From the NCBI GenBank assembly GCA_017871115.1, contig JAFCIZ010000011.1, positions 1,009,501-1,073,500 of the forward strand: a stretch of 64,000 nucleotides of DNA. The letters are read 5' to 3'. This document shows, in pieces, positions 1 to 64,000 of the stretch. The notes below the pieces were generated by a model, which saw only the letters and a list, made by a program, of their open reading frames with translations, made no database searches and was not told the DNA's origin. Positions within the stretch are counted from its first letter, which is position 1; every line of letters begins with the position of its first letter. Position numbers and translations under genes: made by a program. This DNA is from Cunninghamella blakesleeana. Lineage: Eukaryota > Mucoromycota > Mucoromycetes > Mucorales > Cunninghamellaceae.

Positions 1-2446
1 TAATTCATTGGGTTTAAAGGGATTAAAAGATAAAGCTGTTTCAGGTACAATAGAACTTGGTAAAGTATAATGAAGCTATAAAAAAAAAAGAAGTATAAGT
101 ATAAAAATATCAATTTTTTTTTCACATATATAAAAAAAACATAATGTTAATATATAAGTTACCTTTAAACTATCCAAATTAAATACAAAAGTTTGGTTTT
201 TATCATCTCCAGTAACTAACCATTGACCATCTGGACTTACAGCAATATTAATGACCGTATTTGGTTCACCAGATTGATTTTGATGTTGATCGAAAGTTTT
301 GACAATTTCAAATTCATCTTGTTCCCAGTGTGATAAATCAATAACTATAATTTTCATTTCTACAGTTACTACTACAAGTTTATCAGAACTAGGTGTAAAG
401 ATAACATGGTGTCCTCCCATTGCAATATTATGTTTAGAAAAGTATGATGCTAAAGCTAAATCCAAACCACGCATTTTCTTAACGGCCCATACTTGTTTTT
501 CTTCACGATTTACTTCTTCATCATCGCCACTTTCATCCATTAATTCATCTTCTTCATCATCCTTTATAAATACACGAATATATAATATAAAAGTAAGTTC
601 AAATGAATAATAAATAATACATTCCAGAGCATTTAACTTTCATTACTTTATATTTTACTTTTACTTACTTTTGATCGTATTAATTTAAATAATCTTATAT
701 TTTCTACATCACAAGTTGCAATCCATTGTGCATTTTCAGATAAAGAGGCAGAAGTAATATAACAATCATCTTTAAGGTTAAGTTCAATTAAAAATTCATG
801 AGGTTCATACATTTCCGGAATGGATCCTTTTGTTGCATAATCAAGAGCGCCAGCTAAAAGTAAAATAAAAAAGTGAAAAAATAATAATATGTACATGTTA
901 AATAAACCATTCTTCATTCTAGTCTATATTAAATATTTTTATACTATTTATTTACCTTTTCCTAATTTCCATAAAGAGATTGTACTAAAGAATCTAGCCA
1001 TGATCAATTTATGAGACTTTGAAATGGAAACAATATTTCTTCTAGCAAAGGGAGTAATACGATTTTGTTGTAAACGAGGAAATTCTTTTGCAGGAGAAGC
1101 TACTAATTCCACATCGACACCACCAGAAACGATAGAATTGATTTCAGGACGATCATCTAAAGCAAGAGATCGGATATCATGCCAATGATAACGACGACTA
1201 CCAAGAGTTGTCCATGTACCGGGAGAAGTTTTCTTTTTATTCTTTTGTGCTTGGACTCGTTTATTCACTACAATTTTTTGATCCACACCAGCTGAAAAGA
1301 CGAGATTACCATCTGCTGAAGCGACAATGGATAAAATATCTGCAGAATGAGCTTTTAAAGATTGTTTCAAAGTACCTAATTCTGAATCCCAAAACATCAA
1401 GTTACCTAAAGAGTCTCCAGATATAATAGTATTATGACTAAAGATAATGATAAAAGTTATAAATCAATACATATATTAATGTCAATACCTTTTTTAATAA
1501 TTTTAATAGTTATATATATGCATTAATTCTTACATTGTTGTAGCAATTGACCATACCATAGTTTTAGATTTACTATGCTTATCAACTGTCATACGTTGTA
1601 CCGATCTACCAAGTTGTACATTCCATTTATGAATATTACTATTTGCTCCACCTGTTACAATATAACTGTCATTTGGTCCCCATGCAATTGATAAAATACG
1701 TCCTATTTATTTTAAAAATAAATAAATAGATTGGCAATGAGTACATATTTTTTTTTTCATTTTCTGTCATCATACTATTTGAATACATATATATATATAT
1801 TACCCTTTTGTGGCTCAAAGCTTCGTATATATTCCAATTGATTATCTGATATATCATAAATTCTAACACATCCATCTTCACAGCCAGCAGCTAAACGTGT
1901 CCCATTACTATTGACAGCTAAACACCAAATAGCACCACCATTAGAATCGACTGATTTCTACCGATAATAAAAATATAAAATATATAAAATAAGTAAATAT
2001 CATTATATACTCTATTACTATTCATATATATATCTGTTTATTTATTTTTTCATCTTTTTATATACGCATGTGTTTATCTATACCTTTGCTATTAATAACT
2101 GAGTATCCCATTCAACAATATAAGAATTTAAACCTGAAGTAAATAAACGTGGAGGTTGATCAAGTTGTTCTTTTAATTCATTTTCTAAAGCATTTGGATC
2201 ATCATTATCAAGATCAGGATCAGTAACAATAGTTTGATGTGCCCAGACTAAACTTTCAATTGATTGACCTTGGCCACCGGGGATTGTTTTTTCTAAACGA
2301 TATTTATAAGAAGGATCCCAAATTTCTATATCACCATTAGCACGACCAACGGCTAAACGAGTTTGTTTATAAGTAGGAGGGGTAAACTTTAAAGCATTAA
2401 TAGTGGCAGGTTGATAATTTACAAAACGACAACGATGTAATTCCAT
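1..2446 (-). CDS. UTP4: UTP4/cirhin-like WD40 protein, 3' end cut by window
   Basis: Exons (descending): 2446-2084, 1957-1804, 1702-1534, 1437-956, 853-669, 561-163, 75-1; all junctions are GT-AG and keep frame, giving 609 residues before the window ends. The start is the first ATG, and the N-terminus (MELHRCRFVNYQP, then LAVGRANGDIEIWDP) matches the cirhin/Utp4 family, as do repeated WD blades such as ISGDSLGNLMFWDSELG and the late VPETALSFNPFKPNEL. Known role: Utp4 belongs to the t-UTP subcomplex of the small-subunit processome, acting in the nucleolus on pre-rRNA transcription and 18S processing. An acidic insert (DDEEDELMDESGDDEE) interrupts the blades near residue 455. Family length is near 690 residues, so about 80 are missing at the left edge. 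Identification rests on the N-terminal pattern and WD content. Confidence 0.85.
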
Positions 2447-3840
2447 ATCGATATATATATATATTTGCTAGTATTTTTATTGCTGTTGATTGTCGATTAT
2501 TATTTATAGTATAAATCAAAAAATAAAAATATAAGAAGTATGAAAAAAAAAAAAAGAGAGAGAGAGAGAGACAAAATGAAAAGACAATTCAAAAAGAATA
2601 AAAAGGTATTGACACGGTTTTTTTTTTAAAGTAAAAAAAAATAAGAGAGAAGAAAAGAAAAAGGTTAAAAAAATTCAAGTGTTAAAAAAAATTTAAGCCA
2701 CTATATTTCTATTTCCGACTTTTATGCTTTGAGCACAAAAATAGGGCACCAATAAAAACACAATAAAAAACACCTTAGTGTAATGACCACATAAAAAATC
2801 GCGTTATGACTCGGTATGCCAGTCATCTTTATATATATATATATCATTAAAGATTTTAATCTAATAGCGTTTATTTTTATTATTATTTATATTTTAAATT
2901 TATTGAAAAAGTGAGAATACAATGCTTTCAATAACATGAATATTTTCGATATGCTGTATAAACCATACGAAGATGTTAAATATTGAATAATTAAATTAAA
3001 GGACCACATTGATTATCTATCTCCATAAATGTTAAATAAATTGACTTGGTATTTTAATGGCTCAAGGGGTAGCAAGTTTACGCATTTAGACTTCTTTTCG
3101 CTATATGATTATCATTAGTTTAATTTTATTCTTAAAATTAATTTATAAAATTTAATATCATCACACGAGATTTATGCTACATATATAAAATGAAAATATC
3201 ATTGTCACATTAAAATATACATCAAAATAATTGATTTATTATAACTGTAGCTCCACTCGCCACTTTGCATAACATACATTATATACAAAGCAAGGACAAT
3301 AAATTTATAAAACCGATGAAGATATCGATGTACATATACATATATATATGTATATATATATAAGACCACATAGTGATGCCCATTTTAAATACATTTACTA
3401 TTATAATGGACCATCTTTTATAACTTACTGGTAAATAAAAAACCAAAAATTAATCAATTTTACTATATCAACTCTTTATATTTCATTATAAATATTGATT
3501 TTATGTTTTATTTTTATTAAGTAAATACATAACCTAATTATAAATTATTTTAAATGAATAATATTAAATATATATAATTAATAATTAAAAGTAATAAAAA
3601 TAGAGAAAGTAATAATAATAAAGAAAGTAAATAGATAAAAATAAAGAGTAAGTGAATGTTAATAAAGTGAATGTAGTAATGAATAAATTAAGAGTGGTGT
3701 GGAATAGTTAAATGAATATAAAAAATTATAGTAATAATAGTAATAGTAGTAAAAAATATATATATATATTGGTAAATGAATTGAATTGGAAGGAAAGTAA
3801 ATATATATAAAGCATATGTATATAATTATTATTTCTTTTT
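2447..3840. other. Intergenic, UTP4 promoter side and Lon 3' side
   Basis: AT-rich, no convincing gene. It holds an A-run/GA-run patch at about 2540-2700 just upstream of UTP4, scattered TA runs, and a TGATGCCCATT string near 3385 that resembles the terminal string of the interspersed repeat described below, but without a matching body I could align. Confidence 0.5.
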
Positions 3841-6524
3841 TTAAAGTCGACTGGCATATTGAATAGGATACCCAGTTAGAGTATCATGATCAAACTTTTC
3901 ATTAAATGCAGCTTCTAATACCTCAGATATATGTTGACAGTATACAATGGTTAAATCATTTTTTACTTTATCAGGAACATCTTGCAATAAATCTTTTTTG
4001 TTTGCTAATGGTAAGATAACTTTAGTAACACCAGCACGATGAGCAGATATTACCTTTTCCTTAATACCGCCAACTATATAGGCATGAATAATAATAATAA
4101 TAATAATATAAATATAAGTATAAATTCAATTTTTAGTTCTATTTTATATAACAGTATCCTTAATAATAAAAAACTTACCAGGCATTACTTTTCCACTTAA
4201 AGTTATTTCTCCAGTCATGGCTGTTTTACGTGGAACGATTTTGCCAGAAAATAAAGATATCATGCAAATCGTCATGGCAACACCAGCACTGGGTCCATCC
4301 TTCTTTTGAGCTCCATTTGGAATATGTAAATGTAAATCCATATCTGATAGTAAACGTTCCTTTTCATGAGACGTCAATCTTAAATGATAAGCATTAGCCT
4401 TGATCCATGATAATGCGATATGTGCTGATTCTTTAATCACATCACCCAATGATCCTTTTTTTAATAATAATAATAATAATAATAATCAATCAATCAACCA
4501 TTCCTTATTATTACTCTTTTCATATTCACTTGTTTACTTTTTTATTTTATTTATATCTTACCTGTTAATTTTAGTTGTCCTTGACCTGGCATTTGATTAG
4601 CTTCAATTGGTAATACGCCTCCACAACCACTTTGTGAATATGCTAATCCGTTTACTAAACCTGGTGTAGCGTGGGTATCTAAAGCTTCGTTGCCATATGG
4701 TGCAATCTATTCAATAATAATAATAATAAAAGTATGATGATATAAGCATAATACACAAAAAAAAAACCTTATTCTTTATAACTATAATTATATATACATA
4801 TATATATATATTACCCCTAATATAGCATCTAAATCTTGACATAATACAGTTGGGTTAAAAGTTATAGAAGCGCTTTCCAAGGAATCTGCATATTCTCTAC
4901 ATTTATAACGACATACACTTGCAATGACTCTATCCAAAGAACGAACACCACTTTCTATTGTATAGTTTTCAATTAAATGTGTCAAGACTTGATCGGATAA
5001 ATAGAGTGTTGGGATGGTATCATTTTCTTTACTACTAAACCCATGGGCGAAAAGTTGTTTTGGTACTAAATATGATTTGGCAATATCTAATTTTTCATCC
5101 ATAGTATATCCATGAAGTTGAATCACCTCCATACGATCAAGTAGAGCTGGTGGGATAGTATCAAGCGAATTAGCAGTGGCAATAAATAAGATGTTGGATA
5201 GATCAAATGGTACATTTAAGAAATGATCTGTAAATGATGTATTTTGTGCAGGATCTAATACTTCTAATAATGCAGCAGCTAAATATAAAATATAATATAA
5301 ACAAGTAAATAAACAAATAAGTAAAGAAAAACCTTATTATTACTATTATTATTATTTTGTGCATTTACCAGGATCGCCTTGATGTGTACCTTGAACTATC
5401 TTATCAATTTCATCTATATTTATATATATATTATAAAATTAGTGTTACTATTATTTTTAATTTTAATTTATTTCATCTATCTATTTACATAATATATATA
5501 TGTATGTATGTATGTATATATGTATGTGTGTATGTATATGTATATTTACCTAAAAGGAATAAGGGATTATTGACACCAGCTTTTCTTAACCCACTAATGA
5601 TCAAACCAGGTAATGCGCCAACATAAGTTCTACGATGTCCTCGGATTTCAGCTTCATCGCGTACGCCACCTAATGCAATGCGATGGAACTTTCTTTGTAA
5701 TGCTTTTGCTATAGATATGGCTAAAGTCGTCTTACCAACACCTGGCTAAGTATGTATATCAATACGTAAATAAATAATAAAAAAGATATATATAAGGATG
5801 AATTTCCTTTTTCTATTTTATGTGCTACTGTTTTATGATAATTATAATTATATATATCTTATCAATTTTTTTTTTTTTTGTCATTTACCGGGCCAACAAA
5901 GCATAATATAGGCGAAGAAGCAGTATCTTTTTTAACTTTAAGGACGGATAAGTATTCCAAAATACGTCTTTTAACATAATCTAGACTAATAATAATAAAA
6001 TTAAAGGAATGATTTATTATTAATTCAAAGGGAATACACTCTATTTTTTTTTTTTATATTATTTTTCTTATGTTAATTCTTGTCTTACCCGAAATGATCA
6101 GCATTCAATTGATATTTTGCAGTACTAATTTCCAAAACATTAGAATGGTTAGAATTTTTCCATGGCAAATCTGCAATCCATTCAAGATATGTCCTTAATA
6201 AAGTGGATTCGGGAGCAGCACTTGGGATTTTAGATAATCGATTCAGATCACGCTTGATAATTGATTGGATATGAGAAGGTAAACCAGCATTGTTTAATTG
6301 GTTTTTCAATATGGAAGTGTCATCATCATCATCTTGTTTTGGCATAAATAAACATAAATCATCTTGCTGCTGTTGGTATTGCTGTACTTGGTTATTATTG
6401 TTATTATTGCTATTATTAGATACATTGGATAAATGAATCATGGTAGAAGTGGCTGTCATGGACGAGGTAATATCTGTTAATGATGTACTTTCATTTTTCA
6501 TGGTTGGTGCAATAATATGAAACT

Positions 6525-6558
<34 letters not shown>

Positions 6559-7591
6559 GTATAAATGAATATTTAATTAAAGAAAAAGTAGAAAATAGTA
6601 CTAACAATAAAAAAAAGGGAGGTTTTTATAAAAAATTTACCTGTTGGCGTAAATAAAATTCTCTTCTTTTTGTATCCAATTTTTCTTCAATAGATTGTTG
6701 AATTTTTTGCGAATCATCAAGTACCTAAAATAAAAATAAATAGAAAAAAAAGAATGGAAGGAAAGTAAAGTTTTAATCAATACAAATAAAATATCCAAAA
6801 TATGCAAATATTAAAGCAATGCAGTTTATATATCTATATTTATATTTATTTATTTATTTATTTATTATTTATATATATTTATTTATTATTATTACCTGCA
6901 AATAGCGTATGACTATAGATTGAATTTCTTGTAAAATGGACTTGGTATCCGTTAAACATAAAACCACTAACTTTTCATCCATAGAAGCATCGGTCATACA
7001 AAGTAAAAAGTGAGCTACATCAAATACTGAAGTATAAGGTAGATTATTACCACAATCACTGTCATCATCCATAGATATATTATCATTAGTAGAAAAAAGG
7101 TGTTGAAAAGGAGATAATACTGTCTTTGATACTCCGATAGAACGCATTTTTACCACAAAATCATTACCCAATTGACAAAATTGGTGATACCAAAATTTCA
7201 TATCATTGATCCTTTCCATAAAATGATGGGAGACTTGGGCCTGATAAAGTGCATCCAACGGATTATCTGAATAAATATCTTGAAGAGTAGATCGACAAAT
7301 GCCATGGACAAGTAAGACAATATGATCTTTCATAGATGTATCCACATTAACAATCATAGCAACACATCCAATGGAATTTAGATGAGTTAAAGGACTACTA
7401 TTATCTTGGCCAGAAGAGTTAGGTTGTTTAGAAGGAACGCATAAAATATAACGATGGCCATTGTTTTCCATGTGTCTTAAAATATATTTGGCTTCTTCAT
7501 ATTCAATACTAAAACTGGTAACAATAGATGGTAATAACACCTTATTATAAAGCGGAACAATAGGTAAAGTAGTAGGTATATCTTGATTCAT
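3841..7591 (-). CDS. Peroxisomal Lon protease (LONP2 type) with PTS1
   Basis: Exons: 7591-6896, 6724-6641, 6522-6089, 5985-5889, 5745-5550, 5413-5369, 5278-4815, 4706-4562, 4454-4179, 4073-3841; 889 residues. ATP-dependent serine protease degrading damaged matrix proteins. The N-terminal substrate domain opens [25 protein letters not shown] precedes the AAA+ module; Walker A GPPGVGKT is split by an intron between the two prolines; Walker B is LFLLDEID; arginine-rich sensor sequence follows. The protease domain has the catalytic serine in DGPSAG (about residue 775) and the lysine in VGGIKEK (about 817-819). The last three residues are Ser-Arg-Leu, a canonical peroxisomal PTS1, and there is no mitochondrial presequence, so this is LONP2-like rather than Pim1-like. 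A Gln/Asn-rich insert (about residues 275-300) lies before the AAA+ domain. Confidence 0.95.
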
Positions 7592-8290
7592 TTAATTCTT
7601 AACTATTATTATAATTTTGATAAAGAAAAAAAAAGGGAAAGAAAAAAAGAGAGAAAATAAATAAAATACAAACCCTATTCTTATATTCTTTTATAACTAA
7701 TCCAAAAAGGTAATTTGTACTTTTTTTTCTCTTTCTCCCTTTTCAGTTCATCCCCCTATTCATTTCCCACTCTTTTTTTTGCCCTCTTCCCCTTCTTTTT
7801 TTAATGTTAGATGTAGATCACGCATTGAATAATTATAATTATAATAAGGTAAAAGCAGAATAGTTGACAAATATTACCCTAATCTATTTTAAATAGAAGT
7901 TTCTGTCTTTTTTCATCCATTAAAGTTTAATCCATTAAGGAGAAACACTCGTTGATTTCATTCATGAAGAGAGTGAGCGCCGATGTTTTATTATTATTAT
8001 TATTTATTTAACCACGTGAGCCACCTTTTTATATATCTACTTTCTCTTTATCTTTTTTCATCCCAATTCATCCTCTTTTAAATCCTTTTTTTTGAACCTC
8101 TTATAAGGATATATGATTAATTTATCCAATATAATACCATTTTCATTATCATTCATTAGACTAGGTAGATATAATAAAAAATAATAGTAATTATAATAAA
8201 AAATCATAGTGAAATATAATGATTTATATATATTTTTTATGTATATTTTATATATTTATAAAATCAAAATTTTTTTAAAAAAAAGCATAT
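7592..8290. promoter_or_regulatory. Lon upstream region with CACGTG palindrome
   Basis: No gene seen. The Lon side is rich in pyrimidine runs (7710-7800). A perfect CACGTG E-box palindrome sits at 8013-8018, about 420 bases upstream of the Lon start; whether it is used is unknown. The right end is the 3' side of the ATP synthase subunit g gene. Confidence 0.35.
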
Positions 8291-8586
8291 CTAATGATGA
8301 CTAGCATCGGAACCTTTTACATCATAACCAATTAAGTTTCTACGACCAACAATTTCACCAATAAGGAAGAAAGTATATAATTCAGCAGCAACAACACCAC
8401 CTTTAGCAACATCAGACCAAGTCCATTTCTTTACAGCTTGAATGTTAAGATTATTCTTGACAACATTTTGAGCTTCAGCAAATTGAGCACCAGAGGGGAA
8501 ACTCATACCTTCTTTAGTATAAACTTGTTTGGCAATTTCACCTGCTACCTTAGCATTATAGACAATAGGCTTTTGAAAAGCTATTT

Positions 8587-8617
<31 letters not shown>

Positions 8618-8880
8618 GGGATGTATATTAATAAATGGTTCTATTCCGTTTTTATATATATCATTTATTCCGTCGTTATTTCTCTTTTTAAAAACTGATA
8701 TTATAATAGCTGTAGTTGCTGTATTATCTTGAATGCTGTTGTTTATTTTATTTATTTATTTATATTTCTTCGTTAACTCCATTTTCTTTCAATCAATATA
8801 AAATACTAGTGACATTAATCTTATTTACCAATAACTTTGTTAACGCAGGATTGAACGGTACCAAGAATCTTTGCTGACAT
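8291..8880 (-). CDS. ATP20: Mitochondrial F1Fo ATP synthase subunit g
   Basis: Two exons, 8880-8829 and 8580-8291, give 113 residues, the usual size of subunit g. The product starts MSAKILGTVQSCVNKVIA and ends SDASHH. Subunit g is an accessory subunit of the Fo sector in the inner mitochondrial membrane and supports dimerisation of the enzyme. The single C-terminal membrane helix (AAELYTFFLIGEIVGRRNLIG, abbreviated here as AAELYTFF...GEIVG) contains the GxxxG motif (GEIVG) that in yeast mediates packing with subunit e. The preceding segment is amphipathic and lysine-rich (VVKNNLNIQAVKKWTW). It is divergently arranged with the small gene at 9352, sharing about 470 bases of upstream DNA that contain the CTGAGTTTTAAA string at 8997. 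Confidence 0.9.
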
Positions 8881-9351
8881 GTTTTATATATGTAAAAAGA
8901 GTGAGGTGAAAGTTAGTGTAAAAAGAAAGGGGAAAGAGAAAAAAAAAATATACAAAAAAAATTTTCCAACATGGTTCAAAAAAACTAACCGGCACACTGA
9001 GTTTTAAATATAAACTAAAGGATCACTTTTTCTTTTTTTTTTCATATGACGTCGTTAATACAATAATCATTCTATTTTTTTTAATATTCATATTACATAG
9101 ATTAAATATAATATTAAATTAACCATTTTAAATAACATATACATATATATTACAAATATTTACTTGTATTTTTTTTAAAAAATAACAGACCCATATTTTT
9201 AATATAAAGCGTCTAAGATAAATAAAAAGAACTGCGTGTCGGGATTCCAAAAACTAAAAAAAGTTAAAATCTTTTTTTTTCTCTCTTCCACTTATTTTTT
9301 CTCTAATCTCTCTCTCTTTCTCTCTCTCTATATATATATATAAATAATACC

Positions 9352-9576
9352 ATGATTAATTTAATACGACGAAATATCATTCCAACCTTAGCAGTTATTA
9401 CTGTCCCAGTAGGATATTATGTTGGTATACAAATACGAGAATCCCAAGATGAAAAAGCTATGAAAGCACAACTAGAACAGCTATCTTCCAACGAACGGCA
9501 AGTATTATTAGAGCAACAACGAAAAGCTTTGTTAGAAGAACAATCAGCTTTAAAAGCAAAACTTAATCAACAATAA
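9352..9576 (+). CDS. Small single-span membrane protein with coiled-coil tail
   Basis: Intronless 74-residue frame. The N-terminus is basic (MINLIRRN), followed by one hydrophobic segment (about residues 9-27, IIPTLAVITVPVGYYVGI) and a charged Glu/Gln/Leu-rich helix with heptad-like leucines (residues 30-74: LEQLSSNERQVLLEQQ and following) that should form a coiled coil. I do not recognise the family. The layout (short basic start, one span, charged helix) is typical of small inner-mitochondrial-membrane assembly or organising factors; that, and the neighbouring ATP synthase subunit gene reading away from the same promoter region, are the only hints of a mitochondrial role. Codon use and the clean start context support a real gene. 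Confidence 0.6.
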   Translation: MINLIRRNIIPTLAVITVPVGYYVGIQIRESQDEKAMKAQLEQLSSNERQVLLEQQRKALLEEQSALKAKLNQQ

Positions 9577-9850
9577 AAAATAAAAAGTAGATTCAACTTT
9601 ATATATTCAACTTATTTGATAGATAGATATAGACAATTTAGATAAAAAAAACCATTCTTTTTTTTTTCACCCCAACATTTTTTTCCCTTCCCTTTCTCTA
9701 CACTATGTAAATAATAAAATATTCCTATTGGCAGGCGGCCTGAGTATATAATTTATATATTTTTTAGTTTTTTTTTTTTGAATGTTACCCTTCTCTTTCA
9801 CCTTTTTATTATTTTATTTTTAAAATATAAACAAATATAAATACATTAGT

Positions 9851-11492
9851 ATGAATACTAATATAACACCTAATAACCCACCTTATCCTACTTATAGAGC
9901 TACCGAAGAAGGATCATTTGCTTGGGATAGTACAGTAAGAAGATGGCCAATTATTATTGATAGTGGGATTACCGATATGCGTTTAGCTGTTGATGACGAA
10001 AGAGATAATGAAAGAAAAGAAGAAGGATTGGTTATTATTAAAGCTTTAGAAGATTTAAAAAAGGAAATAGAAAGTGATAAACAGTTAAGGTAAGATTAGA
10101 TGCTCATATTTATATTTATTTTGGAGTGTATTGGTATTTCTATTTACATTCTTATTTTATTTTATGTATTTGACGTTTCAAAACATATTTTTTTTTCCAC
10201 CTTTTTCCTATTTAATTTTTTTATAACGATAGACTTTTACAAGATAATGATAAGGATGTCAATACATGGAATCAACATATTCAAGAGTATTTCCCTCAAT
10301 CTACATGGTTCAATGGTTCTTGGTTATTTAACGAATGTTACATGTATCGACGAATTCAAGAAATGTATAGTTTAACCCGTCATTGGCGAGAATATGATAT
10401 TTTTAATAACCAAAAGATTGCTACTTTCCGTGGATCCTATGCTTCAGTATATGATTTGGCGATGAAAATGCCAGCTATGATTCAACAACCTATGTCAATG
10501 GAAAATCAAAAATTAATCTTTCATGAAATCATTCAAGTTTGTTTATGGGGGAATGCAACTGATCTTAGCCTTTTAACCAATATGACTGAAGAAGATATTA
10601 AACGTTTACAAGCAACCGAAAAAGAAAAATTGGCTGAACAATTGAAATTTGTTTTGGTGAATCATATCGATCAAGTTTGGCATAAATTAAAAGATTTGCG
10701 AAATGGTCGCATTGATTTTGTATTGGATAACTCTGGTAGGAAATAGAATAAAAATTAGGAAAGGAGTAGATATGATATATAGGTTTGAGTAGGGCGGGTG
10801 AAAACTAAAATAACATTCCATCTTTTTTATTTTATTCACCTTTTCCTTTTCATACCTTTTTTTTTTTTTTCATAAATGTATTAGGATTTGAAGTCTTTGT
10901 AGATCTTGTATTTGCTGATTGGTTACTCCAAACTAAACGAGCCTCTAAAATAGTGTTTAATTGTAAAACAATCCCATGGTTTGTATCCGATGTGATGCCA
11001 AAGGATATACCCATCTTATTTGATTGTTGTTTAGATCGCACATTTTTCCCTGGTCAACATCATACAGAAGAACAAGTGAACGCATTAGAGGTCATGGTGA
11101 AACGCTGGCAACAATATGTACAAGAAGGGCAATTAGTAATTCAATCGCATGACTTTTGGTGTAATGGTTTAGCCTATCGTTATTTACCTACTGAAGCACC
11201 TGAACTCTTTCGAGATTTATCTCAATCAGATTTGGTGATTTTTAAAGGTGATTTGAATTTTAGAAAATTGGTATTTGATTGTAAATGGCCAGTCACTACA
11301 CCTTTTAAAATTGCCCTTGGAAAAGATATGGCCGAACAGTTCACAAGTATACTTTCTTTACGTACAAATAAAGCCGAAACAATTGTTGGATTACCTGAAG
11401 GAAAAGAAAAGGAGTTGGAAGAAAATGGAGTTTCAACTCATGAATGGAAATGTGCTGGGAAATATGCTGTAGTTGCCTTTAATGAAATATAA
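9851..11492 (+). CDS. DUF89/ARMT1-type damage-control phosphatase
   Basis: Exons 9851-10089, 10233-10735 and 10885-11492 give 449 residues. The family removes phosphate from damaged or harmful sugar-phosphate metabolites in a metal-dependent (Mn/Co/Ni) reaction; the yeast relative is YMR027W and the human one ARMT1. The hallmark metal-site segment DNSGFEVFVDLVFADWLL spans the second intron; SDLVIFKGDLNFRKL, with the conserved GDxNxRKL, follows, and an N-terminal helical region contains TWFNGSWLFNECYMYRRI. Length agrees with eukaryotic members (about 440-470). It lies 274 bases after the small membrane-protein gene on the same strand and converges on MED18. The substrate cannot be told from sequence; the methyltransferase activity once reported for human ARMT1 should not be assumed. 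Confidence 0.9.
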
Positions 11493-11953
11493 TCCTTTTT
11501 TTGTTTTATTTTTTATGTACAATTTTTTATATCAAACTAAATCAATGTAGAAATTGTTTTAGATACTCTATTTTATCGACCTTTTTTTAAAAAAAAAAAA
11601 AATGTAGAGACTTATATAATAAATATTCTTTTTTTTTTCTTTAAAAAAAATACATGTTTATATATATTTATTAAAGACAAGTTTGATTAATTATTTACAT
11701 TGTTAAAAGCCTAATTTAATTAGTTATTTATTTAATAAGGCTGGGTGTTCCATGATATGGTATTAAGAGTAGTTGACTTTATTATGTAATGCGCGATTAT
11801 CCACAAATTCTAGATCAATAATCCTAATGGATTAATAATAATAAAAAAATTATAAAAAAATTCACGATTAATATTAAGTATTGCTATCTTTTTTTTAAAG
11901 AAAAAAATAAAAGAGGCCATATCTTTTATTATTATTATATATTCATTCTGATT
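11493..11953. other. Convergent intergenic region
   Basis: Lies between the 3' ends of the DUF89 gene and MED18. AT-rich, with T-run then A-run blocks near 11580-11600 and 11630-11650 that may serve as poly(A)/termination-associated sequence. No gene seen. Confidence 0.4.
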
Positions 11954-12893
11954 TTACCCATTCACTGTAGATTTAAATTTATGTAAATGAACTGTCATTG
12001 GATGCACATGTTCTTGAGCAACAGGTGTTGTTGTTACTTCTACTAACCACATATCCTCAGGTTGAAATAAATAGGCTGTAGATATATTGACTTTTGTTTT
12101 CACTTTATATAACTGACTAATAGTAATTTTTAATAACTTATCGAACACTATTAAATGGCCTTTCCGTACTACTTCAAATGAATAACTTGTTTTATATAAT
12201 AAAATAAGTATAGTAAAATGAGCACAACTCATGTATACGTTTTCTTTTTTACTTTTTTTTAAAATTATATATATATATATAATACCTATATCCTAATGAT
12301 TTCATATATCTAAATACATCTCCGGCAATTTGAACTCTTGTGACAGGCCGTACAATAGCAGATCTTCCTCTTTGTGGCTCAGGATCCCCTTGCATAGTTA
12401 AAAACCTATATAAATTTTCATAAAAGACCATGATTATTATTTTTACTCTTATTATAAATATATCTTACCTTTTTTATATCTTATAGCTTTATTTATCTCA
12501 TAGCGAATATATATTACCATTGTCTATGTTTAAAAGAAACCTGTTGTTCATTTTCAATCCTTGAAACAAGTCGTAAAACTACATCATCATTTCTTGCCGG
12601 CCCAATAGGTGTTTGAACTAATACAAAGAAGAAATAGATTCAGGGATTTTATATATATATTAGACTTTAGTATTTTATTATTTCATAATTTACTTTATTG
12701 TATATATTTGACTAAATGGCTACCATTTTATTATATTTTATTTTTATCTTTTACCTGTTGGTGTAAACACTATTTCGTGTTCATATAAATCCATTAACGA
12801 TTCATTACCAGCTATACCAACAATACGATCTATAACAGCTCTCTTTTTTTCTTCACCTATAATTATACCCTGTAAACTACATTCGTATGCCAT
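11954..12893 (-). CDS. MED18: Mediator complex subunit 18
   Basis: Exons 12893-12755, 12617-12518, 12405-12286 and 12185-11954 give 196 residues. MED18 sits in the Mediator head module as a heterodimer with MED20, bridging regulators to RNA polymerase II. The N-terminus MAYECSLQGIIIG matches the family start (EYxLQGS), HEIVFTP matches the conserved DHEMVF segment, and the second half has the family pattern GYSYSFEVVRKGHLIVF, with the strand pair LWLVEV-like segment MWLVEVTTTPVAQ. The last junction (AG joined to T at 12185) uses a weak ACAAG acceptor; it is the only join that preserves both frame and the conserved GYxYxFE. The upstream region contains an AAATGCCGTCATTTTTT element about 95 bases before the start. 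Confidence 0.85.
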
Positions 12894-14398
12894 TTTGTTT
12901 TGTATTATTATTACTATTATGTATATAAAGTGAAAGGGGAGCGAAAGAAGAAAAAAAATTTGCTCCTCAATTTTTTTAAAAAAAAAAATGACGGCATTTA
13001 AAACAAAATTCTACTATTTCCTCAATCCTTTTTTTTTTTCTTTGCTGGTATTTTTTACTACACTTTAATATTTTTTTTTAATATGTAATTAGTTTATAAC
13101 AAAATAATATAACATTAAAACAACAATATTATTTTTTTTTTCCACATCTATGTAAAGTTTGGCCGAGATCATTTTCTAAAAGCGGATTCATTATTGAATT
13201 ATTATTGTTATTCTAAAATTGGATTACTAACATAGCATAGATATATCCATACAAACATTAATTTTTTTTTAAAAAAGTCATATATTAAAATCTCTACATA
13301 TAATATCCAAGATTCATTTCAGTTTTTTATTTTTGACCTATTTTTTATTATATATACATTTGTGAATAAAAGATCGGTGTATTGTTTAATGATTGTATTA
13401 AAAAGGAAATTATAATTGCCTAAAAAAGTAGCATTTCGTATCTCCTGTATGCTTTTTCATTGTTCTAATCTATATATGCTTTATAAAATAAAATTAATAT
13501 TTTATTTTTTTCTCTTATTATGTATAGATATGTACTATTTTTTTAAAAATAAATATATAGATTTAATAATATTATTGATATTTGGAAACACTATTAGCGT
13601 TTTTATTAGTTGTTTTTCGCCAATTTATATGTAAAATGAATTACCAAGTGTTGAGAGTAATGGACAATAAAACTATTATAAAGATTTTTTTCTTTTTTCC
13701 ATTAAATATATGTCAATAATAGAATAAAAGTTAGTTTATGTATTATACATTGATCAAGTTTTATACCATGCTGAGCAAATAATTCTACAATGTGTTTAGT
13801 GCAAAGACATACCCATTTTTAATAATAGTTCAATGAGTAAATAAACCATATAAAATTTATATATTTTTGTGACCATTGGGTGGGAAGAAGTTTACAAGGT
13901 GGAAAATAAAAAAATAATGATAAAAGTGGTTCTTTGTATCATAAAGGGTTCTCAAAGCCGGATTAGTCAACACAAGGTTGAGACTTAGTTTTTTTATGCA
14001 ACATTCAATTTTTATCAGTTTGTTTAATAAAATAATTGCAGTATATTATTTTTCAAAGATATATAATTAGGCAAAATTATTTTCAATTCTTCCGTTGAAT
14101 GTTTATTTTATCATTAAATTAAAAATAAAAAATATTGTTTTTTTAATTCATCAACCAATTTAAAATGTTTTAAAAAGGAATTTAGTATAAATGTTTATTA
14201 ATAAAAAAAGTGAAGGGAAGTATAATATTTTATTATTGTGTACATTATGTTATAAAATAGTAATACTAGTAAATGTAAATTTAGTTTAGTATATATATAT
14301 ATATATATATACAATCGTTTTAATATTATATAATATCATACAATTGACAATTATTAATAGTCACAATGATATAATAAATATTGTAATTTTTTTTCACA
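12894..14398. other. Intergenic, no gene seen
   Basis: About 1.5 kb between the MED18 start and the 3' end of the first F-box gene. T/A runs at 12968-12990 and 13130-13142, a TA run at 14290-14311. The only longer open frames are low-complexity Tyr/Phe/Ile/Lys translations without recognisable features. Confidence 0.5.
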
Positions 14399-16624
14399 TT
14401 ACCTTCTAAAATCAATTTTATTAATATATTTACATTTCAGCAATATGGTACAACCTTCTTCATATACTTTTGCTATAGTTCCAGAAAGAATTTGATTACC
14501 ATCAGAAGTAGTTAATGGACGACTTAAGTATATGCCAATGTTATTTTTAATTGTACGCTTTTCGTCAGACGTAGATTCATGTATAATTAATTCATTTGCA
14601 TAGTGGTAGCCATAATATATTTCCTTAATCCGCGAATAAATATTAAATTCACTAATATTTAGTTGTTCTAAATGATTTTGTGATAAATCAAAATATATTT
14701 TTTTAACAGGATTTATTTTTGAAGATGGTGATGGTAAAGTTAATGCATCAGGTTCTGGGTATAATAGGTCAACATCACATAAGGTTAGTATTTTTACATG
14801 AGGAGTTTTTTTTAAAAAATCATTGAATCCAATTTTCATAGCAATTTCGGAACGGTAAAGAGTTAAATCATTTAATTTATAAGTTGTATTATTATTGTTA
14901 TCGTAATCACTATTATTAAAATCCAGCTGTTGTCGTTTTCTTTGCTCTATTAATTTATGTGCTTTATGCACGCTGATATTATCATTATTCCATTCGCGTA
15001 GGTATATTTCGTTATTTGTACTGTTACCTACACCTCTGTCATAATAATCCTTATCATATAGATCATCTTTATCGTTTATAATTCTACAACGATATATTTC
15101 CAATTTAGTTAAACTAGGAAAAGTGTCCAACCAATCTGTTATATATATAGGTTGATTTAATTCATCACTGTGCCCGTTCATGAAAAATGTTGTTATTGAA
15201 GATGATAATATGATAGAGTTTTCGTTTTGTAAAAGATAATAATACAGAGCATTATAACTAAGCGTTGGGCTTAATGATAAATATGTCAAATGATTGAATG
15301 AGTTATGTTGTTTTACAACCTTATTTATCATATTGGTGTAATTATTGGTGATAGTTTGATCAGAAGCGTCTGTAGTCATCATAAATTGTTTGTTATAGTC
15401 TTCGAGTGTAGTATATTCATAGCTGAGGTGGGTCAATTGTGTAGGATGTTGTAATAGACATTGTAAAAATTCATTGTTTGGCCAGAATGTTTTATTTTCC
15501 ATTCCACTTTCAATCAGTGTATCCAATCGATCTTGTGGATAATCTAAAAATATAACTAGTGTTTTTAATAACTGAAATTTCATCATTGCATCACGTATTG
15601 CTGATTGATAAGATTCATTAAGTTCTATTGGAATTGGTATGGTGATTAATTCAAACTTCAATGTATGTATTCGTGGGTATTTTTTTGATAGATATGCAAA
15701 ACATTGAGGATATATGATTTTACCCTCAATATATAAACTTTTTAAATGATGAGGTTGCTGAAATATAATGGTGGTATTGTCGCTGTTATATTTGAGCTTA
15801 TGATCATAATCTTCAGATATAGTCATAGATATATTTAAAAGTGATAAATTTTCAAGTTTTGGACACGATTGACTTATGTTTTCAAAAGTATATTCATCAA
15901 TATAATGAAATTTATAATGTTCTACCATGTCGTAGGCTATTGAGTTATTGATATCTATATCCTCTAGATCTGGAAAAGATATACTTAAATAAGTCAAGTT
16001 TTTCAATGTTGGTAAAATAAGAATTGTTTTTATCGTTTCATTTTCTCCATCGTCGACATACGGAGGTATTTGAATTTTTGGAGCAAAATGCTTTATATGA
16101 ATAGGTGGTAGAGGAAGAGAATGCTGTTTCTTATCGTCAATCATTTCTAATTCTATATTTCGGTCTATATCCAAATGTTTTACTTTATCTCTATTATTAT
16201 ATAGTATTGTTGCCCATGATTTATTGCAAATCATATACCATTCTTCATAATGAGTAAGCTGCTTTAATTCAGGTAAATAGTCATCTTCTGGTGCAACATC
16301 AAGTATATAAAAACCATCTATAGATTGAATATTTGGGAACGTCTTTGCTATTTCTAATAATATTTCTCTTTCCATTACATCACCATAAAGACTGGTATCC
16401 AGATGTTGAACATAGTGACCAATAGGTTTATTATTAACATTTTTTTCTTTTGCCATCTTAATAAATTTCATTAATTGTTTTTGAGAATAAATATCAATAG
16501 AGCAATATAAATAAGGTTGAATGAATTGATACCAAACCTTACAAACAGATGCAGTAGCTATCTTGTATTTTTGTGGTAAACGCAAAAATATATTTTCTAA
16601 TATTTCATTAGGTAGGGAATCCAT
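14399..16624 (-). CDS. F-box protein, copy 1 (741 residues)
   Basis: Single uninterrupted exon. Residues 1-45 are an F-box (MDSLPNEILENIFLRLPQ, then VCKVWYQFIQPYLY), which in this family binds Skp1 so that the rest of the protein can present substrates to an SCF ubiquitin ligase. The remaining 700 residues look like irregular leucine-rich repeats: phrases such as PKLENLSLLNIS, THLSYEY, LTYLSLSP, LTKLEIYRCRI and VKILTLCDVDLLYP recur every 25-60 residues. It lacks introns, unlike almost every neighbour. The adjacent copy 2 is near-identical over long stretches (for example the YPQCFAYLSKKYPRI block), so the pair is a recent tandem duplication. The substrate is unknown. Confidence 0.9.
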   Translation of the reverse strand: MDSLPNEILENIFLRLPQKYKIATASVCKVWYQFIQPYLYCSIDIYSQKQLMKFIKMAKEKNVNNKPIGHYVQHLDTSLYGDVMEREILLEIAKTFPNIQSIDGFYILDVAPEDDYLPELKQLTHYEEWYMICNKSWATILYNNRDKVKHLDIDRNIELEMIDDKKQHSLPLPPIHIKHFAPKIQIPPYVDDGENETIKTILILPTLKNLTYLSISFPDLEDIDINNSIAYDMVEHYKFHYIDEYTFENISQSCPKLENLSLLNISMTISEDYDHKLKYNSDNTTIIFQQPHHLKSLYIEGKIIYPQCFAYLSKKYPRIHTLKFELITIPIPIELNESYQSAIRDAMMKFQLLKTLVIFLDYPQDRLDTLIESGMENKTFWPNNEFLQCLLQHPTQLTHLSYEYTTLEDYNKQFMMTTDASDQTITNNYTNMINKVVKQHNSFNHLTYLSLSPTLSYNALYYYLLQNENSIILSSSITTFFMNGHSDELNQPIYITDWLDTFPSLTKLEIYRCRIINDKDDLYDKDYYDRGVGNSTNNEIYLREWNNDNISVHKAHKLIEQRKRQQLDFNNSDYDNNNNTTYKLNDLTLYRSEIAMKIGFNDFLKKTPHVKILTLCDVDLLYPEPDALTLPSPSSKINPVKKIYFDLSQNHLEQLNISEFNIYSRIKEIYYGYHYANELIIHESTSDEKRTIKNNIGIYLSRPLTTSDGNQILSGTIAKVYEEGCTILLKCKYINKIDFRR

Positions 16625-17069
16625 TTACAATTAATATTTGGTGTTTGGTGAGTGGAAATTTATGTGTTGGATTGATAAAATAAAATATAAAAAGAGGAAA
16701 GTGAAAAAAATGATTTCTTTTAACTTTAAAAAAACACCGCAGTCGTATAAGCTTGCTTTAAATTTATTTAATTTTAAACAACCCGCAGCTGTGTAGCTGT
16801 ACGTTAATTTTTTATAATCAAAAATGGGCCTGAGGTACTGAAATAGACTGAGTTTTAAGCTAAAATAAATATATTTTTTTTATAATATTAAAAGTATGAA
16901 AATACAAACATATTAAAAAAAGAGATTTATTGCTACAAAAAAAAAAGTAAACTTATATCTTTTTTACTATAATTGCATTTATATTAAATAATACTATTAT
17001 ACCAGAACAATATTAATAATAATAAAATAATATTACTAATAATATAGTATTATAACAATAATGATAATG
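16625..17069. promoter_or_regulatory. Upstream region of F-box copy 1
   Basis: The first 25-30 bases upstream of the ATG (AATATTTGGTGTTTGGTGA on the plus strand) and a segment at 16783-16817 (CCGCAGCTG, then TAGCTGT and TTAATTTTTT) recur upstream of F-box copy 2 (20641-20670 and 20787-20818). This is either residual duplication homology or a conserved promoter element. CTGAGTTTTAA occurs at 16848. Confidence 0.5.
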
Positions 17070-17400
17070 TTATAATTCGGGATAGCTTCCATGATCAAAT
17101 ACATGTCCTGTCATTTTAGGATCCATAATATCAATTCCTTGATCCTTGTATAAGATCATAACAGTCGATATATTCTATATAGGTAGTACTATTATCCAAC
17201 TATTAGACATCTACTAAAAATAATTTTTTACTTTTGGTGGATGGATTTGTACCTTGAATCATATTACGTTTATTAACACAAACATCTTTAATGATATCTA
17301 CTATACATAAAGTTGTAGATTTACCTAAATGCGTGCGATGAAATATATATGTTAATTTTTCAAAATACTTTTTCCATACTCTTTCATCATTGATTAGTAT
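17070..17400 (-). pseudogene. Decayed coding remnant between F-box copies
   Basis: Reading the minus strand, protein-like sequence appears in pieces: WKKYFEKLTYIFHRTHLG, then DIIKDVCVNKRNMIQGT, and, after a stretch with stops, ISTVMILYKDQGIDIMDP and TGHVFDHGSYPEL ending at a TAA (17072-17070). Possible GT-AG joins exist (after the CAAG at about 17260; acceptor TATATAG at about 17185), but I could not build an upstream start or a full gene. I do not recognise the protein. The composition is much less repetitive than the surrounding DNA, so either a gene relic or an unmodelled last pair of exons is plausible. Confidence 0.3.
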
Positions 17401-17461
17401 TATGCAATGTTTAAATGTTAGAATACTTAATATTACAAAATATTATGGGTGATGTTTGTTT

Positions 17462-17492
<31 letters not shown>

Positions 17493-18419
17493 GGAATTCA
17501 CCGTAAATATTACCACAATGTATTATTTCTTCTCTAATATAAACATTGTAATTACTAGAAGTTCAATAGATAGAAATAATAGGAAAGATAGTATTAATGG
17601 TGGTAGCTGAAACAAAAGAAACACTTAAACAGCAATTTAGATTTTATACATTTTCTTCTATCCTCTTCTTTTTTTTTTCTTTTTTCTTTTTTTTATTTTT
17701 TAATTTTTTTTTAATTTTTTTTTTTTTTACTTCATTTCTTATCCTTCTTTTTAAATATGTAATAATAATAAATGAAATGTTAAAGAAAAATAGCATTAGT
17801 TGTAATTATTAAAGTAATTTGATGCTTACTAAATACATTATATAGCTTAAATATTAGTATAAGATATACACTTTTGTATTAAAAATTTTTTTGAAATTAA
17901 AATTGATTAAAACTTGTTTAGGCCAAAATAACATTGAATAATACCTAATCAAAATTGAATTTTATCCATAATTGAGTAACTAGAAGAGGTATTGAGTCAG
18001 AGCCTGAAATTAAAAAAGCTAGTGTTTTTTGGTTCTTTATTAAGATTCGACAAGCTTTAAAAATTTCACTTCTTTTTTTACAACTATGATTATGAAGCTT
18101 ATTTTTTATGCTTTTTTGAGTTTGGTTTATTATTATTATCTTATAATTATTGTTATAACACTTGTATATATCAGACTACGGTTAAATAAATAAATAAAAA
18201 TTAATTTTAAAAAATGCAATATGTAAAAAATAATACATTTATTGAAAAAATTAAAACAATTGTAATGCGTAATAATCGATATAACTAGTGGTAAATAATA
18301 ATAGTTATATAGTAATAGTATAATTAAAGGTATATATAATTATTTTATATTTTATAAAATTAAGAGTTATTAATGGTCATAATTTAGAATAAATATTATT
18401 ACATTTTTTTTTAAGAAAA
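17401..18419. other. Intergenic, low complexity
   Basis: A 30-base T-run at about 17468-17491, pyrimidine tracts at 17655-17760, and no supported gene. An open frame on the plus strand around 17597-17812 translates mainly to Phe and Leu from the T tract and is not credible. Confidence 0.5.
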
Positions 18420-20642
18420 TTAACATTTGAAATCAATTTTATCAATATATTTACATTTCAACAATATAGTAAAATTTTCCTTGGATTCTTTTGTTATAAT
18501 TTCAGAAAAAGATTGACAACCATCAGAAGTAGTTAATGAACGACGTGAATATATATCAGAGCTACCTTTAGTAATATACTTTTCGTCAGAAGCAGTTTCT
18601 TGTATAATTAATTTATTTACAACGCCATAGCCATAACTTCTATTAGTAGCCCATGCATCGAGATTAAACTTATTAATATATAAGTATTCTAAATGATTTT
18701 GTGATAGATCAAAGCATATTCCATTAACAGGATACATTTTTGAAGATGATGATGGTAAGGTTAATGCATCAGGTTCTGGGTATAATAGGTCAACATCACA
18801 TAAGCTTAGTATTTTTATATGAGGAGTTTTTTTTAAAAAATCATTGAATCCAATTTTCATGGCAATTTCAGAACGCCGAAGGGTTAATTTTTTTAATTTA
18901 TAAGTTGAGTTATTATTATAATTATTGTAACCACTATCAAACAAATCCAGCTGTTGCTGTTTTCTTTGCACTATCCATTCATGCGATTCATTCGCATTGA
19001 TGCTATACTTATTCCACTTGCGTCGGTATATTTCATTACTCGTACTGTTACATGTACCTCTACCATAATAATCCTTATCATATAAATCATCTTTATCGTT
19101 TATAATTCTACAACAGTATATTTCCAATGTAATTAAACTAGGAAGGATGTCTAACCAATCGGTTATATATATAGGTTCGCCACGTCCATTTATAACTAAT
19201 TTTGTTATTGAAGATGATAATATGATAGAGTTTTCGTTTTGTAAAAGATAGTAGTACAGAATATCATAGCTAAATGTTGGACTTAATGATAAATATGTCA
19301 AATGGTTGAATAAATGATGTTGTTTCACAATCTTGCTTATCATATTAGTGTAATCATTCATGGTAATTTGATCAGAAATGTCTGTTGTCACCATAGACTG
19401 GTTGTTATAATTTTCAAGTGAAAGATGATTATATCTAAGGAAGGTTAATTGTGTTGGATGTTGTAATAGACATTGTAAAAATTCATTATTTGGCCAGAAT
19501 GTTTTATTTTCCATTCCACTTTCAAGATGTACCCTCATTTGATTCCGTGGACAAAATAAATATATATCTAATGTTTTTAAAAACTGAAATTTCATCATTG
19601 CATCACGTATTGCTGATTGATAAGATTCACTAAGTTCTATTGGAAGTGGCATGGTGATTAAGTCAAGTCTCAATGTATTTATTCGTGGGTATTTTTTTGA
19701 TAGATATGCAAAACATTGAGGATATATGATTTTACCCTCAATATCTAAACTTTTTAAATGATGAGGTTGCTGAAATATAATGGTGGTATCGTCGCTGTTA
19801 TATTTGAGCTTATGATCATAATCTTCAGATATAGTCATAGATATTTTTGAAAGTGATAAAGATTCAAGTTTTGGACATGAATGACTTATATCTTCAAAGG
19901 TATATTCATCAATATAGTGAAATTTGTTATGTTCTTCTGTGTCATAGCCTTGTGAATGATTGATTTCTATATTCTCTACCTTTCGATCTGGAAAAGATAT
20001 ATTTAAATAAGTCAAGTTTTTCAATGTTGGTAAAATAAGAATTGTTTTTATCGTTTCATTTTCTCCATCGTCGACATACGGAGGTATTTGAATTGTTGGA
20101 CCAAAATGTTTTAAGTGAATAGGTGGTAGAGGAAGAGAATGTTGTTTCTTATCGTCAATCATTTCTAATTCTATATTTTCATTTATGTCCAAACGTTCTA
20201 CTCTATCTTTATTATTAAATAGTGTTGTCATCCATGATTTATAGGAATTGATATACCATTCTTCATAATGAGTAAGCTTATTTAGTTCAGGTAAATAGTC
20301 ATCGTATGGTACATCACCAAACACATAGAAGCCGTCAATAGATTGAATATTTGGAAACGTTTTTGCAATTTCTAACAGTAGCTCTTTCTCCGTTCCACCA
20401 ATATGAAAACCGACATTCAAACGTTGAACATAATGGCCAATAGGTTTATTATTAACAGTTTTTTCTTTTGCTATATTAATAAATCTCATTAATTGTTTCT
20501 TAGAATTAACATCAATAAAGTAATAAAAGTAAGGCTGAATGAGTTGATACCAGGTCTTACAAACAGATGCAGTAGCTATCTTGTATTTTTGTGGTAAACG
20601 CAAAAATATATTTTCTAATATTTCATTAGGTAGGGAGTCCAT
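18420..20642 (-). CDS. F-box protein, copy 2 (740 residues)
   Basis: Intronless. Same layout as copy 1: F-box at residues 1-45 (MDSLPNEILENIFLRLPQ, VCKTWYQLIQPYFYYF), then irregular leucine-rich repeats (PKLESLSLSKISMT, LTYLSLSPTFSYD, IKILSLCDVDLLYP). The first 20 residues and the long YPQCFAYLSKKYPRI and KTFWPNNEFLQCLLQHPTQL blocks are the same as copy 1, whereas the segment near residues 215-240 and the C-terminal 100 residues differ markedly. Such patchy divergence is what one expects if the substrate-facing surface changes quickly or gene conversion has homogenised parts. Expected to act as an SCF adaptor; substrate unknown. Confidence 0.9.
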   Translation of the reverse strand: MDSLPNEILENIFLRLPQKYKIATASVCKTWYQLIQPYFYYFIDVNSKKQLMRFINIAKEKTVNNKPIGHYVQRLNVGFHIGGTEKELLLEIAKTFPNIQSIDGFYVFGDVPYDDYLPELNKLTHYEEWYINSYKSWMTTLFNNKDRVERLDINENIELEMIDDKKQHSLPLPPIHLKHFGPTIQIPPYVDDGENETIKTILILPTLKNLTYLNISFPDRKVENIEINHSQGYDTEEHNKFHYIDEYTFEDISHSCPKLESLSLSKISMTISEDYDHKLKYNSDDTTIIFQQPHHLKSLDIEGKIIYPQCFAYLSKKYPRINTLRLDLITMPLPIELSESYQSAIRDAMMKFQFLKTLDIYLFCPRNQMRVHLESGMENKTFWPNNEFLQCLLQHPTQLTFLRYNHLSLENYNNQSMVTTDISDQITMNDYTNMISKIVKQHHLFNHLTYLSLSPTFSYDILYYYLLQNENSIILSSSITKLVINGRGEPIYITDWLDILPSLITLEIYCCRIINDKDDLYDKDYYGRGTCNSTSNEIYRRKWNKYSINANESHEWIVQRKQQQLDLFDSGYNNYNNNSTYKLKKLTLRRSEIAMKIGFNDFLKKTPHIKILSLCDVDLLYPEPDALTLPSSSSKMYPVNGICFDLSQNHLEYLYINKFNLDAWATNRSYGYGVVNKLIIQETASDEKYITKGSSDIYSRRSLTTSDGCQSFSEIITKESKENFTILLKCKYIDKIDFKC

Positions 20643-21289
20643 TTACAATTAATATTTGGTGTTTGGTGAATGAAAAATTAACAAGTGCTAAAATAATAAA
20701 AAAAATGATTTTAAGATATAAAGCGATAAATATAGCAAAAAAGAAAGGGGAAAAAAAAAAAAACTTTTTAATTTTAAAAAAAGTTTACCGCAGCTGAATA
20801 GCTGTGCTTTAATTTTTTTAAATTAAATTATAGTATATATTTTTTAGCTATATCAATATCCTGTCTTTACAAATATGGATTCAGTAACCATGGATAAAGA
20901 GAGGCTTTAACATATGTATATTGAATTATAAATAAGAAAAGGTGTGTGATTGTATGATAGAAAAATAAAAAATTAAGATAATAAACTATACATTTTGTTA
21001 AAACTTACGAATATCACAAATCATTTTTTTTATATATAATATTTCTATTTTATTTACAAGTGGATGATTATAAACTTGTCAAACAATTTTACAAAAATTA
21101 GCTTAACCTAGCATCTATTATTGATTTGTTTTCAACAAATATGAATTTTTGAAGAATTAGCTATGTAAAAAAATTTTATGTAGAGTTTATTTTATTTTTA
21201 TAACCATATAATTATTGATATTAGTATTAGTTATATTGGAATACGAATAAATATATAAATAAATAAAAATTTAAAACCTTAAAAAAGGA

Positions 21290-21326
<37 letters not shown>

Positions 21327-21431
21327 TTTTTATATAATATTATGGAATATACTGCTATTAATTATAATATTCAATGATATTTAATTCAATTGTTTCTTTT
21401 TTGCTTTCTTTCTTTCCTTTTTTTTCCAAAC
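20643..21431. other. Intergenic between F-box copies 2 and 3
   Basis: Contains the CCGCAGCTG...TAGCTGTGCTTTAATTTTTT segment at 20787-20818 shared with copy 1's promoter, A-runs at 20750-20765 and a long TA run at 21292-21320. No gene seen. Confidence 0.5.
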
Positions 21432-23612
21432 TTATTTATTAAATACTAATTCATCAATGTATTTACATTTCAATGATAAAGTATATTCACCTTTAAAACT
21501 TCTTGCTACATCCCCACTTCTAGTAATGGTACGTTTATTATCAGGAATGGTTTCATATATTAACAACTTATTTACAATGTATCTATCATCAACCATATAT
21601 TTACCCCATGAAAAAAGAGATAGTTGTTTAATAACAAGTAATTCCAATTGGTATCGAGATAGATCAAAGGTTATTTCTTTCTTTGGAAGCAAAGCTGAAG
21701 ATGAAGTAATATCACCATTACTATTGTGCATTGGTCCTGGTTCTAAAAACGAATGTAGTACTTGATCTAACACGAGCCTTTTTAAATGGGGGCATTTGTT
21801 TAAAATTACGCTCAATCCATTTTTTATAGATAGTGTACATTGTTGAAGCGTCAGATATTTTAATTTATAAGTAGAATTGGCACCAGTGTCATTTTTATCA
21901 TTTTTATTGTAAAATAAATTTTGTTGTTGATGCTGCTTTTTTTGTTTTATCATTTCATGCGATTTATGTACATAGGTATTATACTTGTTTCTCAATAAAA
22001 AATCATGACTGTCTTTATTTAAATCCTCTCCATCGTTTATCATGCCGATGGCTTTTAGTTTTAATAATGTTAAATTAGGGAAAGTGTCTAACCAATCAGT
22101 TATGCAAACAAGGTCTTCTCTTTTATCTTCATTTGATCCATCTATAATCAACTCCTTTATTGAAAGGGATAGGACAATGTTATTTTCGTTTTGTTGTTGC
22201 GAAATATAATGATAAAGAATGTCTCGACTAAGTTTTGTTGTTAGTTTTAAATATATCAAATGGTTGAGTAAGGCATTAGGTTGATGGATGATTTTATTTA
22301 TGATATCTTGATAATAATCCTTTATCATATCAGTTGAATCAGAATTATTATTTAAAAGCTGTTGTTGTTGATTCCATTTTTCAAGTATCTCATTATAGTA
22401 GGTGAAATGTGTCAATTGTGTTGGGAATTGTAATAACCATTCCAAGAATTCATTATTTGGCCAAAACGATTTATCATCCATTCCTATTTGCAAAAGTCCA
22501 TCCATTTCATGTTGCGAATATTTTAATTCTAAATTTAATCTCTTTAAAAATTGAAGATGCGTCATCATATTATGCATAGCGAATTGAAATGATTTGGTAA
22601 TTTGTATTGGAATGGGCAAAACGTTCAAACTTAATTTGAGTGATTCTAGTTGAGGATACTTTTTTGAAAAATAAGTAAAGCAGCTTGCATCCATAATCCT
22701 ACCACCTATTTCCAATTCTTTTAATTGGTAAGATTTTTGAAACATAACTATATTGGTATCATTTTGTTTCATAATATCATTGAAAGATGAAGCAATAGCA
22801 TCATCATTTTCTTCATTTATATCTTCAGGTTTTGTCATATAAATCGATTGAAGAGATAAAGATATAAGACTTGGGCATGATTGATGTATAGATTCAATTG
22901 TATATTTATCAACATAAGGATAATAGTCACTACTTGGGAAAGTCATCCTTGGAAAATAAATACATAAAGTCGTCAACATGTTCAATTTCGGTAAAATCAG
23001 GATTGCTCGCCGAGGCGATCCAAGGGAATAACATGAAGTATATGAAGGTAGCATTGAATTTCGTAATTGCCCAAAAGGCTTGAAATGGATAGGAGGGAGA
23101 AGAGAAGGATCGTTGGTATAATAAGTTTGTATGGTTCCAGGTATAAAAAGTGATTCTACTTTTTCTTTATTGTTAAGTAACGTTTTCATCCATGTCCTTT
23201 TAGTGATAACGAACCAAAGGTCCATATGAGTAAGCTGTTGATATTGAGAATCATCATTTTCAGATAATTTATTTACACAACCTAGACCGTTTTTAGGTCC
23301 ATTAATAGAATGAATATTTGGTAATGCCTTTGTTATCGCTAACAGTACATTTTTATACAGTAAATAATCGTAATGGAAAATCAAATGTTGAACATAATGA
23401 CCAACAGGTTTATTATCGATGATATGCTGTTTTGCTAAATTAATAAATTTTATTAATTGTTGCTGAGAATAAAAATTAATAGTATAATAAAAAGAAGGAT
23501 TTAAAATAAGCTGTCGCCAAGTTTTACATACAGTGGAACAAACTGTTATTCTGTATCTTTTTGATAAGTGCGAAAATATAATTTCTAATATTTCTCTAGG
23601 TAAAAAATTCAT
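21432..23612 (-). CDS. F-box protein, copy 3 (726 residues), diverged
   Basis: Intronless. The F-box is recognisable (MNFLPREILEIIFSHLSKRY, VCKTWRQLILNPSFYY) but the sequence is clearly older than the copy 1/2 split. Landmarks shared with the others include GHYVQHL, FWPNNEFLEWLLQFPTQLTH, CFTYFSKKYPQLESLKLS and the C-terminal SLKCKYID. Asn/Gln-rich insertions (QQQQLLNNNSDS; QKKQHQQQNLF) fall in the same loops where copies 1 and 2 also vary. It lacks the CCGCAGCTG promoter segment of the other two. Role inferred as an SCF substrate adaptor; nothing identifies a substrate. Confidence 0.88.
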   Translation of the reverse strand: MNFLPREILEIIFSHLSKRYRITVCSTVCKTWRQLILNPSFYYTINFYSQQQLIKFINLAKQHIIDNKPVGHYVQHLIFHYDYLLYKNVLLAITKALPNIHSINGPKNGLGCVNKLSENDDSQYQQLTHMDLWFVITKRTWMKTLLNNKEKVESLFIPGTIQTYYTNDPSLLPPIHFKPFGQLRNSMLPSYTSCYSLGSPRRAILILPKLNMLTTLCIYFPRMTFPSSDYYPYVDKYTIESIHQSCPSLISLSLQSIYMTKPEDINEENDDAIASSFNDIMKQNDTNIVMFQKSYQLKELEIGGRIMDASCFTYFSKKYPQLESLKLSLNVLPIPIQITKSFQFAMHNMMTHLQFLKRLNLELKYSQHEMDGLLQIGMDDKSFWPNNEFLEWLLQFPTQLTHFTYYNEILEKWNQQQQLLNNNSDSTDMIKDYYQDIINKIIHQPNALLNHLIYLKLTTKLSRDILYHYISQQQNENNIVLSLSIKELIIDGSNEDKREDLVCITDWLDTFPNLTLLKLKAIGMINDGEDLNKDSHDFLLRNKYNTYVHKSHEMIKQKKQHQQQNLFYNKNDKNDTGANSTYKLKYLTLQQCTLSIKNGLSVILNKCPHLKRLVLDQVLHSFLEPGPMHNSNGDITSSSALLPKKEITFDLSRYQLELLVIKQLSLFSWGKYMVDDRYIVNKLLIYETIPDNKRTITRSGDVARSFKGEYTLSLKCKYIDELVFNK

Positions 23613-24171
23613 TTACTATTAATAGTTAGCGATTGGTGTATAATGCTTAGAAAAGTAATATAAATTATTCTAGAAAATATAAAAAAGTAGAATAAAAGAT
23701 AGAGAAAGAAAGAAAAGTGAGAAAGACTAGAAAGAAAGAGAAAGAATGTGTAAATACTTGCCTTTTATAAAAACTAGCGTACCTGACTGGACTTTAAATT
23801 TTTTCTATTTGTTTTTTGAAAGATCTATTCATTTTATTGTTTTTATAAATGAAACATATTACACAAAGTTATTTTCCCAAACTACACTAATGCTTAAAAA
23901 TCAACAAATCATGAGAAAATAAAAACTTGGTTAATTTTTTTCATAAAACACGAATATAAAAATCATTTATATAATATCACTTTTTTTTTGTACACGATCT
24001 GAGAAAGTTGTACAAATCAAAATATCAATTTATCATGTAATAGTTTATTATTGTTGTTATATTGTTATTATTAATGGTATATTTAATGTATAAAAAAAAA
24101 TAAAATAAAATGATATATATAATGAAGTTTGTTTTATATATACACTAAGGGAAAGCATCTGCATTTACCTC
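23613..24171. other. Intergenic, F-box copy 3 upstream and MFS 3' side
   Basis: GA-rich patch at 23695-23750 just upstream of the F-box gene, then AT-rich DNA. No gene seen. Confidence 0.4.
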
Positions 24172-26623
24172 TTACTCTTTTTCTTGTCCATTTTTTTCTT
24201 GTTGTTTTTTCATTTTTTCATAGCGCCAAGTATTTCCTTTCCATTGAATCAAAATCAAATTAACGCCAAAAAGAGTTAATAAAGCACCCAAGAAAGTATA
24301 CATTGGACCGGGTCCCATCGCTCTTTCCAAATCTGAAGAAACTAAGGAACCAATCCCTGCTAAAAGATATCTTGTTAAATTATTACATGCAGTTACAGAT
24401 GCACCACGATGTCGAAAACAATCTACCATATAAGTACTTAAGATCACATTAGTAACCATTAATCCCATTCCGTAAAAGAATTGACAAACTAATCCATAGG
24501 CAAAGTGTGTTTTCACTTGAATACACCACCCAAATCCTGTAATGGCTACCAATTGTAAAATAATAGAGCCATAAAAAAGAACTCCTCCTAATCGCATTTC
24601 TGGATATGGCTGTTGCTTTTTATTGATTGACGAGGATGATTTTTCTTTTTCCTCTTGCTGTGATTGATTGTTATTATTGTTATTACTAGACATTCCACTT
24701 TCTTTTTCTTCGTCTTCTTCGATTGTATTCTTTTCAGTTAATTTTTTAGCATTACGTATATATCTTTTATCCGATAATCTCCCGCCGGCTATTCCACCAA
24801 TAGCACAACCGATTGCATTGGGTAAATAACATACACCTACAATACTTGATTCAAATCCATAGATTGATGCATAAGATCTTGAAAAATTAGCATTCACCAA
24901 ATAAAATGAAAAGAATCTATTTTTTTTTTTTTAAAAAAAAAAAAAAAAATTAAGTGAATGAATAAAATAAAATAAAATAATAATTGATTTTTTAGTTAAT
25001 CCTCTTATAAATGCATATTTATTATTTTTACTTACAGTATCCCAAGAAAAGCAACACAAAGAGCAATATTTTTATATAAAAATAAATCCATAGCTGAAAA
25101 AGGATTGATGATGTTGCTTTTTTTTCGTTTGCTAACAGAATCCGTATCAGGTAAAAAAAAGAATATATTTAAAAGAATTAAAAAGTTGATGATACCTAAA
25201 AAGTAAAAGATGCTTCTAAATCCAAATGCATTATTTAACAATCCACCTAATAAATAAAATTGTGACCATAAAATAAAAAGTTAAAATAAGCCATATTGTC
25301 ATTGTTTCTTTTTTCCTTCTTATATGTATATATCTTACCAATGATAGGTCCAAAGCAAGGTCCAAATAAAGGTCCAATGATATACCAAGCAAAAGCACGC
25401 CCTCTTTCATGAATTTCAAATACATCAGATAAAGTCCCTGCACCCATAGACATGGTCGAACTGGATCCAATGGCACTAAAAGCTCGAAACACAATCAACA
25501 TGGCAATATTGATAGATAATCCACAACAAATACTTCCAATAGTGGTAATAATAAATGAAGCAAGATATATTTTTCTTCTACCAAATCGTTCGGCTAAAGC
25601 TGCCCATAATAATGGCTACGTACAGATAAATAGAATAAACGAAAAAAAAAGAAGGGATAATGTATTTTTAATTTAATATCAATTATTCTTAGTTATTTTT
25701 CATGCCTTTTTTATTTAAAATACCTACAAAAAAAGCAGTGAAAAAAGTAAAAATAGCAACTATATATTTATATGAATTAATAATAATAGTAATAATAAAA
25801 TGTTTTATGTTAATATGACCGTCCTTATCTTCCTTGTTCTTTCTTTCCCTTTCCCTTTTTTATTGTAACATACGTATGTCTACATCATATCTTTTTTATT
25901 TATTTATTTATTTATATTACTCGAAGCGTTCATTGTTGTATCAGTCGTATGAAAGGCTACTTGCATAGTTACAAGGGCAGGGAGCTATTAATAATATAAT
26001 AGATAATATTAAGTTATTTATAATAATGATATATTTTAAAATAAAAGAGAAAGCAGAAAAAAAAAAACTTACATAGATTGTTGATGCCAATGGAGATCTT
26101 AAAAAAAAAAAATTTAAGGTACAAAGTCAGCGGACTTAAAAAAATGATAGAAATTTTTTATTATAATATTCACTTACGAACAGCCAGCTGAAGCAACAAT
26201 AAATAAAATAAAATTTTTTTTTGTATTAGAAAGTAATTTTGGATCAACTTTGGACGAGTTTTTTTTCCAAAATTTCCAAGGTGTTAAAGAAGGATTAGAA
26301 TGATGATGATGATGAATAGATGATGGTGATATGGATTTAGAATGATATTGTTGATCATTCATTTGTGAAGATGTTTGATCTATTTGCGATGACGGTGATG
26401 TAGGTGGAGGCATGGTCTTATCTGATTGTAAAGTCACGGATTTTTTTAAAGATAATGATAATGTATTTTCATTATTATTATCATTATCCTCCTCTTCTGT
26501 TGTTTTATCATGATAATGAATGGTTTCTATCGTATGAGAGATCATTGGTCCATTTTGATCCAATGCTACTACTAATAAACTATTATTGGATTGTGTAGTA
26601 GTCTGTCTGGTAATTGGATCCAT
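24172..26623 (-). CDS. MFS transporter, DHA1-like, paralog A
   Basis: Exons: 26623-26178, 26097-26073 (25 bases), 25984-25921, 25759-25728, 25615-25339, 25246-25036, 24916-24172; 599 residues. A hydrophilic, His/Ser-rich cytosolic N-tail of about 125 residues precedes about 12 membrane segments. Motif A of the superfamily is PLLWAALAERFGRRK, and the DHA1-type motif C region is SMGAGTLSDVFE followed by GPLFGPCFGPIIGG; a charged central loop (KRKKSNIINPFSAMDLF) separates the halves, and a second polar insert lies at RNAKKLTEKNTIEEDEEKES. Such proton antiporters export drugs, polyamines or organic acids from the plasma membrane; substrate not inferable. Paralog B at 39641 shares every intron position and phase. 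Confidence 0.88.
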
Positions 26624-27901
26624 TTAGTTATTATAAAAAAAATTTTTTTTCTATATGATATCTATGTATTTAAAACGAATTTTAAAATATAAAAAATAAA
26701 TTATATACAAATGAATAAGAGTGAGAGAAAAAATAAAATAAAAATAAAACTTTTTATAGTTATAAATTAAGGTTAAATGGTTTCCCGTTTTCGAAACCAG
26801 ACTAAATAAAAGAATAAAAAAATAAATCAAGATCAATATATAAACTTTCTTTTTATGTGTGATCTATCAAATAGAATAGATCATTAATGTTTATTATTAT
26901 TATTTATTTATTTTTAAGAACAAAAAAAAGAAAACAACCAAAGATATGAAATAGATTATGAGCAAGATTACCTAAATAGCTTTTTGTCTGCTTAGGCCGA
27001 CAGGAATTAACCAAGAAAAATAAATAAAGAGAATTCTGAAAAGAAAATTATATTCCTTTTAATAATAATGATTTAATATGAATCATTTTTTTAATATATA
27101 AATAAAAGAAAATCATTTTCAAACAATTATCCATGTGGATGATTGATATTGCAATGTTTTTGTTTTTTTAATGAAATGGAATAATTTTTTACAAGGGAAA
27201 AAGTATTTCCATGGTGATATTTTTAATAGAAAAGATTACTTTTTTATATTTATGATTGAATTAAATAATATATATATATATATATATAATATTCAAATAT
27301 TTCCATTTCATTATATAAAAAGAATATACAATATATATATATATATATAGTGATTATGTGCATTACTATCGACATCGTCTTTATCTTATAATTAAATATA
27401 TATATATAGCATAATATTCCGCAGAGTAACTTGACCTTTTTTCATTTTTTTTTACAATAATACTAATTTTTCACATGATTGCTTAGTTCCTTTTTTGGTA
27501 TTCCAATAAAAAATAATAAATTAAATATTTTGATGATCAATAATAAAAAAATAAAATATATTTACACAATAATAATAAATAATAATAGTAATAAAATAAA
27601 ATAAAAAAAAGCTGAGAAAAATAAAAAGCAAATAATAGTAATAGTAATAATAAAAATCAATAATAATAAATCATAATATGCTAAAGGATAGGAATGGGGG
27701 GGGGGAAATCGGTATCACAAAGAAATTAAAATTAAAAGAGAGGAATGGGGTAATAAATTGTATAGATAAAAAAAAAAATTGTACATGTAAAAAAAAAAGT
27801 TTGTGTGTGTAGTTGTGTGTAATTGTATATGTGTGTTGATTTTTTTTTAAAAAAAGAGTGTACAGGGGAAAGAGTCTATTGATTTTTTTTTTTTAAAAAA
27901 A

Positions 27902-27934
<33 letters not shown>

Positions 27935-27935
27935 T
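26624..27935. other. Intergenic, MFS A promoter and CDC24 3' region
   Basis: AT-rich with TA runs at 27271-27289, 27335-27350 and 27909-27932, a run of nine G at 27697-27705, and a TG-rich patch at 27801-27840. No gene seen. Confidence 0.45.
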
Positions 27936-30900
27936 CTAATGACTAACAAATAAATTCATCGTACTACTTGAACCACGGCTTTCAAAAGCCATTTGAACAT
28001 CATCATCCGAATTTATAGTAATAAAATCTTCGTCTTCATCTTGGTATTTCAATCGTAACGTATCGTTTGGTTGTAAATTAGCAACTAGCTTGATTTTCTT
28101 TTCCACTTTATCCATTAATTCATGAAATGAAATAGCTACAGGACATACAATTACATAAATTCCATCATTATAACTTAATTTAATTTTTAATGTATCCATT
28201 CCTCCAGCTCCATTGGTTGAAACAGATGTCAAAGTAGGTGATCGTTGTTCAGGAGATGATGGATGTTGATATTGTTGTTGTTGAGAATGATGAGAATGAT
28301 GGTGTTGTTGTTGTTGATAATAAGTTCTTGAATTGATTGGCATTTGTGGTAAATCGTCCCACTGATGAGGATTGTTTTTATGAATATTAGGACTACTTTG
28401 AGATCGGACACGAGTTTGATGGATAGATGAAGCTGAAGGAGATGTGGCCATAAGATTGGATGAATAACTTGCTGCAGATTGTGAAAAGCTTCTACCTTTA
28501 GGCATTTCTTCCGTCATGAATTTAGTTGCAATATCAGTTAAATGAGCTTCTTCACCTCCATAAGAAGGTTGTCGTTGCCATATGGGTGATCCACTGTTTT
28601 TGCTATTATTATTATAATGATGCGAAGATGAAGATGAGGAAGCTAAGCGGGATGTAGTAGGTGAAGCGGGTTTTGAAGGTGGAGGTGAAGCAGGATAAAC
28701 CCCATGATCAATAGTAGGATCTACTGCTGTACTACTAGAAGATAAAGATGAAGAGGTAGAAGCTATGGAACCATTGGCGGTGATATTGGAGCTATTACGA
28801 GGTAAAGGTGATAAATTCATTCCAGGGGTAGTAGCAAAAATACGAGGACTTGTTTTATTATTACTATTTCCATTACTAATATTACTGTTATTATTACTAT
28901 TATCATTTAATCCCATTTTTGACCTTGCATGATGTAATGTAGCCGATATAGAATTGCTTCTTGATCGTACTTGATAAAAGTTTTCATCATCATCATCGTC
29001 ACCATCATCATCTTCATCTTCTTCTTCATCTTCATCATCAAAGTAAGAGATATGGCCATTTTGTTGTAATGGCATAGATAATAAGTGCGTGTTAGGTACG
29101 GTGGATTTATTAGAGGCTGTCATTTTATTTAAAGTGGATTCCCATAATTTTAAATGTTCTTCATTTCTAAATCGCAATAAAAATTGATCAATTTCCCGAT
29201 TTTTACAATCTACTGATAAAATCCAAGATCCTATTATTTAATAATAATAATAAAAAATAAAAAAAAAAAAAGATAATATAAATTAAAATTGATGATAATG
29301 GTTATTACTATTTAATTTGATCTTTTTATTTATTTATTTAGTTAGCTTACCATTTTGAGATTTATTATTGACACCAATAATTCGATTAATTAAAATCAAG
29401 TATTTAGGTTGTAAAGTGCCAGCACGTTTTTTTCTTATGGATAAAGTATTTGCCTTAGTTAATCGATTTTTAGAGGCATCTTTACTTTCTTTACAAAATA
29501 ATAGGGACCGTTCAAAAAAGAATCCATGTACTTCCCGAGCATTATCATTAATTGTCATATTCATTTTTTCATGAAGTAATAAGCTACCATATCCTTCAAT
29601 ATTAATTCCCTAATAAAAATAAAAAAATAAAAATAAAAAAAAAAAAGGGTAAAATAATTAATGATTATCCTTTTTCATTGGCTAAAAAATAATAATATAA
29701 TAAAACAATATTATATAGATATTTTACCCTCCAATCATCCACTCTCTTTTTTAAATCTTCTACAGCTTGAATATTTTCATGTTGACGTTGAGTTTCATTC
29801 ACTTTCTCAGTTACTCGTTTAATAGCTTCCAAACCTTCTTCCATTTCAGTATAATAAGGCCATTCCTTGTTTGTACTTTTAATCAATTCACTTTGTAGTA
29901 AAGGATATTTACAGATACGTTGGACGGGTTTGATCAACATGGAAGGTAATTGATAAGTAGGATTTAAAATATGTTCTAATTTTTGCAAATTAGGTGTTTC
30001 CTGTACTACCAAATCTTGAGCAGAATAAAAATTGGAACAATAAGGTTCATACACGGAAAAGGTTTCTTCGTTTTGAACAAAGAGTGCGCCAAACCGTTGT
30101 TCTTCAGGAGATTGGACTGCGATATCTTCTAATTGAATTAAAAACCGACGCTGGAAATCAACTAAAGCATTGAGATTACCAAATAAGTAATGAATGGTAT
30201 CTGGTGGTAAAACCTTTTGTGCATGTAGTTCCCTCATATAATTCTAAAAAATAAAAATAAAAAAATATGTATATATAAATATAGATGCTCAATTAATAAA
30301 TAGTTATATATTTTAAAAAAAAAGAAATATCTATTTACGTACTTGCAATGCTTCTAAATCATGTACATATTTTCGTTCAGTTTCTAATAATTCTAAAACA
30401 ACCTTATCTCGGGTATCTTTTGGTCCATCCGCATCAGCATTTTCATCAATAGATTTCACTGTAATAATACCCCGTTCATCTAATATATTTAGAATTTTTT
30501 GAATAGTATTTACAACCTAAAAAAAAAAAAGAGAGAGAGAAATATATCACCGAAGTAATAATAAAAAATGAGATCAGGTGATTTAAAAAAAAAAAAAAAA
30601 AAAAAGATATAAACAATTTTTTTTTGTCATTGTTAAACAATAAATATTAAAAAAAAGTTGGTGTAATCCAAAAAAAAATTGATTTATAAATTGATTTATA
30701 ATAAATTGATATTATATTATCATATTATTAATATTAATATTACCTTCACAAAACCATTGGTATCATCTTGATAAAGATCAGTAATGGTAAACATTTCATC
30801 TTCAGGGAAAAGTAATTCTTTTCTACATGCAACAATAAAATGATATACACTGGCTTTACAAGTATTTAATTGGTTTAAAGTAGGGTTTTGATCGACTTTT

Positions 30901-31283
30901 AAAGGGTTTTCAGGATTCAATGCATTATAAAGAGTACATAAAGGGCTACCTCGACGACAAATATTCCATAATTTAGATAATGGATCCCCACCACTTTTTA
31001 AACTAGTAGGTGTAGTAGCTTCTGTAGTTGGTGAAGTTGCTTCAACAAGATCTAAAAAATCACTCATACCTGGTACACTAGGTAATTGATCCAATACAGC
31101 ACGACAAGTATGGTAAAGTGATCCTCCATTTCCTGTTGGTGTTAAAGGATTACAAAGCGTTTTGGTAGTGGAAAAGATGGATGGTGTGGTTGGTAAAGCT
31201 TGATGTTGTTCCATCATTGAGTTCATGGATGGAACACTAGGTAAAGTTGCCAATGAAGGCCGATGTTTTGCAGCGGCTGCCAT
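27936..31283 (-). CDS. CDC24: CDC24-like Rho/Cdc42 guanine-nucleotide exchange factor
   Basis: Exons 31283-30744, 30516-30343, 30243-29728, 29609-29351, 29230-27936; 927 residues. Activates Cdc42 at sites of polarised growth by promoting GDP release. Order: CDC24/calponin-like N-terminal domain (about 55-180, LYHTCRAVLDQLPSVPG), DH domain (about 212-405, VVLELLETERKYVHDLEAL, then QLPSMLIKPVQRICKYPLL, the signature CR3 helix), PH domain (about 415-535, GYGSLLLHEKM, FFFERSLLFCKE), a 300-residue Ser/Asn/Pro-rich linker with an acidic run (DDEDEEEDEDDDGDDDDDEN), and a C-terminal PB1 domain (about 845-927) with an OPCA acidic motif (YQDEDEDFITINSDDD). PB1 in yeast Cdc24 binds Bem1. All hallmarks are present, so function is likely intact. 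It shares a 2.4 kb upstream region with the divergent NDPK-fusion gene. Confidence 0.93.
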
Positions 31284-31716
31284 TTATATATCGTATATGT
31301 ATATCTTTTTTTTTTTATATAATCTTCTTTTTTTTTAAAAAAAAAAATGGATTGAGTTGTTGCGCTTTTATAGTATTATTAATATGTTGTTTATCGTATC
31401 GTTTTCAACTTTTTTTTTCCCTAATAAATCAAACAAGCAAAAGAAAAAAAAAAAAAAAAAAACTATATAATGGTATATGTATATATATTAATAATAATAA
31501 TAAAAAAGGGAAAAAAAGAAAAAGAAAAGAAAAGAAAAGGAAAAGAAAAAATATAGGTTGAGAGAAAAAAAAAGAGAAAGAAAAGGAAAAAGGAAAGAAA
31601 AAAGGAGGAACAGAGAATATAAAAAAAATAATAATAAAAATGAAAGAAAACGGGGTTTTAATTTGACTAAATTTTCCAATAATATTGCAGTACAAAGAAT
31701 ATATTATCATGCCTAA

Positions 31717-31755
<39 letters not shown>

Positions 31756-33158
31756 GAATAATTCTGATTCTTCTTTCAAATTCTTGTATATTCTTTATTT
31801 TCTACTTTTTACTATATATTGTTTCATAAAATAATTTTATTGTCATCCCATTTGTTTTTATTATTTTCTTTTCTTTTTTTACTTTTCTTTTTAAATATGA
31901 TTTGATCATTATTTTCTTGGTTGATTATAAAAAAAGAAAATGGAGGTTTCGTAATTCAGTTACCCAGCTAATTCTGAGCTTCAATTGAGTACTTAATTCA
32001 CATAAAGAACTTTCAAATGGTCAAATATATATATATATATATATATATAAAAGTCTTGTTTTGGTAAAACAATAAATTAAATGGGAAAAAACGATTTCTT
32101 TCTCTTTTTTTTCTTTTTTTTTTTCACCAATTCAATACTATATATCATCATTTCATTTATCAACTCTTTTTTTATATATACTTTCTATTCTATTATATAT
32201 AATAGCCTGGACAAAAAAAGATATTTCATTTAAAACTAATTTAATTCAAGAGGAGATATTCTTTTAGGTGTGTAATAGGATCTTCTTTCTATTTCGTTTC
32301 GGTGTTACAAGTTATAAAAGTCTAACTCTATTGGGTTGATTTGTAAATTTAAAACCTCGAAAAATCCTTTTGGATTTCCCACCAAAAGGTTTAACTATAA
32401 TGACTAATTTGATTAAAACTTAACAAATGAACCGAGCGCTTTGATAATTTTTGATAACTTTTTAAAAAAGTGTTTATTTTTTAATTAATTAATCAATTGT
32501 TTACGATAATGCACATATTTCCAAACGTTTTTTTGTTTATTTATATTTTCTTTGTTTTGATTTGACTTGTTTATTTGTTTATACAACTACATCATACAAG
32601 TTAAGATTGTCACGTTTTTTTTGATTTTATTGTATTATTTTTTAAGAAAAAAGTTTATTTTCCCTTAAAAAGTGAATTCGCCTTTAATACATAATAACGA
32701 TTATGATATTCAAATGCATATTATAAAGATGATATAAACCTTTATATACATCATGTTTTTTAACAAAATTATACATCAACCACGTTTTTTTTAAGAAAAA
32801 CGTGGCAAACATTGTTTATTTTTTTGTAAAATATTCTTTTGGATTAGATTGTTTCACATTATTGTTTAATCTAAATTATATACACACGCATATTATACGT
32901 ACATTTATTTTATTATGGTATAGAAAGTAAATGGAATGAACCCTTAAGCTAAAAATATACGTATATAACAATAAAATGATTCATTGAAAAAAAAAAAAAA
33001 AAAAAAAAAATGGTGGCGGTTATTTAATTATTTATTTCATTCTTTCTCTTAGCCTGCCTGCTTGTCTGCTTGTCTTTTTTTTTTGTACATCATTGTCGAG
33101 GCAACAATTTTAGATGATTATCTAACATTTTCATAGTGAATTTTTTTTTTCTATATTC

Positions 33159-33195
<37 letters not shown>

Positions 33196-33679
33196 CAATA
33201 ATTCAAATCTGATTGGTTCATATTTTCATGCAAGCAAAAGTTTAATGATAAGGACTACTAACATTACTTTTATTTATTTTGTAGTATAGTATATTTTTTG
33301 ATTATACATTATAAACATATAATAAAGAGAATGAAAAATATGTTGTATATTCATCATTTTATAAATAACTAAATATTTGTTTATTTTTCTATATGAATGC
33401 TTTATGTATTATGTTCTTTTTTTTTTATTATATGAAACTAAAAATTTTAAATCTCAATTAAAAACCTTAATTTTTTTTTTTTACAACGTTCTTTTGTTTT
33501 TTATTTTTATTTTACCTCCACCTATTAATTTTTTTCTCTCTTTCTTTCTCTCTTTTTTTTTTTTTTTATTAGAAAAAATAATAATCTAATTTGTATACTA
33601 AATTAAACATTATAAACTACATAATTCCTATTTAATAAATATACCATCTTAATAAATACAATATATTTTCCATACTTTT
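31284..33679. promoter_or_regulatory. 2.4 kb shared upstream region of CDC24 and NDPK-fusion gene
   Basis: Unusually long divergent spacer with no supported gene. A purine-rich strand (A/G) spans 31437-31640. Two clear hairpin-forming inverted repeats: CCTTTTGG/CCAAAAGG around 32366-32389 and CCACGTTTTT...AAAAACGTGG at 32780-32805. An ATGGTGGCGG string follows a long A-run at about 33009. Several TA runs (32026-32049, 33164-33192). No TATA box can be singled out against this background. Confidence 0.35.
32780..32805. repeat. Near-perfect inverted repeat (hairpin) CCACGTTTTT/AAAAACGTGG
   Basis: Ten-base arms around a six-base TTTAAG-type loop. The outer arms contain CACGTT/AACGTG half E-boxes. 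Lies 900 bases upstream of the NDPK-fusion start and 1.5 kb upstream of CDC24, too far from either gene end to be an obvious terminator. Confidence 0.5.
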
Positions 33680-34671
33680 ATGTCCATACCTGATAGTCAT
33701 CTTATGAAGGTATATATATATATATATATAATCTTATAACTGTCAAAGAAAATAATTAGTCTATTTCATCATCTACGTGTATTTATATATATATATATAT
33801 ATATTAACAATAAAACTTATTCTTTCTACTCTTTTTTTTTTTTAATATAGGAAGGTGAAACTACCATCACTTCTTCCATTAGTTCTTTTGATGAAAAGAG
33901 CCAACAAGGTAAAAAAAAATATTAAATAGTGAGGGGAGAAAGAGATAAAAATAAGGTACAAAAATATATACATATATACATGTTTGATATTCAATATATA
34001 TATATGGTGGATAATTATAAAAAAAGTAAAATAAGCAAGACAATGATAAAGATAGATAGGTCTTTATATATGTATCTCTATATTCATAGACACGTCATTC
34101 TTGTTTATTTATTTATTTATTTTATAGTGGAGCGTACTCTGGCATTGATTAAACCAGATGCAATGCAAGCAAATCATCAAGATGCTATTTTAGAAAAAAT
34201 CAATACATCTGGTTATACCATTGTAGATAAAAAACAAGTTCATTTATCATTACATCAAGCTGAATTGTTTTATCATGAACATGAAAATAAACCTTTTTAT
34301 AAAGATTTAACTCAATGGATGAGTAGGTAAAAGAGACTTTTGGAAAATAATATTCATAAAATACAGGGGAAGATAAAGTAAAATTATAAAATAAAAAAGG
34401 GATAAAAGGGGAAAAAAGTTGGTTATATATATTTACTTTTCATCTATTTGCATTCTATTCACCCCTTCTTTTACTTTTTTTCTTATTTTTATAAATAGTG
34501 GCCCTATCTATGCTTTAATCTTGGAAAAAGAAAATGCTATTCAAGATTGGAGGAATTTAATGGGTCCTACTGATTCAAATAAAGCCCGTGAAATAAACCC
34601 TGATAGGTAATTATATTAATAGTAGTAGTAATTGAATATATATATATTCACAAATATTTATGTCATACCGG

Positions 34672-34710
<39 letters not shown>

Positions 34711-37700
34711 TATAACTTTATATTTCCTTTTCTTTTATTTTTTTTTTTTCATTTTTATTTATTTTAGTATTCGAGCACTTTTTGGTACAGATGGATCCCA
34801 AAATGCTACACATGGTAGTGATAGTGCTCTTAGCTTTCAACGTGAAGTAAACATTATTTTTGGAATGAATCAAGAACAAAATAGTGATGATAAAAACGTG
34901 ACTTTAGAAAAGAATGCATTAACTGAAACAGATCATCAAAATGTCAACGATAATAATACTACTACTACTACAACAACTAACACTACTATTATGAAACAAC
35001 AAATCACTTCCATTTCTCAAGTAGACGATTATAAAATCATTCATAGTCATGATCACAATAATGAAAATGAAAAGGTTGAAGAAGAAAAAATAAATGCTAA
35101 TAACGATAATGAAAATGCTACTATTACTTCTACTACTTCTTGTGTTACTTCATCGTCATCCTCCGTGCCATTACACAACGTACCAGCATCATCATCAGAA
35201 CAACTTGATTCCTTGTCCCACTTGAGTTCACCTGATCATGAACTTAACCTTAATGAAACGACTGTGGAACAAACTATCACTTCCATTACTAGTACTGTGT
35301 CAGAAAAAGCAGACCTTGAAGTGGATTTGATACAAACAAAAGATACTTTAGTAGAAGAAGATGAAAAAGTAAACGATTTGATTCATGAAGAAAAAACAGT
35401 AGAAGCTGAACAAAAAAAAGATGACGATGATCGTGAAGATATAGAACTTGAACAACAAAAGGAAAAAGAAATAGTATCCGAAAAAGATCAACAATTTATC
35501 AATCAAAATGAATCTGTTAGCGAACTTCAAAAAGTAGATACATCTAGTGAAGAGACACAAATCAAAATAGATATTAAAGCGCAATATGAAGAAGTAGAAG
35601 AAATAAAAGCAGAAGTATCTGAGCAACAAGTGAAGGAAACCGACCAAATCAACGAAACATCCATCCATACTACTACCACTACTGCTGCTTCTGTTATTGA
35701 TGTTGTTGAAAATGGATCTACTGATATCGCTGAAACTACACCCATCAAAGAAACAAAAGAACATCACGATACAGCCGTTACCAACGATGATCAAAAACAA
35801 CAACAAACTGGAGATAAAGTAGAAGAACCAAAGGATGTGGCTCAAAACCAAGGTAACCAAGAAGAAAAAGAATCTACTACTTTAGATGCACAAGACCATG
35901 ATGGTCAACAACAGGAAAATATAAATACAGATACAGTCGATGAACAAACTCTTATTGGTAAGGTTGGTGAACAAAAGGAACAAACCACTATTTCTGAAGC
36001 ACAAGATGAAGTAGAAGAAGAAGAAGATGTAAAAGAAGAAGTAGTAGAAGTAGAAGAAGAAGAAGATGTAAAAGAAGAAGTAGTAGAAGAAAAAGAAGTA
36101 GAAGAAGAAAAAGAAAAAGAAGTAGAAGAAGAAGAAAAAGAGGAAGAGGAAGAGGAAAAAGATCATGCAAAGGATGAAAAAGTCATTGTTGAAACAAATG
36201 ACCATGATAACATTACTCTTACTGAATCAAACAAAGATGATACTATTACTGAATCAATTGAAGTTAATACTATTACTGAATCAACTGAAGTTAATACTAT
36301 TACTGAATCAACTGATAAAAAGGATCACGATAAGAAGGATGATAGTGATGCTATTCCTAACGATGTTCAAGAAACAGAATCCCTCAAGATTAGTGAATCA
36401 CAATCTAAAGATACTGATGGCCATCTATTAAAAGAAACCACCAGCACTATTACTGAATCACAAGAGGAAATTATCACTACTACCGTCAGAGAAAATGATA
36501 GCATCGTTGATCATGCTGATGTAACTACTACTATTGAATCTGAAAAGATTGATAATACAAAAGAATTATTGGTGAGCGATAATAACGAAACTCATGATGA
36601 ACCTATTCATTCTGAAACTGATCAAATAAATGAAGAACATGAACATAAACATGATGAACCAGTAGCTGAAAAAATAAATGATGAAACTGAAGATTTAATT
36701 ACTATTCCATTATCTGAAACATTGGAAAATAAAAAGGAAGAGGAAAGTGGAAAGATTGAAGACGATCATGATGAGCCTGCTCACCAAGATAATGAATCAA
36801 CAGATAACCAAACTGAAGAAGCTAGTGATGCTGAAGATAAAGAAACTAAAATAGAATTAAATGATGTTCACGATGTAGAAAAAGAAGATGATCATAAAAC
36901 TGAAACTCAAAAAGTGAAGGAAACATCTACTCAAAAAGAGGACTCATCAGAAAAAGTAAAGAAAAGTATTCCAAGAGCAAAGGGTACAACTACTGCAAAA
37001 CCTTCTACTACAAGATCACCTCCACAAAAGGCAGCAACTGCTACAACAGCTACAAAAAAGGTAGCAGCTACTTCTAAAATTGCTACACGTACATCACCAA
37101 ACAAAGCAACTTCTGTTGATGCAGAAAAAATAGTTAAAAAATCAACTCCTACAACTACTACAAAAACAGCTACTACCACTACAAATACTACAAAACGTAA
37201 TTTTGTTCCACGTGTAGCTAGTTTAGCAAAGAAGTCACCCACTAAGAAATCTGAAGATGAAGAAAAAGAATCAAATGATAAAACTACAGGTACAGCAACC
37301 AAAACTAAAGTAGAATCCAAAACTCCTACGACTAAACGTAGTTCTGTGTTTTCAAGATTGACAACTCCTACTACTGCTAGTGCTAATAAAAAAGCAAGTG
37401 CTGATTCTGCTACTACTGCTACTACACGTGTGAAATCTTCTACTGCTACAACAACAGGAACAACACGACGTACCACTACTACTACTACTACCACTACTAC
37501 CACTTCTATCAATGGATCTTCTACAACTGTTAGTTCTACAGATAGTCATTCAAAACCTACAAAGTTAGTTAAACGAACAAGTCCTACTCGTACTTCACCT
37601 TCCAGTACAGATGATAATAAAACAGTAAAACGATCTTCAGTGACTTCACGTGTAACTCCTACTAGTACCAAATCACCCCCTTCTAATGGTAATAAAACAG

Positions 37701-38570
37701 ATACAACAGCAACTACTACTACAAAACGTGTTTTAAAAAAACATTCTCCTCCTACAAGTACTCATTTAACTTCCACTACTACAAAGGTACTTGAAGCTAA
37801 AATATAAACAAATAAAATAATGATAATGTTGATAATTAAAAAACAGAAAAAAATTTTAATACCAATATTTTCTTTTTATTAATACTATTATTATTTAATA
37901 GGCTAATGTAAAAACAGGCGTTAAAACAGCAGCAGATAAAAAAGAAGCTCTTAAATCAAAAACTACTAAACCAACAGTAACAAAAAAAGAACCTGTTAAA
38001 CAAGTTAAGAGCACTAAAAAATCTACAGAAAATGATACTACTACTGTTAATACCTCTGAAGATCATCATGAACAACAACAAAATGAAGAGGAAAAGGAAC
38101 CTGAAGTTGAACAACCTCAAGTAGAAAAAGAAGTAGAAGAAGAAAAGGAGGATAAAAAAGAGATTGAAACAGAAGATATTGAACAACAAGTTTCATCCCA
38201 AGAAAAAGAAGAAAAAGAAGTGACTGTAACAATAGATAAAGAAGAAAGTCAACAAGAACAACAAGGAGAAGAAAAAGTAGATGGGAATGAAATGACAGCC
38301 TCCGTTATCGTTCATAATGTTGAACAAATGGATGCAGAAGTCATGTCAGTTACAGAAACAATATTAGAACATCATACCAATGAATCCTCTTCATCCTCTT
38401 CATTAAAGCCTAACACTACTACTACCAATCCAAATCGCCCAAAATCACCTGAAGTAGCTTCTTTACTTAATAAATTTGAAAATTTACAATCGACCACTTC
38501 TACTGGATCTCGCCCTAATATTAAATCTGGAGGTGGTGTTAAAGATTTAATTAACAAATTTGCTCATTAA
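33680..38570 (+). CDS. Nucleoside-diphosphate-kinase domain fused to a giant acidic/basic low-complexity tail
   Basis: Exons 33680-33709, 33851-33908, 34128-34326, 34499-34606, 34768-37786, 37902-38570; 1360 residues. Residues 30-165 are an NDPK fold: VERTLALIKPDA with the P-loop-region lysine, SGPIYALILEKENAI, and the active-site NATHGSDS with the phospho-accepting histidine at about 147. The opening ERTLALIKPDA is closer to the NME5-like divergent group than to housekeeping NDPKs. From 165 on, the protein is disordered: acidic Glu/Asp/Thr-rich to about 860 (Glu-Val-Glu run at 543-603, TITEST repeats), then a basic Lys/Arg/Thr/Ser/Pro-rich block (about 861-1138, SPTRTSPSSTDD, TKRSSVFSRLTTPTT), a second Glu/Lys-rich block, and two copies of a VxxLxNKF motif at the C-terminus. 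The start ATG encodes a 10-residue first exon. Full function unknown. Confidence 0.85.
36211..36312 (+). repeat. In-frame TITES/TITEST coding repeat
   Basis: Within the acidic tail of the NDPK fusion, a 30-base unit encoding EVNTITEST is repeated almost exactly twice, preceded by two shorter degenerate units (ITLTESN, DTITESI). Typical of replication-slippage expansion in a disordered segment. Confidence 0.8.
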
Positions 38571-38593
38571 TATGTTCTTTAACATTTTTTTAT

Positions 38594-38639
<46 letters not shown>

Positions 38640-39640
38640 TCTAATTTGTATACAATTTATTAGTATTCTTCATATTTTTAAAAAAAACGCTTTTTTTTGT
38701 TCTAATTTTAATTTCTCTTTTTATCATATATATCTTTTTCCTGCAAAAATAATAATAATAGTATAATATTAATAAAGCCTTTTTTATTTGCTTATTCAAA
38801 TTTTTATAGGTATTATAATATTTTAATTCGATTTCCTATTTTTTTATATAATAATGAAACTCATTTTTTTTTGCTTATCTAAAATTTTTTATTATTATAT
38901 GGGCTGCAAAATTTTAATATTTTATGTGATACAGATAAGATATTTTTGTAGCCAGTTAATGGGAATTCATTTTCCCTGGATAAATTAATTCCCTTTTTTT
39001 TTCTCTTTAATGCATTGAACTTTCGAATAAATACATTTACTATACAATATGGATGAATCTCCTTATTCCCACCCATACACCCCAATCCCACCACCCAAAA
39101 CAGCAATATCAAATAGTATGCTTGTTTATTTTTTATGAATAAAGTTTTTCATTTATTTTTTCATTATGTTTCGAAACAAACAGAGTATGATACCCAATAA
39201 GTAAACAAAAAAAAAGTGTAATCTTTTTCCCATTCGATCACGATAAGACTTTTAAACCCAAGACATTAATTTTCAACCATTTTATTATTAAAATAATATG
39301 TCTATATAAATGCATATAATAAAAAAAGAACATATATACACTGGAAATATATATATATATATATATATACATAATCTATATTCTAATGAAGATGTACAAA
39401 TAGTAAATAAAGAAATCAAAATATATATATATATATGCTTTTTGACATTTATACCACTTTCCTTTTTAATCGGCTACCGAAACAATCTTTAGTCATATAA
39501 AATAAAAAAATATTTTTAAGTGAATTTTTTCTTTTTCTACTTCTCTTTAATATATTTATATATTTATTTATATATATTTATTTATTTATGATCGTACCTT
39601 TTATTTATTTAAAATAATTGAACATCAAACGAAATAAAAC
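38571..39640. other. Intergenic, NDPK-fusion 3' side and MFS B promoter
   Basis: TA runs at 38600-38628, 39346-39369 and 39422-39436. No supported gene. Confidence 0.45.
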
Positions 39641-41995
39641 ATGGAACCAGTAACTCGACAACTCACTACTCAATCCAACAAAAGCTTCTTTGTAGTAACA
39701 TTAGATCAAAATGGGCCAATGGTTTCTCAAACTATGGAAACCATCCATTGTCATGATAATCATGATGATGACGATGATAATGGATATGATGATATTAAAC
39801 TTCAATATAATAATGATCATAATAAAAAACCTTCACAATCATTAAATAAAACTATGACCATTCAATCTGATACAACCATTCAACCTTATGATGAGAAATC
39901 AATTATATCCAATAATACAACCAATACCACTATATTAAATACTAATAATAATATTCCTCCTTGGCAATTTTGGAAAAAGGATGCCGGGAAAGCTAATCCA
40001 AAATCTTTTTCTACGAGTAAAAAATATTTTATTTTATTATTAGTAGCAATTGCTGGTTCCTCGTAAGTAATTAAAAATCAAAAAATCAAAAAAATTTAAA
40101 AATTTAAAAATCCGAAACAGTGCCCTTAATTTTTTTATATTTTTATTTCCTAAAAGATCACCATTGGCTTCAACTATTTATGTAAGTTTCATTTTTCCAT
40201 TTTAATATTCTTTTTTTTTTTTTTAACAATATTCTTTTATATTTTAACATAATGGCTAGTAGTATCCTGCACTTATAGATATGCAAAAAGCCTTTAATTC
40301 TACTGATACCCTAATGAACGCCTCAAGTAATTATTAAAAAAATTAAAATATATTATCGCTATATAAAAGAACACTATTAACCAATATATCTCTATTATTA
40401 TTTCTAGTTTCCATATTTACTTTCTTTACTGCTTTCTTTGTTAGTATTTATTTAATAGAAAATTTTTATAGTAATTGAAATTTTTTTTATTAAAATAGAA
40501 TATAATACATATTTTCTTATTCTTTTTTATTTCTATTTATTTCTACTACTTTAGCCTTTACTCTGGGCTGCCTTGGGTGAACGCTACGGTAGAAGAGTGG
40601 TTTATTTAGTCTCATTCACTATTACAGTTATTGGTAGTTTACTTTGTGGATTATCAGTAAATATGGTGATGTTTATTGTATTTAGAGCCATCAGTGCTGT
40701 TGGATCCTCTTCCGTATTATCCATGGGTGCTGGGACATTATCGGATGTATTTGAAGCTCACGAAAGAGGAAATGCCTTTGCTTGGTATACCTGTGGTCCA
40801 TTATTAGGTCCAGCTCTTGGTCCTATTATTGGTAAATAAATAAATATAAATTAATATATGTATGTAAAGAATTTATATATTAACAATTCTCTATGATTAT
40901 GATCATGCTCTGTTCATTTTCTGTATTATTTGTTTTTAGGCGGATTTTTAAATAATGGTTTAGGCTATAAAAGTATCTTCTATTTTTTAGCTATATTCAA
41001 CTTTGTTATACTATTTGGAATCTTCTTTTTTTTACCTGAAACTTCACAACTCACCTTCCCTGAACAGAACAGCGGAAATCAAACATCACCCAATGATAAT
41101 AAAAAACGGAAACCTATGAACCCTCTATCGGCATTAAATTTATTTTTAAACAAAAACATTGCTCTTTCTGTTTGTTTTGTCGGTATATTGTAAGTTATTT
41201 TTTACCATAGATAATAATAAATGTAAAAAATAAATAAACAAATATTGAGCAATGGAAAACTTATCTATTCATCTTTACTCTCTATTTTATAGATTTTTTT
41301 CGCTTTACATTGTTAGTACTACATTTTCAAGAACTTATGCAGCATTGTATGGATTTGAATCAAGTATTGTAGGTTTATGCTATTTACCTAATGCCATTGG
41401 GTGTATGGTTGGTGGTATGACCGGTGGAAGATTATCAGATAAAAGATATGTTCAATGTTTAAACAAGCTAAATGAATCCAATGACGAAGAAATATCAGTT
41501 GAAAATCAAACCAATAATAATATTAATCAACATCAGCATCAATTAAAACGACCTTCTCCAGAAGCACGATTAGGTGGGATTATTTTTTATGGTTCTATAC
41601 TTATTCAATTATTAGCCATTACCGCATTTGGATGGTGTATACAAGAAAGAGTTCATTTTGCTTTTGGTTTAGTTTGTCAATTCTTTTATGGGTTTTCTTT
41701 AATGCTGCCTAATGTAATTCTTAATACATATATGGTGGATTGCTTTCGTAAACGTGGAGCTTCCGTAACAGCATGTAATAATTTTGTTAGATATTTTTTG
41801 GCAGGGATTGGATCATTAGTATCTTCAGATTTGGAAAAGGCTATGGGACCTGGACCAATGTATACGTTTATTGGCGTTTTATTAATGGTTTTTAGCGTGA
41901 ATTTGGTCTTAGTTCAATTGAAAGGAAATACTTGGCGGCAACAAAAAATGAGAAAACAGCAAGAAAAAGGTTTAAAAGTGGATACCCTCCCTTAA
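39641..41995 (+). CDS. MFS transporter, DHA1-like, paralog B
   Basis: Exons 39641-40062, 40157-40181 (25 bases), 40263-40326, 40408-40439, 40555-40831, 40940-41189, 41293-41995; 590 residues. Same architecture as paralog A: polar N-tail of about 115 residues (Asp/Asn/His-rich), then about 12 membrane segments, PLLWAALGERYGRRV (motif A), SMGAGTLSDVFEAHERG and GPLLGPALGPIIGG (motif C), VGGMTGGRLSDKRY (second-half motif A) and NLVLVQLKGNTWRQ at the end. Exons 2, 3, 4 and 5 are exactly the same length as in paralog A, which proves common descent after intron gain. The donor after exon 4 is GTTAGT. Likely a plasma-membrane H+ antiporter; substrate unknown. Confidence 0.88.
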
Positions 41996-43458
41996 AAAAG
42001 ATTATCAAACTATTCTATTTTTTAAAATTCATAATTATTATTTATTTATTTATCGATATATATCATTATCGCATATCTTTCTTTTTTTTATTATTATTGT
42101 TATTATTTTACATATATATAATATCATTTATATATACATATATCTCATTAGTCATACATATCATTTTATTTTTTCATACTATAATTATTATTATTATTCT
42201 AATTCTCTATAAAAATGTAGTTTACTGTTATTATTATTATTATTATTATTTAATCACAGTTCATGTTATACTAGCCATTATTATAGAACATACTGGCTTC
42301 AGATTTTAAAATATTCATCTGTTTTTGTTTATTTATTTGTTACTCTTTCTCCCTTTTTTTCTTTTTGTTTCCTTCTTTCTTAATCTCTATATTTTTGATA
42401 TCAATGAATTAGTAATTATAATGTATAGATCTACGTTGGTAGAATTCATTATATATACATTTTTCTCTAAACATTTTTTGATAATTACTACAACACATTT
42501 TAATTCATTTGTAAAGATTTTAAACAACTTTTCCTTTTTATTTATTAATATATACTTACATTACTACTATATTTATATAATACTTTAATAGGTAGATTTA
42601 AATTTTAAACTCATTACCTAATGTATTAATGCATGAATTTTCTAAATACTATAAAAAATAGGATAGTCTTCTCCAGCACTTGTATAATATATCACTAATA
42701 AAAAATTACCATTATTTTTTTAATAGACAATAATAATAACTGTGATCTATTTGCTCCATTTGTTTAATTATTTTCCTTTTCTTCTAACAATATAATAACA
42801 ATCATTTTATTTATATAAAATTACCTTTACGCATACAACTATTTATCTTAAGAGCTAAAATACCTCTTTTCTTCCAAACTAAAGTACAAAATAGAGAACT
42901 TAATAAAAAAATCAATTTAATTATATATTTTACTAGAAGGTATCTTTACCTTTGAATTGTGTACAATGACTAACATATATATATATTAAAAGCATAGGGG
43001 AAACGGAGAGAGAGTAAATAGAAAAACAAACAAATCGCTGTAGAATAAAAAATACTAAAGAAACCTTATATTATCTTCATGGATTTTGATGTACTACTAG
43101 TAGCTTAACTTCTCTTATAAATGAAGAATTCTGATTATTTATTTTACGGATACTTCAGCATGAAAGTGAATTTAAGATGAATCTATCGTACTTAGTATTC
43201 AGTAGTGAAGATGCTGATAGCTAAAAATAAAATAAAATAAAATAAAATAAAATAAATAAAAAGAGTGATGCAGTATTAAGTTAATGCTAAATAGAAATAA
43301 TGATATTTTTATTCATTTTTTTTTATTGTAGTATATACATATAAATATAATGAAGGTTCTGATGTAATAGCATTTGTTTTTTTAAATTTTATTTCTATTA
43401 TTTTACCTGGTTTTATTAAAAAATTATGAATATAATGGTTCATATAATTTAAGGATAA
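41996..43458. other. Intergenic, low complexity
   Basis: TTA/ATT trinucleotide and T-rich tracts at 42080-42250 and a (TAAAA)n stretch at 43226-43255. No supported gene. Confidence 0.5.
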
Positions 43459-43572
43459 GCTTTAGCAGATTATTCTGTAGCACTTGTTATTGATGGATAT
43501 AAATTTTATGAACTATACATTAGGAAACATGGATATACCTATAATGAAGTGGATGACATGCATATAGTTTAA
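43459..43572 (+). pseudogene. Short coding-like relic
   Basis: A 37-codon stretch, stop-bounded on both sides, reads ALADYSVALVIDGYKFYELY, then RKHGYTYNEVDDMHIV and a stop. Composition is balanced and protein-like, in contrast with the flanking AT-rich DNA, but no start, splice site or continuing frame supports a live gene. I do not recognise the family; a decayed gene or transposon fragment is possible. Confidence 0.25.
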
Positions 43573-43945
43573 ATGTGATATTAGATTGAAACTCAATTTA
43601 ATATTTGATGAAATACAGTGAATGATTATAGAAAAACCATTAAAATAAAAAAGTAAAATGGAACATATTTTTAATATAAGTAGTATAAATGTGAATTACG
43701 AATGTATTTTCAGTAATATATTATGTTCGTAAATGATAATAGTTTATAAATGGCGTTTTTATAAATAATATAATAAATAATACTACTTTCTTCCTTTTCT
43801 TTTTTTTATGATAATTTTATTTATTAATCTTGTATAATTAGTACAGCATTTGAAAATATGGACAATCATCATAAATAAAGTTGTCACAATAAAATAACAA
43901 TAATTAGAATAATTTTACCTAATCTGTACCATAGTAGAATGGCTA

Positions 43946-44390
43946 TGGGCACCAATATTTTTTATAATCTTAAAAATATGCATTCTTATTTGTATATTTA
44001 ATCAAAAAATATTCTTGAACTGAATTCGCAATATTATAGATATTTATTATTTATTATATCAATCAATTGTCATATCTGTATATGCCTTTTTTACATTATA
44101 TCTTTTTTTTTATACAAAAAAGCGTAGGAATTTTAATTCACTTTTTGACAATTCCCCAAAAAAAAATTTTAATGGACTGGCTAACTTTTGATGACCTGTC
44201 AAAAAAAAATTTTTTTTTTATAAATACCATACTCAGATATCGTTTTTTATGTATATTCAGAGTATTCGACCCGTTTTCTCTACTATATTTTGAACTGGAG
44301 ATATTTAGAAAAATTTACTTAAACAAATACCGGGGCGCTTAAGAGTGATAATTTTTTGTAACACAGTTTTTTTAAAGTTGGTGGTGCCCA
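43946..44390 (-). mobile_element. Interspersed repeat, copy A, with TGGGCACC inverted ends
   Basis: The left end is TGGGCACCA and the right end TGGTGCCCA, each flanked outside by TA, as for a non-autonomous TA-inserting DNA transposon (MITE) of about 445 bases. Read on the minus strand, the interior ACTCTTAAGCGCCCC, CTCTGAATATACAT and TCATCAAAAG segments align with copies at 47 and 61 kb. No coding capacity is evident. Confidence 0.5.
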
Positions 44391-44753
44391 TATTATATTT
44401 TAGATTGATTTATATGATTTCTCAAATTTTTACTTTTTCATTTACTTCAACGTAGCCTGAAACTGGAACCAGAATATATAATTTATTATATAATGAAACG
44501 TAAATAAAATATAAATGATAAATTTCTTACTATGCGGTTTGTATACTGATATTTGATCATATAAATTCGTAACTATACAAACAATTGCATTAATACCCGT
44601 CTATTTTTATTTATTTTTATTTCATTATAGATTGTCATTATATATACTATCTACTTGGTTATATCACTCGCAACAAATTACATTAATTGTATTAAATAAT
44701 AATAAATATAGTCTATAGTCTATAGCCTATTTTCTAATAATGACTCTAGATTT
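44391..44753. other. Intergenic, no gene seen
   Basis: AT-rich DNA between repeat copy A and the 3' end of the acyl-CoA-binding protein gene. Nothing recognisable. Confidence 0.4.
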
Positions 44754-46037
44754 TTATTTATTGTAATTTAATTGTTCGGTAAATGAAGATTCCGTTTGAT
44801 CAAAAGCTGTTTGTCCTTCGCTATCAACAATAGAAACATCACATCCATGGTCCAATAAATATTGAGCTACTAATAGTTGTTCAGATATACATGCTACAAT
44901 AGATAAAAATAAATATAAAATTATACACAATGATAAATATTTACTGACTTCACTGTTTTATCTTTCTTATCCCTTTTTTTTATATATATTAATATGATTA
45001 TAAATACGTCTATTACCAAAATGTAATGGTGTTTCCAAATCATCTGTTTGTTCGTTTATGTTTGCACCTAAATCAATTAATAATTTTACCAAATCTAAAT
45101 AGCCACGATCACAAGCATGATGTAACGCCGTGAGTCCCTAATGGTTGAGGAATGTAAAAAATAAAGTAAAATATAATAAAATAAATATTATATAAGTTTG
45201 TTTAATTTAATTTTATGAAAATATATATAATTTCTGAAGCTTACTTGTTCATCTTTAACATTGATAGGTTCTTTGAATTCTTTTACGCGTTCCTTTACTT
45301 TATCCAAATTATTTTGTTTAGCATAGCTGATTAAATCATCTCTAAAAATATAATAATAACAATAATAAAAAACCATTATTTTTATTTTTCGATTTTAATC
45401 TTTATAATTATTATATTGTTTATATTTTAATTGATATATTTATTTATTATTCTTACTGATGATCTTCTTCTTCCCCATGTGCTAAAGAACTCATAATTGT
45501 GTCTCCCATATCATTTTCAATCTATAACATATATATATATCCACTCAGTACCACTTTTTATATATCACCAATACTTTCAGTATCATTTTATAATTATCAC
45601 TATTGTTACCTCTTCATTTTCTTCTTTATATTCATATTCACCTTGACGTGTCCAACCAACATTTAAACTTTCTAATAAAACGACATACGCTTCCATAGCA
45701 TCTGATGATGTCATTCCTTTCAAGTTATTCCAAGCATCCCATTTAGCTCTTGCCACAAATTCAAATAAACTAGGTTTTCCTAACGTACAATCGCCGGTAG
45801 TCGCTTGTTTGAAATATCCATAAAACTTTTATTTTTATTTTATATATAAAATTAATATAACCTGTCAATCATATGAATAGTTAATATATATATATATATA
45901 TATATATACTATATATATAAAATAGATGGAAGTATCACTATTACCTTTAGTTTATTTTCTTTGGATACATTGATTTTATGTGTATTAAGATAATCGAAAG
46001 CACTTTCAAACCATAATTCCATTTGACTTATTTCCAT
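44754..46037 (-). CDS. Acyl-CoA-binding domain + ankyrin repeat protein (ACBD6-like)
   Basis: Exons 46037-45945, 45825-45610, 45521-45457, 45341-45245, 45137-45017, 44893-44754; 243 residues. The N-terminal ACB domain (about 7-95) has FESAFDYLNTH, LKFYGYFKQATTGDC, the family's YxxYKQAT-like helix, and KWDAWNNLKGMTSSDAMEAYV, which carries the residues that hold the acyl-CoA. A short acidic linker follows, then ankyrin repeats (about 155-235: GLTALHHACDRGYLDLVKLL, ETPLHFACISEQLLVAQYLL). Human ACBD6 has the same order at 282 residues, so this is a slightly short orthologue. Soluble carrier of long-chain acyl-CoA; in humans linked to protein myristoylation. All exons join in frame. Confidence 0.9.
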
Positions 46038-46959
46038 TTTTTTATTCTGTTTTATACTGATAGCTATATTCAGTTAGTGATATCTATAAAAAAAGCAACA
46101 AAGAAAAAAGAAAAAAAAGAAAAAAAAATTTCGCATGTTCAAAATTTATATTTTTAAAAACATCCGCCAGTTGCTGAGTTTTAACATATTTATTTTTTAC
46201 AAAGTATGTTCCTGAATTTTGATGGGTTGATATCTCATTAAGATATCACCTTGTTATTATTTTTAAACAAACCATGAAACTCGCTTTTAAACATAAAAAT
46301 TTTAAAAAAGAAAACAGATAGCAGAAACGATCAATAATAAAGAACAACAGCCCTCCAGCTGTTCAAAAATAATTACATTTTGTCGTTTTTTTAAAGTTGG
46401 GTAGAAAAACTGTTTCACTAGTTGAAAATCTACCTGTAGTTGCTGTGCCATAATTTTGTATCGTCTGTTCAAGAGTATATTTTAGATAGCCCTGAAATAT
46501 ATAATAATTTAATAAATCGAGTAAATTCATGTTTAATATATGGTTGAGTTGTCTTCAAAAGGATATATTATAAATAGTAATAGTGGTGATATAAAAAAAT
46601 TACTAGGCAGGATATAAGTAGTAATAACTAATTTTTGTTGAAAACTCAGATTTATTATTATTATAAGCATTGCTATTGGGACTTGAAATATTCAAGTTGC
46701 TAAGAGTATTGGTTATTTGTACTTTAGTTAATTATACTTTATATAGGAAACTCATAAAATCTTTCTGATTCATTTGACAAGATCACAACCTAACTGAACC
46801 TCTTTTCTGAACTTTTTACTCGTAAGCTTTTCAATTTTACAAATCCATTATCATGAACTATTTAGTATGTTTGTACTATTTTTAAAGTTTAGTTCGGATA
46901 TATGCAAAGTATCAAAAATAATAATAGTAATAAAAAAAGGACAAATAACAAAATTTAAA
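46038..46959. promoter_or_regulatory. Upstream region of the ACBD6-like gene
   Basis: Contains CTGAGTTTTAA at 46174, about 135 bases upstream of the start, in the same orientation relative to the gene as the copies before the ATP20 and F-box copy 1 genes. Beyond about 46300 nothing recognisable. Confidence 0.35.
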
Positions 46960-47294
46960 AAGTGTATATGCAGATGGAAAAGTCGCCAGTGAAATTAGTT
47001 GGAATTCGAAAAATAAAATATACCATTTTTAGGCGCTCCAGCACAATGATTATATTGAATAAGAAAATACCTTCAGATCTAATCATTACAGATATCAATG
47101 GATCTAATTTACTAAATTTAATTTGAAATATGCTACAATAATATTATAAATTTCTAAAAAAAATTGATAATTGATCTTAAAAATTTGAACAACCTATTAA
47201 ATTTTTTTGATTATTTGCCAAAAAATTTTAAAGCATTGTGTGTTTTATTGTTTTTTTTTTAAAAAAAAAAAAAAAAAAAAAAGGCTGCTGCCCA
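46960..47294 (+). mobile_element. Interspersed repeat, copy B
   Basis: Aligns by eye with copy C at 61.2 kb: GGCGCTCCAGCAcAATgATTA against GCGCCCCAGCAaAATaATTA, ACCTTCAGATCTAA against ATCTTCAGATCTAA, and TTGAACAACCTATTAAA against TTGGACCACCCTGTCAAA. The right end is TGCTGCCCATA, like the other copies. A T-run/A-run block lies inside near 47252-47283. The left end is not clear. Confidence 0.45.
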
Positions 47295-47621
47295 TACCTA
47301 TCTACGAAAACCATCCAAAGTCTTATCAACCAATAAATGCTCTGTCTTGGGATTTCAAAAAAAAAACATGCTATTAGAAGTTGCCAATAAATTTAGTGAT
47401 TTACTAATCAACATTTATTTTATTTACTATATTAATTCTCTGTTGCTATAACTACGGATGAGTTTTATATATTATATTTATTTCTAGACTTTTACAATTG
47501 ATAAAATATTATTATGTATTATATATATTTGAGAAATAGAAAGAGGGAAAAAATGCAGTTTAATATTTTTTACTTGTTTATTATGTTTTTTAAAGAAAAT
47601 ATTATGCATGTATAAGTATAT

Positions 47622-47656
<35 letters not shown>

Positions 47657-47700
47657 AAAAAGAAAAAAGAAAAAACGTATATACGATGAGCTTTATATAT
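47295..47700. other. Intergenic, no gene seen
   Basis: Includes a TA run at 47630-47653. A short open stretch right after the repeat (NHPKSYQPINALSWDFKKK) has no support as a gene. Confidence 0.4.
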
Positions 47701-49150
47701 TTATTTAACATCTACAATGAAGGACCATCTACCTTCAAGTAATCCTTTTGCGGTATCCTCCAATAAAATTTCACGACGGTGTTTGACATATACGGTTTTG
47801 TCTAATACAGCTTGCCGTAATTGAGCGATTTTTTCCTTTTCTAAAGGCTTTTCAAGCAATTCTGATAATTGTTCTGTAGCCATTTCTAAATCCCGTTGAT
47901 TATCTTCAAATATAGCTGTTTCATTTGTTCTTGCTAAATAAAAAGCAAAGGCGTATGTCCATTTTAATGTCATTCTACATTGTACAGTGATATCTACCGC
48001 TTTTTTTAAAAACTGTACTTCAATCCATGATAAATTACTCGTTTGCTGCATATCTTCCATCTTTTTTTCTGTTTTTTGATATAAATCTTGATCCAATTTT
48101 GCTGATTGTTCATGATTAGCATACCGATTATAATACTATTAAAAAATATGAAGAAAAAAAAATAAGTTTAGATATGCATATATAATAATAATCATAATGA
48201 AACCACTTTTTTAAAAGAAAAAAAATTACATGAAGATATCGTTCTAAACTTAATCTTGACTGAGTTTGATTTTCTCTTGCTTCTGAACTACTTCGTTCAT
48301 CAAATCGATTACAATTATACCATGATGTACCATGTTCCGACCAAGGACCCATACAAACCCAACAAAATTCATGACGACATTTTCTACAAGTCATATGATT
48401 ACAACCACCATTTTTCTCAATAGTAGAATGACATTTAGGACATTCCTTTGTATGAGCTGAAATCCAGTTTGCTGTTTCCGAATCATCTTCACATTTTTGT
48501 AACCATTTTTTCACAATAGAACAGATAGCAGGCTGATGATCTAATTGGCCACAACCAAAGCAAAAGGTATCACCACATGTACAACGAACTGTTGGGACAA
48601 TGGAAGTTAGAGAAGTACTTGGTATATGACATTCCACAGCGTATTCACAATCAGGAGCAGGACACCATCTTAAATAATCATTATCATCCACAAATGTACG
48701 ATTTAGTAATTCACGGTACCTTCCATTTGTTTTCTCGTCAACAATTAATTGGACAGTATTTTCGTCTACGATGACATTACATTTATCTTGGGGACATTCT
48801 ATTCGTCGACTTTCACCTTCAAATATCTTTTGCTTTAAATAATGTTGATAACAGGTTTTACAAAATCGATGTTCACAAGCTACACTGACAGTTTCTAAAT
48901 CCAGATCATCATCACAACATATTTCACACATAAATGGTTGTTTTTCCTTTGGTAATTGTTTGGCAAGTAGAATGGTATGATGATTAGGGTCATTATTGTT
49001 AAATACTCCCGCTGATCTTAATACTTTATCTGGCGCATCCATATATCTTTCAAATAACTTTTCTTTGTTCCATCGGAAGTAGCGTAGTAATGTAGCAGCA
49101 TCTTTGGATTGCAATCCTAAAATGGAAATGTTAGGTGAATAAACCACTCA

Positions 49151-49185
<35 letters not shown>

Positions 49186-50163
49186 CGATCCCCCTATTTT
49201 TTTTTTTATCCCTTAGTGGTTATGCCTGATTTAAACCCATGACTCTTTCTCTTTATCACACACTTCTTTTCCATATACATCCCTTCCTTTTTTTTTCCTT
49301 TTTTTTTATTAATTAATTGATCGTTTTGTGTTTTATTTTTTTTAAAAAAAATAATCATACCTAAAATAGTTGTAACTTGTTGAATTTCTTTTTCTTGACT
49401 AGACATTAGATTTTGTACGCTTTGAACAGAAAACTCAACCTCATAGGCTTTACGATCATGTTTTTCAGCAAAGGCACCATCAAAAGCCATATCATCTACT
49501 TCATTATCTATTTAAAGTTTTAATATATACAAATATATAAATATATAATAAAAAATATTTTTATCATTAGTACATGGTATTATAATCTTATTTAAACAAA
49601 TATTTAAAATTAAATCATATCTATTTTACTCTTTATATATATATGTAAAAATGAAAAGAAATAATGAAGCGATAAAAAAAAGAAAAAGAAAAGTATGGTG
49701 AGAATAAATAAATAAATAAATAAATAAAGCAAGTAACCTCTATTATTATTATTATTATTATTATTTTCCACCTTTTTCTTCAATCTAATTTCTTTACATA
49801 TGTATAGATATATATGTTGAATATATAATCATATCACTTCATTCCATCCTTATTCATTTTTACGTTTTTTTTTTTAAAAAAAAAAACTGTAATGATAAAA
49901 CCGCAATTTTGTATCTTTTGGTTTAGTCATCAAGTAAATATATGTATATATATATATATCCAGTAAAAAAATGATCTTCAGTATATAATATAAACATCGA
50001 TCAAATGGAATAGTATATGCATTAAAAATAGAAAATAGATATGAATTTATTATTATTATTCTTACCCGAAACACTTAAAGAGCTAGCAAAGTCAGAATCC
50101 ATATTGTCATCGGAATCAACCTAATGAATACAGTTAAAGAACATATTAATATCCAGTATGTAT

Positions 50164-50196
<33 letters not shown>

Positions 50197-50345
50197 AGAA
50201 GAAGTATATAAAAAGAAAAAAGAATATATATAAATATATATTATATATTTCTGCAAGTCAACATATAATATATAAAAATATATATTCATTAATGTAGTTG
50301 TAAACTTACCATGAAATCATCTTCAAAATCACTATCAGAAGTCAT
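47701..50345 (-). CDS. Ariadne-family RBR E3 ubiquitin ligase
   Basis: Exons 50345-50310, 50120-50066, 49507-49361, 49116-48230, 48135-47701; 519 residues. Acidic N-terminus (MTSDSDFEDDFMVDSDD), a UBA-like region (VTTILGLQSKDAATLLRYF), RING1 (CEICCDDD to CPQDKC, about 140-200), IBR (about 215-275, CTCGDTFCFGCGQLDHQPA), RING2 with the catalytic cysteine in NGGCNHMTC, then the autoinhibitory Ariadne helical domain to the C-terminus (RYANHEQSAKLDQ; AFAFYLARTNETAIFEDNQ). RBR ligases accept ubiquitin on the RING2 cysteine before passing it to the substrate; Ariadne members act with neddylated cullin-RING ligases. Every cysteine and histidine of the RBR pattern appears present. Length fits HHARI/Ari1 (about 510-560). 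Confidence 0.94.
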
Positions 50346-51083
50346 ATTTAATTTTACTTTTTTTATAATTTATAAATCAATAATAGATGTATCAAAGGAT
50401 GAATGGAATATTTAAATAAATAGTTTCACGATTTATAAAAGAATATTATTAATAATTATATTTTTTAGAGGGGAAAAAAAAAAAGAGAAAGAGAGAAAAA
50501 AATTCATCACTGCGTATTTCTAAAAAAAAAAGTGCGGTCATTAAATTTTTTTGCTCAAGAATAATTATTTAACATCAGAGGTATCAAAAATAATTATAAA
50601 TAAAGGTGATATAATAATGAAATAGTATAATGCCATTAGATATTGGACATTAATTATGTTATTTTTTTATATTAATAACAATAAAATAATAAGGATGGAA
50701 ATAAAAATTATAGTATGTAATGCAAACCCAAATCAAGTATATATATAACAAAATAATAAAATTGATTGTGTATATTTTTTTGTATAAGTGGAATAAAATG
50801 TTATTGAATTTATAACTGATTAGTATATATATATATATATATATATAATTTAATGAAAGCTTCAAAACTTTTTTTAAAAAAAAAAATGACATGTATAACA
50901 AAATAAAATATTATAAGCTGTCATGATAATTGATTCTATGGTTATGTTTCTAATATTTATTAAAAACTTGTAAAAAAGAAAAGGCATAATAAATAGTAAT
51001 AATATTAAATAAATAAATAAATAAATAATAATAATAATTATAATAATAATACAAGAAGTTTAAAATGATAAGTAGCTTTTTTT
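50346..51083. other. Intergenic, Ariadne promoter and surface-protein 3' side
   Basis: An AGTGCGGTCATTAAAT string at about 50530, near an A-run, resembles the GCCGyCATTTTT elements elsewhere. TA run at 50824-50847. No gene seen. Confidence 0.35.
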
Positions 51084-52448
51084 TTAATATCGATGTTGAT
51101 ATTCTACATGATTATTCACTTCTGTTAATGGAGGAGGAGAACCTAATGAACTAGTCGAAGGATTATGATGAAGTTGATGAGAAGTCGTATAAGCCAAACC
51201 AGTGGCATTCATAGAAGTAGAAGAATAATGGTGATTATTATTTTGTGAATTCACTGAAGAGGATTTACTGCGTAACGAAGCAGAACGAGGAAGTTTGGCT
51301 ACTACAGCAGCTACTACACCCATAAAACTTTGTGTTCTCCATCTTGTATTCACTGCTTCATCACTATTATTATTACCAAGAGAATTGAAGGATCTAGCGG
51401 ATGACTGTCCATTTTTATGGCGATGGTTATAAATCAATAACCCTGCTAAAGCGATGGCAGCAATACACCCAATGCCTACACCCAATCCAATCCCTAAATT
51501 ACGATTATCATCTGCATTATTGCCTACTTCAGGGGATAAAATATCTGTGGAAGGTGGTGTTGTTATGGGGTTTGAAGAATTTATACTTGAGGTTTCCACG
51601 GGTGAATGAACTAAATAAGAATCAATAGAGCTTGTTGCTGTTGTTGTTGTTGTAATAGTTGTAATTTCTGTATCATTGGGATTTTCTGTTGCTTCCTTTG
51701 GAGCTTTACTTTTATCATTATTAGTTGGTTTATTAGTAGGACGGGTTGATGAAGATGTCTTTGTTTTCTTTTTCTTTTTTGAACGACTAGTAGTGGTAGT
51801 AGAATGATGGGTTTTTTTTGGTTTTTTAGTAGTAGTAGTTGTTTTAGTCGATTTTTTACTTGTAGAGGTTGGTTTTATGTAGGATGTTGATTGAGGAATA
51901 TGAATGGTTATTATTTCGCATTGGACAAAAGTACTTTTACTTGTTACATCGTGACACTGAAATTTCTTTATATCGTAACCAGGTATAATAGTCCATGATG
52001 GTGAAGGTTTTTTTTTTATTATTTTTGTATGATGATTGTTTGGTTTTTCAGTGATCTTTTTATTTTTTAAGGAGTGATGATTATCTAATAAAATACATAT
52101 AATAATATAGTAGTATAATAATATAATTATAATAATAACAATAATAATAATTTATTAGTCTATTTTGTCTACTATATCTCTTTCAATATGCGATTATGTA
52201 CATTATTTCTTTTCTATTTATGATTTTTATTATTATTATGTACTTTTAATAGCTTTATTAATTGTCGTTCCTAAATAATATTTAAATATAATAAAGAATA
52301 AATTAATATATAAATATAAAGATTTTTCATTTTACTATTTCATATTATATTCGGCTAGCTTTTATTTTTATTTTTTTCTACCTGAAGCTTCTATTAAGTG
52401 AACATATAGTATGAATAATGGTAAGAGAAGAAGATAAGGAATGTTCAT
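51084..52448 (-). CDS. Type I membrane protein resembling a cell-wall sensor
   Basis: Exons 52448-52382, 52270-52244 (27 bases), 52084-51084; 364 residues. The chosen ATG gives a clean signal peptide (MNIPYLLLLPLFILYVHLIE, cleavage expected near ASG). The ectodomain has a short folded-looking part with two cysteines (FQCHDVTSKSTFVQCE), then about 130 Ser/Thr/Lys-rich residues likely to be O-mannosylated, one membrane span (about 217-238, GIGLGVGIGCIAAIALAGLL) with a basic stop-transfer (YNHRHK), and a Ser/Asn/His-rich cytosolic tail ending VEYQHRY. The layout matches fungal Wsc/Mid2-type sensors without a recognisable WSC cysteine domain. An upstream alternative ATG in another frame lacks a signal peptide. 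The 27-base exon is supported only by frame and splice sites. Function inferred from architecture. Confidence 0.65.
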
Positions 52449-53469
52449 TAAGAGACATTAATAAATGAATAGAAAAAAAATAAAGGATTGTAAGGGAACT
52501 AAAAAAAATTTTAAAAAAAAGATAAAAGATAAAAGGAAGGAAAAATAAAATAAATATTGCAATAATAATAAAATTATTATAATGAATAATTTATGAATTT
52601 AATTCTAGAACAATGACGGGCCATCCCCAATAAGATCACCAATGTAACATAAAATGTTACCATAACATATTTAGGTTACACTATTTGATTTTAAAAAAGA
52701 GAGTGAAAACAGAAAAAATTATCTTTTTTAAAAAAAATTAAAACTGAGCAAAAGGTCACAAATTTTTTTTATGCGTATTTTTTTTTTTTTGCTTTAAATT
52801 AGTATTTTATCATCCAAAATTACTGTTGAGAAAGTAGGGCACGAATGCCACTTCTAGAGGAGGCGATCACTTAAACTAATAAGTTGGTCAACAGTTTTTC
52901 GGGTTGTGAAAAAAATCATTAAGATTTAAATTAGTTAATTTATTAAAGCAAACCACATTATAATATTTTCAAAACAAATCAAAATTATACAGATATTTTT
53001 ATTTAAAGCTTTACCATTTAAACTGGTGATACTTTTTGAAAGAGCTGGCTGATGTAATTACAAAAATAAATTATAATAATCAAATATTATTATCTAAAAT
53101 ATTAATAATAACAACAATAATAATATAATAATATTAAAATAATAATCAAATAATAAAAATCAAATACACAAAAATAAAATATGCTTACAATTGAGTTGGA
53201 ATAAAATTAAAGTGTAACAGTGTAACACAAAAATTGATATAATTCCATAGTAAGCCATTTATTATATTATATTAATTAAAAATATATTATAATGTAGTAA
53301 AAAAATAAAATAAAATGATATAATAAATAAATGATATATACACGATGATCTAAAATTTCATCGCTTGTACTGTGTATTTTAATATATATATATATATATA
53401 TTCATTTTTAATGTTCATAATGGTTTGAAATAGTTATTGCTTCCTTTTTTTTTTTAATGAAAAAATAAT
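52449..53469. other. Intergenic, no gene seen
   Basis: AT-rich. An inverted pair ATGTAACATAAAATGTTAC occurs around 52641-52660. Otherwise nothing recognisable. Confidence 0.4.
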
Positions 53470-55336
53470 TATAGAATATTAATTCGTCAATATATATACA
53501 TTTTAGTGATAAAATACGTTATTTATTGGAATCATTTTTATCATCTCCATCAATAATAATATACTCACGGTCAGGAATAGTTTCTAATATAACTAATTTA
53601 TTTACAGAGTCCCTTGCTGTATCTATAAATTGCACATTAAATTTAAATCGACAAATAATAATATATTTCAAATGATAAGATAAATCAAAAAATATATCTT
53701 TAATAGGAGGCAATGTCGAAGAAGAAGAATCAAATACTGAGCCCGGTTTTGAAATTAAATAGTCTACATAACCTAACGTTAACGTTTCTAAATGAGGGCA
53801 TTTCCTTAAAAAATCATCAAATCCATTTTTCATAACAGTTCCAACACTTTCAAGAATTAGGCTTTTTTGCTGATGTTGCTATTTTTTTAAGGAAAAATAT
53901 TTCTATAAAATATCATTTAATCCTTTTTTAATAGTAAACCCATTTTGATGTTGAAGAGTTACGTATTTTAATTTATTAATTGAGCCATTATTAAGATGAT
54001 CATTGTTATTAATCTTAGACAAATTTATTTTTTGTAGCTGTTATTGTTGATAATACTTTTTTTTTATCCATTTATGTGATTTACCTGCATTGATAAAATC
54101 ATTATCAACATTAACCTTCATGATGTCGTCCTTATTTTTTATAATACCATAATATTTTATTTCCAATACTATCAAATCAGGGAAAACATCCAACCAATCC
54201 CCTATATATACATATTCACTTTTTCTATTAAATTGTCCACTTATGACCAACTTCGTTACTGAAGAGAGTAATATAATATTATTTTCATTTTGTAAAAGAT
54301 AATGATATAGAATAACTTAAATGAATTTTGGTGTTAATGATAAATAGATTAAATTATTGAATAAATTTTGTTGATACACAATCTTATTATGTTTTGATAA
54401 TAATCAATAGTGGTAGATTGATCAGAAGAACAACATGCTCTTAATAAAAGAGCATTTATTAAATAGTCCAAGTAAATCATTATCATGTGTTAATGTGTCA
54501 TTGAAATGGATATTGTAATACTCGTTGTATAAATTCATTATTTGACCAGTATTCTTTATTATCTATTTCTTGCCTTTGTATAAATTCGTCTATTTAACGG
54601 GGAGAACAGAATAATTTAGGTTTATTAATTCAAGAGTATGATCAAAGTAACCTATTACAATATCATTCCTATAAAAATTGATTTATAAAGACATCAAGTG
54701 TTTCAATGTTGAGAAAAGGAGATTGCTTTTTTGATAGGATATACCATTACTAATAGGTAAGAAATAAGAACGAAATGGTGATATTGAGGTTTGATCAGAA
54801 GGTTTAATATGAATAGGCGAATGATGATAATGATATTCTGTCGAATTACTGTTCATATTAAAATCCAATATATATACAAAGTCTTTATTATTAAGTAATG
54901 ATGTCATCCATGCTTTATCAATCATAGTATACCATTGCTCAAAACATGACAGCCATTGAAGTAGAAGGATATTTTCATTTTCAGATTTATAGACCAATAT
55001 ATCCTATTTAGGTGAAGATAAATCAATAGAATAAATATTTGGAAACGAGTTTGTTAGCTCTAGCATCTTTTCTTTTTTTCCATTCCCAAGAATAATAATA
55101 AACCTTCAAGTGTTGAACATAATGACCAGTAGGTTTATTATAGAGAGTTGATTTTTTGCCATTTGGATATATTTTCTTAGTTGTTGTTTAGAATAGATGT
55201 AAAGCGTAGAATAAAAGCAAGCTTATAAAACGAGTTGAAGCCAAGCTTTACATATTGCTGAACAAACTATTATAGTATACCTTTGCGGTAAACGAAACGA
55301 AATATTCGATAGTATTTCATTAGGTAAAGAATCCAT
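53470..55336 (-). pseudogene. F-box gene copy 4, decayed
   Basis: Same family as the 14-24 kb array, read on the minus strand. The start is intact (MDSLPNEILSNISFRLPQ) and the F-box goes on to ICKAWLQLVL, but a TAA follows at about codon 39 where the relatives continue. Downstream, family phrases survive in different frames separated by stops: CFEQWYTMIDKAWMTSLLNN, YIGDWLDVFPDLIVLEIKYY, MKNGFDDFLRKCPHLETLTL, and at the end LSLKCIYIDELIF, matching the C-terminal SLKCKYIDELVF of copy 3. Residues align best with copy 3 in places and copies 1/2 elsewhere. The gene is about 350 bases shorter than its relatives, so deletions as well as point changes have occurred. It lies 30 kb from the array. Confidence 0.9.
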
Positions 55337-55811
55337 TTACAATTGATATTTGATGATATATGAATAATGTTTAGAATACAACATTGATTAAAAGAATAAA
55401 AGATAATAATAATAATAAAAAAAAAAAATAATAATAAAAAGTTATTTATACAATAAATATATATTCACACACCCAAATCAACCAAGTAACTGAGACTTAA
55501 TTTTTTTTAACTTGGATGACTATTAAACAAACAAACAAACAAACATACTGATTTTTATTTAAAAAAAAAAAAGAGGATTTAATAAGGATTTTATTTTAAA
55601 GTACTGATAGTATTACTATTTATTTATTTTTTATCAATAAAGAAAAATATTTTAAACCAGAAAATATATTTTCTTTTTTTTAAAACTTCTTGTTAAAATA
55701 CATATAATATATAAACATTCATCATATGAATACTATAACACTATATATATATGTATGTATATATATATATATAAAATACATAATAAAAATAAAAAAAAGA
55801 TAAATTATTTT
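55337..55811. other. Intergenic, pseudogene promoter relic and DPBB 3' side
   Basis: The bases just upstream of the pseudogene ATG (TTTACAATTGATATTTG) still resemble those before the live copies (TTTACAATTAATATTTG), so the duplication included the promoter-proximal DNA. No gene otherwise. Confidence 0.5.
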
Positions 55812-56383
55812 TTAAATGTATTTATAACGCAAGTGGCGATGATGCTTTTGGTGGCGAACTTGACAACGCGTACATTTTTTATCTTGGGACTTTTTCTTTT
55901 TATCTTGAGATTTTTTATTATTAGGCTTCTTATTCTTTGATGGAAGAGTTGTTTTCTTTTTTTTCTTGGAATCTGAAGGAGTAGGTTTTGGTTTTCGGGA
56001 TACCTTTGATGTGGGTGATTTTTTAGGACAAGGTGCAGTTGTCTTTGCGGTTGGAACTAAAATTGCTGATTTCGTTTTGGTAGGTTTAGTAGGTGGTTTG
56101 GAGACAGGACGATGATTTTTATTTGAGCCAGAAATTGCAACTGGTTCAACAATAGTGGGATGACCATTAGGGTCATAAATGCCTTTACAATTAGCATAAT
56201 CGGTTTCTGACCAAGTTGCTGGGGAAGCATCCCATTGTTGACCAAAAAGTGCTTTAAAAGAGGGGGTACTTAACTATATTTGGTAATAATAAAAAAAAAC
56301 GGATGAGTTTATATGTTTTTTCTTATTTTTTTTAAAAAAAAAGTTTATGTGCGCGTGTGTATGTGTGTGTGATTGTTTATTAC

Positions 56384-56416
<33 letters not shown>

Positions 56417-56813
56417 ACTTACATCAAGACCTTGACCACCCATATCAACAGCAAGAGCATAAACATATTTTCCATTACCGCTATTGACGATCTTAAGACA
56501 TTTATTGCAATCAGTAGCCTTATTTAATGCTTGAACAGCAACAATTCTTGATAAATCAAGAGTCGCATAAGGCATTTCACATGCTGGAGGGTTGTTTTTT
56601 AAACCAATAGGTGCTATAAAATAATAAACGATTTTATATTTATATGTACTTCTTTATATATTATATTTGCACATATATATTGATCTTTTAATGTTTGTTT
56701 ATTTATTTACGTAAACCGATATAGTCATTTGGAGTAATGGATGCACTTCCTGATAAGGATGCATAAACAAAAGTTTTTAAAAGAGTGAAGGATAAAATGG
56801 AAACAAGCTTCAT
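55812..56813 (-). CDS. Secreted double-psi beta-barrel (RlpA/expansin-like) protein with Lys-rich tail
   Basis: Exons 56813-56711, 56613-56423, 56273-55812; 251 residues. A signal peptide (MKLVSILSFTLLKTFVYAS) is followed by a DPBB-like domain (about 30-140): PPACEMPYATLDLSRIVAVQ, CNKCLKIVNSGNGKYVYALA, VDMGGQGLDLSTPSFKALFG, and ATWSETDYANC. This pattern occurs in fungal secreted RlpA-like/expansin-related and papain-inhibitor-like barrels, where a conserved Asp lies in the groove; here VDMGGQGLDLS carries it. The C-terminal third (about 155-240) is Lys/Pro/Ser-rich with repeated SQDKKKK units, then a CxxC pair (CTRCQ) and a His-rich end (RHQKHHRHLRYK). The basic tail suggests binding to polyanionic wall polymer (inference). 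No catalytic activity can be claimed. Confidence 0.8.
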
Positions 56814-57334
56814 TTTTTTTTTTTGTTTGTTTTCTTTAAAAAAATAAAGAATGATAATAATGAAAAAAAAAGAATTGATTTTTATTTAAAAATTTTACTT
56901 TTATACTTTTTTTTTTATTATCTTTATATATATAATCTAGAACTTTTTAAAATATAAATCAAATAATAACTCGATATTAAAGAATATAAAAGTGATTTTT
57001 ATTTAAGGAGACAAATAGATGTTTTTATTATTTAAGCAATAAAAAAAAATTATTATTCAATTTAAAATGATTAAATGTCAATCGATTATCTAATTTTAGT
57101 AATATCTTTGACCTATCGAAATTCCGAAGTTAAAAAAAAAAAACAATGAAGCGTTTATGTAAAAATTAACTAATAAACTTTATTGTATATATATTCAAAA
57201 AAAAGGAAAAGAATATTCTACCACTTTATATAATAGTTATAATTGAGTCAGTTTACGTAATAATAATAATAATAATAATAATATAGAAGAATATATAATG
57301 TGTCCATTTTTAGATGATCCAACCCACTTTTTAA
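56814..57334. other. Intergenic, DPBB promoter
   Basis: AT-rich; TAA repeat at 57257-57282. No gene seen. Confidence 0.4.
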
Positions 57335-57749
57335 TTAAGACCAAATAATTGATACTGAATAAATAATTATTGAGTGCAACATACGCCAAAATCCATTACA
57401 ACGAAAAATAAAAGTGGATTTGATTTCATTCCTGTAACCATAATATTCAGTTAATATTTCATCATCATCATCATCATCTTCTTGATTTTCTTGTTCTCGT
57501 TGATCATCAGGGTATGCATTTATTTGCAACCAATTAGTATATCTAATAAAACGGCAATAAGCACAACTAACTATAGGGCAGATGCCAAAAAAAGAAGTAG
57601 TGAAATGACAACGATGTTCATATCGGCTATTGTCTATCCTATCTAAAAATAATAAAATAAATAAACTAACAAAAAAAATTTATATATATATATATTATTA
57701 TGATCATTATGATTTTTTTTCATAAATATTACATACATATACGGTTCAT
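57335..57749 (-). CDS. Hypothetical small protein, doubtful model
   Basis: The main exon 57642-57335 is open for 102 codons and reads RIDNSRYEHRCHFTTSFFG, CPIVSCAYCRFIRYTNWL, an acidic run (QEDDDDDDEILTEYYGYRN) and a hydrophobic C-terminus (MLHSIIIYSVSIIWS). A 13-base first exon (57749-57737) with ATG and GTATGT donor joins in frame to give 106 residues, but such a tiny exon is weak evidence. Four cysteines (RCHF, ICPIV, CAYC) could bind metal. I do not recognise it. It may be a live small gene or a relic. Confidence 0.3.
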
Positions 57750-58101
57750 TTTTAATAAAATAAAAGCTGTATCTATTTTTTTTTTAAAAAAAGAAGATAA
57801 TAATAAAAAAAAAAATACGTTTATATACAGTTTTCCGGGTAAAAAAATTATAAATACTGTCTTTTATGTTAATATATATACAATACCCAAAGGTGTCGAA
57901 CAAAAGATTTATTATGTATATGCATACAAATTTTATTTATTATTATATTTTTTTTTATTATTATTTCTATTATAAAAATACACGACTAAAGTAAAAAAAA
58001 AAAAATTAAGGAGTAGATAATAGTAATAGCCAAAAAAAGATTTTTTTCTTATTATATTTTAATATAATAAAATTATAATGCCCTCAAAAAATAAATAGAA
58101 T

Positions 58102-58262
58102 TTACTCGCGCCATTGAACCGGGATCTTGAAATATTGACCCGCTTCGCCTTTCCCTGATACCGATGGTTCTCTGGGTGGTAAAATACCACCTCTTAAATT
58201 GGTCTATAAAAAAAATCGAAGAATAGATGATTTGGATTAGATATGATAATAACTATTTAATC

Positions 58263-58299
<37 letters not shown>

Positions 58300-60229
58300 G
58301 TAATGAAGGATGAATGAATCTAGGTGGTCTTAATTTTTGGTCTCTCTCTTGTCTTAATTTAGTATATTCTTCCAAGGAAACATTTTCATGAATCATTTTG
58401 TTGAATTTCTTTTGTTTTTCTAAAGTAGTCATGACATCATACTATATTATTATTATTATTATCATTAAAAGTAAATAAATATAATATAAAATAAATTATA
58501 ATATTAATTAATATAAAATTATATATATGTGTAAAGGTGTCTTATTTCTATTTTTATACACATGTATTATTTTCATTTTACCGTTCTTGTATTTGGAGGA
58601 TAATCATGACCAACATAAATACGAGTATCATCTGGCCAAGAAGAATATAATTTATGAATACTATTATACAGCTCAGTAGCACTTCCACCGGGAAAATCGC
58701 ATCTAGCTGTGCCAATATCGGGCTATATGGATATACGGATGTATTTTTTTAATGGATTATTTTTCTTTTTTTATATTTGGATATATTCTTTATTTTATTT
58801 TATTATATTTTACCATGAAAAGAGTATCACCGACAAAAGCAGCATCACCAATTTTATAAGATAAACAGGCAGGTGTATGGCCAGGTGTAGCAATGACTGA
58901 ACACTGAATATCTTTTCCTAATATCCAAGTATCCCCTTCAGATATTAATTTATCAAATTGATCTCCATTAAAATGTAACTGATCAGGTCGGAGGTTGTAT
59001 CGTTCTGCAAATACTTTTTGTACCTTGGTAACATCCTTTCCTATGCAAAATTCTGGCTATAAAAAAAATCATCCAATCAAAATATATATAAATAAAAAAA
59101 AAAGTATGTTAAAAATAGTAACTTTTTCTTTCATTGTTTTTTTTTTTAAAAAAAAAAAAAAAGGAAAAATGAATCTTACCAAGGTTGATAATCTGTCTTT
59201 TAAAAACCAAGCTGCAGTTAAGTGATCCTAAAAATATATATAAATAAAAGATCATACGTTATTTTATAATTTTTTCCTTTTATTTTATAATTTTCAATAA
59301 TAAATAAATAAAAAATGCTTACAGCGTGAACGTGAGTGTCAATGACTTTTGTAACTTTAAGATCATGTAATTTAATAAAATCAACAAGAGCGCTAGCCGT
59401 TTTAGGATGAACAATACCACCTAATGGATCGTAATCAAGCACTGAATCAATAACATATGCTTCTCTACTATCTGTTTATATAGCAATAAATCATTATTAA
59501 AAATATTAATAATAATAAATAAGTACATGTAAAATAAATATACATATTGTATAGAATCCCTCACACACACGCATATATATATATACCTAAATCCGTAACA
59601 ATGTATTGAGCAGTTTCAGTATCTTGTTCAAAAATAATATGAACCCATGGTGAATGATTGTTTTGGAAAGGTTGGATAGGTAACTCTTCCTTTTTCCATG
59701 CTGTCAATCCTCCTTCCATATTATACACTTGTTGAAATCCTAATTCTTTTGCAATAGTTGCTGCTTTTAAACTACGTCTTCCTGAAGCACATTGAAATAC
59801 GAGCTAATAAATAAATATAACAGTAATAAATAAACAAAAATATCTAATATATATATAGTCTATTTTTCTTCCTGTTTATATGCATTTGTTTTTACTTACT
59901 TTTGTATGTTTATTCAAGTCAGATATTACAGCCGAAAATAAATTGGGTTGTTCTTCCGCAACATGATAAGGAATATTAAGAGCTCCCTTTATTTTGCCAC
60001 TGGCTTCTATTTCATTATGATCACGCACATCAATGATTTGAATATTATTTTCTTGATTGACAAAAGGTGTAGAAGGTAGCTCCTTTATACTTGTATATAA
60101 TTGTTTAGGCGTAATAGTTTGCATTATAGGTTTGGTTGAAAAATAATGACGTAGAGTAGTAGTGGTAGTGGCGGTCAACCGTGTTTGTTTTAAAAAACAA
60201 GAAGTTAAGGGAGAAGAAAAGAGGATCAT
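58102..60229 (-). CDS. Rhodanese + ETHE1/Blh-type persulfide dioxygenase fusion, mitochondrial
   Basis: Exons 60229-59900, 59803-59587, 59471-59323, 59227-59180, 59056-58814, 58722-58582, 58441-58298, 58203-58102; 457 residues. The N-terminus is a mitochondrial presequence (MILFSSPLTSCFLKQTRLTA). Rhodanese domain (about 45-155): IIDVRDHNEIEASGKIKGAL and the active loop CASGRRS with the sulfur-carrying Cys. MBL-fold dioxygenase (about 170-420): metal ligands in HVHADH, PGHT, GDTLFM and GHDY. GDTLFMPDIGTARCDFPGG is the signature of bacterial Blh/BLH-type ETHE1 relatives rather than animal ETHE1. Family function: oxidation of glutathione persulfide to sulfite in sulfide detoxification; the rhodanese would shuttle the sulfane sulfur. 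An ATG 132 bases farther upstream stays in frame but adds a Phe-rich leader that looks like 5' UTR, so I prefer the inner start. A GCCGCCATTTTT element lies about 100 bases upstream. Confidence 0.9.
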
Positions 60230-61222
60230 ATTTATAAATATATATAAAAAGAAAACGGGTGAAAGAGAGAGAGAAAATGATGTCAAAAAGAAGCTTACTG
60301 ACGTTTTTTTTCTAAAAAAAAATAAGAAAAAATGGCGGCATTTAAATAACCCATTCGTCACCAGTGCTAATCCTTTGTAATCGTTATGGCATTATGGTTT
60401 CACAATAAACTTTAAACCGAAAACGTGGGGAAAATAATATAATGGCGTGTTCTAAATTTGTTTCCATAAAGCTATGGTTAAGCTATGAAAAATCATGATT
60501 ATAAAAAAATAGGTTTAAAAATGCTATAGTTTAATTGGAATTCCTCACACAGCGGGTTCTCGTTTTAATTATTTTTAAAAAGAAAATGGATAAGATTGAA
60601 AAGTTTATTAAAATATTAACGCGTATGCATTTAATACTAAATACCTATTCTAAATAGTTAATGAACTAATTGCCTTATTATTATTATTATTATAGTAGTA
60701 TTAATAATAGTAAGTTTGAATTATAGGACAATAGAAGATGGAAGAATTAGTGCACTAAGGCTTGGAAAATACGTGGGATTATCGGTCGATAAGTCGAATA
60801 AAAATTAATAAATAAACGGGATATATGGTTTGAACTTACCCTAATGCTAATTGATACTGATATCAAAGATATGTCCTTGTTGGTACAAATAATGGTAAAT
60901 AATGAAACGTTAAATTGGAGTTTTATCAAAATGTATAGACATGATTAGTAGCATTAATATTAGAAGATTATGTAATTGTGGAAAAGACAAACTTTACCGT
61001 ATGAATAAATATAGAGTTGGTAAGTAAAATACTTGATGATGGCAAAAGAGCGGGTTAAAATTATTATTTATCTAAGAGAACATACATATGAATGATGTAC
61101 TCACTATCATCCAAAGGTTATAAATACAAAGCAAATTACTACTTGGTTTTATTTATTTATTATATATATTTGTTTAAAAAAAATAACAAGAAATAAAATA
61201 ATAGTCTCATGTCGAATTTCAG
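60230..61222. other. Intergenic, dioxygenase promoter and spacer
   Basis: AAATGCCGCCATTTTTT (minus strand) at about 60331-60347 matches the MED18 upstream element. Farther right, an open stretch near 60727-60807 (TIEDGRISALRLGKYVGLSV on the plus strand) is protein-like but has no start or splice partners I trust. Confidence 0.4.
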
Positions 61223-61566
61223 GCACCGGTAAGCTACTCTAAAGCGCCCCAGCAAAATAATTAATTAGTTTAAATCTTCAGATCTAAGTAATATATAATA
61301 AGCCAAATTTAATATTCTGAATATATATGAAAAATACTCTAGGAATATTAAAAAATTATATATTTGATATTTTATCGTCAAAATTGGACCACCCTGTCAA
61401 AAAATAAATAAATTGAGTTAAGAAACTTCTTAAATCTCCTCTATTAATAAAAAAATTAACAAAATGAAATAGTATGAATGAGAATATATTAAGAAAAGCA
61501 TAGTAGAATAAAATAGATAGTAATAAGAATTTATAATATTGAGAATTTGATTTTGATTTTGAATTA

Positions 61567-61597
<31 letters not shown>

Positions 61598-61625
61598 TTA
61601 AAAAGTATTATAATACTGATGCCCA
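61223..61625 (+). mobile_element. Interspersed repeat, copy C
   Basis: Begins near AGGCACCGG and ends CTGATGCCCA followed by TA. Interior CTCTAAAGCGCCCCAGCAAAA, cut here to AAAGCGCCCCAGCA, TTCAGATCTAAG, TTCTGAATATATATG and GGACCACCCTGTCAAA align with copies A (reversed) and B. A TTA trinucleotide run lies near the right end. No coding capacity. Confidence 0.5.
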
Positions 61626-62024
61626 TACCACCAACACAAAGAAATTCAGTGATGAGCTTATTTTGATTATTTTGTATATTGCTGACTAATATAATGACCA
61701 TCATTATAGTAGTCATTCATTTTTTTAATAATAATAATAATAAAAGGTAACATTATCTACAAAAAACTATTGTTCTTATAATTATTATTGAAACGTAAAG
61801 CAGTATCAAATTCAGTTTTAGTATTAAAAAAAATAAAAAAACTGGCCAATAAAAAAATTACCCGGCGGAGGTAAAAGTTAAATTTCTTTAGTGCATTTTT
61901 TTTCTTATTTTTTCACTTTCACTTTTACTTTTGTTTTTATAAATTAATATATATAAATTTATTTATATATATACGGGCGTTTTTTTCTATTTTTACAATA
62001 TAACTAATTTATATTATTAAAAAT
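61626..62024. promoter_or_regulatory. Upstream region of FAD oxidoreductase
   Basis: Contains CTGGCCAATAAAAAAATTACCCGGCGG at 61841-61868 (shown in parts: GGCCAAT is a CCAAT box, CCCGGCGG a GC-rich block unusual here), about 160-185 bases upstream of the start. These are plausible promoter elements on the gene's strand. Confidence 0.4.
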
Positions 62025-63423
62025 ATGCATATTATCATTGTTGGTGCTGGATGTATTGGAAGTTGTACAGCTTATTATTTATCAAATAGAGATAATGTTA
62101 AAGTGACAGTAATAGAAAAAGTTGACGTTGCATGTGCATCGAGTGGAAAAGCTGGTGGTTTTTTATGGTACATTTAAATCTATTTTTTCTAAAAAAAAGA
62201 AATATGATATAAAACTAGTATAAAATAAATAATATCATTATTAATAAAATAAAATAAGATAATAGGAAGAAGAAGGATAAAAACTAACACACACACACAC
62301 ACATATATATATATGTATATATTTCTATACGTATATTTTATTATTCTTATCAATATTAAATAGGCGTGACGGAAGTGGAGAATTATCAAAAAATTCATAT
62401 AAATTACACGAACAGCTAGCTGAAAAATTAAAAGGAGAAAAACGCTACGGTTATCGCCAACTAGATACGTATTCAGTGACAATGACAGATGATTATGAGG
62501 ATATAACAAGAAGACCTTCCAATAACGAAGATCAAGTACCATGGCTATATCAACATCGGATTACGCATATTGATCGATTAGCAGAAAAAAGGGATACAGC
62601 TCAAGTCCATCCAAAATTATTTACAGAAACCATCATTGAACAAGCACAGTCTACAGGAAAAGTTGAATTAATAACTGGTATAGGTGTACAACAATTATTA
62701 TACCATGATAATAGTAATAATGTAGCAACGTCAAAGATGGCCGTCAAAGGAGTTATATTAGAGAATGGGGATACTATCCTGGCAGATAAAGTGATACTGT
62801 GTATGGGACCATGGTCAAGTACTTTTTTATTAAATCCTCAAACAACAGAAGAAAATGAAGAAAAGAATGTGGCCATGACAAGTCGATCCAAACAAAAACA
62901 AAAATATTTACCCATTGATACAGCCAGAGCTCATTCCATCGTAGTACAAGTCCCTCGAACATCCCCTATCGGCGCTCAAGCATTATTTACAGCCATTTTA
63001 GATCAATCTAAATTATATGAACCTGAAGTATATCCAAGATCAGATGGAACTGTTTACATATGTAGTGCAACTGATGAAGCTATTCCTTTACCATCTTCCG
63101 CTGATCAGGTTACCACTGATCCAGAAGCTATACGATTATTAAAACGTCTATGTATTAAATTATCACCTCATATCATCAATTCTGTGCAAGATAATGTCTT
63201 GGTTGAACAAGCATGTTATCTACCTATATCTCGTGATGGCCATCCTTTAATTGGAAAACATCCTCGGTATGAAAATTTATATGTTTCAGCAGGCCATTCA
63301 GTCTGGGGGATCTTACTTTCTCCTATTAGTGGCTTGATTATGACTGAACTGGTATTAAATAGAACTGTTTCTTGTGTTAGTTCTGAGGCTCTCTCTCGTA
63401 TATCTCTAGATTCAAGAGCATAA
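62025..63423 (+). CDS. DAO-family FAD-dependent oxidoreductase (TDA3/FOXRED-like)
   Basis: Exons 62025-62167 and 62364-63423; 400 residues. The N-terminus is a dinucleotide-binding fold (IIIVGAGCIGSCTAYYL, GxGxxG) with the acidic ribose-binding residue in VTVIEKVDVA. CASSGKAGGFLW is the stretch that distinguishes the Tda3-like branch of the D-amino-acid-oxidase superfamily; DKVILCMGPWSS and the C-terminal DGHPLIGKHPRYENLYVSAG with GHSVWGI complete the FAD-binding signature. Typical length is 400-520. Yeast Tda3 is linked to late-endosome-to-Golgi retrieval; enzymatic substrates of the group are poorly known. The intron (GTACAT donor) falls inside the signature loop. The C-terminus Ser-Arg-Ala is not a standard PTS1. 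Confidence 0.88.
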
Positions 63424-64000
63424 ATAAATAAATATATATATACGATACAAATAGATGTATGTAATTTAATTTAATTCAATTTAGTACGTTATTATAATAA
63501 AATTATTTTGTTGTTTTTTTATGTACATTTTTTTTTATTTTTTTTATATTTTTTATATTTTTTAAAAAAAAGGAAATGGTGATCTTGGCAAGATAAAACT
63601 ATTGTAGTAGTTATTGTAAAAGTGTATTATATCTTTTGCTTGTTAAGGTACAATTTTGATAAACTTTTTTTTTTTATCTATGGAATTCAAATAACATATT
63701 CTATTTAATCATTTATGTAATAAATAAATAAAAACATGATTTTTTATATATATTTGATCATCTATTGTTAGTTTCAGCTTTTTATTTTTATTTTTTATTT
63801 TTTGGGAATACTTTCCTAATATGGGGTTTCAATGTCAGATGATTTAAGATGAAATGCTATCGCAGTAATTTTTTTCCCTTTCCGTTCTTTCTTTTTCTTC
63901 TCTCTTTTCTTTTTTTTTATGGAGGATTCTTTAATTGTTTTTGAATAAATATATTGTGAATTTCTTTTGTATACATTTATATATTTTATTAATTTACTCT
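63424..64000. other. Intergenic, no gene seen
   Basis: T-rich runs, consistent with the 3' flank of the FAD oxidoreductase gene. Nothing recognisable before the window ends. Confidence 0.4.

What the first reader, a model, noticed from the sequence alone, without database searches (positions are those of the whole stretch)
33680..38570. Nucleoside-diphosphate-kinase domain on a 1200-residue disordered tail with MAP-like charge blocks
Seen: intact NDPK signatures (NATHGSDS) in the first 165 residues, then acidic, basic K/R/T/S/P-rich and again acidic blocks, all in one frame across six exons. Known: NME5-type NDPKs in animals and protists carry short extra domains (Dpy-30, thioredoxin), not such tails; microtubule-associated proteins commonly alternate acidic and basic S/T/P-rich blocks. 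Inference: a cytoskeletal or scaffold-anchored NTP-supplying or regulatory protein that may be undescribed.
Basis: partly seen in the sequence, partly recalled or inferred. Interest (0 to 1): 0.8.

Follow-up and report, generated by a model that had tools for sequence, protein, structure and literature searches.

The report
Flagellar-type kinase kept by flagellum-less fungi
A mould that has no swimming tail carries an enzyme unit related to one from the swimming tails of other organisms, joined to a very long floppy tail; it may now work on the mould's ordinary internal tracks (microtubules), which is untested.

Summary
Six exons (33680-38570, +) encode 1360 residues: one nucleoside-diphosphate kinase (NDPK) domain (31-165), then about 1195 disordered residues in acidic, basic, acidic and basic blocks. 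The exon with the catalytic His runs straight into the tail, and four other Mucorales proteins have the same order of parts, so the fusion is not a modelling error. The family needs correcting: not NME5. Among 80 NDPK domains it falls with the distal units of zoosporic-fungal thioredoxin-NDPK (NME8/TXNDC3-like) proteins (94/93), next to animal NME8 units 2-3 (81/75). Two papers I saw in passages call NME8 a choanoflagellate/metazoan innovation. The basic tail looks old: 36 of 40 fungal NME8-type tails of 60+ residues have a basic block, 0 of 7 animal ones. Two tail motifs (5 of 8 Mucorales A proteins) persist in a paralogue group with decayed active sites. The last C-terminal motif, a predicted helix, recurs in Calcarisporiella. 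Best reading: an active NDPK of ciliary ancestry, kept after flagellum loss and anchored by its tail, probably to microtubules. Descent is fairly supported; binding, activity and location are inferred.

The parts
33680..33709 (+). exon 1, MSIPDSHLMK (least certain exon)
   Evidence: GT donor, open frame; homologues start with a similar unstructured N-terminus
33851..33908 (+). exon 2, EGETTITSSISSFDEKSQQ
   Evidence: AG/GT sites; weak similarity to the ETPVSS stretch of Mucor relatives
34128..34326 (+). exon 3, N-terminal half of the NDPK domain (Lys38, Tyr78, Lys84)
   Evidence: Pfam NDK 31-165; residue table
34499..34606 (+). exon 4, middle of the NDPK domain (Arg114, Thr120)
34768..37786 (+). 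exon 5: end of NDPK (Arg134, Asn144, His147, Ser149, Glu158; to about 34867), long acidic block, most of the basic block
34868..36886 (+). first acidic disordered block, residues 166-838, pI 4.1
36887..38042 (+). basic K/R/S/T-rich block, residues 839-1185, pI 10.5 (interrupted by intron 5, 37787-37901)
37208..37225 (+). motif M1, PRVASL, residues 946-951
   Evidence: conserved in 5 of 8 A rows and the B rows
37340..37393 (+). motif M2, SSVFSRLTTPTTASANKK, residues 990-1007
   Evidence: conserved in 5 of 8 A rows and the B rows; the M1-M2 stretch was found once in the genome
37902..38570 (+). exon 6: end of basic block, second acidic block, C-terminal motifs, stop
38043..38387 (+). second acidic block, residues 1186-1300, pI 4.1
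38445..38492 (+). motif M3, SPEVASLLNKFENLQS, residues 1320-1335, predicted short helix
   Evidence: conserved in P0077-P0080; helix 1321-1335
38529..38564 (+). motif M4, GGGVKDLINKFA at the C-terminus, residues 1348-1359, predicted short helix
   Evidence: conserved in P0077-P0080, also in Calcarisporiella; helix 1351-1359

Best explanation
The protein descends from a thioredoxin-NDPK (NME8/TXNDC3-like) protein of the flagellate fungal ancestor. In the line leading to Mucorales the thioredoxin domain and all but one distal NDPK unit were lost, while the basic S/T/P-rich tail was kept and extended with acidic blocks and two C-terminal helices. The tail anchors the protein electrostatically and through short motifs to cytoplasmic or spindle microtubules or their end complexes; acidic blocks may space the enzyme or limit its binding. 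The NDPK, with a complete active site, then makes NTP, chiefly GTP for tubulin or another local GTPase. Shown or well supported: gene, domain, active-site residues, conserved tail motifs, placement among NME8-type units. Inferred: loss of domains as the direction of change, microtubule anchoring, enzyme activity, GTP supply.
For: Domain tree 94/93 with fungal distal NME8-type units, sister to animal NME8 units 2-3 at 81/75; grouping with NME7 unit 1 disfavoured, AU p=0.022. Possible intermediates: Basidiobolus P0021 (record marked partial) with five NDPK units and a basic tail; Calcarisporiella P0209 with one NDPK, a basic tail and M4. Basic block in 36 of 40 fungal NME8-type tails of 60 residues or more against 0 of 7 animal tails. 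The catalytic set examined is complete in the window and in 5 of the 7 other Mucorales A rows; the other two differ only at the Lys84 position, one by Arg, one by Gln. A review passage states that NM23-H8 and NM23-H9 bind microtubules directly and treats GTP supply to tubulin as open (PMC5473427); another that NME9 binds microtubules (PMC13256974). M1 and M2 outlast catalytic residues in group B.
Against: No localisation, binding or activity data. Pfam and PDB sequence searches show no known microtubule-binding repeat in the tail. No SxIP or SxLP in the window tail, and the LxxPT core of M2 is not the full LxxPTPh motif; LxxPT alone arises in 906 of 5000 shuffles. Animal NME8 and NME9 are reported without detectable NDPK activity, and the passage cites two studies finding no direct microtubule interaction of NM23-H1/H2. 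Four of the 40 fungal tails (P0011, P0029, P0030, P0040) lack a basic block. M2-M4 were not convincingly found in zoosporic tails. Order within the fungal clade is unresolved (134 columns); A+B as one clade has only 71/75. Catalytic loss in group B shows that activity is dispensable in a paralogue.
Confidence: 0.42

Rival explanations
1. The tail is the functional part, a scaffold; the NDPK is mainly an oligomerisation module that clusters tails, and catalysis matters little.
For: Group B paralogues keep M1 and M2 while the NDPK decays: of 11 B rows whose NDPK N-terminus is present, 10 lack the KPD motif with the active-site Lys, and the two Rhizopus rows P0107 and P0108 have Asp for the catalytic His. 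NDPKs generally form oligomers (recalled).
Against: The catalytic His loop is kept in the other B rows that cover it. Catalytic residues are kept in group A across genera (7 of 8 rows complete if Lys or Arg is accepted at the Lys84 position), which argues for retained chemistry in this orthologue. Most B rows were found by their M1-M2 region, so the presence of the motifs in them is partly by selection.
Confidence: 0.25
2. The tail targets something other than microtubules: the polarity or actin machinery at the hyphal tip, or septa.
For: A Cdc24-like RhoGEF gene lies divergently about 2.4 kb upstream; M3 and M4 look like short protein-binding helices (inference).
Against: Gene neighbourhood is weak evidence in fungi; synteny in other Mucorales was not checked; ancestry points to microtubules.
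Confidence: 0.13
3. A nucleolar or nucleic-acid-associated protein of the kind with alternating acidic and basic S/T-rich blocks (Nopp140-like, recalled).
For: Alternating acidic and basic blocks, pI 4.1 and 10.5.
Against: No such family in Pfam at E up to 10; basic tails are common in the flagellar-type relatives.
Confidence: 0.1
4. Gene-model artefact: two neighbouring genes wrongly joined.
For: No RNA evidence; exons 1-2 short.
Against: NDPK end and tail share one exon; four other full-length proteins (P0077-P0080) have the same order of parts.
Confidence: 0.02

Closest known systems
NME8 / TXNDC3 (animal) and the TXNDC3/6-named proteins of zoosporic fungi
   Same: NDPK domain in the same clade as fungal distal units and near animal units 2-3; most of the fungal ones with long tails also have a basic S/T/P-rich stretch there (36 of 40)
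   Different: no thioredoxin domain, one NDPK rather than three or more, tail of 1195 residues against 72-275 in those 40 rows, acidic blocks added, organism without a flagellum (Mucorales, recalled)
NME9 / TXNDC6
   Same: human NME9 has one NDPK and is reported to bind microtubules (passage)
   Different: NME9 has thioredoxin; the TXNDC6 chain in the PDB is 330 residues, with no long tail; reported inactive
NME5 / RSP23-type
   Same: group II NDPK
   Different: no Dpy-30; the NDPK-Dpy30 row lies elsewhere in the tree
NME7
   Same: best PDB sequence matches include NME7 chains
   Different: no DM10, one NDPK; grouping disfavoured, AU p=0.022
Mucorales long-tail NDPKs (A: P0077-P0080; B: P0085 etc.)
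   Same: same gene family; these A relatives share NDPK, charge order and M1-M4
   Different: B relatives are shorter; the three B rows aligned lack M3/M4; active sites degraded

Membership tests
NME8/TXNDC3 | N-terminal thioredoxin domain | tested here: not met
   Pfam scan of the whole protein: NDK only
NME8/TXNDC3 | two or three or more NDPK units | tested here: not met
   one unit
NME8/TXNDC3 | NDPK sequence groups with NME8-type units | tested here: met
   94/93 with fungal distal units; 81/75 with animal NME8 units 2-3; moderate, not starred support
NME8/TXNDC3 | axonemal or microtubule association | not testable with these tools
   needs localisation or co-sedimentation
NME5 | Dpy-30 motif beside the NDPK | tested here: not met
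   no Dpy-30 in the Pfam scan
NME5 | NDPK groups with NME5/RSP23 | tested here: inconclusive
   the NDPK-Dpy30 row P0218 lies outside the 94/93 clade, but no animal NME5 row was in the tree
NME7 | DM10 plus two NDPK units | tested here: not met
   AU p=0.022 for grouping with NME7 unit 1 (group chosen because NME7 led the PDB hits, after a first tree had been seen)
active NDPK | catalytic residues (His118 set, NME1 numbering recalled) | tested here: met
   K38 Y78 K84 R114 T120 R134 N144 H147 S149 E158; Lys in place of Arg58
active NDPK | enzyme activity | not testable with these tools
   needs assay
microtubule-associated protein | known microtubule-binding repeat or EB-binding motif | tested here: inconclusive
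   none in Pfam; no SxIP; partial LxxPT only

The most novel reading that the evidence does not exclude
Probability: 0.25. Interest if true: 0.85.

Novelty: new variant of a known kind. Interest (0 to 1): 0.62.

Why it matters
Two papers seen in passages call NME8 a choanoflagellate/metazoan (or metazoan) innovation (PMC2978717, PMC13256974), yet zoosporic fungi hold thioredoxin plus multi-NDPK proteins whose distal units fall beside animal NME8, and Mucorales keep a tail-bearing single unit. If it stands, this would move the origin of NME8 back to the opisthokont ancestor or earlier, give a trackable example of a flagellar protein outliving its organelle, and offer a natural test of whether an NDPK carried on microtubules feeds tubulin with GTP, a question posed as open in PMC5473427 (passages).

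Tried and rejected
NME5 as family: no Dpy-30, and the one NDPK-Dpy30 row lies elsewhere. NME7: among the best PDB hits, but the AU test disfavours it. The first tree, plain LG, gave the same grouping with only 76 (ultrafast bootstrap) and placed group B less stably; the C20 tree is used. Searching the own genome for other proteins with M1-M2 or M3-M4: only the gene itself. PDB sequence search with M3-M4: nothing; with M1-M2: two chance-level coat-protein hits. M2, M3 and M4 in other tails: 18 tails, 54 tests, of which Calcarisporiella M2 gave p 0.022 and M4 p 0.002 (and Blastocladiella M4 p 0.034); 40 further rows tested for M4 gave a best p of 0.045 (that set of 40 includes Basidiobolus P0021 and, by oversight, the unnamed adenylate-kinase-type row P0038). 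EB-binding motifs: no SxIP in the window; LxxPT is no more than a lead. Flagellar families in the own genome (tektin, radial spoke, SAS-6, IFT46): no match, but three of the four searches rang in no control genome and the fourth only below cut-off in one bacterium, so nothing is concluded. The structure model of exon 6 has mean pLDDT 47.9; only the two helices rise to 66-76 in ten-residue blocks, and no fold search was made with it. Absence from Dikarya, Mortierella or Glomeromycotina is not claimed: three protein searches only, of limited sensitivity, and one search listed 120 of 211 hits.

Full report
What is there. The window lies in contig 11 of a 31.9 Mb genome in 12 contigs, AT-rich (20-33% GC) and intron-bearing. 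The tree puts its NDPK next to Absidia, Gongronella and Hesseltinella (95/75), so the organism is most likely a mucoralean fungus; the species was not established. The gene has six exons and encodes 1360 residues. Pfam finds one domain, NDK at 31-165, E 1.8e-44, and nothing else listed at E up to 10. The rest scores as disordered and is strongly charge-blocked: 166-838 acidic (pI 4.1), 839-1185 basic (pI 10.5; 28% Thr, 16% Lys), 1186-1300 acidic (pI 4.1), 1301-1360 basic with two conserved motifs. The contrast between blocks exceeds all 5000 shuffles.

Is the fusion real. Exon 6 is reached by a 115-base intron with an in-frame stop inside it; its C-terminal motifs are found at the end of the same protein in P0077, P0078, P0079 and P0080 (Mucor velutinosus, M. 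bainieri, Apophysomyces, Absidia; 1259-1449 residues). Of the eight Mucorales A rows used (window included), five show the full order acidic, basic, acidic, basic end, with M1 and M2; three (Helicostylum P0081, Gongronella P0202 marked partial, Hesseltinella P0207) have neither motif and stop or differ before that part; they may be incomplete models.

Family. With residues 1-170 as query among proteins of 748-2380 residues, 91 of 274 candidates passed E 1e-3: zoosporic fungi with several NDPK units, Basidiobolus, Mucorales, some animal TXNDC3/6 and adenylate-kinase-NDPK proteins. Of the 40 rows P0001-P0041 without P0038, 23 carry a precomputed thioredoxin domain (PF00085). A tree of 80 NDPK domains under LG+C20 gives one clade (94/93) of Mucorales A, Mucorales B and the third and later NDPK units of zoosporic fungi and Basidiobolus, with the Calcarisporiella unit and the four Piromyces units used; animal NME8 units 2 and 3 are its sister at 81/75. 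Fungal unit 1 is a separate group (94/88). Forcing Mucorales with NME7 unit 1 costs 17.8 log units, AU p=0.022. A plain LG tree gave the same grouping with weaker support, 76. Only 134 columns were available, order within the clade is unresolved, and no animal NME5 row was included.

History of the tail. Of 55 fungal NME8-type rows picked (Basidiobolus and four unnamed metagenome rows included), 15 had tails under 60 residues; of the other 40, 36 have a 50-residue block of net charge +6 or more, and four (P0011, P0029, P0030, P0040) do not. Of 24 animal TXNDC3/6 rows, 17 had short tails and 0 of 7 had such a block, all 7 having an acidic one. Calcarisporiella P0209 has one NDPK and a basic tail ending in a match to M4 (1 of 20,000 shuffles as good, five residues from the end) and a weak M2 match (p 0.022, one of 54 tests). 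In 40 other rows tested for M4, 38 of them zoosporic-type, the best p was 0.045. So the basic tail seems old, the motifs younger.

Enzyme. The ten catalytic positions examined are kept in the window protein, with Lys for Arg58 (NME1 numbering recalled). Five of the 7 other A rows have the same set; two differ at the Lys84 position (Arg, Gln). In group B, of 11 rows whose NDPK N-terminus is present, 10 lack the KPD motif; the Rhizopus rows P0107 and P0108 have Asp for the catalytic His, while the other rows that cover it keep His. M1 and M2 are in all 24 B rows, but most of these were collected with a query over M1-M2, four have no NDPK stretch at all in their predicted protein and nine others only a stump of 40 residues or so; seven (P0085-P0091) had been found independently by the NDPK search. 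The window's genome shows five NDPK loci, and the M1-M2 and M3-M4 stretches were each found once, so no B copy was seen.

How it likely works. A modelled exon 6 is disordered save two short helices at M3 and M4 (block pLDDT 66-76), which I read as docking segments. Review passages report that human NM23-H8 and NM23-H9 bind microtubules directly, while NM23-H1/H2 were found not to in two studies, and ask whether NDPKs feed tubulin with GTP (PMC5473427); and that NME8 and NME9 seem to lack detectable NDPK activity (PMC13256974). I therefore favour a microtubule-anchored, active NDPK, and rate a pure scaffold as the main rival. Binding, activity and place in the cell are untested.

Novelty. PMC2978717 (passages) states NME8 is likely a choanoflagellate/metazoan innovation, not identified in the fungi studied; PMC13256974 (passages) repeats metazoan innovation. 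The listings (4 of 4; 12 of 106; 12 of 146; 12 of 82; 8 of 12) showed, by title and start of abstract, no paper on this Mucorales protein or on fungal NME8-type proteins; only open-licence PMC papers are searched and most lists were capped, so this is no proof of absence from print. Passages of PMC7865070 and PMC8371127 cover flagellum loss in fungi; the latter analysed 61 flagellum-specific proteins, and NDK or nucleoside diphosphate does not occur in its main text. PMC10005782 and PMC7233555 were looked at only for passages on the LxxPTPh motif.

Noticed in passing
L014 (G000 contig C1, 1545400-1547400), frame 371-1042: An NDPK in one open frame with a hydrophobic N-terminus and HAS in place of HGS at the active site, on a very long branch beside an Ulva unit; a second unusual NDPK in this genome.
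   Followed up: partly
L012 1923-2662 (G000 contig C5): A group I type NDPK whose active-site loop reads VHASD instead of HGSD.
   Followed up: no
window 27936-31283 (-): Cdc24-like gene (CDC24 calponin, RhoGEF, PB1) divergent from the NDPK gene, about 2.4 kb away.
   Followed up: partly
window 24172-24930 (-) and 41249-41995 (+): Two similar membrane-transporter-like exons (MFS matches below the curated cut-off) in opposite orientation flank the Cdc24-NDPK pair, as if duplicated and inverted.
   Followed up: no
window 14399-23612 (-): Three large single-frame genes in tandem, the first with an F-box and the first two closely alike by eye (only the first was scanned).
   Followed up: no
P0085-P0092, P0099, P0102, P0107, P0108: Mucorales B paralogues: NDPK that has lost the KPD motif or, in Rhizopus, the catalytic His, but conserved M1 and M2 tail motifs.
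   Followed up: partly
P0003, P0006-P0010, P0016: Several chytrid TXNDC3/6-type proteins carry a precomputed PF04909 match (amidohydrolase, name recalled) as well as NDPK; fusion, merged gene models or chance.
   Followed up: no
P0077: The Mucor velutinosus relative is labelled 'mtDNA inheritance, partitioning of the mitochondrial organelle' by its source; origin of the label unknown.
   Followed up: no
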